64,000 bases of DNA from Deuterostichococcus epilithicus (Eukaryota > Chlorophyta > Trebouxiophyceae > Prasiolales > Stichococcaceae), in contig JAVTLE010000001.1 of NCBI GenBank assembly GCA_033439295.1, positions 1,922,001 through 1,986,000 on the forward strand, given 5' to 3'. Numbering within the stretch: the stretch's first letter is position 1; every line of letters begins with the position of its first letter. Of this stretch, positions 1 through 64,000 are shown piece by piece. The notes beneath the pieces were generated by a model that saw only the letters and a list, made by a program, of their open reading frames with translations, had not been told where the DNA came from and made no database searches. The position numbers and the translations under genes were made by a program.

Positions 1-1358
1 GCTGCGCGCCGGCCGTCGGCCAGCTCCTTGTCCCACCAGTCTGGCTGCTCCTTGGCGCCGCACCGCCGCCCCTTGGCGGCCGGCTGCGACGCCAGCACCT
101 GTGCCTGCGTGCGCTCAACGAAAGAGTCGAACTGTTGTCCTGCCTCATGGATGTCAGCAGGGGTTGCGGCAACACAAGCTGCAACCTCCATCAGGTACAG
201 ATCCATGACTGAGTCAGGCTGCCGCAGTAGCTCCTGCCATGCGGCCAGCTGCGCGTCCGTCTTAAGGCGCGGCGGCTCGGGAGCCGGCGGCGGCGGCGGC
301 GGCATTGCTGGCCGGCGGCGCGGGCGCCGCCGTTGCGAGGTCGAGCTAGCTGCGGAGCGACGCTCTATCTGCAAGACCACAGCAAGGTGGTCCGACTCCG
401 GCGCCGGCAGCACCTGCAAAGACTGAATGAGGGGCATGGCGTCAGGGCTGGCCAGCACGTAGTCGATGAGGCTGGTGCCCTCCTGACTCTGGGGGGGTGG
501 TGGAGCGTGAAAAGTGAAAAAACCTTTGACCGGAAGGTTGGTTGTGAAAGTGGAATTAAATCCACTTATATACACAACCAAGAAATGATGGGGAGTGTCA
601 CCTGAAGGTGATCGATAGCGATGGGTGATTGCCGAAGCAATGCGAAAGCAGGGCAGTCATATGTATGACTATGACCCAATTCACTCCTTTTTTTGGTCCG
701 CATGAGTCGTGAAATCGAACTCGCGACCTCAAGGGCATTTTTCCGTTTTCCAACCACTTGGGGGTGGTGGAGCGTGTACAAAAGTAACCTGTCCCTGCTC
801 ACCACCCGACACACGACCGTTAGCAATGCGCAAAGCTGGTGGAGATGCACAGATCGAGCAGCTCCGTGCCCCACAGGTTTGGCCGCGCCAGCGGATCGCG
901 ACTGTGTCGGTGCGACCGCACTGGCTCGGCGCCGGTGGACAGGAAAGGCTCCCGAATTGGGTGAGTGATGGTCCCGGGAAAATCCGGGAATGTGGCTGTG
1001 CGTGCATTCAGGTTCCCAATGACAAAGACATGACCCAAGCGCGAGGTGGCCCCAACCTCCTCACTCAATGCCTCCCAAACCGCAGGTCCCTTCCCAGCTA
1101 GTGCTGAGCTACCCTCTGGTGGGATGTAGCATGCAAACATGTATGCATCCTCCTCCTGCCCGATGCAGCCATCAAGACGCAACAAGGCATAGCAGCCCTG
1201 TGGCCCTGTCGACAGCACCGTGACCTTTAGTGCCAGCGCGTCGGCGACGTAGACGGCGATGCCACCTCGCGTGCCGCCGTGCTGAAGCTTCCGGCTCCGA
1301 CGCAGATTGAGGATGTCGGTGTAGCCTGCCAGCTCCGGCGCGTCAGCGCCCTCCCGCA
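1..1358 (-). pseudogene. LINE endonuclease-domain fragment, split by a short repeat insertion
   Basis: Read on the minus strand from 1358 down, this encodes part of an APE-type endonuclease of a non-LTR retrotransposon. It starts at LREGADAPELAGYT, passes a GNLNA segment where functional enzymes have GDFN, then ANGRVSGGEQG, and after the inserted repeat continues in phase with GTSLIDYVLASP and the terminal SDHLAVVLQ motif near 400-490. The linker (WWDKELADGRR) runs off the window start. A frameshift near 820 and the insertion at about 493-776 make it a pseudogene. The N-terminal half is nearly the same as the copy at 3024-3590 (+), so both belong to one family. The 5' side is cut at 1358 by the tail of another element. 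Confidence 0.75.
493..776 (-). mobile_element. Short interspersed repeat, copy 1 (about 267 bp), tRNA-like box B on minus strand
   Basis: A segment very similar to 3193-3440 interrupts the LINE endonuclease reading frame, which resumes in phase on the other side. The 17-bp sequence GGGGGTGGTGGAGCGTG is present at 493-509 and again at 760-776, as expected for a target-site duplication. However, copy 2 also carries GGTGGTGGAGCGTG at its left end, so the motif may be a terminal repeat of the element. On the minus strand GAGTTCGAT (around 715-723) resembles the box B of a polymerase III promoter, and AAGTGGTTGG upstream resembles a box A. No protein is encoded. A tRNA-derived SINE is the best guess; boundaries are uncertain. 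Confidence 0.55.
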
Positions 1359-1925
1359 GTTTGTTTGTTTGTTTGTTTGGGTTTTACAGTGAGTGGGCGT
1401 CCAGACCAAAGCCAAGTCCTAGAACAAGGCAATGCGGCACAATGCGGCATCCCACGTGTGAACGAGGGCGCGGCAGGGTGAATCTCCAAAGGAATCGTCG
1501 TTCGAAAAATGTCGGTGGAGGACTCTGAAACCACTGGGGAATGCAGGTCCTATGAGACTAGCGAAAGGCAATAGCCCCGATGAGGCTGAACTATCTGACG
1601 GTCCTGCAGGTGCGGGGTCACGGCGGCGGCGGCAGCAAAGCCATGCACACGCGGCTGGAACGATCCGCTGACAAACTAGCGCGCTAGATAAGACGTGGAG
1701 CCAAAGTCTCTATGTACCACGGCACCCGCGGGTAAACCCAGTCAACCCCGCGGAGACATGCAGGCCGGTAGCGCACAAGGCGCCGAGCTCTATGGCTCGC
1801 TGGTGCCGTTCCGCCGCAAGGCGTCCTGCATGCTGGTGAAAGCAACCGAGCCCAAGGTAACAGAGGGCTGGCGCTCGCAATGGCTGACATCTAGGCGGCT
1901 GATGTCGCCAGCTATCGGCTAACGC
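1359..1925 (-). mobile_element. LINE 3' untranslated fragment with (CAAA)n tail
   Basis: This non-coding segment is the inverted counterpart of 12489-13030. Read on the minus strand it begins with GCGTTAGCCGATAGCTGGCG and ends in a short (CAAA)5-like tail (TTTG repeats at about 1360-1380 on the plus strand). The tail lies directly against the LINE endonuclease fragment to its left, marking an insertion or a breakpoint there. Its middle shares a core (CCAGCATGCAGG ... AGCCAGAGAGCTCGGCGCC ... GGGTTTACTGGG) with the 3' UTRs of the (TCCAAG)-tailed LINE copies, so the two tail types belong to related elements. Confidence 0.6.
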
Positions 1926-2789
1926 GCAACGCCGGGCACCCTGCTCATCTGTGGTCGACGCGTCCATGGCAGCGGGTTCCGCGGGTGCCTGGCTCTAGAC
2001 GAGTCCGTGCTATTGGTGGAATCCGGTCTTCTTCCATGTGCTCTCCCTCTAAGTCCCGGTGATGATGATGGTGATGGTGACGGCGACGGTTGGATGTTTT
2101 TCTTCGTGTTTGCGTGTGTGGTGTGGATGGTGACGATGACAGTGAGGGTGAAGGTGCCAGCGGGGTGTGGATGGTGACGATGACAGTGAGGGTGAAGGTG
2201 CCAGCGGGGTGATGCGGCGGTACGGTGGTGACGGTGACGAGGCGGCGGGTAGGAAGGCGGTGGGAGGATGGCAAGGAGCAAGCGGTGGCAGTGTCGGCGG
2301 GTGGCGGCGTGCGGCATGTGGTGGCGGATGGGGGGTGACAGGAGGTGGCGGCTGACGGTGGCGAGCGGCGGCAGGTGGCGGCTAGAAACGAGTGGTGGTG
2401 AGTGATGGGTGGTCGTGAGTGTTCGAAAATACTGTGTGGGCGGTGGCGAGTGTTTAGAAACACTTTTTGTGCAACAAGTGGCGGGTGGCGGATGGCGGCG
2501 GGTGACGGGCGGTGGGTGTCGGGTGGCAAGCCAACAAAGTGGCAGGTGGCAAGTGGTAGGGCGGCAGGCAGGTGGCAGGTGGCGGCGGCAAGTGGCGGTG
2601 AGCAGTGGATGGTGAGGAGTGCCANGTGGTGGGCTGCCGCGGGTGGTGGTGGCGGGTGGCAGGTGGCGGATGGCGGCGGGTGGCTCTTGGCGGGTGTCGG
2701 GTGGGAAGCTAGTAAAGAGCATAGTGGCAGATGGCGGGTGGGGGGTGGCCGACCAGCGGCGCTCGCCGATTCACCGCGCTTTCCGCCCT
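1926..2789. repeat. G-rich minisatellite tract
   Basis: From about 2040 to 2745 the plus strand is a degenerate array built on GGTGGC/GGCGGGT words with interspersed AAGCCAACAAAG-type spacers. It includes one unresolved N at 2625. Two perfect adjacent 44-bp units lie at 2121-2164 and 2165-2208. The long open frames on either strand are low-complexity translations of the array and are not genes. Related arrays recur at 10632-11350 and 11411-11860. G-run density is high enough that G-quadruplexes are possible. Confidence 0.7.
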
Positions 2790-3590
2790 CCTCCTGTTGC
2801 AGTCCCCCTGGGAGTGCCATCATTCTTCAGTGTCCTGCATGACGAGTCTGCACCCACTGCATCGCCAGACGCCCAGGCGCCGGCGGAGGGCTTTACCCCT
2901 CCGACGGCTGCGGCGGCCGCCGACCCCTCCACCATGCCTGCTGCTGCATGCATCGATGTCTGCTAGGGGTGTTGGGGCCGGGCTGCGCCCGGCGCCGTCC
3001 GGTCCCCTCACAGCTCACTGTCCGTGTTGCACCTGAATGTCCATGGCTGGCTCTCAAGAAATGCGTTTGCTATCACGCAGGCCATCCAGGGAGCGGCCTA
3101 CGATGTTCTGGTGTTCACGGAGACGTGGCTGCGGGAGGGCGCTGACGCGCCGGAGCTGGCAGGCTACACCACTTGGGAGGTGGTGGAGCGTGAAAAGTGG
3201 AACAACCTTTGACCGGAAGGTTGGTTGATGAAAGTGGAACTAAATCCACTTATATACACAACCAAGAGATGGTGGAGTGTCACCCGAAGGTGATCGATAG
3301 CGATGGGTGATTGCCGAACCAATGCGAAAGCAGGGCAGTCATATGCATGACTATGACCCAATTCACTCCTTTTGTTTGTCCGCATGAGGAATCGAACTCG
3401 AGACCCCATGGGTATTTTTCCGTTTTCCAACCACTTGGGGGTTAGGGTTAGGGTTTCACCACACCGCCATCCTCAATCTGCCTCGGAGCCGAAAGCTTCA
3501 GCACGGCGGCACGCGAGGCGGCATCGCCGTCTATGTCGCCGACGCGCCGGCACTCAAGGTCACGGTGTTGTCGACAGGGCCACAGGTGCC
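2790..3590 (+). pseudogene. LINE ORF2 start (endonuclease N-terminus), interrupted
   Basis: The plus strand reads LHLNVHGW at about 3024, then AYDVLVFTETWLREGADAPELAGYT, cut at 3170 by a repeat insertion and resuming at 3461 with the counterpart of the sequence in the minus-strand copy at 781-1358. LNVHG and the ETW motif are the first conserved blocks of APE-type LINE endonucleases. A TAG at 2964-2966 separates an in-frame Ala/Pro-rich upstream stretch. Near 3590, after VLSTGPQ, the frame and similarity to the other copy are lost and a different LINE sequence follows, so this copy is a 5' fragment joined to another element. Confidence 0.7.
3171..3460 (-). mobile_element. Short interspersed repeat, copy 2 (about 290 bp)
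   Basis: Closely similar to 510-759. It interrupts a LINE endonuclease frame and is flanked by ACACC at 3166-3170 and 3461-3465, a possible 5-bp target duplication. On the minus strand CGAGTTCGATTCC (3388-3400) is a good match to the tRNA box B (GGTTCGANNCC) and is preceded by an AAGTGGTTGGAAAACGG stretch that could serve as box A. The right end carries GTTAGGGTTAGGGTTT (3441-3456), which copy 1 lacks. Non-coding; a SINE or other non-autonomous element. Confidence 0.55.
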
Positions 3591-4429
3591 GCCCTGGAGG
3601 AGCTCAGACGGCTGCAGCCAGTGCTCTGGCGGACATGGACCACTTGCGGCAGCGGCGGCGCCATCCCCGGTGCGCTGCTCCGGCATTGGACCGCATCCTC
3701 CGCCACGCCGACGGCGACCGCTCCCCCGCCGGCCACTGGGTTCCCCACACCGACGCCGACATTGTCATCGCGTCGGTGCCCGACTCTTACATGCTGGCAG
3801 CAGGCCACTGTGCCCTCGTGGCGGAGGTGCTGACCGCCGATGGCACGGAGGCTGAGGCCCCTGTGGACTACATCCCGAGCTCCTGGGCCGCCTCCCTGCC
3901 GGAGTCCTCCCTAGCCCGCCACCGCACCCACGGCGTCGCCCTCACACCGGCAGAGCTAGAGTCCCTCACAGCGGCCGCCGACCGCTGGCGGTGCCAGAGG
4001 GCTGATGGCCAGACCACCCACGCCGACATCCTCTGCGTCAACAGGGAGCCCGGGCCTGAGGCCTCCAGTTCCATTCCGCCGCCGGACCGGCCTGAGCAGC
4101 CCTGGCAGCAGCCGGCCCGCCGGAGACGCATGGTCCGCGCCGTCGCCGCCGAGCCCGCCGTTGGGCCGCGGAGCACACGGCGGGTGCAGGCGCTCAGACT
4201 ACACACCCGGCACACACGGTCGCCGCCGTCGACGGGCACCCGCCAGCCTCCGGCCGCCAGCGCTCTCACGCCGCCGACCGTCACCCGGAGCGGCCGGACC
4301 AGCCACCCCCCCGCCCCCTACTGGCTCGGCTCGCTCACCGCCTGGGCGACAGACCGGGCGTCCTGCGCCACCCCCTCCACCTTACAGTCTGGCCGCGGCC
4401 CCGTGAGGCGCAGCGGCGGGGCGCAATAA
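3591..4429 (+). pseudogene. LINE upstream open frame (ORF1-like)
   Basis: An open frame in phase with stop 4427-4429 encodes about 280 Ala/Arg/Pro-rich residues, including HADGDRSPAGHWVPHTDADI and a stretch ending in Pro/Thr-rich sequence. It precedes the endonuclease frame starting at about 4432 by a few bases, the arrangement of ORF1 and ORF2 in many LINEs. No CCHC zinc knuckle or other recognisable ORF1 domain is seen. The 5' end is lost at the junction near 3590. Confidence 0.4.
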
Positions 4430-4431
4430 GC

Positions 4432-6332
4432 GCCCACGCCGACCGCCCCCGCCTACTAACCCTCAACGTCAACGGGCTCGCCGACTTGGACAAGCGCCGC
4501 GCTCGTTTTGCGACGCTCACCAGCGGGCCTTGGGACGTTGTTTGCCTTCAGGAGACACATCAGCGTCTCGCCGACGACGGCAACCAGTGGGCGCAAGCAG
4601 GGGCGGCCCCGGGCCAGCCTTGGCCAGGCTGGTCCTTCTGGCGGCGGGGTCCCGCCGCCACCATCGGCCCTAGTGGTAGGCGCCGTCGCGCCACCGCCGG
4701 GGTGGCCGTACTCATCCGCGAGTCATGCGGCTGCACCGACGTCGCTGAGGTCGCCCCCAGCGCCGACGACGGCCGCCGACTTCGCGTCGACTTCGCACTC
4801 CACGGTCATCTGTACTCCGTCATCACCGTGTACACGCCCTGCGACCAGCTCCCACGCCTCGCCTTCATTCCTACCCTATCCGACGACCTACCCGCCGCCG
4901 ACAGCCGCCGCACGATCCTCTTGTGCGGCGACTTCAACTGCATCGACACCGTCCACGACGCCGCCCCCAATGCCAGCCAGCGCTCCGGCCGCCTGGTCGG
5001 CGCCGCTGAGCTGCAGCACCTTGCCACCTCCGCAGGCTTGGCTGACATTGGCGGCATTGCCACCCCCACCCTGCCGCCGACTTCTCCTTCGTCTCGTGCA
5101 ACCCTGAACACGGCGCCTCCCGCCTGGACAAGTGGCTCATAGCGGACGCCCTTCGGCAGCACCAGCCCCACTTCGCCATCATTGATGACTTTGCCAGCGA
5201 CCACCGCGGCGTCATCTTCACCTTCACGCTGCCCGGCTCCGTGCTGCGGGGACGGCCGCCATGGCGCTTTCGCCTCCCCCTCCTCGCCAACGCCGACTTT
5301 GTAAGTCAGGCTCAAGGACGCCCTCGACCGCCTGAAGGCCGACGGGCTCCACCACCAGGACTCTGCCCGTCGCGCCGTCGACTTCCTCCGCCATCTAGCT
5401 GCAGCGCACCGACCGACTCCGTTTGCTCCCGCCTCCAGTCCCGCCCCACCCAACTTGCGAGACGCCGACCCACAAGGGCTATTGGAGGATATGCTCGCCT
5501 GCATCCGCCTGCTTGCGCAGCGGCGCGCCGCCGCCGACACCCGCCGCAGACGATGGAGCTCCGGCGCTTGCAGCAGGCGGTCGCCTTCGCGGCGGCACGG
5601 CTGCCCATCGCTGCGACGACCGTTGCTCGCGACGCTGCCCGCGCTGCCTTCCGCACCGCCGCCAACGACCTCCAAGCCCACCACCACCGCCGCGCCCAGC
5701 AGGCCCTCGATCGCGCCAGGGCGCTTCAGCTCATGTTCTTTGAGAAGCCCACCCACTACTTCCACGCCCACTACGACCCACGTCACTTCAGCGACACCAC
5801 CTTCACCTCTGTGCTAGACCCGGACACCGGGGCGTACATATGTCTCGACACGCCTGGTGGCCTCGCCCACGCTCGTGACATCGTTGCTGACCACTACACC
5901 CGCCACTTCACCGCCCGCCCCACGTGCCGCGCGGCACAGGACCAGCTCCTCGCCTCCATTGACGCCACAGTCGTTGCCGCCGACGCCGCCGCCTGCGACG
6001 AGCCGCTCACCCTCGAGGAAGTCACCGCCGCCGCAAAGGCGGCACCGCGCGGCAAAGCCCCGGCCCGGGCGGTCTGCTGGCTGAGTTGTATGTGCAGCTT
6101 TGGGATAAGCTTGGCGAGCCACTCACCCAGAAGGCACGCCTTCAACGCCTGCAGCATCTGGAGTTGTTCTGCTCTGCTAGACCAGCGCCTCCAGCACGTG
6201 GAGTTGTTCAGCCGGGGCGATGCCACCGTCGAGGCGTTCATGCAGCAGGACCCTGCCAGCTTGGGGGTGTTTCTGCGGCATTGCGCCGATCGCTGCGCGG
6301 AGCTAGAGGGCTTGGGCTCGAGCTCTCAATGA
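4432..6332 (+). pseudogene. LINE ORF2: endonuclease, linker, deleted reverse transcriptase
   Basis: The frame opens with LLTLNVNGLADL (about 4453) and carries DVVCLQETH, GVAVLIRE, VYTPCDQ, LLCGDFNCID and, after a frameshift near 5090, DKWLIAD and SDHRGVIFTF: the ordered motifs of an APE-type endonuclease. Further frameshifts occur near 5310, 5545 and 6061, the last one disrupting the Lys-Ala-Pro-Gly-Pro-x-Gly-Leu entry to the reverse transcriptase. At about 6155 the sequence jumps to the C-terminal piece (CSALLDQRLQHVELFSRG ... LGSSSQ, stop at 6330-6332), so the catalytic core of the reverse transcriptase is deleted. This is a dead copy. Confidence 0.75.
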
Positions 6333-6902
6333 GGCCTATCATCATCATGCTTTCGAGGCAGAGGGCACCTTGCTGTCGGGACTTTTGGGGTCGGCATGGG
6401 GGTAGATGGCGATTTTATTTTCTATGTTTGGGTTTCGGAGTGGTGTGCCATAGCGCTCGCGAAATCCTGCGACGGGAGCGGCTAACTCAGATGCCGGGGG
6501 CAATTTAGGCATGCTGCGCGGTCAGACATCCCGCAGCCTTGGCAGCGGGAGGTTAGGCCTAGCAGGTGTCTTTCAGTCCTTGGAATTTGTGTTTGGTCTG
6601 CTTCCACCAGCATGCAGGGCGCCTCACGGCGTTTCCGGTCCCAGCGAGCCAGAGAGCTCGGCGCTTTGTGCGCAACTGGTCCTGTATGTCTGCGCGGGGT
6701 TTACTGGGTTTACCCGCAGGTGCTGTGGCACATGACTCTATGACTGGACATGGTTGCCGATGTCGGTTTGGTTTGCTCGACGCCCTTTCCGTTTGTTCCC
6801 TCAGCTTGTCGCTTGCCGTTGCGCATTCCGACCGCCTTCGGGCCTGTGCTATAGTCAGCCACTTGACTACACAGTACGTAACCAAGTCCAGTCCAGTCCA
6901 TC
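6333..6902 (+). mobile_element. LINE 3' UTR with CCAGT-type tail
   Basis: This stretch follows the LINE stop codon and is repeated with high similarity at 8165-8731 and 12046-12488. It contains the shared core CCAGCATGCAGGGCG and ends CACTTGACTACACAGTACGTAACCAAGTCCAGTCCAGTCC. The tail here is a degenerate variant of the (TCCAAG)n tail found in the other copies. No reading frame is conserved between copies, so the translations across it are not genes. Confidence 0.7.
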
Positions 6903-7300
6903 GCGCAGTCGGACCGGGAGCGTTGGCGCTGTGGTGGCGTCGAGGGTGGACGCCATGACGGCAGGCCCAAGGCCCCAGCGGTGGAGTGGCGCGGCCGGCG
7001 CGTCGGGGTGGGAGGCGGAGAAGGCCGCGGTCGGCATGAGCTGAAAGCCGTGGATGGACTTCCACGCCGTGGGTGGCGGCTGGAACAGGCGGAAAGCCCT
7101 CTTTGCCGCCAACGCGGTGGCAAAAAGCTCGAGGGCGGGGGCGCCAGCACCACCGGCCCGCCGCGAGAGGCCGCACACCAGCCGCTTTGGGTTGCAGCTC
7201 GCGCTGTGGGGGTCGGTGTCGTAATGGTTGCGACTGATATAGCCGTAAATGAGGGTGTTGAGCCGTGTCAGCTGAGTGCTGGGTGAGGGCGTCGAAGCTG
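6903..7300 (-). pseudogene. C-terminal reverse-transcriptase fragment of a different LINE
   Basis: On the minus strand an open frame (about 7178 down to 6903) reads GLSRRAGGAGAPALELFATA and LAAKRAFRLFQPPPTAW. The GGxGAPxLxxFxxALLxK pattern is typical of the region after the reverse-transcriptase domain of L1-like elements. It is not similar to the C-terminal region of the copies at 7346-8164 or 8732-10083, so it represents another family. It abuts the tail of the preceding element at 6902. The frame is open but has no start and no catalytic domain. Confidence 0.4.
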
Positions 7301-7345
7301 AGAAGCATCACCGGGCGCACAAGTGCGTCAAAAAGATGCATGAAG
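7301..7345 (-). mobile_element. Inverted LINE scrap at the 5' end of the next copy
   Basis: Read on the minus strand, 7345-7306 encodes MHLFDALVRPVML, the same peptide found just upstream of the GALCGKASGMEACEKVQ segment in the copy at 8732-10083. Here the downstream segment continues on the plus strand from 7346, so the two adjacent pieces of one element lie in opposite orientation. This is the arrangement left by 5' inversion during LINE integration. Confidence 0.5.
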
Positions 7346-8164
7346 ATGCATGGGGCGCTGTGTGGCAAGGCCAGCGGCATGGAGGCTTGTGAGAAAGTGC
7401 AGAGGAGCTTTTTGCGGGCTCTTCTTGGCGTGCGTGCAGGCACGCCCAAGGCGGCGCTACTCGGCGAGGCGGGCCGCTTTGAGGCGACGCACACAGCAGT
7501 GACGCTGATCTGCCGCTTCTGGAACCGGCTGGTGGACATGCTCGACACGCGGCTGACCAAGCAGGCGTTCCTCGAGAACGTCAGCATGGCCGGCTGCGGC
7601 GGCGGCATCCACTCGGCCTGCTGGGCAGCCCAGGTGGCCTCGTTCCTGGACTTCATGTCCCCCATTGTTGACGGTGTGCCGCAGCACATCGACCCTGACG
7701 CAGCCACAGCAGTGCTGCAGCGCCGACACTTTGAGTCGGTGAATGGTAGCGACGCCCGCAAGGTGCGCGAGTGGCTGCAGATTCGGGGCCCTCTGGCTTT
7801 TGGTGCCTACGAACCAGCTATGTATCTGCAGGCGGTGGCCTCCAGGACCGGCCGTGTTCGGCTGGCGCACTTTCGCACCGGCTCCCATTGGCTGCGGGTG
7901 GAGACAGGGCGGTGGGCCGGTCTGCCGCGCGAGCAGCGCAGCTGTCAGCGCTGCGACAGCGGCGAGGTTGATGACGCAGAGCACATGCTCTGGGGGTGTT
8001 CTGCTCTGCTAGACCAGCGCCTCCAGCACGTGGAGCTGTTCAGCCGGGGCGACACCACAGTCGAGGCGTTCATGCAGCAGGACCCTGCCAGCTTGGGGGT
8101 GTTTCTGCGGCATTGCGCCGATCGCTGCGCGGAGCTAGAGGGCTTGGGCTCGAGCACTCAATGA
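7346..8164 (+). pseudogene. LINE ORF2 C-terminal region with zinc-binding motif
   Basis: About 270 residues without a reverse-transcriptase core: GALCGKASGMEACEKVQRSF at the start, FWNRLVDML, and a C-terminal CQRCDSGEVDDAEHMLWGC motif (C-x2-C-x10-H-x4-C) of the kind found after the reverse transcriptase in many LINEs. It ends at TGA 8162-8164 with LGSSTQ. It is 5' truncated, with a small inverted piece at its left edge. It is the best-preserved C-terminus in the cluster and a useful reference for the family. Confidence 0.75.
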
Positions 8165-8731
8165 GGCCTATCATCATCATGCTTTCGAGGCAGAGGGCAC
8201 CTTGCTCTCGGGACTTTTGGGTTTGGCATGGGGGTAGATGGCGATTTCATTCTCTGTGTTTGGGTTTCGGAGTGGTGTGCCATAGCGCTCGCGGAATCCT
8301 GCGATGGGAGCGGCTAGCTCAGGTGCCGGGGGCACTTCAGGCATGTTGCGCCGTCAGACATCCCGCAGCCTTGGCAGCGGGAGGTTAGGCTTAGCAGGTG
8401 TCTTTCAGTCCTTGGCTTTTGTGTTTGGTCTGCTTCCACCAGCATGCAGGGCGCCTCACGGCGTTTCCGGTCCCAGCGAGCCAGAGAGCTCGGCGCTTTG
8501 TGCGCAACTGGTCCTGTATGTCTGCGCGGGATTTACTGGGTTTACCTGCGGGTGCTGTGGCACATGACTCTATGACTGGACATGGTTGCCGATGTCGTTT
8601 TGGTCTGCTCGACGCCCTTTCCGTTTGTTCCCTCAGCTTGTCGCTTGCTGTTGCGCATTCCGACCGCCTTCGGGCCTGTGCTATAGTCAGCCACTTGACT
8701 GCACAGTATGTAACCAAGTCCAAGTCCAAGA
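8165..8731 (+). mobile_element. LINE 3' UTR with (TCCAAG)n tail
   Basis: Very similar to 6333-6902 and 12046-12488. It closes with CACTTGACTGCACAGTATG, then TAACCAAGTCCAAGTCCAAG at about 8712-8731. The hexamer TCCAAG takes the place of poly(A). The next base already belongs to the oppositely oriented reverse-transcriptase copy. Confidence 0.75.
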
Positions 8732-10083
8732 CCCCCAGAGCATGTGCTCTGCGTCATCAACCTCGCCGCTGTCACAGCGCTGACAGCTGCGCTGCTCGCG
8801 CGGCAGCCTGACCCACCGCCCTGTCTCCACCCGCAGCCAGTGGGAGCCGGTGCGAAACTGCGCCAGCCGAACGCGGCCGGTCCTGGAGGCCACCGCCTGC
8901 AGATACATAGCTGGTTCGTAGGCACCAGTAGCCAGAGGGCCCCGAATCTGCAGCCACTCGCGTACCTTGCGAGCGTCGCTGCCATTCACCAACTCAAAGT
9001 GTTGGCGCTGCAGCACCGCCGTGGCGGCGTCAGGGTCGATGTGCTGCGGCACACTGTCAACAATGGGGGACATGAAGTCCAGGAACGAGGCCACCTGGGC
9101 TGCCCAGCAGGCCGAGTGGATGCCGCCGCCGCGGCCGGCCATGCTGACGTTCTCGAGGAACGCCTGCTTGGTGAGCCGCGTGTCGGGCATGTCCACCAGC
9201 CGGTTCCAGAAGCGGCAGATCAGCGTCACTGCTGTGTGCGTCGCCTCAAAGCGGCCCGCCTCGCCGAGTAGCGCCGCCTTGGGCGTGCCTGCACGCGCGC
9301 CAAGAAGAGCCCGCAAAAAGCTCCTCTGCACTTTCTCACAAGCCTCCATGCCGCTGGCCTTGCCACACAGCGCCCCAGGCCCCCAAGTCTCCACACCGTA
9401 CAGCATCACCGGGCGCAAAAGTGCGTCAAAGAGATGCATGAGCAGTGCAGGATCATGCAGCCTGAGATCACGACAGCGATTATGCAGTGCGAGCGCGGCG
9501 CGTCGGGCGGACGCCGCCCGGTCCGCTGCGCTCGACGCAAATGGCTTCGTGCTGTGCAGGTCAACCCCCAGGTACCTGAACGTGTCAAGCACCTCGATGG
9601 GGGCGGACATGTAGGTGAGCTGTGGCGCCGCCACTGCGCCGCGCGCGGTGGTGTACACCACCACCTTCGTCTTCTTGACATTGACGGTGAGCCGCCAGCG
9701 CTTGCTGTAGGCCTGCAAGAGGTCCAGCTGCGCCTGCAGGCCGGCGACGGTGGTGGACACCAGTGCCAGGTCGTCCGCGTAGAAGAGTGCCGGCGTCTGC
9801 ACGCCAGACAGTGTGGGAAGGGCGAAGCCGGCGGAGCCGGCTTCGAGCTCAGCCTGGAAGTCATCAATGAAGATGCCAAACAGGGTTGGAGAAAGTGGGC
9901 AGCCCTGTTTCACACCTAGCAGGGAATCGAACGTGGCAGACATGCCGTCAGCAAACTGCACCCCCATGGGCACCTCCGCATACAAAGCCTGCACCGCCCG
10001 CAAGAAGTCCCCATGCACCCCGATGCGTTGCAGTTTGTGCCACAGCAGGTCACGTGGAATGGTGCCATATGCTATTTTGAAGG
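8732..10083 (-). pseudogene. LINE reverse transcriptase, truncated at both ends
   Basis: On the minus strand an uninterrupted frame of over 440 codons begins at the left of motif 2 (KIAYGTIPRDLLW, 10077-10040), continues LLGVKQGCPLSPTLFGIFID, the catalytic LFYADDLALVS, the thumb region and the C-terminal domain shared with 7346-8164, and breaks off at AEHMLWG where the (TCCAAG) tail of the left neighbour begins. Fingers motifs and the endonuclease are missing upstream of 10083, and the last 60 residues and UTR are missing downstream. The YADD active site is intact, but the fragment cannot be a complete enzyme. Both edges touch TCCAAG tails in inverted orientation. Confidence 0.8.
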
Positions 10084-10272
10084 ACTTGGACTTGGACTTG
10101 GTTACATGACTCTATGACTGGACATGGTTGCCGATGTCGTTTTGATCTGATCGACGCCCTTTCCGTTTGTTCCCTCAGCATGTCGCTTGCTGTTGCGCAT
10201 TCCGACCGCCTTCGGGCCTGTGCTATAGTCAGCCACTTGACTGCACAGTATGTAACCAAGTCCAAGTCCAAG
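10084..10272 (+). mobile_element. LINE 3' UTR end piece with inverted tail at its left
   Basis: Starts with GGACTTGGACTTGGTTACA, which is the complement of a tail, and continues in plus orientation with TGACTCTATGACTGGACATG to the usual end TATGTAACCAAGTCCAAGTC at about 10249-10268. It forms the left arm of a large inverted repeat with the following segment. Confidence 0.65.
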
Positions 10273-10622
10273 ACTTGGTTACATACTGTGCAGTCAAGTG
10301 GCTGACTATAGCACAGGCCCGAAGGCGGTCGGAATGCGCAACAGCAAGCGACAAACTGAGGGAACAAACGGAAAGGACTTGGACTTGGACTTGGTTACAT
10401 ACTGTGCAGTCAAGTGGCTGACTATAGCACAGGCCCGAAGGCGGTCGGAATGCGCAACAGCAAGCGACAAACTGAGGGAACAAACGGAAAGGACTTGGAC
10501 TTGGACTTGGTTACATACTGTGCAGTCAAGTGGCTGACTATAGCACAGGCCCGAAGGCGGTCGGAATGCGCAACAGCAAGCGACAAGCTGAGGGAACAAA
10601 CGGAAAGGGCGTCGAGCAGACC
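10273..10622 (-). repeat. Three tandem 116-bp LINE-tail units, inverted
   Basis: ACTTGGTTACATACTGTGCA starts units at 10273, 10389 and 10505, a period of exactly 116 bp. Each unit is the last 100 bp of the LINE 3' UTR plus its hexamer tail, in minus orientation. The first unit pairs with 10165-10261 to make a near-perfect inverted repeat with arms of about 100 bp and a spacer of about 11 bp. Confidence 0.8.
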
Positions 10623-10631
10623 AAGTCAGTA

Positions 10632-11384
10632 AAGAAGATGGTGGCAGGTGGCAGGTGGCGGTGGCAAGTGGTAGGCGGCAGGTGACAGGTGACAGGTGGC
10701 AGGTNGCGGCGGCANGTGGCGGTGAGCGGNGGATGGTGGTGAGTGNCGGATAATGNGCTGCNGCGCGTGGTGGCGGCGGATGGCGGGTGGCAAGACTCGT
10801 TTTGCCGCGATANGTNTCGATCAACGGTGGTGGGNGGNGNGTGGCGGGTGNCAAGTGGCGGAGGTAAGCCATGGCGGCCGGCAGTGGTATGTGGCGGTGA
10901 GTGGCGGCATGTGATGGAGGACGGCGAAGGTTTTGGTGTGATGGATGGGTACTGTGTGGCAGATGGTGAAGGTGATGGTGGACGGCGGGTGGCGGGTAAT
11001 AGCACACGGTGGAGAGCGGTAACCAGCGGCGGCAAGCGGCAGCAAGTGGCGGTGAGTAGCGGGTGGTGGTGAGTGATGGGTGGCGGGTGGTGGCCGACTG
11101 TAGCNAGCGGTGGAATGTGGCGGCAAATGGTGGATGGCGGTGGTATAAATGGATTATCCCGAGTGGCGGGTGATGGCGATGGTAGCGGCAAGTGGCGGGC
11201 TGCGGGGGATAAGGGGCGACGGTAGTGGTAGAGGGTGGTGGCAGGTCTCGACTAATGGTGATGGCGGTGGTGGGCGGCGGGTCAAGGCAATGACGGTGGT
11301 GGCGGACGGGCGGCAAGCGGTGTGTGGCGGATGGTGGATAGGCTGACCAGCGAAGCGGCTGGTGAATGGGGTGACCCGTGTTTA
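10632..11384. repeat. G-rich minisatellite with unresolved bases
   Basis: Degenerate GGTGGC/GGCAAGTGG repeats, G-rich on the plus strand, with more than fifteen N positions between about 10700 and 11105. It resembles the arrays at 2040-2745 and 11411-11860. Open frames on both strands here are products of the repeat, not genes. The Ns suggest that reads from different repeat copies were collapsed. Confidence 0.7.
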
Positions 11385-11410
11385 GATGAGGGTTTAGGGT
11401 TTAGGGTTTN
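11385..11410 (+). repeat. Interstitial plant-type telomere-like motif
   Basis: About three TTTAGGG units (GGGTTTAGGGTTTAGGGTTT) sit between two G-rich arrays. The same unit is the telomere repeat of most plants and of chlorophytes such as Chlorella. A run this short is an interstitial remnant, not a chromosome end. Confidence 0.6.
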
Positions 11411-11861
11411 GCAAGTGNTAGGCGGCAGGTGGCNAGTGGCAGGTGGCGGCGGCAGGTGGCGGTGAGCGGTGGATGGTGGGGAGTGCCGGGTGGNGGGCTG
11501 CGGCGGGTGGCGGTGGCGGGTGGCGGGTGGCGGATGGCGGCGGGTAAAGGGCGGTGGGTGCTGNGTGGCAAGCCAACAAANAAGCAGGTGGTAGGCGGCA
11601 GGTGGCNGGTGGNNNGTGGTAGGCGGCAGGTGACAGGTGGCAGGTGGCGGCGGCAGGTGGCGGTGAGCGGTGGATGGTGGGGAGTGCCGGGTGGTGGGCT
11701 GCGGCGGGTGGCGGGGCGGGTGGCGGGTGGCGGATGGCGGCGGGTAACGGGCGGTGGGTGCTGGGTGGCAAGCCAACAAAGAAGCAGGTGGCAGGTGGTA
11801 GGCGGCAGGTGGCAGGTGGCGGCGGCAAGTGGCGGTGAGCTGTGGATGGTTGTGAGTGCCG
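11411..11861. repeat. G-rich minisatellite, third array
   Basis: Two long, similar super-units (about 11440-11590 and 11650-11790) share GGTGAGCGGTGGATGGTGGG, a GTGCCGGGTGG segment and the spacer AAGCCAACAAA. Several N positions remain. The right edge runs directly into a LINE fragment that starts at AGCACATGCTCTGG. Confidence 0.65.
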
Positions 11862-12488
11862 GGTGAGCACATGCTCTGGGTGTGTTCTGCTCTGCTAGAC
11901 CAGCGCCTCCAGCACGTGGAGCTGTTCAGCCGGGGCGACGCCACAGTCGAGGCGTTCATGCAGCAGGACCCTGCCAGCTTGGGGGTGTTTCTGCGGCATT
12001 GCGCCGATCGCTGCGCGGAGCTAGTGGGCTGGGGCTCGAGCTCTCAACGAGGCCTATCATCATCGGCTCACTCAGATGCCGGGGGCACTTTAGGCATGTT
12101 GCGCGGTCAGACATCCCGCAGCCTTGGCAGCGGGAGGTCAGGCCTAGCATGTGTTTTTCAGTCCTTGGCTTTTGTGTTTGGCCTGCTTCCACCAGCATGC
12201 AGGGCGCCTCACGGCGTTTCCGGTCCCAGCGAGCCAGAGAGCTCGGCGCCTTGTGCGCAACTGGTCCTGTATGTCTGCGCGGGGTTTACTGGGTTTACCC
12301 GCGGGTGCTGTGGCACATGACTCTATGACTGGACATGGTTGCCGATGTCGTTTTGGTCTGCTCGACACCGTTTCCGTTTGTTCCCTCAGCTTGTCGCTTT
12401 CTGTTGCGCATTCCGACCGCCTTCGGGCCTGTGCTATAGTCAGCCACTTGACTGCACAGTATGTAACCAAGTCCAAGTCCAAGTCCAA
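11862..12488 (+). pseudogene. LINE 3' end: last 60 codons plus UTR and (TCCAAG)n tail
   Basis: Begins EHMLWVCSALLDQRLQHVEL, the extreme C-terminus of the ORF2 described at 7346-8164, but the normal stop is changed (LGSSSQ is followed by Arg). The UTR lacks the 260-bp piece that follows the stop in the other copies (CATCATCG joins directly to GCTCACTCAGATG near 12063). It ends in (AAGTCC)4 at about 12466-12490, directly against the next element. Confidence 0.75.
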
Positions 12489-13160
12489 GTTGCGCGTTAG
12501 CCGATAGCTGGCGACGTCAGCCGCCTAGATGTCAGCCATTGCGAGCGCCAGCCCACTGTTACCTTGGGCTCGGTTGCTTTCACCAGCATGCAGGACACCT
12601 TGCGGCGGAACGGCCCCAGCAAGCCAGAGAGCTCGGCGCCTCGTGCGCTACCGGTCTGCATGTCTGCGCGGGGTTTACTGGGTTTGCCCGCGGGTGCCGT
12701 GGCACATAGAGACTTTGGCTCCACGTCTTATCTAGCGCGCCAATTTGTCAGCGGATCGTTCCAGCCGTGTGTGCAGGGCTTTGCTGCTGCCGCCGCCGTG
12801 ACCCTGCACTTGCAGGACCATCAGACAGTTCAGCCTCATCGGGACTATTGCCTTTCGCTAGTCTCATAGGACCTGCATTCCCCAGTGGTTTCAGCGTCCT
12901 CCACCGACCATTTTCGAACGACGATTTCTTTGGAGGTCCACCCCGCCGCGCCCTCGTTCACACGTGGGATGCCGCATTGTGCCGCATTGCCTTGTTCTAG
13001 GACTTGGCTTTGGTCTGGACGCCCGCTGTCAAAAACAAACAAACAAACAAACAAACAAACAAACAAACAAACAAACAAACAAACAAATAAACAAACAAAC
13101 AAACAAACAAACAAACAAACAAACAAACAAACAAACAAACAAACAAACAAACAAACAAAA
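12489..13160 (+). mobile_element. LINE 3' end with long (CAAA)n tail
   Basis: The inverted counterpart of 1359-1925, starting GCGCGTTAGCCGATAGCTGG and ending in an almost pure CAAA tract of about 125 bp (13033-13160, one CAAATAAA variant). The tail is much longer than the one in the other copy. All ORFs through the tract (poly Lys-Gln-Thr-Asn or Phe-Val-Cys-Leu) are repeat translations. Confidence 0.75.
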
Positions 13161-13575
13161 AAACAGCTTGTCGCTTGCTGTTGCGCATTCCGACCGCCTT
13201 CGGGCCTGTGCTGTAGTCAGCCACTTGACTGCACAGTATGTATCCAAGTCCAAGTCCAAACAAACGAACAAACATAAAAACATCGGGACTGTTGCCTTTC
13301 GCGGGTCTCATGGGACCTCCTTTCCCTAATGGTTTCAGCATCCTCCACCGACACTTTCAAACGACGATTCACCATTCTTTGGTAAATCACCCTGTTCAAC
13401 CTCTGTTGCGCATTACCCGGCTGCGGCCTGTGGTACAGTCAGCCACTTGACTGTACAATATGTAATCAAGTCCAACTTTAAGTCCTGCCGAGCCCCATTG
13501 TGCCACATTGCCTTGTTCTTGAGCTTGGCTTTGGTCTGGATGCCGTTTGTAGAAACAAACCAACAAACAAATGAC
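13161..13575 (+). mobile_element. Chimeric LINE tail scraps
   Basis: A (TCCAAG)-tailed UTR end (13164-13257) sits inside the CAAA tract, followed by AAACAAACGAACAAAC. From 13281 a diverged copy of the (CAAA)-type UTR follows, itself interrupted at about 13405-13490 by a degraded (TCCAAG)-type end. It closes with ACAAACCAACAAACAAAT near 13555-13571. This shows at least two rounds of insertion into tails. Confidence 0.6.
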
Positions 13576-14567
13576 AATGCTGTTTCATCAAGTGTCTTGT
13601 TGATAACCACCTAATATTCGGTCAATACAGCTCAGCGCGCTATCATTGCGCTTGCAAGGGGGGCGAACATGGACAAATGTACAATACAAACAAGTGGAAA
13701 ACCGCCAAGCCAGAGTCGGAGGTGCTTGAAGAAGGTGCTACATCATGAGAAGCTATGCCGGCCGCTAGCGTCTAGATAGTAGTCGAGGATACAGAGAGGC
13801 TTACGGTGCATGCCTCGATGAAGCTCATCCATTCACAAGCCCAGCTGCGGCTTGCAGATGATGCACTGGTGCAATTCTGCAACAGAGCCTGATCAGGATC
13901 TGCACCACGTCCAAACCCCAGCCGCACATTACTGAGCCTGATTTCAACTAAGAGTCATGACCTGTCTGCATCGGATTCGCCTTCACAGCAGTGGCGACAG
14001 TTCCTCGTGCATGTGCACCTGTGCTCAGCCTGGTGGTGATAGCTGCATTGCCCTAACACCATTGCTCAGGGTGTCACGCGCACTGCTGCGATAGCTGGCG
14101 ATGTCTTGGTTGCCGAGACGCTAGGCGTCCTGCAGAATCACCAGTTCTGTCAAGTATTGTGAAGCATGCCAACATCCTATGAACAACAAACCGACTGCAC
14201 AAAGATCTCGAAACACACAGCTCACGATACCTACTTTTTTGCAACATTGGCAGAGGGATCATTGTGCGTCGCGACAGACTCCATTGGCGCATCCGAAACG
14301 GATGCGGCGGATGCCTCCACCACCGCTGGCTTGCTCTGAAGGGCGGTGAGGACAGGCTAATCAGCAACGTCACACGTCAGATGAACGGCGCTCAAATCAT
14401 CGGGTTCGTGCCCTTGACACGCTGCACAGCAGCAGCCTGCACGCACATTTGCATTTAAAAACGAGGATGGTGTCTGAAAGTATGCACAACAGGAACGCAA
14501 AATCGTGTAAAGGGTGAAAAATCAGAATGGACCGAAGTGGCCAGTGGCGTGCCATACAATTCCAGAG
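13576..14567. other. Transition between repeats and gene-rich DNA, no gene seen
   Basis: I see no conserved coding frame, RNA gene or LINE similarity in this kilobase. Its base composition is closer to that of introns in the window. It probably includes the 3' untranslated region of the SMP/C2 gene on the minus strand. Confidence 0.5.
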
Positions 14568-17500
14568 TCAGAGTATGCTATGTGTACTTGACTTGCTGAG
14601 GATTGCGCCTCTGTGGTGACGCGACGCTGCTGTCCAAGTCGCAGTCATGCGAGGCGTGGCGTTGTTGGGCGTCTGCCCAGGGTTTAGGCCTGAGGGGTTG
14701 GGGTTCACCTTGTGGTGGAACAGCCCGTGCAGCCGGCCGTGCTGCTGGTCGGCAGCTGCCTCCGTTCCTGACTGGCGGTAGGTGTAGGGTATCCACTGCA
14801 CCTTGAGCGTTAGCTTCGCTGCCGGCTTGGTCCTCCGCATATCGCACACCGCCACCTGCACAGGTGCACGCAGTTGAACACGCGCAGAACCAGGTGAGCA
14901 GGGACGCCTCCTGTGCTGGAGGACATCCACTTGGGTGCACCGGCTTGTGCAAATTCTGAGGCTTGCGAGGACCATAGCTAGCAGCGAAGGCTCTTGCATT
15001 TGGTCTATCAGCCCAAGACAGTGCCGGCAGCATGCTGCCCTGCAGGGTTTCACTGTCGCAAGCACAAGCATGGACAATTGCGGCGTCTGGCAGCAGCCGC
15101 GCTGCATGCCACATGCTCCATGCTGAGCGCACGTTTGTCAGCGAGATGGGGGAAGGCAAGTGCTGTTGAGGCCATGCGGACGCCCGGCAGCTGGCAGACC
15201 GCGTGCTTGTTGGTCATGTGCACGCTCTCAGCAGAACAGGGCAGATGCATGCTGGAAGAAGCGAAGGGAAGGATGCCATGTCAGATGGGAGCATGTCTGT
15301 GAGCGTAAAATCGCAGTCTAAGGCGAGCCATGAGTCGGGCTGGCAGCGGAACAAGTGAGGCTCGTGGTGTATGTAACCGAGTTGTGTGTGTCAGTGCGCA
15401 CGTCTGTGAGCGGGAAGTCGCCGTCCCAGGTGGCGAGCCGCGCATCGGACGGCAGCTCCCGCAGCTTCTCCGCGATGGGGAAGCTGAGCTTGCCCATCAG
15501 CTCGTCGCCAATGAGGTCGTCGTCGATGCACTCGATCTCCAGCGTCTCGCTCGCGTCCACCTGCACGAGTTTTCGAGTTTATCGGAACGCCGCCGGCTTG
15601 GTGCTATGTTGCTCTGGACCGGCAGCTTTGCATTGGCTGCTGGGGCCTGATGTCACCTCCTGATATTGCTCGGGAGCTACTCGGCTGCAGCCTACAGGCG
15701 CCCATTCCGGCTCGCAGATGCAGCCAGGCGGCTGGCAGCGGCAGACCAGTGTTCCCGACACTGGCCAACTGCATCCCGCACGAGGCTAGAACTGTGCACC
15801 CTTGAAAAAAGCCAGACAGCCAGCGGCAATCAGTGAGGAGGGGTGGTGATCCAAGGACAGCAGCGCGGGGACAATAGCATGAGACGGATCCAGGTTGCAG
15901 GAAGTCTCACGTTGAGCCACTCAAACTTCTGGTTCCAGGTGGGCTGCAGCGTGGCGGAGATGACCCACGACTTCTGCTCCTTGTGCTTGCCCAGCTTGAA
16001 GGTGCAGAAGGGGTCCGATGTGGTGCCGTCCTTAGCGGGCAGCTCATCCCCCTTCACCAGTCGCACCAGCAGCGCCCCCTGCACAGATGAGATTGGTTTC
16101 TGTTTTGCTGTACCAGACTTACGAACATGTCGTGCCGTCCTGGACCGGCAGCTCGTCGGCCTTCACCAAGCGGCACCAGCAGGACCCCTTGCGCGGCGAA
16201 TTGATGCTGTGTCTCGTGTGCACACAATAGTAACTAGCGTGCCAGGGATTGCTCTGCACACCCAATCAGAGAGCTACACCAGCATCGTCCTGAAAGCCTC
16301 CGAAAATTGGAGGCGCCAGAGCTGGCTTTAAAGCCAATGCAAACAGAGGGGGGTGGAACTAGGGAAGCAGTGCGCACCCATCGGCTCGGAGGGGTGGTGG
16401 ATGTAACCCTTCTTGATGGGTGCATGTGAGAACGGACAGATGGAAGCTGACCAGGTCGAGCTTGGTAACAGGGATCATGGGTGCGCACGCTGAGCGACTG
16501 TGACGGGTGGCGTGCCATCTTCTCGAAAGGCGTGTATGTGACCCGCATGTGCAGCTCGCCTTCACCCTGACCGCAGCCATCCGGGTTGCTCCACTGCCCC
16601 TTGCCCAGGTCGTACCTGTGCGCACCACAGTCGTGGCTTCAGATGCCTGAATGCGTCCCTAGGGTAGATTAGTCTGCCAAGTGCTTCTGGTTCAAAGAAG
16701 CTGATTCCTCGGGGCAATGCATGAGCAGCTGTGGCATGGCCGCTGCACAGGCAGGAGGTTCCAGACCCCTGAACTACCAAATGCTGTTGTGAGTGCACAC
16801 TTGCCGCTCCAGATTACTACCGCTGGCACTGCTCCAACGTGTGAAGGTCGCAGCCGAGGCCGGTCAGCTGGTGAAAGCGCAGGAGATGCGCACCAGTCGT
16901 CAAACTCCTGGCAGGGGGACTGCGAGAAGCGGTTGATCTGCACCATGGCACGCCCCATGAGTGTTTGGCTGCCGACGACTTCGGTTGCGCCTTTGATGAT
17001 GTTGAGGTTGAGCAGCTCCTGCAGTGCAAGGAAAGAGCCACAGGTGAAATCTGCGTCAACTTTGTTCCGCAGAGAGTCAAAAGCTCACTTTCAGGGCGTG
17101 AAGGAAGAGGTAGTACCATCTTGGATGGCACACCGACGCTTTGCGCGGCACAGACAGTACCTCGGCTGACAGTAATATAACTTTGATAGGTGCCTTTCCA
17201 CACCAAGACTGCAGCACACCTTCGGCTGGAACAGATCGTGGTCGAACATCTCCACACGCAGGAACTGCGTGCTCGGCTCCTGCAGGGCGACGGCGACAGG
17301 CAGGTCAATCCAGAGGGCCAGACGACGGCCACCTGCAGTGCCAGCAGCAAACAAAGGCCTGCAGAAGATCAGTTGAGTCACAGCTGCAAGAGCAGCGCCG
17401 GCACAAACCCTACTCCTTCAGCCTGCAGACTATTGCACACGCCGCCAGGAACGTGCGGCCAGTACAGAAGTGCTATCACTATTGAGGGGGTGTGATCAGG

Positions 17501-20500
17501 ATTGCCAGCGATCAGCACACACACCGCACCTGCACCAGCACGTGCTTGGTCTCGTTCCAGGTGGGGTGCAGCGTCTTCTTCTTCACAGACGTCTTCTCCT
17601 TGGCCAGCGGCAGCGTGGACAGCTCCACAAAGGGGTCGGACTTGCCGAGCACATCGTACTTCTTCAGGCCGCGCGCCTCGATGACCTCGACCGTCAGCAG
17701 CCCCACATGCCTGCGTGATCAGGCCGGGTGTGGTGATGTTGTAGTCTTGGCAGCGCACTGCCCTCCTTCAGACTGCACGCCTTCACGACGGTCAGCAGCC
17801 CCCGTGTGCTCATGTGGGGGCAGTCCAAGCGAGGTGTGATCCTGCCACAGACTGTGCATGTGCGAACTGTTGCGATGAGCGAAGTCAGCACCTGCACAGC
17901 ATTGAGGAGTTTGGCATGGCTGGAGGAACAGCTGCCCATCTGACTGGCCGCAGTGCTTGCTGGTGTGCACAGGGCGGGCTCGCATGGAGACGGTATATCT
18001 GGGTTACCTTTGGCAGGCGGAAAAGGGACTTCCGATAATAATCGTTGGCACTGCCTGTTGAAACTCATAACTTGAACTCACCGCATCTCCAGGATGGAGT
18101 AGTCGAAGTTGGGGTCGGGCGACAGCGGCACCACGATGCGGTTGGGCCACACGAAGAGGTCCGTAAGCGTGTGCCGCAGAAAGGGGTCAAGCCACATCAT
18201 GATGGGCTTAACAACAACCGCGCCGCCCACCTGCTTGCCCACCTCCAGCGTGAAGTTAATCTGCGGCAGGGCCGCGGGGGCGTCAGCAGCACGCAAGTTG
18301 CACAGGGCATGAGCGAATGTGGGCAGCAGTCGGGTCCAATGCTGCACATTGTTGAACACAGGCCCAAGGCATGCCAGTGGCACGCAGCAGAACCCAGGCA
18401 TCCAGCAGATTGACCGAAGATCGACGAGCTGCTCGGGATTTGTATATGCAGCTCATGAGCACGACACGTGCAGCCAATGAGGTCATCAGCCAATCAGCCA
18501 ATGCTGAGGTTCACAATGCATGGTCCAAGAGCATGCTGGTTTGCAGATAGCAGGACGGCACCTGAGGGGGCGCTTTCATTGCGACCACCATGCCGGCAAC
18601 CACGGGCACATCGTCGATCAGGGGCTTCATCGAGATACGCCACACACCGCTCATCTGCAAGCCGCAAGTGGCTCACAGTCAGGCCTTGCCGCACATATGT
18701 TTGCGGCATGTGTTTTGAACAGCCAAATTCCCTTTCTGAACAGCTGCTGCTGCTGCAGGTCAGGGGTGGTCAGACATTGCTAGCGCTGGCAGGAGTGGAG
18801 CCAGCGGCGCAGCACTTCAAGTGCACAGCAAAGAACAGCAGGACGTTCCAGAAGGCACAAGCCTCACCCGCAGGTTGGAGACCTTTGGCACCATGCGCAG
18901 CAGTGTGCCCAGGCTGACGATGGGCTCGATGGCCAGCGCGATGTTGGCCTCGCCTGCCCACCGGAAGCCCACCTGCAGCAGAGGAGGCCACGCCAGAATG
19001 CGGTGGGCCTGAGTGAAGAGACGCAAGGAAGGGTGCGACAAGAGGCAGCAGCCGAGAAGCCACAAGTCGGCATTCGCAAGGGGAGTGAAAGCACTGTGGT
19101 ATGTGGGGACAGCGCTCAGCGGCCGATGCACCTGCCCGCTCTGCGGCACCTCATCGCCATGCATGCACCCTCCTTTGGGGGCTGGCTGCACATCTGGCGA
19201 CGCCTCTCGCACCGGCGGCACACATCCAGGGGAAATGTGATCCATCCATGGCATACAACTGACCTCCAGGGTAATCTCCTCGGGGTTGGACTTGTCCACC
19301 CACACGTTGTCGATCTTGAAGGGCGCGTCGCCAAAAGTGAGCGTGCGGAAGTAGATCTTCTTGACAAGGCCCGGCGGCTTGTACGCGTCCAGCAGCGGCT
19401 CCACCGATTGCTGCGGCGGCAGGAATCGGGCGTATCAGATGCTCAAATGCTTTCCATGACTGAGTGCAGAAAGAAGTGACCTGTCAACGATTGATGTTGC
19501 TTTGTGAGCGATGTAGCCTGGCAGCGCGCTGACCTGCCATGTGTCCTCACAATGTAGTGGGCAGCAGACCAGCGGCAGCTCCAATATCAGACTAGGACTC
19601 GTCGAAAGAAGGCGACCGAGTACAGGAACAAGATTAATCAATGGCAGGCGCAGAGGAGAGACTGGATTATCTGCCAAGCCCGTGTGCGGCTGTGCTCCTC
19701 ACCTTCACAGCCTCGCAGATGGCCGGGTCGTAAAATGGCCACATCTGCATCAAGATGCTGTTGAGCCACTGCATGACACGCGAGCCGTCGTCGAGTCATC
19801 GAGAGGTCGTGAGAAGCTGAGGCAATTGCTGAAACTCTTCGAGTCAGTCTTTGGCAAACAGCGTCTCGAGCGGTTGGATTTGGCTCGCTGCAGGCCGCAC
19901 TATAACCTTAGATGTGTGCAAAAGCAGGGAGCCAATGCTCGCAACCGCACCTCAACACGCTCGTGCTCCTCGTAGTGGATCCAGGCTGGCACAGTCCCCA
20001 CCAGCTCCTTGAGGCCTTTCAGGCCTGGGTACACGTTCAGCTGCACGAATACGCAAAGATTGTCAGCTTTGGAGACCAGATTCCTCCTCCAGAGGCCCAA
20101 CCTGCGCAGGCGATCCGTGTCAATGGTGACTTGTTGCAAGCCATATGCGCCAGAGCAATATCAGAAGGACCAGCGCGCGCTGTGCCATGAACAGCTCTTT
20201 TTGTCATGTCACCTTCTCGATGTTCTCCGCCTTGTGCTGCTCGTTCTTGTGTTTCCAGAAGCTGAAGCCCAGGCCGGCGGGCACGCCGTAGAGCAGGCTC
20301 CACAGCGTGAGCTCGCCCCACCGCGGGGGAAACAATTCGATCATGAGCAGGAAGCCCAGCGCTGCCACCGCCAGCAGCCCCTGCGCGGGCGCCGGCGCAG
20401 ATGTTGGAACTTTTTCAGCAGGGACGCATCAGTACGTTCAGGGCTGAGATGTTTACACACTGAAGACATCATTCGGCAGTCAGACAATACTGCAAATACG

Positions 20501-21017
20501 GGGATGCTAGTATTACAGTCTCATCACCCATATCATCACCCACCAGGACGACGGTGGAGGCGGGGATGACATGGTCGTCTGGCGTCGGCGGCAGCGGCGA
20601 AGCGGCCACCTTCCCTGTCGGGGAGCCCTGCTTCGCGTCCACCACATCCTTTGCGGCCTGGTCCGGCTCACCTGCCAGCGCTGTGTTCTCGCCCTTCACC
20701 AGGCCCTCTTGCTGCTGCGTGCTCGGCCGCGGCGCGGAGGCGCCCTTGCCTTCCGCCGGCTTGGGCTGCGCGTCTACGCCCGGCACCTTGCTGACATCGG
20801 GCGGCGCACCCCCGCTGGGCTTCGGCGGTGGCGCCTGCACGTTCAACATGGGCTTGCCGGGCGTGACGCCGCCGCCGGAGCCGCTCTTGGGCGTTGTTGC
20901 CGGGCTATCAGACGCCTCCGAAGGCTGCGGGCTGGCGCCTTCCCGGTCCTTCGACTTTCGTGAGAACATCTTGTCAACCTTTTTGCCGCTCTTCTTGAGC
21001 GTTTCTCCGAGCCCCAT
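14568..21017 (-). CDS. Extended-synaptotagmin-like protein (membrane hairpin, SMP domain, two C2 domains)
   Basis: Fifteen exons, all phases closing, give about 809 aa: 21017-20544, 20380-20213, 20040-19951, 19768-19703, 19410-19264, 18972-18868, 18654-18562, 18260-18082, 17710-17530, 17279-17220, 17018-16894, 16615-16489, 16078-15911, 15560-15402, 14855-14568. Residues 1-158 are a basic then Pro/Ala-rich linker (MGLGETLKKSGKKVDKMFSR). Residues about 160-200 form a hydrophobic hairpin. Residues 215-440 match the SMP lipid-binding domain (LNVYPGLKGLKELVG, WLNSILMQMWPFYDP). C2A starts near 442 (GKSDPFVEL, FDHDL acidic loops) and C2B near 606 (TSDPFCTF, IECIDDDLIGDE). In the family such proteins sit in the ER and tether it to the plasma membrane while moving lipids; that role is inferred here. 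The first ATG in the open frame after an upstream stop-free 22 codons was chosen because it gives the charged N-terminus. Confidence 0.85.
16118..16188 (-). repeat. Decayed copy of the start of exon 13 (C2B) inside the preceding intron
   Basis: Minus-strand 16188 down to about 16118 resembles the first 70 bases of the exon that begins at 16078: GGGGTCCTGCTGGTG against GGGGCGCTGCTGGTG, later GACGAGCTGCCGGTCCAGGA against GATGAGCTGCCCGCTAAGGA, then ACGGCAC in both. One extra base after the fifth codon breaks the frame. An AG still precedes it. The offset between the copies is about 110 bp. Confidence 0.75.
17756..17812 (-). repeat. Decayed copy of the start of exon 9 (C2A) inside the preceding intron
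   Basis: On the minus strand GGGCTGCTGACCGTCGTGAA with GGCGTGCAGTCTGAAG mirrors the real exon start (17710 down), GGGCTGCTGACGGTCGAGGT with GGCGCGCGGCCTGAAG. Translated, RGLLTVVKACSLKEG stands against HVGLLTVEVIEARGLKK. The copy is about 100 bp upstream of the acceptor and lacks a good acceptor of its own. Confidence 0.7.
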
Positions 21018-21726
21018 GCCTGCCGAGCTGTTGTCTGCAGCTGGAGCGGGTGGTGGGGTCCTGACAAAATTGTGTAGGTGCACCTACAATCCTATGCAAA
21101 CACCGGTTGCAACCGCGATCTGACTGCCTGTCAACCTTGTCAACTGGACGAGATCAAGCGCATGACGTTGATCCGCGGACTCTTGAAGCTTTCGATCTGC
21201 AGCGCCGCTGCGGAGCTCGACAGCACGCGAAAAGCAACCCTGGCTTGCCAAAACTTCCCACCTTCCGCACGCAACAAATCAGTTTGCGAGACGAAACTGG
21301 CAACACAACCCCGGGTTTGATGTCCTTTCGACCGTGAGCTCGCCTGTCCCTGAGCTCTTTTACGGTCGAAAAATCGTGCATGACGCCCAGCTTCATGTTG
21401 GGATCCGACTACATCCCCCCTGTGCGCGTGCCAGCGACGAGGAGACCGTCTGTTTACGTAAAGGCTACAGGGCGCCCAAAATTGCCAATCGCTGCCACTC
21501 AGTCGTTGCCACGGCATGCTAGGCTGAGTGCAGAGATGACAAAATGCCATCATTGCTGCTTTGGCTGGTTAGCTCACTCAGAACTCGCAGATACATGCCC
21601 TGTGCGTGCCGGCATCTCACTTGACCACCACTCTCCGACACCGTTACGCATAAGCAGTTTGACAGTTACTCTCAACAATACGATTTCCGCACTGCACGGT
21701 GCTGTTGCTGACGCCACATCAGCGGC
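21018..21726. promoter_or_regulatory. Divergent promoter region between the SMP/C2 and poly(A) polymerase genes
   Basis: The two genes start 710 bp apart and point away from each other, so both promoters must lie here. The clearest element is an inverted repeat at 21326-21371: TTTCGACCGT pairs perfectly with ACGGTCGAAA, and GAGCTC occurs on both sides of a 10-base loop. No TATA box is evident at a convincing distance from either start. Confidence 0.45.
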
Positions 21727-24700
21727 ATGCTGCAGGGCTGGCGGTCACTCCTGTCTCGATCAACTCAGCTGGTGGGGGGCGGCTCTGCCGCCGCGCAACT
21801 CGAGGCAATGCTGTCAAAAGGCCACAGCTTGGACGGCCGCGCAGTCAGCCAGCTGGTGTCTCTGCGCAGCTTTCAGCTGACACCGCGCCGCAGGCAGGGC
21901 GTTCAGAGCAGCTCTGCACACAAACAGCAGCCGTGTGTGTGGCACAGCACCAACCCGCTTCAGGATGCCCTGCGCACGTCGGCATGGCGGCTGCACGGCA
22001 CCAACGCACCCGCATCTGGAACAGGACGCGGTACGCAGCATGATGCAGGGCAGCTCAGCTCCTGGCAGCCTTCTGGCAGCAGCAGCAGCGGCGGCGGCGG
22101 CGGTGGTGGATTGGCTCTGGCAGATCGTCTGGACAGGGTCGCCGGAGACAGTGCCTGGAATCGGGCAGAAAGGATAGCGGTTGGCCCGCGCCAGGCGCCG
22201 AGGTCGAGGCGGCCGCGGCACCGGAGCAGGGACGGCGGCAGCCGCAGCGGGCAGCAGGCGGCACGGCAGCGGTCGCCCGAGAAGGACAGAAGCGACACCC
22301 GCAACATCCAGGCGCCTCGTGAGGACGTGCACAGCTGGCGGCCGCCGCCACCGGCGGTGGCGGCGGCCCAGGACGCAAACCGCGTTCCCGCCGGCCAGCT
22401 GCTGCGCCGCTGTGACATCCCCAGCCATGCCTGGGTGGTCCTTAGAGCGCTCAAGGACGCTGGTGCGCGACCCTAGCCCGGCCGAACCCTACTCTCGCTC
22501 CGCACCCGGAATAAGGCATCAGTGGCGACCAGACATTGACGGCATGCCTGAGCTGGGATTGGACACCTGCCACACTGCCGCCTGCTGGCTGTTGCGAGGC
22601 ACATGGCCACCTGTCATAGTCAAACCCCAAACCCATGCCAAGTAGCCGACTATTGACCTTTCCAGGGCACGAGTCATTCTTAGTGGGCGGCGCCGTCCGG
22701 GACTTGCTGCTGGCCGGCACCCCCAAGGACTTTGACATCCTCACGTCAGCAAGAGTTCACCAGGTGCCCTAAATGTTGTGCTGTTGGAGATGCACAGCAA
22801 CCTGCGAGCCCTGTTATGTCTCATTCTGGGGAGACATTGCTTCACAGACGATGCTGGTAACTCGCCAACAGCTGTACAAACTCTCGTGTCAATGCCTGCT
22901 GCTAGGTGCGCGCGGTGTTCAGGCAGACGCGCTGGCGGTGCCTCGTCGTGGGGCGGCGCTTCCCCATCGCGCACGTCATGGTGCGGGGCCAGCTGGTGGA
23001 GGTGTCGAGTTTCTCCACCAACTCGGACGAGCCGCAGCCGCCGGACGCTGCGGCGCTGGCTCAGACCTCGTGCTTCAAGGTGAGGGCTCGGGCTGAGCAC
23101 CGACACCGAGCCGAGGTGTCCCGGCAGTCGAGCATGCCGGCAGGGATTCCAGCGCACAGTAGCCAGTTCCCGACTTCCAAGAAAGTGAAACGACAAATGT
23201 CCATGCACACATGTGTTTGAAGCCAGGCAGGAGCAGCACGTTTAGCTCCGATCTAGCGACGTCGGCCACGGAAACCTTGCTGCCTGAGCGCACCGCTGCA
23301 AGGCTCTGCAGGCGAAGGAGCAGCGGAGGGCGGCGCTGGCTGCGTGGGTCGGCGCGAGGCGCACAAACGCATTGGCCCGGGACTTCACCGTCAATGGCCT
23401 GCTGTACGATCCCTTCGACCAGGTTCTGTACGACTATGTAGGTGGGTGTGGGCCTTGCAGGGCGTGTTGAGAGGGGCATGCCTTGTTCGGCCATCCTCCC
23501 GTGTGCCTGTGAAGCTTGATCTTCGAGTGCTGGAAGCAGTTCCCTGCAATGCTTGCCTGGACCTTGGTCAAACCTTCGAGGGAGGCGCCTACAACATCCT
23601 TGCTGCACTTGCTCTGTTTTTTCAAGAACCAGAACAGGGGCCGATCAGGGTTCGTGCTGTAACGCCTCAGGCGGCGTGGACGACTGCAACACTCGCACCC
23701 TGCGTGCTATCGGTGACGCGGAGGTGAGTTTTGCGACCGACCCCGCCCGCATCCTGCGCGCCATCCGCCTCGCATCGCGCGCAGGTGCGTCCTCCTGCGC
23801 CGCAGGGCTCCTACTCTGCCCGACTGCAGCGCTCTTGCCTCTGTCATACCGCAGCGGGGTGCTGCATTGCTTTGCCGCAACAGTGCAGCCCCTCACCGCA
23901 CCTCAGAGCATATCCCACTACAGGTGGCTGATCGCGTTCTCTGAGCCCACGGTCCACTGCTGCGGGCATGGAATGCAACGACGAATGGGAAGAATCCTTC
24001 CGGATTGTGACATGCTGTTTAGGTCTCTCAACCGCTAAGTCTGTCGTACACTCCTGCAGGCCTGGCGCTGGAGGAGGGCACGGCAGCCGCGTTGGCGGTT
24101 CAGGCGCCGCTGGTGGCCGGCCTCGGGCAGAGCCGCCTGGCCATGGAGGTCGCCTCGATGTTCAGCCACGGCGCAGCCGCACCCGCAGCAGCACTCCTGT
24201 GGCGGCACCGCTTGCTGGACTCGCTACTGCCGCTGCATGCGGCCCACCTGAGCCGCCACCGAGCCGCACGCAGCCCTCGGTGAGCAGCGACACTCGGGAC
24301 ACGCAGGATTCTGTTGCCTCAGAGGCACGTCCTAGCGTTGGCCAGGCCCGGCAGTGGCTGGCTTGTTGTGTTCTCTTCGAGCTGAAGGCTTCCACTGTGC
24401 AGAATATTGGCCGTGGGGATGGCGCATGTCTTGACTTGCTGTATCATCGTTTGCTGCCAAGGGGGAAGCGGGTGGGCGCGCATGCTGCGGCGGCCGCATG
24501 TGTCAGAACAGAAACAAAAATCTGCAAGGTGCCCAAGCGCTTGAGGTCTGCACCTATGCGTGGCAAGCAGACCCCCCTGCCGTCTCAAACGGCCCCTGTG
24601 CCTCATGGCAGCGATCAGTCTACGCGGCCCGATGTCAAATCCGAGTGCTGCAGGTCGAGAGGCAAGTCGCCTCCGCCGCTGCTCCGGGCGCTGGCGGCTT

Positions 24701-25608
24701 TGGACGAGCGGGTGAACCCTGCAGAGCCTGCGGACGCTGCGCTGTGGGTGGCGGCGCTTGCGGCGCCGCTGCTGATGGACCTGGAGCCCCACAGGCGGGG
24801 GCGGCCCTGCAAGGCTGCCGACCCACCTGCCGGCGCCGACTCGGCCGCCGGCGGCCAGCCAGCGGCGGGCACAGGTGGGTATCGTGAGGCATGGCCACAG
24901 TGATGCTGTCAGCCTGCCTGGTGCAGCAGGCATAGATGCGGTCGTTGCCCATGGGACTGTGCCGCTGCGGATTGCCCACGCACACCTCCGGCTGCAGAAC
25001 ACAGCACGCCGCCCACGATGACCGTTGGTCGCTGCTGGTGGCACCCTGTGCAGGTGACCCCAAGCAGAAGGTGATCAAGCTGCTGAAGAGCATGACGAGT
25101 GCACAGATTGCATGCGATTCGGACGCTCCGACCGGCACAGGTGCGAGCCAGTGGGTGCATGCCAGCAATGTAGAGTTGGGGCCGCCTTGCCTGGCGTATG
25201 CACTGCCATGTACTTCGGGGTGCTCGTTCCTGCCTGCAGCGCAGCAGGACCGAAGCCACCATTGTGCCCTGCTAAACAGGGTCGCTGCTGCCAAAGCGGA
25301 TGGTGGCGCCGGCCGCGCAGCTGCTGCTGAAGGCCCTGCGGTGTGCGGGCCCGGATACGCTGAAGCTGATGTCCGGGGACGCGGACGCATCGCCCGCTGC
25401 GAAGGGCGGTCACCGCAACCTGCCGGTCGAGCAGCGGCGCATCAACAGCAAGGGTCGTGGCAAGAGCGCTGAGCTGGACATCATGGTTGCGGTGATCAAG
25501 GCGGTGGCCGGCGGCCAGGCGGCTGGCAAGGCGGGTGCCTCGACTCGCGCACAGGCGTCGGAGCCGCATGGCAGGCCCTCTTCGGCAGTCGTGGCTGACG
25601 AGCCATGA
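21727..25608 (+). CDS. Bacterial-type poly(A) polymerase (PcnB-like), probably organellar
   Basis: Nine exons with closing phases give about 702 aa: 21727-22462, 22666-22763, 22906-23079, 23312-23441, 23671-23784, 24060-24279, 24654-24874, 25054-25140, 25280-25608. The head domain has the class II nucleotidyltransferase motifs: [11 protein letters not shown] then KDFDILTSA (metal-binding Asp pair), [18 protein letters not shown], and [27 protein letters not shown] fits the signature reported to separate eubacterial poly(A) polymerases from CCA-adding enzymes, so RNA polyadenylation is favoured over CCA addition. The first 60 residues are rich in Ser, Arg and Leu with few acids ([18 protein letters not shown]), like a plastid or mitochondrial presequence; a Gly/Ser/Arg-rich linker follows. 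The C-terminus is Lys/Gly/Ala-rich. In plant organelles such enzymes tag transcripts for decay. Confidence 0.85.
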
Positions 25609-26223
25609 ACATATACCTGCTCGTGTACCTGCAGGCCAGTTGGTTTTGCAAGTTTCGGTTGGGAGCCACATGAATGACGTGGCTGTCTGACAAACGGAAG
25701 ACGAGAATGGAAAGATGAGGTTGCCGGCACCTTCGTGGCAGCAAACCTCACACGCCGTGCCAAACTGTCACAAGCGCAAGTGCTCACAAGCACCATACTT
25801 TAGGGAAGACAGCGGCGTGATCAGCTCGCCAGCGCAGCAATCGTGGGCACCAACCGCCGGCGTTGGGACGCGCTTACTTTTGCTGAGGAGGACCTGCACT
25901 AGTGATATTCAGCGCCGATCAGCAATTCGATCAGTGGGTCGCACAGGCGGACTTGTTCTCGTTTCCCCTAGGGGTTCGCACAGGTGAGCAGCACGATGCA
26001 CCCCAGCTGTCGGCAAGCAAGGTAGAAATCCCCGTGCGGTCGCGCGGTTTCGTGTGAGCTGCAGTGCTGGCCCAGTGCCTTGGTGGACAAACCCTTTCGT
26101 GACTTACAGATTTGGAGGCCTGTGCCTGTGCATGCTTGCGATGTGCTGTCGCTAATTTACCTGTGCACTCCTGGATGAGCACATCAGCGAATTGTTACAC
26201 GTGCAAGAGGGAAGCAGACCTGG
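25609..26223. other. Intergenic region between poly(A) polymerase and MFS genes
   Basis: No conserved frame or RNA is visible. It must hold the 3' end of the upstream gene and the promoter, and perhaps an unrecognised 5' exon, of the downstream transporter. Confidence 0.4.
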
Positions 26224-29200
26224 ATGCTGATGGGACAGGTCTTTCCGCTGTCGCCGCAGGTTGACTGCTTCTATCATGCCGCTGCATCTCCACAGCCCGG
26301 TGCTGCATCGGGAGCTGCTCAGCGCTGGCCGCGCGCCGACGCCGCGGCAAGCAGGAATCTGTTGCTCAGCCAGGCAGGGGCGCCCTGCCTGCGGCGCAGC
26401 CCCACAGCACCTGAGCGGCGGACTTTCCCGGTGGAAAGCAGGAATCCGTGCGCCCCCGTTGTCGCACCGTCCGACGCTGCTGCGGCGGAGGGTGCGCCTG
26501 CTCTGTGTGTCCTTGATTGGTTGTTTGAAACCCTGTATATATTGTGGTTCAGGCTTTTCGCTCCAAACAACAGGGCTCGTGGAGTTTGAACATAATGTGT
26601 TTATGCAGCTCGAGGATGCGTCGCCTCGCGATGTCGCACAGCGTGCTGAGCTCATATTTGATTACTGGTGCGCCCAACTGCATGGCAGTCGGCAGTGTAG
26701 TTCGTAAGCCCTGAGACTGCCTGCAGACCTTTGCTCCCATTTGGGCAGAGATCGGACAGTGATGGCTATATCTTGTTCGTGTCTCCTGCAGCGATGTTAC
26801 TGGCAATGGTCCGCTGGAGTCCACGGCCAGGAGCTTCCGTGCGCTGGCGTTGCAGCTCATGCGACGGACGGTGGCGCCTGAGAACCGGTCAGATGCTGTC
26901 CGCGGCGTCATCTGCATGACTTACATGGTGCGCTCTGACTCTGCCAGCACAGGCATGCTGGAATGTGGGCATCGGAGGCCCCCCATGCATTGTGGCTCAG
27001 CTGCGCAGGCTTTGAACTGCTGCTTGCTGACAAAGCAGATGTCCTGCAGAGAGCTGAGGGCCTCTCGTGTGCGCGCGCAGATTGAGATCTGCCTATGGGT
27101 CGTCATCACCGTAGCACTGCCGGCGATGGTGACGGACCCAACCCTTGCCTTCTTTACCGAGGCGCAGACCGGCGTTGTGCTTGCCGCTGGAACTTTCGGC
27201 TCAGTGGTGAGTTACACGTTCGCTCCTTGTGCCGTGTCTTGCAGGGAGCTTACGCTGCTGCGGACGATCCCTGGCCGAGCAGTGCGAGCATGCATTGTGC
27301 ACTGAACCGTGCACCGATCAGAAAACCTCAAGGCGGGAGCCTCAGCGGAGCTTGGGGATCGCATGCAACGACCACCCTGGCAATGTATTGCCGCAGATCG
27401 GCAAGATCGTGGCCAGCCTCGTGATGGACAGTGTCCACCCGCTGTATGCGATGATCACCATCATGATCGCCGTGGCGGCCGCCAACGCCGCCTTCACGCT
27501 CGGCAACTCCATCACATCGCTTGCGCTGCTCTGGTGCCTGGGCCGCATTGTTCACGTGCGTCCCCTTTTGTGTCTCCTCCTCGTGACTCCTGCAGATACG
27601 TTGTGCAGATAGGTCGGGTGTACTTGAGCATGGGCCTCAGTGCTGCGTCCGGCTGACAACAGCGGCGGTCAACCCTAAACCCTATACCCTGACGGCAGTG
27701 TCCGGTACTTTGCATGCGCGTAGACATCTGCTGTTGCCAGAAACCAGGGACTCTACAGCCATGGCCTGTTGATGCCCCAAATGTTGTGGCGGTGCAGGCG
27801 AGCGGCTGGGTGGCGGCAACGCGTCTTATCTGCTCCTGGACGCCAGAGGAGCTGCGCGGCGCATCCCTCGGCGCGCTGGCCTTCTCCGCACGGGTGGGTC
27901 GTGCCACCCTCTGCAGGCATCAGGCAGGAAAATTCCAGTAGCTGTGATACCATGCTAGCGCCTCACATGCGTGCCGCAACTGAGCGCCAGCCCATGATGA
28001 CATGCAATCCCTGCGGGAAGGCACATACTGAATAGTGGGGCAGGCCAACTTCAAGTCGCATGCTCCAGATCCAGCGCACACAATGACAGTGGGGCGCACC
28101 TTGACGGTACACAGTCAAATGACAGACAGGCGATGGCAGAACGCCGTGTTTTGAGCGGACCCACTTGAAAGCGTTAATGATGGTTTGCAGATTGGCTTCA
28201 TGGCAGGCGGCGCGCTGCTTGGACTGATGCTGCTGAAGGGCTACAACTGGCAGGCGCTGTTCTACGCGGTGTCTGCGGCCGCTGTTGCGCAGTCTCTCAT
28301 CCTCTTTGCGCTGGTGCCCGCTGACGCGCCCTACTCGCTGTCGCCCGCGACCGAGGATACCTCCGACTCCAAGGTGGGCGTGTGCCATGCGCTTGCGACC
28401 ACCGCTCCCCCTAGCCGCAGCGCCGACCTGGCCTGCCGAATGGGCTTGTGCTGGTGCCACCCTTCAGAAGCAGTGCGAGTGTATGCTCTTCCAGCTGAAC
28501 CTCTAGAGGACTATCAATGGCACTAGCTCCATCCCAAATGCGACACAGCCGCAGCCGTAGGGGGCGGACTCCCAACGGGTCCTTGACAGCGAACGTTCTG
28601 CTTGCTGTACTTTCGCCGGGTGGCCGATCATGCGCACAGTGCAGCTGCGACCACAATGTCGCATCCCAGCTCCAATCTATGGCAGCGCGCTGTCGGCAAC
28701 CAGCTCGGCTGGTCAGCTGCCCATTTCGCGACAAAGTGCGCTGTATCTCAAGGCGGGCAGACGGACGCTTTTAGACCATTTCAGTGTCGGTCATGGGTTT
28801 TTTTTGGTGTGTTGGCGCAGGAGTCCTCAAAGCTGAACCCGCCGGAGAAGAGCGGCGTGTCCAGCGGCACCGGCGAGCTAGCCGATGATGCTGCCGAGGG
28901 CCTGCCAGCTCAGGTGCACTTGTCATGCAACAGTGCACGTTTACACTGGTCCTGCGGTGCTTCGTTCGTCCTGCTCCTGCCGGTCTGGGTTCAGGGCATT
29001 CTTGGATTGCTGGCGTCGCAAAGGGCTTTGCCTCTAACGAGCATGCACTAAGCCTTGCTCAAAGCTGTCATCTGCGGTGTGCGGCAGGTGACTCCAGAGG
29101 ATGCGAGTGAGGCTACGACCAGAGGGGAGGCTGTTCAGGACTTCGTGTCATCTCCTCAGGTACAGTGATGGCGCAGGGGCGACAGCATCCTCTGTCTGCA

Positions 29201-30780
29201 AAACTACAAAAAGCCCTTCACGATGGGCACATGGCTGCATCACCTGATCATACTAATCCTTGCTGCAATTGTGCCGTCCCCAGCCGACGGGCTGTGTGCC
29301 AATGCTGAAGTTTGGGGAGGCAAGGCGCCGGCCTGCAGGGTGCTGCTGCGGTCCGCGCATTGCCATGCCCAAGAGCCAACTCGTGACCCGTCTGGTTATC
29401 ATGGAAAGTCGCGACAATGGCCTAGCGCAAATGTTCAGGTGGGAATTCTGTCGCGCACCACAGGTCTGGATGGCGGTCCTCGCGCGCTGCCTGCTGCACG
29501 TCGTGTACGAATTCCAGGCGTTCCTTAACCTGTTCGCCAAGCAGGCCCTCGGCCTGTCATCCGGCATGGCTGCCCAGGTGGCCCTGTCTCTCTTGTCTTG
29601 CCCTCCTGTCTGACACGCAAAGGGGCCTTTGAGCAATACTGCGCCGCCAACCTGCTTCTGCACCGCGGCTGCTCCAGACGGGCCAGCAAACACCCGGTTC
29701 CTTTGCAGGGTGTCGATTGCAGAACAACCTGAAGGCACGAGCTGAGTTGCGGACGCCTCTTGCAGGTGGCGGCAGGCTTCTCGGCGGGGTCCGCCATTGC
29801 GGTGCTGGCCGGTGGCTTCCTGTTCTGCCGGCTGCAGGGCGGTGGCCGCCGCAACCTCACCTTCGTTCTGTGCATGATGACTGCAGGCAAGCACACAGTG
29901 CCGCGTGCATCATGGGTTCCAGGCTTCTCATAGTGTATCGTGTCATGCCCTCCGGCAAGCCAGGCTGGAGGCAACCCGACCTCCTTTCATGTGCCAAATA
30001 CTATGTGTGCAGCTCCCCGCCCATGACGCACGCTTGTATTCGTGTGCAGCCTCCTTCGTGGGCCTGCTGGCGCCCGGCATCCCTGCCTGGGCGACTGTGG
30101 CGCTCGTGTTCCTGTTGGGTGCCTCGGTGTCCGTGCCCTACTACGTGCCGCTGCCCGCCTTCAACATCCGCCGCGGCGGCAGCTTCTCCGCCGTGCTCGA
30201 AGGAGGCAAGCCGCTGCGTCACTCTGCATGCGCTGCCTGCCTTGCTGACGATTCTTCTGGCACTCCATACGTGTTAACCCTCACCTTGCGCCCTGCGCAT
30301 GGCGCAGCCCCGCCGCTGCGCACGTTCGCACTGGCTGTGCTGCAGTCCGTCCCAAGCCTGTTCAACTGCAAGTTCATGTCTCTACTTCGGCTGCAGCGAC
30401 CGAGACCGGCGCGTTCGGGGCAGCGATGCTGTTCGACCTGCTGGTCGGTAGAATGTTGGCGCCCGGCGGCGCCGGCTGGCCCGGCGTCCTGAAGGTTCTG
30501 CTGGGCGCCGCGCTCGCGGCCGCTGTTGTCACGACCATCTTCATGGAGCAGGTGAGGTCCCTCTGGCCTCTCTGTGGCTTCCTTGCCTTTTGCATCAGTG
30601 CCTAGACGTGACGTTGAGACCTTGGTGCGGATGTGAAGGTGCGCATTGAGTCAAGTAGCCATGGCAAGCGAAAACGACGGGTTTCAAGCAAATGGCAGGC
30701 ACCCACTTTTCAGTATGGCTGTGCAGGAGCGACGTCTTGAGGTTGCGACCTTCAAGGCCATCGAGGAGGGGACCGCATGA
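26224..30780 (+). CDS. Major facilitator superfamily transporter
   Basis: Fourteen exons give about 668 aa: 26224-26491, 26574-26667, 26792-26927, 27081-27206, 27397-27555, 27798-27893, 28191-28373, 28821-28913, 29088-29159, 29284-29577, 29766-29886, 30050-30205, 30397-30551, 30727-30780. Two introns, after 29886 and 30205, need GCAAGC donors; no GT gives a matching phase. About ten to twelve hydrophobic segments are split by a hydrophilic loop of roughly 100 residues encoded by the exons at 28821-29438, the 6+6 layout of MFS carriers. ASGWVAATRLICSWTPEELR followed by a Gly-rich helix resembles the helix 4-5 region of organophosphate/phosphate antiporters, but the substrate cannot be assigned. 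The 140 residues before the first helix (VEFEHNVFMQLEDASPRDV) match nothing I know. The start codon is uncertain because an upstream exon is possible. Confidence 0.7.
27671..27686 (-). repeat. Two telomere-like units in an MFS intron
   Basis: AACCCTAAACCCTATA in the intron 27556-27797 contains two CCCTAAA-type units in minus orientation. Too short to be more than a chance match or a repair scar. Confidence 0.35.
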
Positions 30781-32256
30781 TTGCAGCGTCAAGAATGCAA
30801 TGAGAAGAGGACACCGCATCATGGACGCGTCCGCACATGCGGACGATTTTGCACGAACCTCAAGCAAGCTGGCTCATTCATTGGGGACCTTCAACGTTCT
30901 GTCGCGTTGAGCTGCGCCATCTCATTTGTCCATGCGTGACCATCTCGATGAATGATCATAAACGGCGGCGAAAATAAACAAGACCCTGACTTTATTATAA
31001 TCAAGCTGTGCTGTGAAAGCCATTCGTATTGTTTTGGAGGGCTTGTCCAATCGTTTGTTGTAAAATTCACAACAGAGTGATGTATTGTGTGAAAGATCGA
31101 ACTTTTCTATAGTCTCGACGACACAAGCAATTATCGTATAATATACTTTTCAGGGGGCCGTTAGGTGCATAGCACACTGCATTTGATCAACACATTTTAG
31201 TTTGATCACCTTCGGTGATTCAAACTTATGCACTCAAGTTTTCCGCCTGGCCGTAGTAAACCCTAAGAGTCGTCGACGGGAAACCTCCTCCGCCTTCTGC
31301 CGGTGTCACCCTGCGTCTTCATAGGTCTTCGGTGGTCAGTCAGCTGTTCCTTCGGCCAGCCTGCAGACCTTGCGTGGCAGGCGCCTCGCGCTGCGACTAG
31401 CCGTGCGAACGGCGCCCCGGCAGCCGGCGTTGTAAGATTTGGCGAGTTGATGTAAGAATCGTTTCCGCGCCCTTAGTACGACTTTCCAGAGAACGGGGAA
31501 GCACACCCGGGCTAACCCCTCTGGTCCTTTAACGAGGGTGATGTTCGCGATTGCCAGACGCAGACTGTGATTCGGAAGCCTCCCGGCTGCAGTGCAGTCC
31601 GCAGCCAGGTTGCACGGCTGCTGCAGCTGGCAGCCGCTGCACGCTGAGGCAGGTCGCAAAAGGGGCGTTTCGGAGAGATCAACGACGAGGGAAATTTAAG
31701 TGTAACTTTTGCTCAGCTTCCGCTCGTGGGTAAGTTTACCCGCCCACCTGCCAAGTACAAGGGGGGGTGTTCACGTCCAAGCTGGGGATGTTCGCCAGCT
31801 GAGCTGCATGCGGCAACTTGCGCCTGCTTGTTTCAGCACATGTCAGAAAGGCTTCTGCAGTGATGTGCGAGCGCTTTCGGCGTGCGCCCTGATTCTCATG
31901 CACATTCTCATAACTTTTTCCCACACCCCGAGCCGTGAGTGTCCTGGAGCGTGCTGGTTTGCTATCTGTATGAGTCCTGCGATCACATCAGGATGAGCAT
32001 GCCATGCCAGCTGCTGCATGTTGCGATGCGTCATTTTGCTGTGGCCGTTTTCGCTACAGGGTGCTGCCCGGTGCTGTCATTCCTCGGCCGGCCTTATCAG
32101 CGACCTGGCTGCTCCCCTTCTGAGCGGCCCCTTTCGATCAAACTCGCGTCTCGCCCCCGGCGAGCGCCCATTGTTGCGATAGCCCTCGCCTATTGACACT
32201 GGTCCCTACAGCCACTGTCTAACGAACCTGGAACACTTCCTGTCAGCTTGACCCTC
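30781..32256. other. Intergenic region left of the copia element
   Basis: About 1.5 kb without a supported gene. The first 400 bp are relatively AT-rich (ATAAACAAGACCCTGACTTT, TTATTATAATCAAG) and contain TTGTAAAATTC near 31058, likely 3' flank of the transporter. A hairpin lies at 31199-31223: TTTGATCACC and GGTGATTCAAA pair around a UUC(G) loop with one bulge. Short open frames here show no similarity to known proteins. Confidence 0.4.
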
Positions 32257-32531
32257 TGTTGAGATTAGTGCATTCGGAACGGTATTGTTAGTACCGTTAG
32301 GGTATGCAAGGTTATGAGTAGCTCGTGTTCATGACGCTGCAGCTCGCAGCATACGAGTGCAGCTCGCAGGAGGCGTTGGATCATGGGCGCGTGATGCTTG
32401 TCGTAAAGCGCATGTGTTGTGGGTATAAGAGCTGCCCAATGCGCTCACAATTGTAAGCCTTCCACTCTCAACTGAGACACCGAACCCCTGCCATTGCAAT
32501 CCCCGATTAGCCTTCGGCAGGTTTCGCAACA
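32257..32531 (+). repeat. Left LTR of the copia element
   Basis: Starts TGTTGAGATTAG and ends TTTCGCAACA, so the termini TGTTG/CAACA are inverted repeats. GGGTATAAGAGC at about 32420-32431 is a plausible TATA region for transcription from the LTR. Confidence 0.95.
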
Positions 32532-32543
32532 GGTTATGGGCCC
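32532..32543 (+). promoter_or_regulatory. Primer-binding site matching the anticodon arm of initiator tRNA-Met
   Basis: GGTTATGGGCCC begins at the first base after the LTR. It is complementary to GGGCCCAUAACC, the anticodon loop and stem of eukaryotic initiator tRNA-Met, not to the tRNA 3' end. Drosophila copia primes from a cut 5' half of this tRNA using the same kind of site. Confidence 0.8.
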
Positions 32544-32658
32544 TCACACGCTAACGCGCAATTAACGTGTGAAAGCAAACGTTCTGAGAACAACGTTTGG
32601 TTGAGTTTCTTGGTGAAGGCCAAGCACGCAAAAGCTTGCAAGAAACTCAGACGTCGTC

Positions 32659-35601
32659 ATGACGGACTCGGTACAGTACGGTACACGCTTTGAGCAGCTG
32701 GGTACCGAAAACTACCTCCAATGGAGCCTGCGCGCAAAGGGGCAACTGCGGCTCAAGGGCCTCTGGTCAGCCGTGGCCAAGCCAGACGAAGCCGGCGACG
32801 AGGCCTCGGAGAAGGTACTCGCGTACCTGTACATGTGGGTACAAGACCAACACTTGCCCACCATCATGGACTGCAAGACAGCCGCCGAGGCGTGGAAGAC
32901 GCTCGAGGATACCTATCAAGCGAGCAATAGGGCGCGTCGCGTCATGCTCAAGAAGGAGATGGCCGCCCTGCAAATGTTGCACGACGAGGACGTGGCGTCC
33001 TACGTGGCACGGGCGCGCACCCTCCGCACCCAGCTACTGGGTGCAGGCGACGCACTCAATGATGAGAACCTGCTCATCAACATCCTCACTGGTCTGCCGT
33101 CCGACTACGGCCACATCGTCGTCAATCTAACAACCACCGCGAGTGATGTCAGCCTACATGACGCAATCCCGATGCTGCTGAACGTCGAGCAGCAGCACCG
33201 GCTCAAAGGCGGTCCCCTTCCCCAGGACAGCCAGGCGTTCGGCGCGTTTCGCACCAAACACGGCCGACCAACAGCCGCCAACAAGACGCCCCAGAAGCCG
33301 CCCACACGTGAGACACGTGAGTGCTACAACTGCCACAAGAAGGGCCACCTCAGCCGCGACTGCCGCAGCCGCCGGCGTGACGGGCGCATCAAACCCGGCT
33401 CAGGCACTGATACAGTGGCCTTCGCAGCCGTCGCGACGCCCACAGCCAACCATGTGGCACTGTCGGCTTCACCAACCGTCAGCCGCGATGAGTGGCTACT
33501 TGACTCTGGCGCGTCCGACCACGTCACCAACGCCTATGGGTGCCTGCACAACCCCCGGCCGCCGACGCAGCCGATGAGCGTCACCTTCGGCAAGGGCAGC
33601 GCTCCCGTCACCGCCATCGGCGACGTGTACCTACCGCCCAGCTGGCAGCACTTCAAGGGAATCACCCTCAAGAACGTTCTCTACGTCGAGGGCGTATCGG
33701 CCAATCTCCTGTCAGTCAAGCGTGCAACCGCCGCCGGCGTCAACGTGCGCTTCACCCCACAAGGTGCTGACCTCGAGCTTGGCAGCAACCAAATCGCTTG
33801 CGCGGACTGCACGGGCAGCGGTGTGTACAGCCTGGGCCACATCGAGGACTCAGCCGATCTTCATCACCAGCCGTTCAAGGCGGCGCACAAGGCGCCCAGA
33901 GTGAAGAGCGTGAGCAAGGCTCCCACCGCTCAAGCCGCCATCGTGGAAACGCCGGAGGTGTGGCACCGCCGATACGGCCACCTCGGCTACACCAACCTCC
34001 AGCGCCTGTCAGCCAAGGCCATGGTGACCGGCATGAAGACCACCGCCGCGGAGTTCGCGGGCGCGGCAGCCCTGACATGCGAGCCGTGCATCAAGGCGAA
34101 GCAGCAGCGCGTCCCACATCCGCCATCGCCAAGCGTGAGTCGCGAGCCGCTGCAACTTCTGCACATGGATCTGCAAGGTCCAATGCAAGAGCCCTCTCTG
34201 GGCGGGGCGGTCTACGTGGCCACCTATCTGGACGATTACTCAAGGCTGTCCGTCGTCAAGTCCATCAAGACGAAGGGCGAAACAGCGGCCACCACCATCG
34301 TCGTCATCAACGAGCTGGAGACGCAAGTCGGTCGGCGCTTGCGTGCGATACGCACCGACAACGGGACCGAGTACGTCAATAAGGACCTCGCCTCCTACCT
34401 CCAAGGCAAGGGCATCATTCACCAAACCACGATGACCTACACACCGGAGCAGAACGGCGCGGCCGAACGGCTGAACCGTACCCTCATGGACCGGGTACGC
34501 GCGATGCTTATGGACACTGGCATGCCCGCCAGTACATGGGCCGAAGGCGTCGCAACCGCCAACTACATCCGCAACCGCTCCCCCACGGCCAACGGGCAGC
34601 AGACTCCGTGGGAGCTGTTCTACGGCGAGAAGCCCGACGTGAGCCGCATGCGGGTGTTCGGCGCCACCGCATACGTCCTGATACCTTCGCCACTGAGGCG
34701 TAAACTGGACAGCCACACCAACCGTGGACGCTTCGTTGGTTATCAGCCCAACACCATTGGCTACCGGATCCTCCTTGATACAGGCAAGATCGTCATCTCC
34801 GAAAATGTCATCTTCGACGAGGGAGGTGGGAAACAAGGGGCAGCGCAGCCTCCCACTGAGTCGGCAATCGCGTGGGAGCCCACCGACATGGATTCCACCG
34901 ACGGCGGCACGGAACCCCCTGCCGACATGGACGTCCCTGCCGTCAACAATGCCGACGCAAGCGACACCACCAATAGCGGTGAGGATCCCACTGACGACGC
35001 CAACAACGCGCCCACACGCCGCACAAGGCGCACGTGGCAGCCCACTCGGCGTGCACTGGACGCCCAAGGCTACACCGCCACCGCGGAACTCGGCGAGCCT
35101 CTCACCTATGAAGAAGCCGTCGCCTCCCCACAAGCCAACGCTTGGCTCACAGCGATGCAAGAGGAGCTGGCCGCCCTCTCCGCACACAACACATGGGAGC
35201 TGACGAAGCTACCAGCCGGCGCAAGGCCCATTCCAGTCAAGTGGGTCTACAAGATCAAGCTTAACGCCGACAGCTCCATTGAGCGCTACAAGGCGCGCCT
35301 CGTAGCCAAGGGCTTCCGCCAGCGCGAGGGCATCGACTTCGACGAAGTGTTTGCCCCGGTGGGCAAATACACAACCCTCCGCTGCCTGCTGGCACTGGTC
35401 GCCAAAGAGGACCTGGAGCTACATCAGCTCGACATCAAGACGGCTTTCCTCAACGGCAAGATTGAAGAAGAAGTGTACATTGACCAACCCCCGGGTACGG
35501 CAATGGCGACGCTGATACGGTCTGCCGGCTCAACAAGGCGTTGTACGGACTGCGTCAAGCCCCGCGAGCCTGGCACCTCTGCCTCCAAGAGTCGCTGGTA
35601 G
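32659..35601 (+). pseudogene. Copia gag-pol, first part (gag, protease, integrase, start of RT), ends at a frameshift
   Basis: The ATG lies 128 bp after the LTR. Gag occupies about residues 1-215 and ends in a zinc knuckle CYNCHKKGHLSRDC (near 221). The protease site is LLDSGASDHV (near 280). The integrase has the HHCC finger (WHRRYGHLG to CEPCIKAKQQ) and the D,D35E core (HMDLQG, RTDNGTEY, NGAAERLNRT). The reverse transcriptase begins near residue 835 (WVYKIKLN, RYKARLVAKGF, LDIKTAFLNG). In the C5G3 run at 35488-35495 the frame shifts by one base and ends at TAG 35599-35601 after about 35 unrelated codons. Confidence 0.95.
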
Positions 35602-36647
35602 CGGCTGGATTCGTGGCATCTGCCTCGGACCCGAGTCTCTACACCTCCACCGACAAAAGGGGCGACAAGACGTACATACTCGTGTACGTGGACGACATGC
35701 TGGTGGCGGCACCCACCACGGACTGCATCATGCGGGCCAAATCTGCCATCACCAACTGCTTCGAGGCACACGACCTCGGCGAGGCAAAGATCTTCCTCAA
35801 CATGAGGATTGAGCGCGACCGAAGCGCCCACACCATCAAGCTAAGCCAGGAAAGGCTGGCTAACACCCTGGTGCAGCACTACGGGCTGGTCAACGGCAAG
35901 ACGCGCGGCGTCCCCTTGACTCCCGGCACGCTGCTGACCGCCGACGACGGCGAGCCCCTCTCCATCGACACGGCGGGGCACTACACGCACTTGGTGGGCA
36001 CTCTCCTGTACCTCAGTACGTGCACACGGCCAGACCTGGCGCACGCTGCTGGCGTGCTGTCCAAGTACATGGCGAAGCCTACCGCAGCGCACTGGAGCGC
36101 AGCCAAGGGCATACTCCGCTACGTCGCAAACACCAAGACCAAGGGCATCGTCTTCAATGACTACAAGGCAAGCGAACGCCCACCTGCCATAATCGGCTAC
36201 ACTGACGCTGACTACGCTGGAGATCTGGACAGCCGACGCTCAACGTCTGGCTTCGTGTTCATGCTCTATGGCGGGGCAATCAGCTGGCTCAGCAAGCGGC
36301 AAAGCACCGTTGCTACATCCACGGCCGAGGCCGAGTACATGGCGGCCGGCATGAGCGTCAAGGAGGCGATCAACCTGAGGCAGCTGCTAGCCGACCTCGG
36401 CTTGGGCAACCAGACGATCACCATCTTCGCTGACAACCAGAGTGCAATCAAGATGCTCAAGAACCCCATGGCCTCGTCACGCACCAAGCACATCGACGTC
36501 GTCTATCACTTCGCACGCGAGCGGGTGGCGCGCCAAGACGTCAAGTTTCAGTATGTGAAGACCGAGAAGATGCTCGCCGACATGCTGACGAAGCCCGTCC
36601 CAAAAGGCAAGCTCGAGCTGTGCTGCGATGGGATCGGAATGGGCTGA
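35493..36647 (+). pseudogene. Copia pol, second part (RT core and RNase H)
   Basis: Continues the polymerase in the next frame directly after the shift: LNKALYGLRQAPRAW, the catalytic YVDDMLVAA (about 35683), GTLLYLSTCTRPDLA, and RNase H with GYTDADYAGD, STAEAEYMAA and NQSAIKMLKNP. It ends at the stop 36645-36647. There is no start codon of its own; the split is caused by one base in a homopolymer run, which could be a real mutation or a sequencing error. Confidence 0.95.
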
Positions 36648-36753
36648 TGAAGCACAGCAGCGCTGGCGAAGAAGACTATGCAAGCTTACTGACACTTAGG
36701 CAAGCCCGTCCACGATGTATGCTTGAACGGTACTGAACAATCCCGCGTGGGAG

Positions 36754-37028
36754 TGTTGAGATTAGTGCATTCGGAACGGTATTGTTAGTACCGTTAGGGT
36801 ATGCAAGGTTATGAGTAGCTCGTGTTCATGACGCTGCAGCTCGCAGCATACGAGTGCAGCTCGCAGGAGGCGTTGGATCATGGGCGCGTGATGCTTGTCG
36901 TAAAGCGCATGTGTTGTGGGTATAAGAGCTGCCCAATGCGCTCACAATTGTAAGCCTTCCACTCTCAACTGAGACACCGAACCCCTGCCACTGCAATCCC
37001 CGATTAGCCTTCGGCAGGTTTCGCAACA
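36754..37028 (+). repeat. Right LTR of the copia element
   Basis: Same 275 bp as the left LTR apart from one transition (C at 36991). It is followed by the second CCCTC target copy. Confidence 0.95.
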
Positions 37029-37587
37029 CCCTCGAGCAGGTGCCTGTTCTGTCGTGTGCATGCTGCTTGGCCGACCCCGCCTGAGTGCATTCCACCCGCT
37101 CGCACTTTGGTTCTCGTTTCCTTAGTTGCGGGGACAGTAAGAAGCAATTATCGACCAAGAATCCCTCTAGCAGACATCAGCTAGTCTCACTAGGTCAGAC
37201 AGGTAGCGGGCTGAGCATGCTCAGCTGCACATCGCACGCTAGTGGCGCCTGCATTCTGACTGCTTCTATACCGAGCTTGTATTCTGCACAGCGAGGGTGC
37301 AGCCACTCGCGTTTTAGCCTGCCATTGCACCTTCCCCGACATTGACTCGCTGTCACGAGCCTTTGAAGCATTGAGCAAGCAAGCACAATAGCTGTCCAGA
37401 CGTTGGACAACGAAACATACAATCAGAGCGGCAGCAGGCCTTCCTGTCAGCGCACACACTGCTCCGGCAGTTTAGGTTCTGCACAGCAGCACCGCTGCTG
37501 GGGCGAGAGGCTTGGCAATTTCTAAGGCGCAGGCATCATTTAGCTGCCGGCAGCTCTCGAAGCTGCAGCTGCAGCCCAACCGCGGTC
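37029..37587. other. Intergenic region between copia and V-ATPase d
   Basis: No gene or RNA recognised. It contains the promoter of the V-ATPase gene. TGGTTCTCGTTTCCTTAG and other pyrimidine-rich runs are present, but no element can be named. Confidence 0.4.
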
Positions 37588-40500
37588 ATGTCGGTGCGGG
37601 TGGAGGCAGATAGCATGTCTGCAGAATCTCCCGGGTCTATTTTGTGCATCTTCAGCAGCAGCGAGAACTGCAGGCACACTCATGCAGCATGACAGGCTAC
37701 TCTGCCTCTGATATACCACCTCCAGATGCCATAGGTGTGACAATCCTTTGCCGAGTGCCCTGGTTGTAAATGATGTAACCCTGCCGCAGGTCGGTTGGGA
37801 GTGCCTCACCTTCAATATCAAAGACGGCTTCGTTGGTGCGTTGTCCTGCAAGCAGCGGCGCTCGCACTATAACGGCCTCATGCATTCATGTGCATTGCAG
37901 ATTGAGTTCAAGGGTCTGCACCGCGTCCATTCGTAGGTGCTCCAATCATTTGATTCCCGCCTCTGCGCCTGCGCAGATGCGGTGGTGCGCGGGCACAGAT
38001 CAGGGCTGCTGTCTACAGCAGATTACAACAACCTGGCGCAGTGCGAGAGCCTCGACGACATCAAATTGAACCTGGTGAGCTTTGCCGCTTTACATCACAC
38101 TGTTGTCATCCGCAATAATGCAAGATGGAGATGCGCCAGCAGTGCTGCTCCACAGTGTGCGTTGCCTCGAATTCACAGCAAAACAGCACAACCTTCAAAA
38201 CTCAACCCAAAGTCCGTTCATGTAGTCTGCCATGGACTATGGACCATATGTCCAAAACCTGGCAAGCCCGCTGCACACCACGACCCTGGTGGAGGCGTGC
38301 ACCCAGCTACTGGTGGACCAGTGGGTATTCATGCGCGCCAACGTGAGTGAAGTGGACCCCCTGTGGCTCTCTGCTGCTCACTGCTTGTCTGGCCCTGTTC
38401 TGCTCCGAGTTCATTGCATCGGTGGAGGCTTTCTTGATCCACGGCGCACACAGGATGAGGGTGCAGGCAGCTTGAGGCGCCTGTGAGCTGACAGACGCAT
38501 GCAGCCGCATGGAGAGGCTGGCCAATGCACCGCTCTCGCAGTCATGGCTACATCTTAGCTGCTCCGAACCTACCATGGCGCAGGCGGACAAAAATTTGGG
38601 AAAGTTTCTGGACTACTGCACCTATGGCCACATGATCGACAATGTCATCCTCATCGTGACGGGCACGCTGCACGAGCGCGATGTGCAGGTAGCATCGGCC
38701 GACAAATGAATGCGTCAAGCTGGTTCCGCTGTGTTTGCACATGAGGCCTGTTGCTGTGGCCACCGATCTGGAGGACTGCCAAGCCTCCAGCCTCCATGCT
38801 TCATCCCGCCGTGCCCTCAACAGAGACGAGCTGCTGGCTGAGTGCCACCTGCAGGGCATGTCCAGACGCGATCACGATGTTGGCGGTCGCCAATCCTGTA
38901 TGTGCTCTGGATGCGCTCCTCCCGCATGTGCGCAGGAGCTGCTGGCCAAGTGCCACCCGCTGGGCATGTTTGACGCAATTGCGACGCTGGCGGTGGCCTC
39001 CAACATGCGGGAGCTGTACCGGCTGGTGCTGGTGGACACACCGCTGGCGCCCTACTTTGCGGAAACGCTCACGAGCGAGGACCTGGACGAAATGAATATC
39101 GAGATCCTGCGCAACACCCTGTACAAGGTGCTGCCTTTCTGTCCCTTCACTTCTGCCTTCCTTTTCCTCGTGGGGTGTCTTGAGGTGGCTCCTGGTGTCG
39201 TTGGGTGTCGTTCCTCTGTTTGTAGCCCCGGCCCCCGGCGCAGAATGCTGCGCAGGGTGCTGGTGCCGCGCGTGTGAGCTGATTCAGAATGAAAGCTTTG
39301 ACAGTCAGTCGATCCCATTTCCTGTTGCCGCAGGCCTACCTGGACGACTTTGAGAAATTCTGCAGTAAGCTGGGTGGCGCCACCGCCGAGGTCATGGGCG
39401 ACCTGCTGGCCTTCGAGGTGCGTATCAGGATACATTTCCGAATTTCTATCAGGCCAGCGCGCGATCCTGACTGCCCCACAGCTGGGCTGCTGTGCGCAGA
39501 GTGGCCAGAATTAGAATAGCTCAGGCAATGATTCTAGGTGCATGCTGCCTGCCCCTCCAGGGGCCAGTGCTGGCCAGTGCCTACTGGCAAGGCTTCTGAA
39601 GCAATTGCTTTTCTGGCGGGGACGCACGGGGTCCCTCTGCCACTGCCGGACTTCGCCCTCACGCAGCCCAAGCATTCACCGCCAGTTGTTGTATCGAACA
39701 AAGCGTCACGTCATGGGCGCCGCGCACAGGCGGACCGGCGGGCGCTCAACATCACGCTCAACTCCATTGGCACAGAGCTGACGCGGGACGACCGCCGCAA
39801 GCTGTACTCCAACTTTGGCCTGCTGTACCCGCACGGCCAGGTGCCTCTCCTGCCTCTGAGACTCTGAAGCCTGCTCCCGCTCCAGGAACAGCTGCCGCCC
39901 TGTGTGCCTGGCCTCTGCAGAATACGGCAGGCGCCCAGCGAAAGGCCAAGGAGTGAGTTGCGCTGTTCGCCCCTGTTGTGTCGCCGAGGGGCACATCCAC
40001 AGGCACAGCTGGCCGGCCACCGTGCATCCGCTACCGAGATCAGCAGGTGCCGCCCTTCGGCGTTGCCGCTGGGTTTCCGTCCTGCAGCGCAAGGGCTTAT
40101 AGACCCTCATGGTGCTCATGCCAAGCTTTCAAACTGGTTTTGGAACTGCCTGCAGGCGGAGCTGGCGCTGGCGGAGGACTTTGACCAGATCCGGTCGGCG
40201 ATGGAGAAGGTGCCGCCCTACTCCGCCATCTTCACCAAGGTGCGCAGGCGTCTGTTGCCGTGGCTGCTAGCTGTGGCACTCCAGTACTCTGGCTCGGCCT
40301 GTGCCTGTGCCTGTGCCTAAACAGGTCTTGTGCATTTTCGGTTTGTCCTGGCCATGCGGGCCAGTGTCTGCGCCGACCGCACGGACAGGCCCGGCTGTGT
40401 CCGAAATTCCCGGAAACTTCGCCCCTGCAGCTGGCATACGGCGAGGCACAGGCGCTGGACCGCGTCATGTACGAGGAGGAGGTCCGACGGGAGGCGCTGT

Positions 40501-41141
40501 CCTTCGAGCAGCAATTCCACTATGGTGCGGCCAGTTGTCAAGGTTCATGTCGAGCTTTCAGGCATGAACCTCGGAGCAGGCGCATGGCGAGCCTGCACGG
40601 CGTGCCTGGGCACGCTGCCGTGCACACGCATGCCCATGTTAGGCGGCGGTCGCTTGCCGGCGGCTTTGGGTTGTGGGTACAGCAGGCGATCTGCCATCCC
40701 GCCCTGGCAGGCTGGACGTAATTTTGATGCGTTTGTGCTGCTTGCAGGCATATTCTATGCCTACATGCGCCTGCGTGAACAGGTGGGCGTTGACAGCTCA
40801 TCCATGCTTTGATTGTGCTTGGCGCATATCAAGTCGAGCTTGCAGCATCGTGCACGTGCTCTTCCAAAGCGCCCGTCGCTGAGGCGATTCTCACACGCGA
40901 AATAAAAGCCTGCATTCCTTGTCTGCGGGCTGAGCTATGCTTGCTGACCGCTCGCAGGAGCTGCGCAACATCATGTGGATCGCCGAGTGTGTCGCCCAGG
41001 ACCAGAAGTCGCGCATCACAGACGGTGACCGGTGCTCTTGATGCAGTCACTTTCCATGCCAGTCCGGCTTTCCCCTGGGAAGAGCAACGAATTCACAAAC
41101 GTCATGTTCATGTTGTCCCAGGTATCGTATACATCTTCTGA
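37588..41141 (+). CDS. ATP6V0D: V-type proton ATPase subunit d
   Basis: Thirteen exons give 352 aa, the usual size of the family: 37588-37593, 37790-37835, 37977-38074, 38226-38342, 38584-38688, 38936-39127, 39334-39417, 39730-39840, 40156-40239, 40431-40524, 40748-40782, 40958-41024, 41122-41141. Conserved blocks in order are [129 protein letters not shown], and the C-terminal GIVYIF. The subunit caps the membrane c-ring of the vacuolar proton pump and couples it to the V1 stalk. Exon 1 would be just ATG TCG; this fits phase and length but is unproven. The last exon has 20 bases. Confidence 0.92.
38828..38895 (+). repeat. Decayed copy of the start of V-ATPase d exon 6 inside the preceding intron
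   Basis: GAGCTGCTGGCTGAGTGCCA followed by CCTGCAGGGCATG matches GAGCTGCTGGCCAAGTGCCA and CCCGCTGGGCATG at 38936, and the similarity runs on to GTTGGCGGTCGCCAA against GCTGGCGGTGGCCTCCAA. The 25 bases before each copy are also alike (ATGC..C.TCCCGC..TG). The offset is 108 bp. The frame is broken after about twelve codons. Confidence 0.8.
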
Positions 41142-41790
41142 TGCACATCTCTGAGGGCGCCTCCGGTTCTGGCATGAGCGGCCTGTGGAAAAGATAAGGC
41201 TGATGATCAACAAACAGATGGTGGTGCCAGAATGGAGGCGGACAGCCACTGAGTCGATGGTGTCGACCAACAATGCCCTTGGATAGCCTGAACGGTTTTA
41301 TTTTGCGCTTGTACAGCGGGATTTAAATTCACTGTTGGCTTACCGACAACTGTGCCGATGGCATGGATTGAAAGCAAGGGAAGGTAGCTTCTTAGCTTGT
41401 GGTTTGTCAGCTGCACTTGAGTTGCCCGCCAGTCCTTTGGATGCCATTCAGTGCACGACCCCAGTAATTACACTTCTGGGCCCTGCCGGTAGTTGTTCGA
41501 GAGGGGTTCCTCTGTCTGGCACACCTAGTCCGCCAATTGCGGCATTTCAAGTGTTGGTGGCCCCTCAAAGAACGCGATCGATTGCACATGGTGGGTACAG
41601 ACAGCGTGCAGGTGTATGATGAACGTGATTACATCTCCTCTCATCTCGTTGAGATCAAATATCATTAAGAGATGTGCACGTCACATCAACAAGAGGGTTT
41701 GCAGATAGAATTATTTGACGCTGCAGCAAGAGGTGTTGCTGCGGTCGCCACAAAACTGGGTTTCATGATAGCTATGATGCCAGGCACTCT
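41142..41790. other. Convergent 3' intergenic region (V-ATPase d / plastocyanin)
   Basis: Holds the 3' ends of two genes that face each other. TTACA at 41629-41633 gives TGTAA on the minus strand, about 160 bases after the plastocyanin stop, a candidate polyadenylation signal of the green-algal type. Nothing else is recognised. Confidence 0.4.
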
Positions 41791-43278
41791 CTACTGCACG
41801 ATGATCTTGCCGGCCATGCCAGCACCTGCACGCAACACACCGTAGCCGTCCAAAGATGCTTGCACAGGGTTGGCATGAAGTACAGCACATTTTCCTCAGG
41901 AGCCTGGGCAGCAACGAGGCAGATGCAGGGCATGAGTGGGCTTGCGCACCCTGGTGGGGCTCGCAGTAGTACTCGTAGGTGCCCGCAGACTTGAAGGTGC
42001 TGGACACAGTCTCGCCCTGTGCGCCATTGCAGAACGTGTGACAATTGGGAACAAGGCAGCAGATGACTGAGATGGTGGACGTCATGACAGATGGAGGCAA
42101 CTTGGCACGGCTGGAATGCTGTAGATCAAACGAAGTCGAGTGGCAGTCTGCATGCTGAGTGGCGCCTGCAATCTGCTGGCGATTTTATGGTCAGCCTTCA
42201 CACCTTGGCGTTGAGGTAGTCCTCGTGGCTCAGCTTGTCAGCGCTCTCGCCCGACTGCAGGCGGCAAAACGACTTCTGTACATATTCATTCCATGGCTGG
42301 ATGAGCAGTGCAGCAGCCAAAGAGCGATGCACTGGTGCCATTCGGCCGACTACAGAACGCACCGGGATGGCGTCCTCGTCGAAGACGATGTTGTGCGGGA
42401 AACCTGCAGGCATGTAGCAGCCTCTCGCAATGACAAACTGTGCGCCTACGCAAACATTTAAAATGCACTCCACCTGGAAAGCCAACGGCACCCAGCATGT
42501 GCTGAGAAGAGATAAGCAGGGCGATAGGTGCCGCACCGGCGTTGTTGGTCCATGTGACGGACTCGCCGGCCTTGATGGTGACGGTGTCGGGATCGAACAC
42601 CAGGCCACCGGCGTCAGTGCCCAGCTTCACATCAGCAGCGTGTGCCGACAGCGCCAGACCCAGGGTAGCGATGGACACGCCTGTGAAATTGCAAATGAAA
42701 AGTCACTGTCAAAAAGAGCTGCCACAGTGCGCTGATGCCACATGCAACTGACAGGAGCAGCAATGCGCCTGCGGAGGTGCGCCCTGCGAGGGCATGGTCG
42801 ATGAGCGAAGGCGGTACGTCCGCCGATCAGCAACGCGACAGTTGTGTGTTCTTATTTGAATGCTGGCAGAGAAACGCACAGTCAGCGTCGCCGAGCTGTC
42901 CCTGCTTCTGGATAGCATCGCATGAACGGCCTGCCCTCCCAGAGGGCCTGACGCCGTGGTCCAGCCGGCCGATGCCCCATGCATCGCCATGAGGCGGCCA
43001 AACTTGTCTGCACGGCCATCATGGCAAACTGTATTGCTCCGCGCGGAGGCCGTGGCGACGTAGTCCTCGCCACCCATGCGCCTCTGCGCCGGCCTAGGGC
43101 CTGCGCTGACTGCAGGCGTTGCCTCCCAGCATCAGAAGATCGCGCGAGCCTCACCGGCGGCCTTCGCGACGCGGGCGACGTCCTGGCGGAGCGTGCAGGA
43201 GACGGGGGCAGCAGCCCGGCGGGCCACGACCGCGCGGGTGGGCGCGACCAGGGGCGTCTGAACCAGAGAGGTCTGCAT
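41791..43278 (-). CDS. PETE: Plastocyanin precursor
   Basis: Six exons give 153 aa: 43278-43155, 42680-42537, 42403-42363, 42254-42204, 42016-41950, 41825-41791. The N-terminus (MQTSLVQTPLVAPTRAVVAR) is a stromal import signal. A second hydrophobic stretch (VSIATLGLALSAHA) with an Ala-x-Ala end is the thylakoid lumen signal; the mature protein starts at about ADVKLG. The copper ligands are all present: His in GFPHNIVFDED, and Cys, His and Met in YYCEPHQGAGMAGKIIVQ. The protein carries electrons from cytochrome b6f to photosystem I in the thylakoid lumen. Start and length match algal plastocyanins. Confidence 0.95.
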
Positions 43279-43637
43279 ATTGGCGATCGGTGTGTTTGCA
43301 AGAAGATTCGAATGAGAAAGAAGCGTCTGTGTTGCTGGAGCGAGTGCAGATACTGACGCGCACGGCAAGCAGATAAGGCGGAGAACCGCTCCATGTGATC
43401 GGAAATCGCTCCAGGGTCCCCGCTTTTGCCAAAACCCTACTTGGCTACTTCCACGTCTTCCAGTCCACAGTCTCCCTCCTCAGCACACAGTCAGCGGAAG
43501 CAGCGCCAGACGACAGGACCAACACGAATTCGCACAGCTACACTGCCTGTGATATCACAGAACTCACAGATTCCCAGCGCTGTGCCCGCAGAAGCAATTG
43601 CAGTGCACAAGTGCCCAACTGAGCCGCCAGCCGCTCC
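43279..43637. other. Region between plastocyanin start and phosphatase stop
   Basis: Both neighbours are on the minus strand, so this short stretch holds the plastocyanin promoter and the 3' UTR of the phosphatase. A copper-response GTAC core was looked for and not found at a convincing position. Confidence 0.4.
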
Positions 43638-46047
43638 TCACGCGGCGACGACGTCCCTGATTTGCAGCACGTCAGGGAGCTGCGCGGTGTACAGGTCCGG
43701 GTGCACCGTGTTCTCCGGCCCCAGCAGCTCTGCCTCCGTGGTCACGCCTGCATAGCAGCAGCCCGCCACACATTACTTTGCAGTGGGGAGCATGGCATGG
43801 CATGGGCATGGCATGCAGTGCACTTCATGCGCATTACAACAGCGGGCGTGCACAGCCGATCCTTATGTGCGTTTCTCGCACGCAGTGTAGCTCAGAGGTC
43901 GCACTGGTCCATCCGCTTCAAGGCATCGAGCCGGGTCTGCAGCCTTGCACCTGACAGGACCAGCATGGTGGTGAGGCCGCCATCGCGGCCGAACTGGATG
44001 TCGGTGTCCAGCCGGTCGCCGACCATGCAGATCTGGTCGCGCCGCAGGCCGCACGAGTTGGCGATGTTGGCCAGCATGAACTCCTCCGGCTTGCCCACCA
44101 CCGTTGGCTCCCGCTTTGTGGAGCCTGCGCCAGGCGCAAAGGTGGGGGGTTCAGACACATCACCAGCAGCATTTCAGCGCCAACACCGCTGTTGCTGCTT
44201 GTGTGCGAGGATTGTGGAACGCAAGCAGGAGGTGCCAGGCTCAGCCTGGCACAGCGGGCACAGTGGACTCACCCTTGATGGCGCCAACCATGGCGCCATT
44301 GCCTGCCCACTCCTGCAGCCGCCAGCAGACCCCAGAACAACTTCTCAGCAGCAGCACCCTCCAGATGCGTTGCAGAGTGCTACAGCCATGCCGCCTTGCA
44401 GGGCCGCAGCCACCTCCAATCCCACATGGTTTGCTGTGTCACTCAGACCAACCCTTTTGCAATGTCAGACAATATGTGAACATCACCTGTGCGTCTGTGA
44501 GGTGAGTGACTGCGTCCAGGTTGGTGGCGATGAAGTGGCAGCCCGGGTTCTCCCGGATGCACAGCGTCGCATACTGTATTTTGTGATAGTTGAGGTTTCT
44601 GTCGTGGCCCACCACCACGGCGCCCACCTGCCGAACAGGATCGATTTGTTGTGGTCGATGCATCAGGTCCCAGGCCCACATTGCATCGGAATCTCACGCG
44701 GCATCTGCCTCCGTCCTCTGATTTGATGAGTAGCGTCTCAGCACGCCTGCAGTGAGGTGCGCAGATGACGTGATCGCAAGCAAGTGGCGTCCAGGTGTGG
44801 AACCCATGCAGCTGTGCAGAAATCTTTGCCATTCTCAAGGAAAGGAGGTGCAGTCCAGGGAGAGCTGGCCAGGGGGCGCACATCCTTGTCGAAGGGCATC
44901 GCATAGCCAGGCTTCAGCTCCACCTTCTTGTCGTTGTCAGCGGGGCCGCCAGTGTGTGCAATGCCAAGCAGGTCCAGCTCCTCCTGGATGCCCACGTCGC
45001 CGATGATGTACACCTGCGGGGTTCAGCGTCTGAGGTTGACACTGATGGCTCGCTCTTGGGCGGCCCGACTTGCTGCAGCAATTTCTACTGTGACTTGCAG
45101 TGTATGCAATGCCCAGCAGGTCGAGATCCTCCTCGAAGCCCCGTACCTAATGACCGCCTGCGCGGGCAGGCTAGGTGATTGGCCGGCTCTGGCCCGCTGA
45201 AGGGCTCAAACACGAGGACAATGATCGGACGGTCATGGAGCCTGCCCCTGAGGTTGGGGAGCTGATGTGTGAGGCTGGTGCGCCGCAGCTGCCCATGATA
45301 CTGCCCAGCTGATGTGGAAGTGTGGGGCACACCTTCTTGTCCTTCGGAAACTCGATGGACTGGAGGTAGGCAGCCGCCGCATAGGAGGAGGAGTAGATCT
45401 CCTCCGCCGAAATTTTCAGTCCGAGCTTGGTGAACTTGCCAAGGTAGCCCTCGCGGCTCTTTGTGGAGTTGTTCGTCACAAAATAGAGCTTCTTGCCCTG
45501 CGGTGCACGCCAATGCCGGCGTGGGCGTTTGGAATTCTGGGGCTGCGCCTTAGCGGCCTTGGACGACGTCGCGAACGGCGATGGCAGGGCTACGGGTACG
45601 ACAGCTAGCTGCTCACCAGCGATCTGAGGAGATCGATCGTCTCGGAGACCCCCTCGATCAGCGAGTCTCCCCGCCACACGACGCCTGCGGCACAGGACCG
45701 CAAATCGGCGAAGACCCAATCCTCCCAGCAGACCAGCTGCCAGCAGACGAGGTCAGCACAGCTGAGCACAACGCACTTACCGTCACAGTCAAAGATGAAG
45801 CAGTCCACCTTGTCGACCAGGGCTTTCAGGTCGTCAGCTGTGGCCTTCTTCACTGCATGCAAACGCCACAGAGTGCATGTGAGCGAGGCAGGGAAATGGT
45901 CCAGGAATGTCCAGGGCTGAAGCTGATTGCGACTTACAGCAACGTCCTCGTGGATCGCGATTGCCAGTTGGTAGCGTATAGTCGCCGCCAATATTCGTCG
46001 AGATCACCTGCAGATGCTCCAGTTCCTGCACCGTTGCCGGACGCCAT
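43638..46047 (-). CDS. Phosphoglycolate / 4-nitrophenyl phosphatase (HAD superfamily, C2 cap)
   Basis: Nine exons give 313 aa: 46047-46008, 45852-45781, 45684-45617, 45497-45333, 45013-44882, 44627-44487, 44312-44273, 44124-43951, 43747-43638. HAD motif I, DCDGVVWRGD, is assembled across an intron. Motif II is FVTNNSTKSREGY. The substrate-cap region includes DKDVGAVVVGHDR and FIATNLDAVTHL. Motif III/IV are VVGKPEEFML and MVGDRLDTDIQFG. The family removes phosphate from 2-phosphoglycolate, the product of RuBisCO oxygenation; the cytosolic branch acts on related phosphates. The predicted start gives MASGNGAGTGASAVKKATAD, with no clear plastid signal, so it is either the cytosolic type or an upstream exon is missing. 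Confidence 0.9.
45099..45160 (-). repeat. Decayed copy of the start of phosphatase exon 5 inside the preceding intron
   Basis: On the plus strand AGTGTATGCAATGCCCAGCA, then GGTCGAGATCCTCCTCGAAG, corresponds to AGTGTGTGCAATGCCAAGCA and GGTCCAGCTCCTCCTGGATG at 44951-44990 inside the exon. Similarity continues to the exon start (45013). The copies are offset by about 148 bp. Confidence 0.78.
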
Positions 46048-46681
46048 GATGCTGCTGCTACGACGTGCAGCTCGCTGTGCAGACTTCTGATGGGGTCTCA
46101 ATATCAGCGCAGGCTGCCTGCACTGCTGTTGGTGCTGCCGAACGGCTGGGCGGGCTGTGAAACTCTGGCCACACGTGCATTTGCAGGGCGTCTGGGTTTG
46201 AGACGCGCAGCGCAAGCCGAGCACTGACATGATGCGTCAGGGAGACCAACAGGGCGAGGAAGTGCAGTCTGTGAGGGCGATCGGGAAGTCGGAGCTGATC
46301 GTCATGAGGCCAAGCCCTGCATGACTGTCGAAGTTGCACGCGTGTAACATTCCCCTCATCGCTTGACGACGGCGTGGAGACTCCCGCCACTCGTGTTTGC
46401 GAAGAGACGTCAAGAGGTTTGCACTACTTGCATTAGCCACTGTAACTACCTGGCGTACTCCGGTTGCCACGCGCAGCACTAAGCGCTGCGACTCGTTGCA
46501 CGACTCCAGACGTGATTAACATCGAGACACAGAACGCCTTAGGAGCAGCGCGGCTTCTGGAACTGCCGACAAACTCGCTCGACTCTTTACTATAAGCATA
46601 CTTGTCACCGCACCCTGCTGGTGACGGTCCAAGGGGTGATTGAGTCTACGGGGGCCGCGCGCGGCTGTGCCGGCACGCAGC
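46048..46681. promoter_or_regulatory. Divergent promoter region (phosphatase / LSM3)
   Basis: A 634-bp gap between two genes that start back to back. No TATA box or repeated motif stands out. An unseen 5' exon of the phosphatase encoding a transit peptide would have to lie here. Confidence 0.4.
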
Positions 46682-47174
46682 ATGGCCGAGGAGGAGGCCA
46701 CAGTCAAGGAGCCTCTTGACGTCATCAGGCTCTCACTGGACGAGCGGATATACGTTAAGTGCCGCGGCGAGAGAGAGCTCCGCGGCAAGCTGCACGTGAG
46801 AGCCTCCTGCAATCCGCACCTTTGGCTGTGCTGCCGCTTGCAACCCAGTTCTCGGGCGGGGCACACTTGCTCGGCATGTGCCTGCGCAGGCTTACGACCA
46901 GCACCTGAACATGATTCTGGGGGAGGTGGAGGAGACAATCACGACCGTCGAGATCGATGACGAGACCTATGAGGAGATCATCAAGGTGAGCCGCAGCGCG
47001 CATTCATGACAGCGCACGCCTGTATATGGATTGGCTGGTGCGGCTTCTGCTGTACTAAGCGTCTTGCGGTTGAAGGTCGTACTTTGCGTTGCGCAGACAA
47101 ATAAGAGGGTAATCCCATATTTATTTGTCCGAGGAGACGGCGTCATCTTGGTGTCGCCGCCACTGCGATCGTGA
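46682..47174 (+). CDS. LSM3: U6 snRNA-associated Sm-like protein LSm3
   Basis: Three exons, 46682-46795, 46890-46985 and 47097-47174, give 95 aa. Sm motif 1 is [20 protein letters not shown] and the next exon [17 protein letters not shown]; Sm motif 2 is [17 protein letters not shown]. Position and sequence follow LSm3 of animals and plants almost residue for residue. It is one of seven subunits in the nuclear LSm2-8 ring that binds U6 snRNA and in the cytoplasmic LSm1-7 ring in mRNA decay. TGTAA at 47335-47339, 161 bases after the stop, is a candidate poly(A) signal. Confidence 0.95.
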
Positions 47175-47726
47175 TGGGGATACGACAGTCCGTCCTGTGC
47201 GGCGCATCTGCAAGAGAGGCTGCGCCCTTGCCAGGCGTTGCATCTGATGGCCATCTTCTCTCTCTTCAGGCCGACCCACTGTTGTGCAGTCTGACTGCAA
47301 GGTTGTGCAAGTGCCGCTGCAGGAGCCTTGCAGATGTAAACATCAGTGCTGCCTTGTAGACCAGATCCTGTTCGTATCATGATCGTGTCAGCAGGGATGC
47401 AAGCTTCAACGGCAGGCTCATGCTTTTACACTGCACACACACCGAGCGCCAACAAAGACGCCTCAGGGCGCAGATGCTGCCGAGTGCGAAGCTACAAGTC
47501 CCCCGGCAGACGGCACTCACTCCGGAACATGCTTCTGGCCAGTTTTTGGTGCGGCCTCCCGCCGAGTAGGCCACTTTGCACAACTTGCACCTAGTACCTC
47601 GGGGTGATAAACAGAGTGGCGGACACACGAGTGATCAGCGTACTGCTCAAGTGCTCTACTTCTGCTACAGCGCAAACAGCGCTCCAGCTAGGTACACTTC
47701 GATACAGCGTCTCTGCGTCGGTGCTC
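47175..47726. other. Region between LSM3 and the R3H-SUZ gene
   Basis: No gene seen. It contains the LSM3 3' UTR and the next promoter. No element is recognised beyond the TGTAA noted for LSM3. Confidence 0.4.
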
Positions 47727-50700
47727 ATGTCGGCGGATCCGGTGGCGACGGGCGCTGGGGAGGCTGTCGAAGCCTGGGAGGAGTGTGATCAAATTCCGGA
47801 GTTCGCCCGGCTCGTCGTGTCGCCGCCGGCTGAAACGCCTGGCGAACCTGATGGCAATGACAGGTGAGCAGCATGTACATCGTTGAGGTGGGCACAGCTG
47901 TGACGAGGTGCCCGGACGGCGCGAAAGGCTACACACATTGCTCCCGGATCCCTTGTCAGCTGACCTCGGCGGCACGCAAAGCATGGCGCCATGCCTGAAG
48001 GATCTCGCCTTGATGCATGTTGCCTGTCGCATAGATCAGTCGTTGCGCATGGTCCTTGCATGCTTCTGAGGCTGGATGTCGCTGCACGCCGCTGCGGTTG
48101 CGCACAGATCCATCAGACAATGCTCATGCTGGACCGAACGCCCCTCGAAGTTCGCTCTTCATCCTGTTCATTGGTTGCCTTACGCCGTGCAGCACCACTG
48201 CGAATGCTCGGACCATCTCCAGCGTCCCAAGCAGCCACTCAGCCTCCCGCATCTCAGGCAGCGACAGCGGCACTGCGGCGGCCTTCGTGGACAGCAGCAT
48301 CCGCGATGCCCTGAGCAGCTCCGGCAACAGACTGACAGGCACGCAGCTATCCTGAACACCTGATTAGTTATCCCAGAGTTGCACAAGTGCGGCCCCCGGG
48401 CATCATAGCCCGGCTGCAGGGGCACGCTCGTCCGATTCCATGCGAGCTTGCTGACGAGGACTCATGGTGCGCGCAGTGCTACGGTTCGAAGTGGATGTCG
48501 AGGACTTTCTGAAGCAGTCGCAGGAGCAGCAGCTGGTCTTCCAGCCGAACCTCACGCCATACCAGGTGTGCAGCACATGCAAGGTTCTCAATCTCGTTTG
48601 CAGCAGTTCTTCTGCTGGCGAGCCGAAACTACAGGCCTTGCAGAGCTGCATACTCCCACTGCTGCACGGCCAGCCGCAGTTCTATGAGCGCAGCGCCGGC
48701 ACACACAGCTTCCAGAGACAATGCGGATGGTGGATGCCGCGTCGACCTTTTGAGCCTTCGTCAAGCGCCAAGTGGCAATGCACCCAAAGAGCTGCTCTCA
48801 CGGCTGAGAAACTATTGCCCCTCATGGCCTGACGAACTGCTGCCACCTGCGTCTGCAGCGTATGCTGGCGCACAAGACGTCTCAGTACTATGGGCTGGAA
48901 ACGGCCACCCCGGAAGCCGGCGAGCACGCCAATCGCATAGTGGCGACACGCACCGCGCAGACCCCCAGGCATGTGCAGTCTTGTTCTGTCTTGCCTGCTT
49001 TGCATTTGCATGTAAATCCTTTGACATGACCCCAGTCTGCTCAATTGATTGATTTGATTGACTTGCAGACTGCTGCTGGTCCAATCAATACCCATTTGCA
49101 TCGCAGGCACCCGCTGTGGCGGCTTGCCGACCTGATGCTGATTATGGAAGGGTCGCATGAACTGATTAGTCACCATCGCCGCCGGTGAACGCAGGCGCCC
49201 GCCTCCGCGACTTGCCGACCTGAAGCTGCTCGATGGCGGCCGCTCTGTCAGCCCAGCGCCATCGGACGGCGGCGGCGCCCCCAAGCTGCTGGTGCGACGG
49301 CCCGGCAGCGGCGGCGCGGCGCGGCCGCCGAGCGACGACTCTGCGAGCGCCACCAACAGCGAGGCCGGCGCCAGGTTCTGATTCCTGTTCCTGCAATGGG
49401 ACTGCATCATGCGAGTCTTGTGCTGCGTCTGCCCATCAGGAGCACCTCCAGTGGGGCATCAGGCCGCAGCTGCTGCGCCGCACCTGCGCGCTCTGCGTGA
49501 CCAGTTCACCATCTCTGCACCTGAATGCTTGTCATGGCAGGTGAATGCAATGTAACTGTGTCTTCCACGCTGCAGGTCAGTGCAGGAACGGGAGCAGGAG
49601 TACCACCGCGCACGCGCCCGCATCTTTGGCGGGGACGACTCCGCTGCAGGGGGCGCCCCCTCGGAGCAGCAGCCAGCGCGGCCGGCCACCGGCGGCGGCC
49701 GGCAGGCCAGTGGAGGTGGCCGCAGCGGCGGCGTGCCGGGCGGCAATGGAGGCGGGCAGCTGGGCAACAAAAAGGCAGTGCTACGGTGCGGGTCGGAAGC
49801 CGGACATCGCTTCAGCACTTTGCAACTCCGCATGGGTGGTTCGACCTTGCAATTGACGGGCAGGTCTTGCCCTGCAGTACAGCAATCCATGTAGTGGAGC
49901 CAGCGGTCAAGCAGCCCGCCGTCATGCAGCTAGCACTCAGCTCTCCGCATCAGCCCCCTCCGTAGCTTGCCTACAGGCTTGCCGACGTTGGCGCCGGCCC
50001 CTCAGCTCAGCAGCGTCACACTCACTCGTATCAGATTAGACATGCCCTGTGCGACAGGAACCGGCAGGAGGAGTCGCGAGACCCGGACTTTCGCCGGGCA
50101 CACGGGCGCTTTGCACCGCGCTTCGACCCTGGCTACGGCGAGGCGCCTGCAGACCAGGGCGGCTCGTATGCGCTGCCCACTTATGGCACCCAGGTAAGAC
50201 GCAGACCCGTGACGTTCCAAGGCCTCATATCCCGCTTGTGGCCCTCGAAATGCTTCCTCGAGTCCTGCAGGCTGTGCCAATCATATGTGCCAGGGAGCCC
50301 GCTGCTCACTGGGTCTGGCGGGCGGGCAGGCGGGCAGCTTCAGCCGCCAGGCTCGTGTCGCCATTGCAACAAGCACAAAGTTCCCCCGACACACGTGTGT
50401 CTATACGCTCATCACCATGCTGAACCCGCCTCCTGGTTGCCGCAGTTCCCAGAGCTGGCCGGCGGCATGGGGCAGCTGGCCTACCCGGCCGCGGGCCAGC
50501 CGCATGGGGGCTTCCAGCCGCCGCCGGCGAACACGCGGCGGAACAGCGGCGGCGCGCCGGACATAGCGGCGTGGCAGGCCGCTGCGCAGCAGCAGACGCA
50601 CCAGCGTCAACAGGGGGGCTGGGCCGGCGGCGGCGGCGGCAGTATTTGGCCGCAGCCGCCGCCGCCTTTCGGCATGCCGCCGCACCCACAGCACCACCAG

Positions 50701-52283
50701 CAGCAGCAGTTCTTCCAGCAGTACCAGCAGCAGCCGCAGCAGCCCGGCGTAGGGCGGGCAGGGGAGCAGCAGCACTTTGTGTACGGTATCGTCGGCGCTC
50801 CAGGCCACCCAGGCTTGCTGCCGCACAGCATGCCCGGCGGCGATGCCATGCAGCATCAGCACCAGCAGCAGCAGCGGTTCGTGCCTGCCGGCATGCAGAC
50901 GGTGCCGGTTGGGCTGCCGCCTGGCACCGGATACCAGTATGTGCAGCCAGGCGCCATGGCGGCCCACCAGGTCATGCCCGGCGGCATGGCGCAATTCCAG
51001 GTGCATGGAGAATTCTCCGCCGGTCAGCACCCAGACTACCTGCGTGAGTGGTAGTGACGGTAGACATGGCGGGAAGCACTCACCTCTTCGCCTTCTGGCT
51101 GTGTGACGAGCCGCTGCAAACGCCGCTTGCATGATCGCATGGCGCTGAGGGATGCAGATCTCGGCAAGAGATACACCTCAAAGCCGCATATATCTACATG
51201 CTTGAGAGATAAATTCGCGGATAGTCGGGAATCTTGCCGAGAGCGCAGTCTTGTCTGGGCGCAGGGCATGCCTGGCATGCAGCCGATGCAGTACCCTGTG
51301 GCGGGGGCGCAAGGGTACGGCTTCGTGGCGCGGCCCGGCGCTGAGGCTATGTCGGCGTCAATGGCGGCCGCCGGCTACCCCGGCGTCATGCAGTACCAGC
51401 CGGCGGGTTACCCGATGCAGCTCAGCATGCAACAGCACATGCAGCAGGTGCTTGGAAGATGTGGCGAAGTCCCTGATGCTGTAGAGCAGCCAGGGGAAGA
51501 TTGCTCAAGACGAGAGAAAGATCCAGTCTCCATTTCGCCGCTGCGTTTACTGCTTTGCAGGCTGCAATGAACACACCATTCCTGCAGCAGAGGCAGGTCC
51601 CTGTGTGCCAGCCGCTGCCAATTGCCCCCGATGTCTCTTGTGCCCGCAGCAGCACCAGATGGCGATGGCCGCCATGGCGCACCTGCAGCCGCCGCACAGC
51701 CCGCAGCGGCAGCAGCTGCGGCGGCCCGGGCCGCCCTCGGGGCGTGGCAGCCGCCGCAGCAGCTCCGGCAGCGTCGGCGGCGGGCGTCACCAGCGGTGCG
51801 CACCGCGCCAGAGTTGCCCGCCCCCATGCCTGCCGATCCGCTGCTGCTGTGCCTGTCTGCTTGGCTGCTGTCTTGTGCCTGTCGTACTGGTCGCACGAGT
51901 CTTGTGCCAAATACACATGTGCTGGCCCTGTCCTGCAATTCCTGGATGCTGTTCTGCTGGCCGCACTGCTGTCAGGGCTGCATTCGCATCTTGTGTGTTT
52001 GCTGGAGTACGGCTTGTGTGAATAGAACCATGTGCCGGTCTGCAGGACGGCCTCGCAGCCGCAGTCGCCGCAGCTGGCGCCACAGCTGCCGGTGCAGCCC
52101 CAGCCGGCGGCGGCGCCAGCGCCGGCCAGCAAGCTAGCCGCAGGCGAGTCGCCCGGCCAGGAGGCAGGCCAACAATCTGATCCGACCCAGCGGCAGCTGC
52201 AGTTTGGCGAGGGGCTGCCGCCGCTGGCGGCGGACGCTTCGGCATTTGCTCCAAAGCAGCTATTGGCCTCGCAGCAGGATTGA
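47727..52283 (+). CDS. R3H and SUZ domain RNA-binding protein with a glutamine-rich tail
   Basis: Eleven exons give about 709 aa: 47727-47863, 48193-48338, 48477-48565, 48859-48968, 49195-49374, 49576-49785, 50058-50193, 50446-51000, 51265-51447, 51650-51795, 52046-52283. FVDSSIRDALSSSGNRLT, then VLRFEVDVEDFLKQ, LTPYQRMLAHKTSQYYGLET and VATRTAQTPRR form the R3H region as in plant R3H-domain proteins. EREQEYHRARARIFGGDD is the SUZ motif, which binds RNA. From about residue 340 on the chain is rich in Gln, Gly, Pro and Met with HQQQQFFQQYQQQPQQ-type runs, suggesting disorder or granule assembly. Introns after 48338 and 48968 require GC donors (GCACGC, GCATGT). The function is inferred as post-transcriptional control in the cytoplasm. 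Confidence 0.82.
49107..49146 (+). repeat. Decayed copy of the start of R3H-SUZ exon 5 inside the preceding intron
   Basis: CGCAG then GCACCCGCTGTGGCGGCTTG with CCGACCTGATGCTG, against CGCAG, GCGCCCGCCTCCGCGACTTG and CCGACCTGAAGCTG at 49195. The acceptor CGCAG is preserved in the copy, 88 bp upstream of the real one, so it could still be used as an alternative acceptor. Confidence 0.75.
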
Positions 52284-52989
52284 GCGCTCAGAAGACTGCC
52301 TACGTGGTACTGCAGTGGCACGCATTGAGGAGGGAGCTGCAATGATACGGCACGGCAGGCTCTGCCGTGAACGATTGATCGATTGTTGCGATTGGTGCGG
52401 CCAAGTGTGATTGCAGTGCGACGCTGCGTGAAAGCCGGTCCACGCCAAGATCCGCCATAATGTGACAACTGTGCGAAGCATGCTGTCGAGCTGGCGGCCC
52501 TCAGGTCCTGGTGATCTTTGAGCATGGGCGGGTAACAGGAGCCCATTCATGCAGAGTGTCCATCGTTGCTGTTACAGAGCAACCAGAGCAGGCCATGCAA
52601 GATCTCCTACCTACCCAGTTGGCACCTCTGGAGAGTGACATTCACAGAGGCCTCCCGACTGTCCTTCATCTTTCGAGCGACCCCTCCACTGACAGAAATG
52701 CAGAGCACCGATCTTCAAAGCAGACTGATCTAGTTTACAAAGTGTCCCCAAAGACTCAAGGAAAGGCCCCCGCTGGCATTATGCCAGGATGGACAACCGT
52801 GTTGCATGCGGAGCGGTGACGAAGAGTATCTCGCAGATATCTTGGTCTTGAAGGCCGGGAGCATGCGAGCGAGAGTCTGTTCCTCCTCGTGAGTACTACT
52901 CTGGACAGCCAGAAAGGAGGAACAGCCACACGCAGGCTGCATCAGGTATGGCGGGCACACAGGCGGTGGTGCGGCGCCGGCGCGGTGCA
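52284..52989. other. Convergent 3' intergenic region
   Basis: Lies between the stop of the R3H-SUZ gene and the proposed stop of the minus-strand CxxC gene. No conserved frame, RNA or polyadenylation motif stands out. Confidence 0.4.
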
Positions 52990-55900
52990 TCAGGCCCCCA
53001 CCCGGAAGCAAACGAAAGGGTGGTTAGACGGGCGCGGTGGCGGCGCGCTGCGCGGGCTGAGGCGCGCCGCCGTGACTGCTAGCACGAGCCCCTTTGCCGG
53101 TGACAGCCCGAGCGCGGCTGCCAGGCCACGAGCGGCGTCAGGGGTCTGCCGCGGCGCAGTGACTCCACTGCGCATGCAGGTCAGTGCCGCCAGCGCCCAC
53201 CGGGCTGCGAGGCAAGATACATCAAGGGTCAAACTGAGGTTTTTACTCGGCATCGGCCCTGGCTCGAAGGGATTCGCTGGCATTCTGCAGGCGCCCGCCG
53301 CTGTGTGCACAGCGCATCGGGCCCCGTTGGCACAGCAGCTACAGTGTGCAAAGCAGCGGCAAGATGCCGCCGGGCAGGGCCCGCACAGGACAGCAGAGAA
53401 GGCATCTCGTCTCACCTCGGGAGGTGGCGAAGTGGGCGGCGAGGGCCGGGCTGGCCGGCGCGGCGCTACCCGGCGCGGAGGCAGGCGCCGCCTGCACGCG
53501 CAGGTGGCTGCGCGGCTGCGGCCGGTGGAAGGCAGGCACCGGGCGGAGCGCCTGCCGCCTCTGCTGCGGCCGCTGCGGGGGGGCGCCCCACGATGCTGGA
53601 GGCGCGGCCGGAGGCGCGACAGGCCTGGGCTTCGGGCCTCGCACGCAGTCTGCCTGGAACTGCAGGCTGTCAGGTTCTTCCCTACGATCACGCAAGAACG
53701 CAAGTTAGTTTTCAAGTCAGCATCATTATTGATTGCACAAATAGTCCGCTCAATGCTGCTGCCTGGCAGTTTCCCCCGCCTGCGTCCACTTGTCAAACAG
53801 CATGCATCCAACCTGAATCAGCCTTCAGCTTACGACCCCCCCCATGGTCAGTCCCACCGCCCAAGCCGCCGCCCGGCTCAGCTATGCAAAGACGGACACG
53901 GGTCCACCAAGCTTGCATTGCATTGCATCGGTGGCAAGCGTGGCGGGCGATCTGTTGCCGAAAAGACTTGAAGTCTGTACGAAAGCATTTGAAAAAAAAC
54001 AAGCTGGCGGCATGACTAACGATGTCAAATATTGACAGCTGCTGTCATGTGAGCCGCAGATATTCGAGCGATATCTTGCCACGGCATCCTGCCAGCTAAG
54101 ATGGACCTGTGCCAGAGCCGTCTCTGAGGTGAGTGGTCCTCGGGAACCATGATGCGGCCGGCCGTTTCGCGCACCTGACTGAAGACAGCGCCAGCAGCGC
54201 CGTCGTGGCGGCCTTGGGAGGGCCGGAGGCGCGGCGGCAGGAGCCGGCGGCAGCGGCGGACGCGCCGCCAAACGGCTCGGACGCGCGGCGGCATGAGCGC
54301 GGCCCGGCTGTGATGGCGGCGGCGGCAGCAGTGCGCAGAAAGGGCTCCGCGCTCCGTGCGGCCCGCTGCAGGAGAACAAGGGAAGGAAGGTCAATGGAAG
54401 AGAGCTTCGATGGAGGTCAGGGTTGATACGGGACAAAGGTTAATGGGGGCGACGACCCTGGCACGGGCTTGGAAGAGCGGGCTTGAAAGAACAGGCACGC
54501 AGCTGCAGGCGCCAGCGGAGGGGTGGCCGCGGCGCGCCACAAAGCCGAAGGCACCGTGCAACATCATGGCGCATGAAGGTTGCAGACACGACAGGCAGGC
54601 GCACCTCCAGCGCAAGCGCGCCAACAGGGCGGGCGGCGGCGTTGCCGGGCCGCGCAAGCGCTGTGCGCACAGCGTCCAGGCTGGCGCGGCACACCTTGCA
54701 CCTGCGGCCCAGGAGACGAGAGAAGGTGCATCCAGCTGTGTTCGGTTGCTGCGTACATAGGGGGTGCTTGCAAGGCGAAACCACTCCGCCGGCCTTGCTC
54801 CCAACACACCAGTGCATGTGCATATGGAAGGTTTGGTCCAACACAGACAAGAATGCGTTCCGACGCGGCACGCGCACCTGTCCTGCAGTTGGTCCTTCTT
54901 TGCACGACAGGCGTGGTACATATCACGAGACTTGACCTGTTTCCACACACAGAATAATTAAGCCCCTGTGAACACACAGGTGGACGGAACACTGGTGGGC
55001 GCAACGCCAGTCAGGCATGAGCAGGCACGCCAGAGGGTTTTGTTGGGCTTGCTGCACAGGGTTGGCACAGCGGCAGCGGGCTGGCTGCATTGACTGGGGT
55101 TGAGCGTGCCTCGCGGCAGCTGGAGCAGATCTTGAGGTCGGGCGGCAGCGTCGCCTGGATGGCCAACGTCTCACGGCGCCGCTCTGCCGCCGTCTTGCCG
55201 TCCAGTGCCAGCGCCGGCCCTGGAGCGGATACAAAGAGTCGGCTTCAGCGGGACAGAAGTCGACGGTGTCAGGATACGTCCTATGAAAGCCGGCACTAGT
55301 GCCTTCTGTGAGCTGCTGGAAGAGGTTTGGGCTCCAGTCGTGCAAATGCTGCCGCGACTCCCTGACAGGAAGCACTGATGCCTGATGGAGCTCGCAGCTG
55401 GACGTCAGAAAAAGAATGCCAGCTCTATCATGCAGTACCGCTAGTCGAGCAGCACAACCTGTGACAGCCTGCGACCAGAAGGTTGCCAAAATAACGATTG
55501 ACGCGCACCCTCGGTCTGCAGGACGGGCAGCGGATGCCCGGCGCTCGAGGCGTGTGAGTCCAGGCTGCCGCGCTTGACAGACACCCGCCGCATTGGCCGC
55601 CTGGCGCCGCCGCCCGTAGCAGGCTGCGTCCCTGCGTCCGACCATGGCGTCGCGGAGCCCATGCCCATGGTGAAGGGGTTGGGCGCGGCGCCGGCGGGCG
55701 GGCCGCTCGGCAGCGGCTGGGGGTGCCGCACCGCTGCGGAGGGCTGCGAGTGAAACGGCTGCTGCAGCTGGCGATGGGCCACTGCCACCGCCGCAGAAGC
55801 GGCGAGGTGAGGCGGCGCCAGCGTGATGGGGTCGCCAACGGCGCAGGCGCGGCACACTGGGTGCCAGGACTGCGACGCCTCAGCCGGGAAAGCCGCCGGC

Positions 55901-56565
55901 GGCTGCCGCACGTTGCACACGCTGCACAGGCCGGCAGCCGGCTCGTAGGGTGTGAACGCGGTGACGCTCGACAGGCGCAGGGAATTTGGCGGCGGCCCCG
56001 CCGTCGGGAGCCCCACGGGCAGCGCATATTGAGCCAGCGGCGCAGTGACGGGCCCGCTCCCGGGCAGCGCCAGGTGGTGCGCCAGCAGCGCGGACGCTGT
56101 GAAGGCACGCGCCTCGGGGAGGTCGGACAGCTGTGCGGGCGTCGGGCCAGCGGCGGCGCCGGCTGCGTCGCCAGCCGCGTTATCGATGCTGAACGTGGAG
56201 GCGCCGCTGTTGAGGCTGCTGCGGGCGCTGGTGTAGGTAGGGCTGCTGCAGTCGCCGCCGTGCGCCGCGAGGGTTTCCGCCAGCGGCGGCAGCCCGCCGG
56301 GCTGCTGCGGCGGCACGGGTGGCCAGGCGGTACCGTATCCCGCCCAGCCGCCGGCCTTGCCTGCAGCTGCGAACATCGATCGCGCTCGGTCGCCCCGCCG
56401 GCGCTTGCCGTCCAGTTCCGTGTCCAGCTCGGCAGCGGTCCGCTTCCTGGGCGATCGGCCTACGACCCCGTCATCGGCGCCGATCGGGTCCGGGCTGCCG
56501 TCCTTGCTGCTTGAGCCTTTCAGCGTGACGCCGAAGAGGCGCACGCCGTGCCGGGCGTCCGCCAT
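52990..56565 (-). CDS. Uncharacterised nuclear-type protein with RLFGV motif and two CxxC...CxxC modules
   Basis: Exons 56565-55509, 55219-55069, 54701-54605 and 54365-54175 join in phase. Further exons near 53659-53416 and about 53150-52990 are weaker and are included only to give a stop. The N-terminus carries GVRLFGVTL, like the RLFGV repression motif of plant transcription factors, and a basic run GKRRRGDRAR that could be a nuclear signal. The middle is Ala/Pro-rich. CSVCNVRQPPAAF ... HPVCRACA and, across an intron, CSSCREARSTPV ... CKVCRAS are two similar C-x2-C-x(17-22)-C-x2-C modules that may bind zinc. I do not recognise the family. A role in gene regulation is a guess from these motifs. 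Confidence 0.5.
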
Positions 56566-57541
56566 GGCCGCAGGCGGCCCAAAGTCCCTGCGTCTGACAG
56601 CATGAACTGCCAGTCAGGACAATCTCGGAGTCTGTGGCAGGGAAGCGAGGGCCCGTGCCAGGACCGCGAGGGCCCCTGGAGCTAGCAACAGAGGCGTCTG
56701 CGTGCCTCGTGCGGCCGGATAGAGTCTGAGCGAAGTGCGCCAGCTCCGGGTGCCACTGGAAGGTACGGCTGGCGAGGGTGCCGTGATCAGTCTCGGTCAA
56801 GTATGCTGAGCTGCAGCGGCTGTCGTGGGCACCACGTGCGGACGAGGCTGCCAGAGCGGTGCTGGGGCTGCGGGGCAATCACGGTGTACTGCTGCCATCG
56901 CTCGGCAGGTCACCGGGCAGCCAATACGATTGGGCATCGAGGGGTCTGTGCTGCCGTCGCTGGTGGCTCGCAAGCCAGGGAGGATATTCGGGCACAGGGC
57001 AGTGGAGGTGGGACGTGAGATTCAATATGACCTCGGTTGTCCCCAGGTCAGATAGTTGTCCCGAACACTATCTGAGCACCACCACCCTCACCCGCCCCGC
57101 CAAACGGCCCAGCAGGCACGCACCTTTGTTCGTCGACGGCTGGGGCGGGACCGTCCTGGGCGGTGGTCGCGAGCGTCCCACGCAGAGCCTGTCGTCGAGG
57201 CGGAGAAAGTAGTCGTGACGTCGATGTTGTCTGACGCCTCTGCCCCGACCACCACGCGCAGCGAGGGGTCCCGGAGGTGTGAGCAGAATGAGCGGCTGGA
57301 AGGGGTGCCGACTCTGGCCAAGATTGGACAGTACTGCAGGGACTGCTTGGCCACCTGCAGTAGAACTGAGTCGTCGACGATCCACACTTGGTAATTCTCA
57401 ACAGTGGACCGTTAAACTCGTGAACGAGGGATGGCAGCTTTGGGGAATTACATTCTACCGACATGCGGGCAGTCCACCCGTCACCAATCAGGCTTTGAGT
57501 GCAGCCCGTGTTGCACCCCTGATCTTGAGGTCTGCATCACC
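56566..57541. promoter_or_regulatory. Divergent promoter region (CxxC gene / S10)
   Basis: About 980 bp between two gene starts that point apart. Several overlapping open frames exist on both strands (57048-57464 is the longest), but none shows family similarity or good splice context, so no gene is called. Confidence 0.4.
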
Positions 57542-58393
57542 ATGGCTACATCAGTTCTGGCGCAGCGCGCCACGGTCAGCAGCCTGTGCGCCTGCTGCAG
57601 CCGCCAGGCAGCCCCCAGCCCAGCCGCTGCCCCCTGCCGGCTGCACCGCGCTGCCAGCCCAGCACAGCTCCTGCAGCACCGGACGGCGCTGTCCGCCGCC
57701 CGCAGGAGCCTCAGCGCCTGCAGATCGTCCCATGTGACAGCCGCAGCAGCCGCAGCCGCGCCCCCGGCCGCACAGCAGAAGATCCGCATCAAGCTGTCCG
57801 CCTACAACGTGGAGCTCCTGCAGGAGTCAGTGGACCTTATCAGGACCGCTGCCTCTGAGACAGGTGAGTGTTCCGACTGTGCAGACCGACGAAGTGGCGA
57901 ACGGTGGCGAGAAGGCCTGAGAGGGAGGTCGTGGCACCGCGCGCTTACTCAAGTTTGCTGGTTGGCGCATTGCTGGGCTGGCACAGTATAGGCACGGCAG
58001 GCGGCTGCCCAAATTGCGCATGCGCCCAACTCTGTGCACAGGGATTGCCACTGTTGCATCAGTCGTCAGGCTCGAAGGCATGTCAGCATCTACGCGCGGC
58101 CCGCCGCACTTTCTTTGGGTGTGCATGCCCTGATTGCTGTCGTTTTTGCATTTGAGCCGCGTTGCGCTCCGCCTGCAGGCGCGCGGATGTCGGGGCCGGT
58201 GAATTTGCCCATGCGAAAGCGGATCTACACTGTCTTGCGGTCACCGCATGTCAACAAGGACAGCCGGGAACAGTTTGAGCGGCGCACGCACTTCCGACTC
58301 ATGGACCTGCGCGAGCTCAGTTCGCAGACTGTTGACCGCCTGATGCAGCTGGACCTGCCAGCTGGCGTCGACATCGACGTCAAGCTGCTCTGA
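57542..58393 (+). CDS. PRPS10: Ribosomal protein uS10, organellar (probably plastid)
   Basis: Two exons, 57542-57863 and 58179-58393, give 178 aa. The first 75 residues are rich in Ser, Ala, Arg and Cys with almost no acids ([20 protein letters not shown]), a transit peptide. The rest matches bacterial S10 over its whole length: [20 protein letters not shown], the loop [20 protein letters not shown], and RTHFRLMDL with a C-terminal [13 protein letters not shown]10 sits in the head of the small ribosomal subunit. Chloroplast rather than mitochondrial location is inferred from the similarity to plant plastid S10. TGTAA at 58517-58521 is 124 bases after the stop. Confidence 0.93.
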
Positions 58394-58666
58394 GGGGCGG
58401 CGCAGCGCTCCTGACTGGACACCAGAAAGCTCGATCTCAGTTTGTGAACAAATTGGATCAATGGCTGGCTCAAGCGTTGCTAGTGCTACCAGGTTTTGGA
58501 CCTTGGAACCCAATCATGTAACTGCTGAGGCAAAATAATCGCCCTGCGCAGAGGTGACTGCAACCCTGCTGCACTGTCTGACCAACAGGCCTACAGGAGA
58601 GCTTCAAAGCAGGTGCGGAGCCAACTGTTACAGCCGGCAGGTGCAAGCACGACATATGACGTTTCA
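58394..58666. other. Convergent 3' ends of S10 and Nudix genes with TGTAA motifs
   Basis: Contains TGTAA at 58517-58521 on the plus strand and TTACA at 58628-58632 (TGTAA on the minus strand, about 35 bases after the Nudix stop). TGTAA is the usual green-algal polyadenylation signal. The two transcripts end within about 110 bp of each other. Confidence 0.5.
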
Positions 58667-60425
58667 TCACGAGCGCAGTGCAGCAACGAGCGGGTCGTAG
58701 CCCGGCTGCTCAGGCGTCAGCACACCATGCCGTACCAGAAAGTCAATGATGACCAGGCAGCAATTTGGCTTGTACGTTGTCTCCTCCGATATTTTCCTGG
58801 CCACTTCATGAATCGGCACCAGCTCAAAACTCTCGACTTCACCGTCCTGCAATGCACAGCAAAGCGCAGGACGTACCTGTCAAACAATGTCTGGGTAAGG
58901 CAGTGGTGTCTCACACGAATGTCACCATGGCAGCATTGAAGCCAAGCGTCAGCTACACTGCATGACAGTGATGCGAGGGCATGACCACCTGCGGAGTCGG
59001 CTGGAAGTCGAGTGGCAGCAGCAGGTCGTAGCAGAACAAGACGTCCTGCTTCAAACCCTCGTCCACCATGCCTGCGCAGCATGCGGTGCGGCGTAAAACC
59101 GGCAGCAGATACAATGAATCGCACAGAGCTGATCAAATACACCTGTTGCGCCCCAAAAGTATCATGCAAATATCATGCCAGCAGGGCACCGATCAGCACA
59201 GCGACTCGCACCTGCATAGCTCACGACGCCCACCGGCCGTGCCGTCTGCGCCAGCGCCGCGGGAATGCTGGCCTCCTCCTGGCACTCCTTGACGACATTC
59301 TCCTTGCACGACAGGCCGGCTGGCTGCGTGGTTGGTAAGCTCGCATTATTCACACATCAAACAAAGCACACAGTGCAGGGCAGACTCACAGATTCACACC
59401 ACTGGCACTTGAATCATAGATTGCCAACGCGCGTCATCACTTAGACTCGCCTGCCCGCCGGCCACGATGTGGTCCAGCAAGTTTGGCCATGTCTGCTTCG
59501 TGGCGGCTCGCCGCGCCGTCCACAGCAAGATCTGCCCGTCTCGGACTACATACCCATTGACGTGCACGCCAAAAGTCTGCGGGGAGTTTTGTCAGACGGC
59601 TCAGATCAGCTAACAAATGCCCTGGTACTGCCGCTTGCAAAGCGTCATGTAGGAGTCAACTGATGTACATGCATCCGCAATTAGATCAGAGTGCGCAGCT
59701 GCCGGCTAACCTTGATGCCAAAGTAAGGCGCGGCGGCGCGCTCTATCAGTGCCAGCGGCGGCGCATGAAACGAGTCAGTGACAGGGTACAGCTCATTGCG
59801 CCAGCCCTTGATGGCGCCAGCATCCCGTAGCTCCCGCGTGGCATCTGAGACCCAGAGCAGCACATGCTCGGTCAGCACACAATTTGCCGCAGGTTGCTGC
59901 AGGCATTGCTCTGGGGTGCAGTGCTGACCATTCGCTCCTTGCTGTAAAACAGCTCAACCCCACCTGCAAGGGCTGCACTCCGAGCTTCCTGCGTCTCCTC
60001 TGCCGCTTCCAAACGTATGAGCGTGGGTGCGGTGCTGCCTGTGTTCTCCACGTCCCGGAGCGCCTGCCAGCAACACGGCACGAACGCACATCAACGCAGA
60101 TGTTGTGTGACGAGCAACAGAGCCCTCCAAGTATGCAGTGCTCACAAACCACATATGTAATACTGAGTGAAGGAGTTCACTTTACCTTGAACTGCCTGAG
60201 CGAGGCCAGCCGCTCTGCGAATGTGGGCCTGAGGTAGCCGCATGTCGTGCCGCCAATGGCAAATGGCACCAGCATCGCAATTTCGTCGGCACCCGAGTTG
60301 CAGTCGGCGATGCGCTCGAAGAAGCCGCCGAGGGGTCCCTCCTGGACCATCATCCTGCTGCTGCTGTCCATCTGCTTGGGCGCCGCCACTGCCTGTCCAC
60401 TGACGGCCATGAGCACCCGCCGCAT
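58667..60425 (-). CDS. DUF4743-Nudix hydrolase (NUDT20/NUDT24-like)
   Basis: Seven exons give about 324 aa: 60425-60186, 60063-59964, 59844-59711, 59576-59451, 59323-59212, 59071-58989, 58846-58667. The N-terminal DUF4743 part reads GFFERIADCNSGADEI and GTTCGYLRPTFAERLASLRQ, then WRNELYPV and ALIERAAAPYFGIK. The Nudix box is GGQPAGLSCKENVVKECQEE, with the Glu residues that bind metal. The C-terminus is SFELVPIHEVARKI ... KPNCCLVIIDFLVRHGVL. Members in yeast and plants hydrolyse damaged forms of thiamine diphosphate. The intron after 59451 uses a GC donor (GCGAGT); this choice gives the family motif GGQPAG. Start ATG could also be at 60410. Confidence 0.88.
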
Positions 60426-61666
60426 GCGGGTGGCACGCCGTACTGCAAAGGGTCTCACACGTACATGCGGCGATGATCTGCTGCTGGTAGTATCGATTGG
60501 GGTGCCAGCTGGTGCTTGCCGAACGATGCCAGCGTCTGCTTGGCACAACATGAACGTGCGCGGGTGCCGCAGCGTGTGTCTGGAAACCCAATTCCTAAAG
60601 ATCGTCTGCAGTTGCGTGCAAAAAGCGGAGATGCTGGAGCCTTGTGGACATAGAGATGCTGCAGACGCTGGACGATGGGGCCAAAGCATTTGGTGAGGGC
60701 TGATTTTGACCGTGGTGCAGCATGGGCTCCGACATGCTTCATTCAGCATCCACTGCCGGAGAGGAGCTGGCAGGGTGATCGGCTCATTTGTAGCTTCCTG
60801 AATCGTAACCAGGCAAGGACTGCTGTCCAAAAGCAGTGCAGGCAACGGAAGGTCGCCCTTCTCAGGCTTGAACAAGATCCACTGCAGTCATCGTGAAGTT
60901 GCCTCGCTTGCATTCGTTTGGTCTCAAAGAAAAGAAAGACCATTATAGACTGTGGGTCGAGAGAAGGCTGCAAGCTGGCGCAGGGATGACCTGTCGCGGA
61001 CGCGCGTCGACCTGATGGCACCGCACGTCAATTTGGGGTGCTCCCATGGATGTTTGGGTGAGAACATCGCTGCAAGTGCGATCATACCGTTTGACTATCC
61101 TGTGAACGGCTTGACCAAGCAGTTGAAAGGGCTTCGCGCTGACCGCGAATGTCCACTGCACCGCAGCGTCCAAGGCGCAGGCTCCGGCACCTGCGCAGCC
61201 TGGCGGCACGCAATTTGATTGCGCCCGCCAGCCTGCCATCCGGCGGAGGTGCATGCACAGTCCTGTTGCACCCCATCAACTCCACGCAGGACTCCCTGCT
61301 TGACAGTGAAGAGTATTGATGGAGAATGTAGCACGCATTAAAGGCTGCGGTTATCAGGGCCCCTGAGTTCGACAGTTGTATTTGTATTTTTCTTAGATGA
61401 CGCTGCAAGCCTGGCGAAATCGGCCTTTGCAGCGGGCTGGGCGCTGCAATGCGCCCTTTCAGCTCTCCGGCCAGGCAGATCTGCGCATCTTCTGTACACC
61501 AGCGAACTGGTCAGTTGTTTGTGCACCTGCATGATCTGCAACAATGCATATCATAGATGACCAACACAGTTGACAACACGTTGCGCTTGCTTCGCAGTAT
61601 TGGCGTCTCGCTTGCATCTCGCTTGAGGACTGGCCGTGAGCGCCTTCTGCCTTTGTCCTCTTGCAG
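60426..61666. promoter_or_regulatory. Divergent region with unresolved 5' exons
   Basis: Lies between the Nudix gene start (-) and the first recognised exon of the last gene (+). The latter begins at an acceptor (TCTTGCAG before 61667), so at least one upstream exon should be in this stretch, but I cannot identify it. No RNA gene is seen. Confidence 0.4.
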
Positions 61667-63686
61667 GCGCCTGCCTCGCCAAACCCAGAGTGGCAGCCTC
61701 CGCATTTCGAGGTGCCGCTGGAGGCCGTGCAGCTGCTGCATGGTGACGGATCAGGCCGGCTCAGGGTGGACATCTTTGCAGTGTCCGCCGCGGGGGCGGA
61801 GGCCGCAGCCGCGGACTGGCTGCAGGGGCTAGCCGGGAGCAGCCCGCTGCCGAGCGACCGGACCGCAAGCCCAGCGAAGCACCCGGCTCGCCGAGGCGCC
61901 TCCGCCCCGCTCGAGCCGCAGCTGAGGACGTCGGACAGCGTCGACAGCATGAAGGCGCAGCAGGCAGGCTGCGAGGAGTGCAACAGCAGCGGAGGCGCAG
62001 GCGCCGGCGACGGCAGCGGGGACGATGGCGGCGGCGGCAGCAGCGGGAAGCAGCAAAAGCTGCCCTGGGTGCCCAGCAGGGGCGCCTCCCCCCAGGGAGC
62101 CAGCAGACAGCCCAGCGGGGATGGGCTGTCAAACGGCAGGGGCCACCGTCAGAGTGGGACGCCTGCCCTGCTGCCGGCGGGCAGCATGCTGCCTGTCCAC
62201 AGGCTGCAGCACGCCTCCAGCGACGCCAGTGACGGCGGCGGCGGCGGCTCCTGGAATGGCAGCCCCAATGCCGGCCCACCGCCGCTGGCGGCGGCCGTGC
62301 AGGCGGCGCCGCCTGGCGTCTCGGCCTCGGCGCCGGCCGTACAGGTGTCGCCGTTCGCCAGGGTCAGCGGCGCCAGGCTGGATGCGCCAGGGGGGGACAG
62401 CGGCGACAACTCGGATTATGAGACGGCCTCAGAGGAGGGCAACGGCACTTTGGGGCTGCTCGCCAGCCCGGACAAGGCGCACTCCGCCAGCCCTGGACGG
62501 CTCAGGTAGGTCTGGACATGCGCCTCCACCCTGTTAGCGCCTCGGCGCCAGACCCCAGTGGGCAGACTGGGAGTCGCTGACACCCGGCCTCCATTTGCGA
62601 AACATCCTCATTCATTGGGTTCATCACCACACAATCTGATGGCCACCGCCTCACCCTGCTTTGCTGCTTTGCTTACTAAGTCGTCTGCCGGAAGCCTTCA
62701 CCGCTCGACCAACGCCAAGTCGGGAGTGCACGCAGGCCGCTGAGCCCGGGGGGCCCCCGGTCGACGCGCCTGCGGGCGCATTCGCTGGACAACGTCCACT
62801 CTGCCCGGCGGGGCTCGCGACCGACGCTGGCGGAGGTCCCTGGGGCCGAGTGGCCGCGCAGCGGCGGCGGCGGCGGCGGAGCGCATGTTCAGGCGCTGCT
62901 GTCCTTGGAGCTCAACCTGAACGAGCTCGAGTATGTGGGTGAGGTGTTGTGATCCAGAGGAGCTTGCACTTCGCCCATGGGGGCAGGAGCCTCCCCCTGG
63001 CAGTTCATGGCTGCGTCCCTGCACCACCTGGTGTCAGGTTTCCCCTGCTTGTCCCGTGCTTGTAAGTCAACATCATCCTTGCATTCAGTCACCGCGCCTG
63101 ACTGAGGTCTTGCAGTTGGGAGCCACCCTACACCGTGCCTGCAGGGTTGACTCGTTTGCCGCACGCAGCAGTGCGCCAAGCCTCCCTGCCGCATGCTTCC
63201 CCTGCAGGCGCGGAGCTGGCAGGCATCGATGCGGCGCTGCCGCCCAACACACTGCTGCTGGAGCTGCCGAGCGGATGGCACGCGTACCTGCCGCCCTCCG
63301 GCGACCTGGCCGCGGCGGCCAGCCTGTCTTCGGCGGCCATTGAGGCTGCTCGCACCCTATCAGTGGTGGGGCAACGAGTGTCTGATATCCAAGAAGCCCA
63401 ACTTTGCAATGTTCAAACGTCCACTGAGTTGATACGGCTTTGCTTTTATGGTGCGGCTGTGGCTGTTTCGCATGCCAGCCGGCGCATACCGCATGCAGCA
63501 AGGTTGGCCCGCAAAGCGTGGGTGCCGGAACGCATGTCACGGGGCATGTAGCCCAACGGCGGTGATGCCGCCGTGGATCCCGACCTTGTGCAAACCCTTT
63601 TGCACCTGCAGGCCACGGTCTTCCGGGAATATGTGGACTCGGACGCGGAACTGTGGCAGGCACCGCTGCGACGGCCCGCTGCTCCC

Positions 63687-63731
<45 letters not shown>

Positions 63732-64000
63732 AAAGCCGCCTTCGACTCGCCGCAGCTGTCGCCGCGATCCGCTCCCCTCTCCGCGATCCCATCGCCAGCC
63801 AAAGGGGGCACGGTGGCCACAGCAGCAGCGGCAGCGGCAGCTGCAGCCCGGCTGCCGGGGACCCAGCCGGTGCCGGTAGACGCGGGGGAGGTGCTCGCGT
63901 TGGCGGCAGATGTGGTGCTCGCACGCCGCAGGCAGGCGGAAGCGGAGCAGCGGAGGGATGCGGCCAGGGTCCGCCTTGAGCAGGTGGATTTGCTGAGTTT
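61667..64000 (+). CDS. Unidentified Ser/Gly/Pro-rich protein with a C-terminal coiled coil, incomplete at both ends
   Basis: Four exons join in phase: 61667-62505, 62736-62938, 63208-63362, 63612 to the window end. The first begins APASPNPEWQPPHFEVPLEA and is then a long Gly/Ser/Ala-rich stretch with DNSDYETASEE. The second has RRGSRPTLAEVPGAEW and ends SLELNLNELEYVG. The third reads TLLLELPSGWHAYLPPSGDL. The last has a run of fourteen prolines encoded by a GCC/CCG microsatellite (about 63690-63730) and then a charged helix, ARRRQAEAEQRRDAARVRLE, likely a coiled coil. I do not recognise the family. The gene continues past 64000 and its start is not found. Confidence 0.55.

Follow-up and report, generated by a model that had tools for sequence, protein, structure and literature searches.

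The V-ATPase subunit d gene and its surroundings

The stretch of DNA analysed here, which we call the window, is 64,000 nucleotides long and corresponds to C1:1922001-1986000 of a 46.8 Mb assembly in 21 contigs. It includes a gene for subunit d of the V-ATPase, the spliced product of which matches the Pfam AC39 family (E 2.5e-92) and can be aligned with the plant subunit d 7uw9_d, with all 341 residues covered. The alignment is free of gaps at the splice DVQ|ELL, where the exon ending in ERDVQ is joined to the next exon, and this sets the borders of the intron between them, the intron with which this report is mainly concerned (Table 1). Protein conservation and sequence both place the donor of this intron, GTAGCA, directly 3' of GATGTGCAG; our gene finder put it at 38683, 6 nt too early.

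Several other features are present in the window. Upstream of the V-ATPase gene, long open frames with retrotransposon motifs (Copia-like by eye) extend over positions 32617-36647, and open frames resembling a non-LTR retrotransposon (with a reverse transcriptase recognised by eye), in partial copies, are found at 4000-10100. There is a GC-rich minisatellite around 10300-11900 and an AAAC tandem repeat of 33 copies with 96% matches at 13033-13165. Two predicted genes that appear by eye to be plastocyanin-like (41791-43278) and Lsm-like (46682-48355) flank a HAD phosphatase gene (43638-46047).

Table 1. Positions of the exons, introns and exon-edge copies discussed in the text. Positions without a prefix are those of the window; the others are positions within sampled 10-kb loci.
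Feature	Position	Strand	Details
Upstream exon, V-ATPase d	38584-38688	+	ends ...ERDVQ
Ghost-bearing intron, V-ATPase d	38689-38935	+	247 nt; GTAGCA ... TGTGCGCAG
AG near ghost start	38822-38823	+	scores 2.97 as an acceptor (predicted acceptors: 5th percentile 2.41)
Ghost, V-ATPase d intron	38828-38891	+	degraded copy of 63 nt at the start of the following exon
V-ATPase d exon starting GAGCTGCTGGCC	38936-39127	+	192 nt, of which the first 63 pair with the ghost
Second strong ghost, C2-domain exon start	16127-16188	-	source 16018-16078; offset 110; score 57; 79% identity
Third strong ghost, HAD phosphatase exon start	45098-45144	-	source about 44950-44997; offset 147; score 59; 85% identity
Weaker donor-side ghost, last 55 nt of previous exon	15295-15347	-	offset 107; score 35; 73% identity
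Weak next-exon ghost	17763-17802	-	offset 98; score 32, equal to the threshold; overlaps a 15-nt tandem repeat
Weak donor-side ghost	22073-22103	-	offset 262; score 32; second match at 129 (possible ladder)
Ladder, two or three copies beside one exon	L014:156-523		offsets 107/217/339
Ladder, two or three copies beside one exon	L010:9138-9471		offsets 133/278
Ladder, two or three copies beside one exon	L012:5575-5852		offsets 118/216
Ladder, two or three copies beside one exon	L003:7118-7436		offsets 120/242

A decayed copy of an exon start lies in the preceding intron

The intron contains a degraded copy, or “ghost”, of the start of the exon that follows it. The ghost aligns in direct orientation with 38936-38998 at an offset of 108 bp, with 80% identity over 64 columns and one gap of a single base; its first 34 nt are 88% identical to the exon start, and weaker similarity continues beyond it to about 38905. 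The score of this alignment, 61, was reached by 0 of 2000 dinucleotide shuffles (mean 18.2, best 32), corresponding to a Gumbel p of about 1.7e-10, and the ghost was also recovered, with a score of 59, by a blastn self-scan that uses no annotation. With looser scoring (5/-4/-10/-2) the excess was smaller, the ghost scoring 220 and the best shuffle 207 (p about 1e-3). The copy of the exon edge is real, as the first-pass annotation had claimed in reporting that the start of exon 6 recurs 108 bp upstream within the intron. The same annotation had extended the similarity to about 25 nt of intron preceding the copy; when this intron is considered by itself, that match is not significant in comparison with random mid-intron pieces (p 0.24) or other acceptor ends (p 0.19).

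Only one copy was seen in the intron, with none at a multiple of the offset. The corrected V-ATPase d model has 10 introns, and in the other nine no match to the following exon scores above 25; comparison of the intron with the end of its previous exon revealed no copy (score 16; 12 to 20 in the other introns of the gene). The ghost stretch and the protein sequence of the exon each match the genome once, with no second copy elsewhere, and a paralogous source for the ghost was therefore rejected. We also rejected duplication of a whole, or mutually exclusive, exon: the copy takes in no more than the first 63 of the exon's 192 nt, the alignment contains a one-base gap, and the candidate donor after the ghost, GTATGT, scores -0.2. 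One scan of viral contigs for relatives of the genome found none.

Exon-edge copies recur in the window and in loci sampled from other contigs

The first-pass annotation had counted the same pattern in four other introns of the window; in our scan two further ghosts are strong (scores 57 and 59), and a further three are weak (scores 32, 35 and 32; Table 1). The protein encoded by the gene with the ghost at 16127-16188 has C2 domains (Pfam E 4.3e-37), and its SMP domain falls just under the cut-off for that family. Pfam matches were found for all six gene products checked.

For a broader count we combined the window with 17 further 10-kb loci (L002-L018), each located 200 kb into one of 17 contigs, to form a first set. 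A small gene finder was trained on this set, with the transposon stretches of the window (1-13000 and 31500-36700) masked beforehand, and it predicted 39 genes with the splice signals CAG|GTGCG and GCAG|G, a median intron length of 270 nt and a median exon length of 129 nt. Its exon edges are not exact, given the misplaced V-ATPase donor, and exons outside the Pfam-checked genes rest on the ab initio model. There are 299 introns in models scoring at least 25; the scan drew on all 39 models, and 282 introns remained once those containing runs of N or adjoining a predicted exon shorter than 24 nt had been removed.

At a score of at least 32, 17 of the 282 introns matched their own next exon, compared with 0.75 predicted from swapped pairs and 1 obtained with the reverse complement. 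Comparison of each intron with its next exon against swapped pairs, the check that the first-pass annotation had proposed, was thus strongly positive in the window and 17 loci. Matches to the intron's own previous exon numbered 7 of 282 (0.55 predicted from swapped pairs, 2 with the reverse complement), and non-adjacent exons of the same gene gave scaled values of 1.14 and 1.26 at score 32. Raising the threshold to at least 40 left nine next-exon and two previous-exon matches among the 282 introns, where for each side swapped pairs give 0.05, the reverse complement 0 and same-gene non-adjacent exons 0.23. Altogether 23 of 282 introns in the first set carry such a tag, with one or two expected by chance, and ghost introns are longer than the others (median 446 versus 266 nt, p 3.5e-4). 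Because introns from the same locus do not count as independent observations, these p-values err on the optimistic side.

The annotation-free self-scan of the first set yielded 50 local repeat pairs (offset 30-400, score at least 34), 17 of them in the repetitive locus L018; exon-versus-intron pairs make up 21 of the remaining 33. Non-coding windows seldom matched non-coding sequence just upstream, doing so at score 32 in 7 of 1493 cases, four of which are in L018.

Ghosts typically have an offset of about 120 bp, and many belong to ladders

From the 24 ghosts at score 32, we dropped three in introns shorter than 110 nt and three with alignments shorter than 40 columns, leaving 18 for an analysis of geometry. 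Offsets of 16 of these fall between 93 and 147 bp, with a mean of 119 and a standard deviation of 16; the other two, at 266 and 278, exceed 200 and are excluded from the unit statistics. The exon-side end of the 16 ghosts lies 61 +/- 8 nt inside the exon, and 13 of 16 end within 55-70 nt, a window picked post hoc. The significance of this pinning near 60 nt depends on how much intron a unit is assumed to require (KS p 0.0003, 0.035 and 0.22 for intron minima of 10, 25 and 40 nt), and we therefore treat it as a lead only.

A second copy at 1.8-2.15 times the offset was present at 8 of 27 junctions, where swapped exons predict 0.26. Copies near twice the offset indicate that many ghosts are the remains of tandem arrays straddling the splice junction. 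The steps of these ladders are near-constant, at about 98-145 bp (Table 1; a further ladder in L018 has offsets of 132/266/384), and in L010 the nearest copy is not the most similar one. Ghosts occur on both sides of introns, past donors as well as ahead of acceptors. These arrays escape Tandem Repeats Finder, which lists nothing for the L003 array at score 30 and nothing over 38828-39015 of the window at score 40.

Most ghost introns are two to seven times as long as the offset. Two introns of 95 and 97 nt (L007 and L017), however, are shorter than the offset, and those of 221 nt in L018 and 176 nt in L014 are shorter than the offset of their second match; in these four the array must extend into the neighbouring exon.

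Intron-side homology was assessed for 15 of the 17 acceptor ghosts. Pooled, it exceeded that of random mid-intron pieces (Fisher p 7e-7) and of other acceptor ends (p 2e-4); without L003 and L018, the two youngest cases, the corresponding values were 0.003 and 0.19. The L003 array has 25 of 25 identical intron nt next to the junction, and the whole of its “intron” is an open frame, so that part of it may be a coding repeat. Six donor-side ghosts assessed in this way showed no intron-side homology beyond chance, apart from one weak case.

Ghosts accumulate changes without visible constraint

In 21 ghosts (the count omits L018, d=266; L007, d=140; and L017, d=119), the mismatch rate at exon codon positions 1, 2 and 3 was 0.153, 0.163 and 0.232, respectively, and 33 gap openings were found in 1109 columns. 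The codon-position pattern and the gaps together indicate that the exon is constrained and that the ghost is under no visible constraint. The AG at the junction is lost in the V-ATPase d ghost. Such loss is not universal, as the junction AG is intact in 5 of the 11 ghosts that reach the junction.

Ghosts were not found in eight loci near contig centres, and none at a junction looks young

A replication sample of eight loci near contig centres (L019, L020 and L022-L027) contained 116 introns, none of which had a match on either side at a score of 32 or 30, where about 7 next-exon matches were expected. Lowering the score to 26 yielded a single next-exon match, where swapped pairs predict 2.2, and 8 previous-exon matches, where they predict 1.95. 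Only one of these 8 has an offset between 85 and 150, so these loci may hold a weak signal on the donor side. The annotation-free scan found 4 repeat pairs in the central loci, none of them exon-to-intron. Ghosts were present in 10 of the 17 loci 200 kb from contig starts and in 0 of the 8 central loci (p 0.008), and predicted introns were also shorter in the central loci (median 203 versus 272 nt, p 1e-6). Either the process that makes ghosts is regional, or the two samples of loci differ in some other way. The suggestion in the first-pass annotation that this may be a common way for introns to grow in the genome is thus not true of every region sampled: the excess seen in the window and the 17 loci is missing from the 116 introns of the eight central loci.

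Identity in the 18 longer ghosts lies between 71 and 88%, with no match of at least 40 columns above 88%. The blastn self-scan contained no pair above 90% identity over at least 40 nt, but it is incomplete: an earlier ungapped scan detected a 52-nt pair at 94% in L009, as well as near-identical local repeats among the transposons and minisatellite of the window, in sequence that was masked later. A steady process with such a detection limit should leave many young copies, and none are seen at junctions; the junction copies look old, or young ones are missing from the assembly.

Other local repeats were noted in the sampled loci. A direct repeat of 52 nt (L009:1299-1401, first unit 1299-1350; 94% identity, offset 51) is the youngest-looking one outside transposons and junction arrays. 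The region L018:372-2539 is dense with direct repeats at offsets of about 100-380 bp and 71-100% identity, which cover predicted exons and introns alike.

Discussion

Our data suggest that the V-ATPase ghost is, very probably, a neutral fossil of a local tandem duplication over the acceptor of a pre-existing intron. That it represents half of a tandem duplication across an intron-exon boundary, as first proposed for this site, is the best-supported reading, although many ghosts belong to ladders of at least two copies, and they occur on the donor side too. In the V-ATPase gene, a unit of about 108 bp, made up of the last 45 nt or so of the intron and the first 63 nt of the exon, would have been duplicated head to tail across the acceptor. 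Splicing would have stayed at, or moved to, the downstream acceptor, leaving mRNA and protein intact, while the upstream exon fragment would have turned into intron and its junction AG decayed. As long as splicing uses the downstream of two acceptors, the message does not change, and the fragment of exon left upstream is free to evolve as intron; the ghost would be tolerated because that acceptor still splices. The same type of event would have taken place at many acceptors and donors, making introns longer; the period is mostly 93-147 bp, some cases involve at least three copies, and the events look old. As to how the copies arose, we infer end joining with fill-in, or replication slippage, followed by unequal exchange, which would add copies of equal period; the timing and order of the events are likewise a reconstruction.

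A conserved exon keeps the original readable, so duplications at junctions stay visible for longer than wholly intronic ones, and this survivorship accounts for at least part of their concentration at junctions. A more specific history would be a past, regional burst of junction-centred tandem amplification, mainly off contig centres, in which units of about 120 bp, each including nearly 60 nt of exon next to an acceptor or a donor, came to be present in two to four copies. Such a burst would have been aimed at exon edges by something physical, such as a nucleosome-sized or transcription-linked lesion, rather than being just the surviving part of random duplications. We consider this history doubtful.

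Among the alternatives to local duplication over the acceptor of an existing intron, birth of the intron itself by tandem genomic duplication has the advantage of being a known mechanism, described in a review (PMC3443670) and in a Drosophila study (PMC2891723). A coding segment with an AGGT-like site would have been duplicated, and the ghost would be a leftover of that event. As in the cases covered there, the ghosts combine a duplication with a splice choice that spares the protein, but in those cases a new intron arises from exon, whereas here an existing intron grows. Intron birth predicts copies of equal period on both sides, and both sides do occur across our set; the arrays that reach a neighbouring exon (L007 and L017 by their offset, L018 and L014 by their second match) also fit it. 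It further predicts a copy of the previous exon, however, and the V-ATPase intron scores within the range of the gene on that comparison; most ghost introns, moreover, are several times longer than the offset. The unit looks symmetric about the junction, which prompted us to consider this origin; it is very unlikely, and we rejected it for V-ATPase d, where the intron lacks a previous-exon copy.

A functional role for the ghost, as a poison exon or alternative 5' extension that would lower V-ATPase d expression through nonsense-mediated decay (NMD), appears highly improbable. The AG at 38822-38823 remains, and splicing to it would add 112 nt with a stop at the sixth codon, as expected of a poison extension. 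The true acceptor scores 5.85, however (median over 282 introns 5.77), as opposed to 2.97 for this AG; the ghost spans only the first third of the exon and is followed by no good donor; and mismatches across the set look neutral. Nor is there a sign of in-frame tolerance: the open frame extending back from acceptors has a median length of 93 nt in ghost introns and 84 nt in others (p 0.69), against what a used extension would predict, and with no such enrichment the open frame across the V-ATPase intron is ordinary here. The ghost is not part of the protein, since plant subunit d crosses the splice uninterrupted and use of the ghost's AG gives a stop almost at once. The suggestion in the first-pass annotation that such copies may supply alternative or NMD exons thus finds no support in the sequence at this site, where the candidate acceptor looks weak, the junction AG is gone and substitutions across the set appear neutral.

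It is scarcely probable that ghosts were made through RNA, by reverse transcription of a fragment of spliced or unspliced transcript and its insertion near the source. Such a route would suit the 10 of 17 acceptor cases in which the best alignment begins no more than 4 nt from the first base of the exon, and the scarcity of intron-side similarity in most cases; against it, the two youngest cases continue into the intron, that in L003 through every nucleotide compared at the junction, and copies at twice the offset fit DNA arrays. Finally, it is extremely improbable that the match is due to chance in GC-rich DNA or to faulty gene models, and for the V-ATPase site this is refuted: permissive scoring puts the match only slightly over the best shuffle, but the stricter scoring, the swapped, reverse-complement and same-gene controls, the annotation-free hit at the same place and an exon fixed by homology all argue against it.

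In mammalian cells, end-joining repair of breaks with fill-in makes small tandem duplications (PMC8355091); a 2014 rice study by Vaughn and Bennetzen is among the works cited there. Like those products of error-prone double-strand break repair, the V-ATPase ghost involves a short unit copied head to tail; the ghosts differ in being mostly 93-147 bp in offset, positioned on splice junctions, partly laddered and never young at junctions, and in that their mechanism is our own reconstruction. Tandem exon duplication provides a second comparison. In one study, homologs of at least 80% identity are given for about 2% of human, 0.08% of fly and 0.06% of worm exonic nucleotides (PMC9013439). There too, extra copies of exon sequence lie in introns of the same gene, some of them unannotated, but what is copied here is about 60 nt of exon edge and not a whole exon with both splice sites. 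By a different method, a rough counterpart for our first set comes to 315 nt when L003 and L018 are excluded and 441 nt when they are included, or 0.6-0.8% of the 52 kb predicted to be coding.

The LRR genes of Tetrahymena also contain periodic arrays that span exon-intron units, in the form of tandem 90-bp exons, with a stated bias in chromosome region and with unequal crossing over proposed (PMC6564038). Those are coding repeats of one gene family, whereas the copies described here are non-coding debris scattered over genes that are unrelated to each other, several being conserved by Pfam. Among the matches listed by a search of open-licence full text, a body of literature that leaves most subscription papers outside, none, in the text returned, concerned decayed periodic exon-edge copies in introns. 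A single ghost is the product of an ordinary, known type of mutation; it is the density, period, ladders and regional pattern of the ghosts that are unusual.

Introns are mostly unalignable between species, which makes their lengthening difficult to follow. When the edge of a conserved exon has been copied, however, the result is a datable tag: selection on the exon preserves the original, and the ghost is left to decay. Ghosts record one way in which introns grow, and with 23 of 282 introns tagged, a single genome makes it possible to count cases of intron growth by duplication, to time them and to place them along chromosomes.
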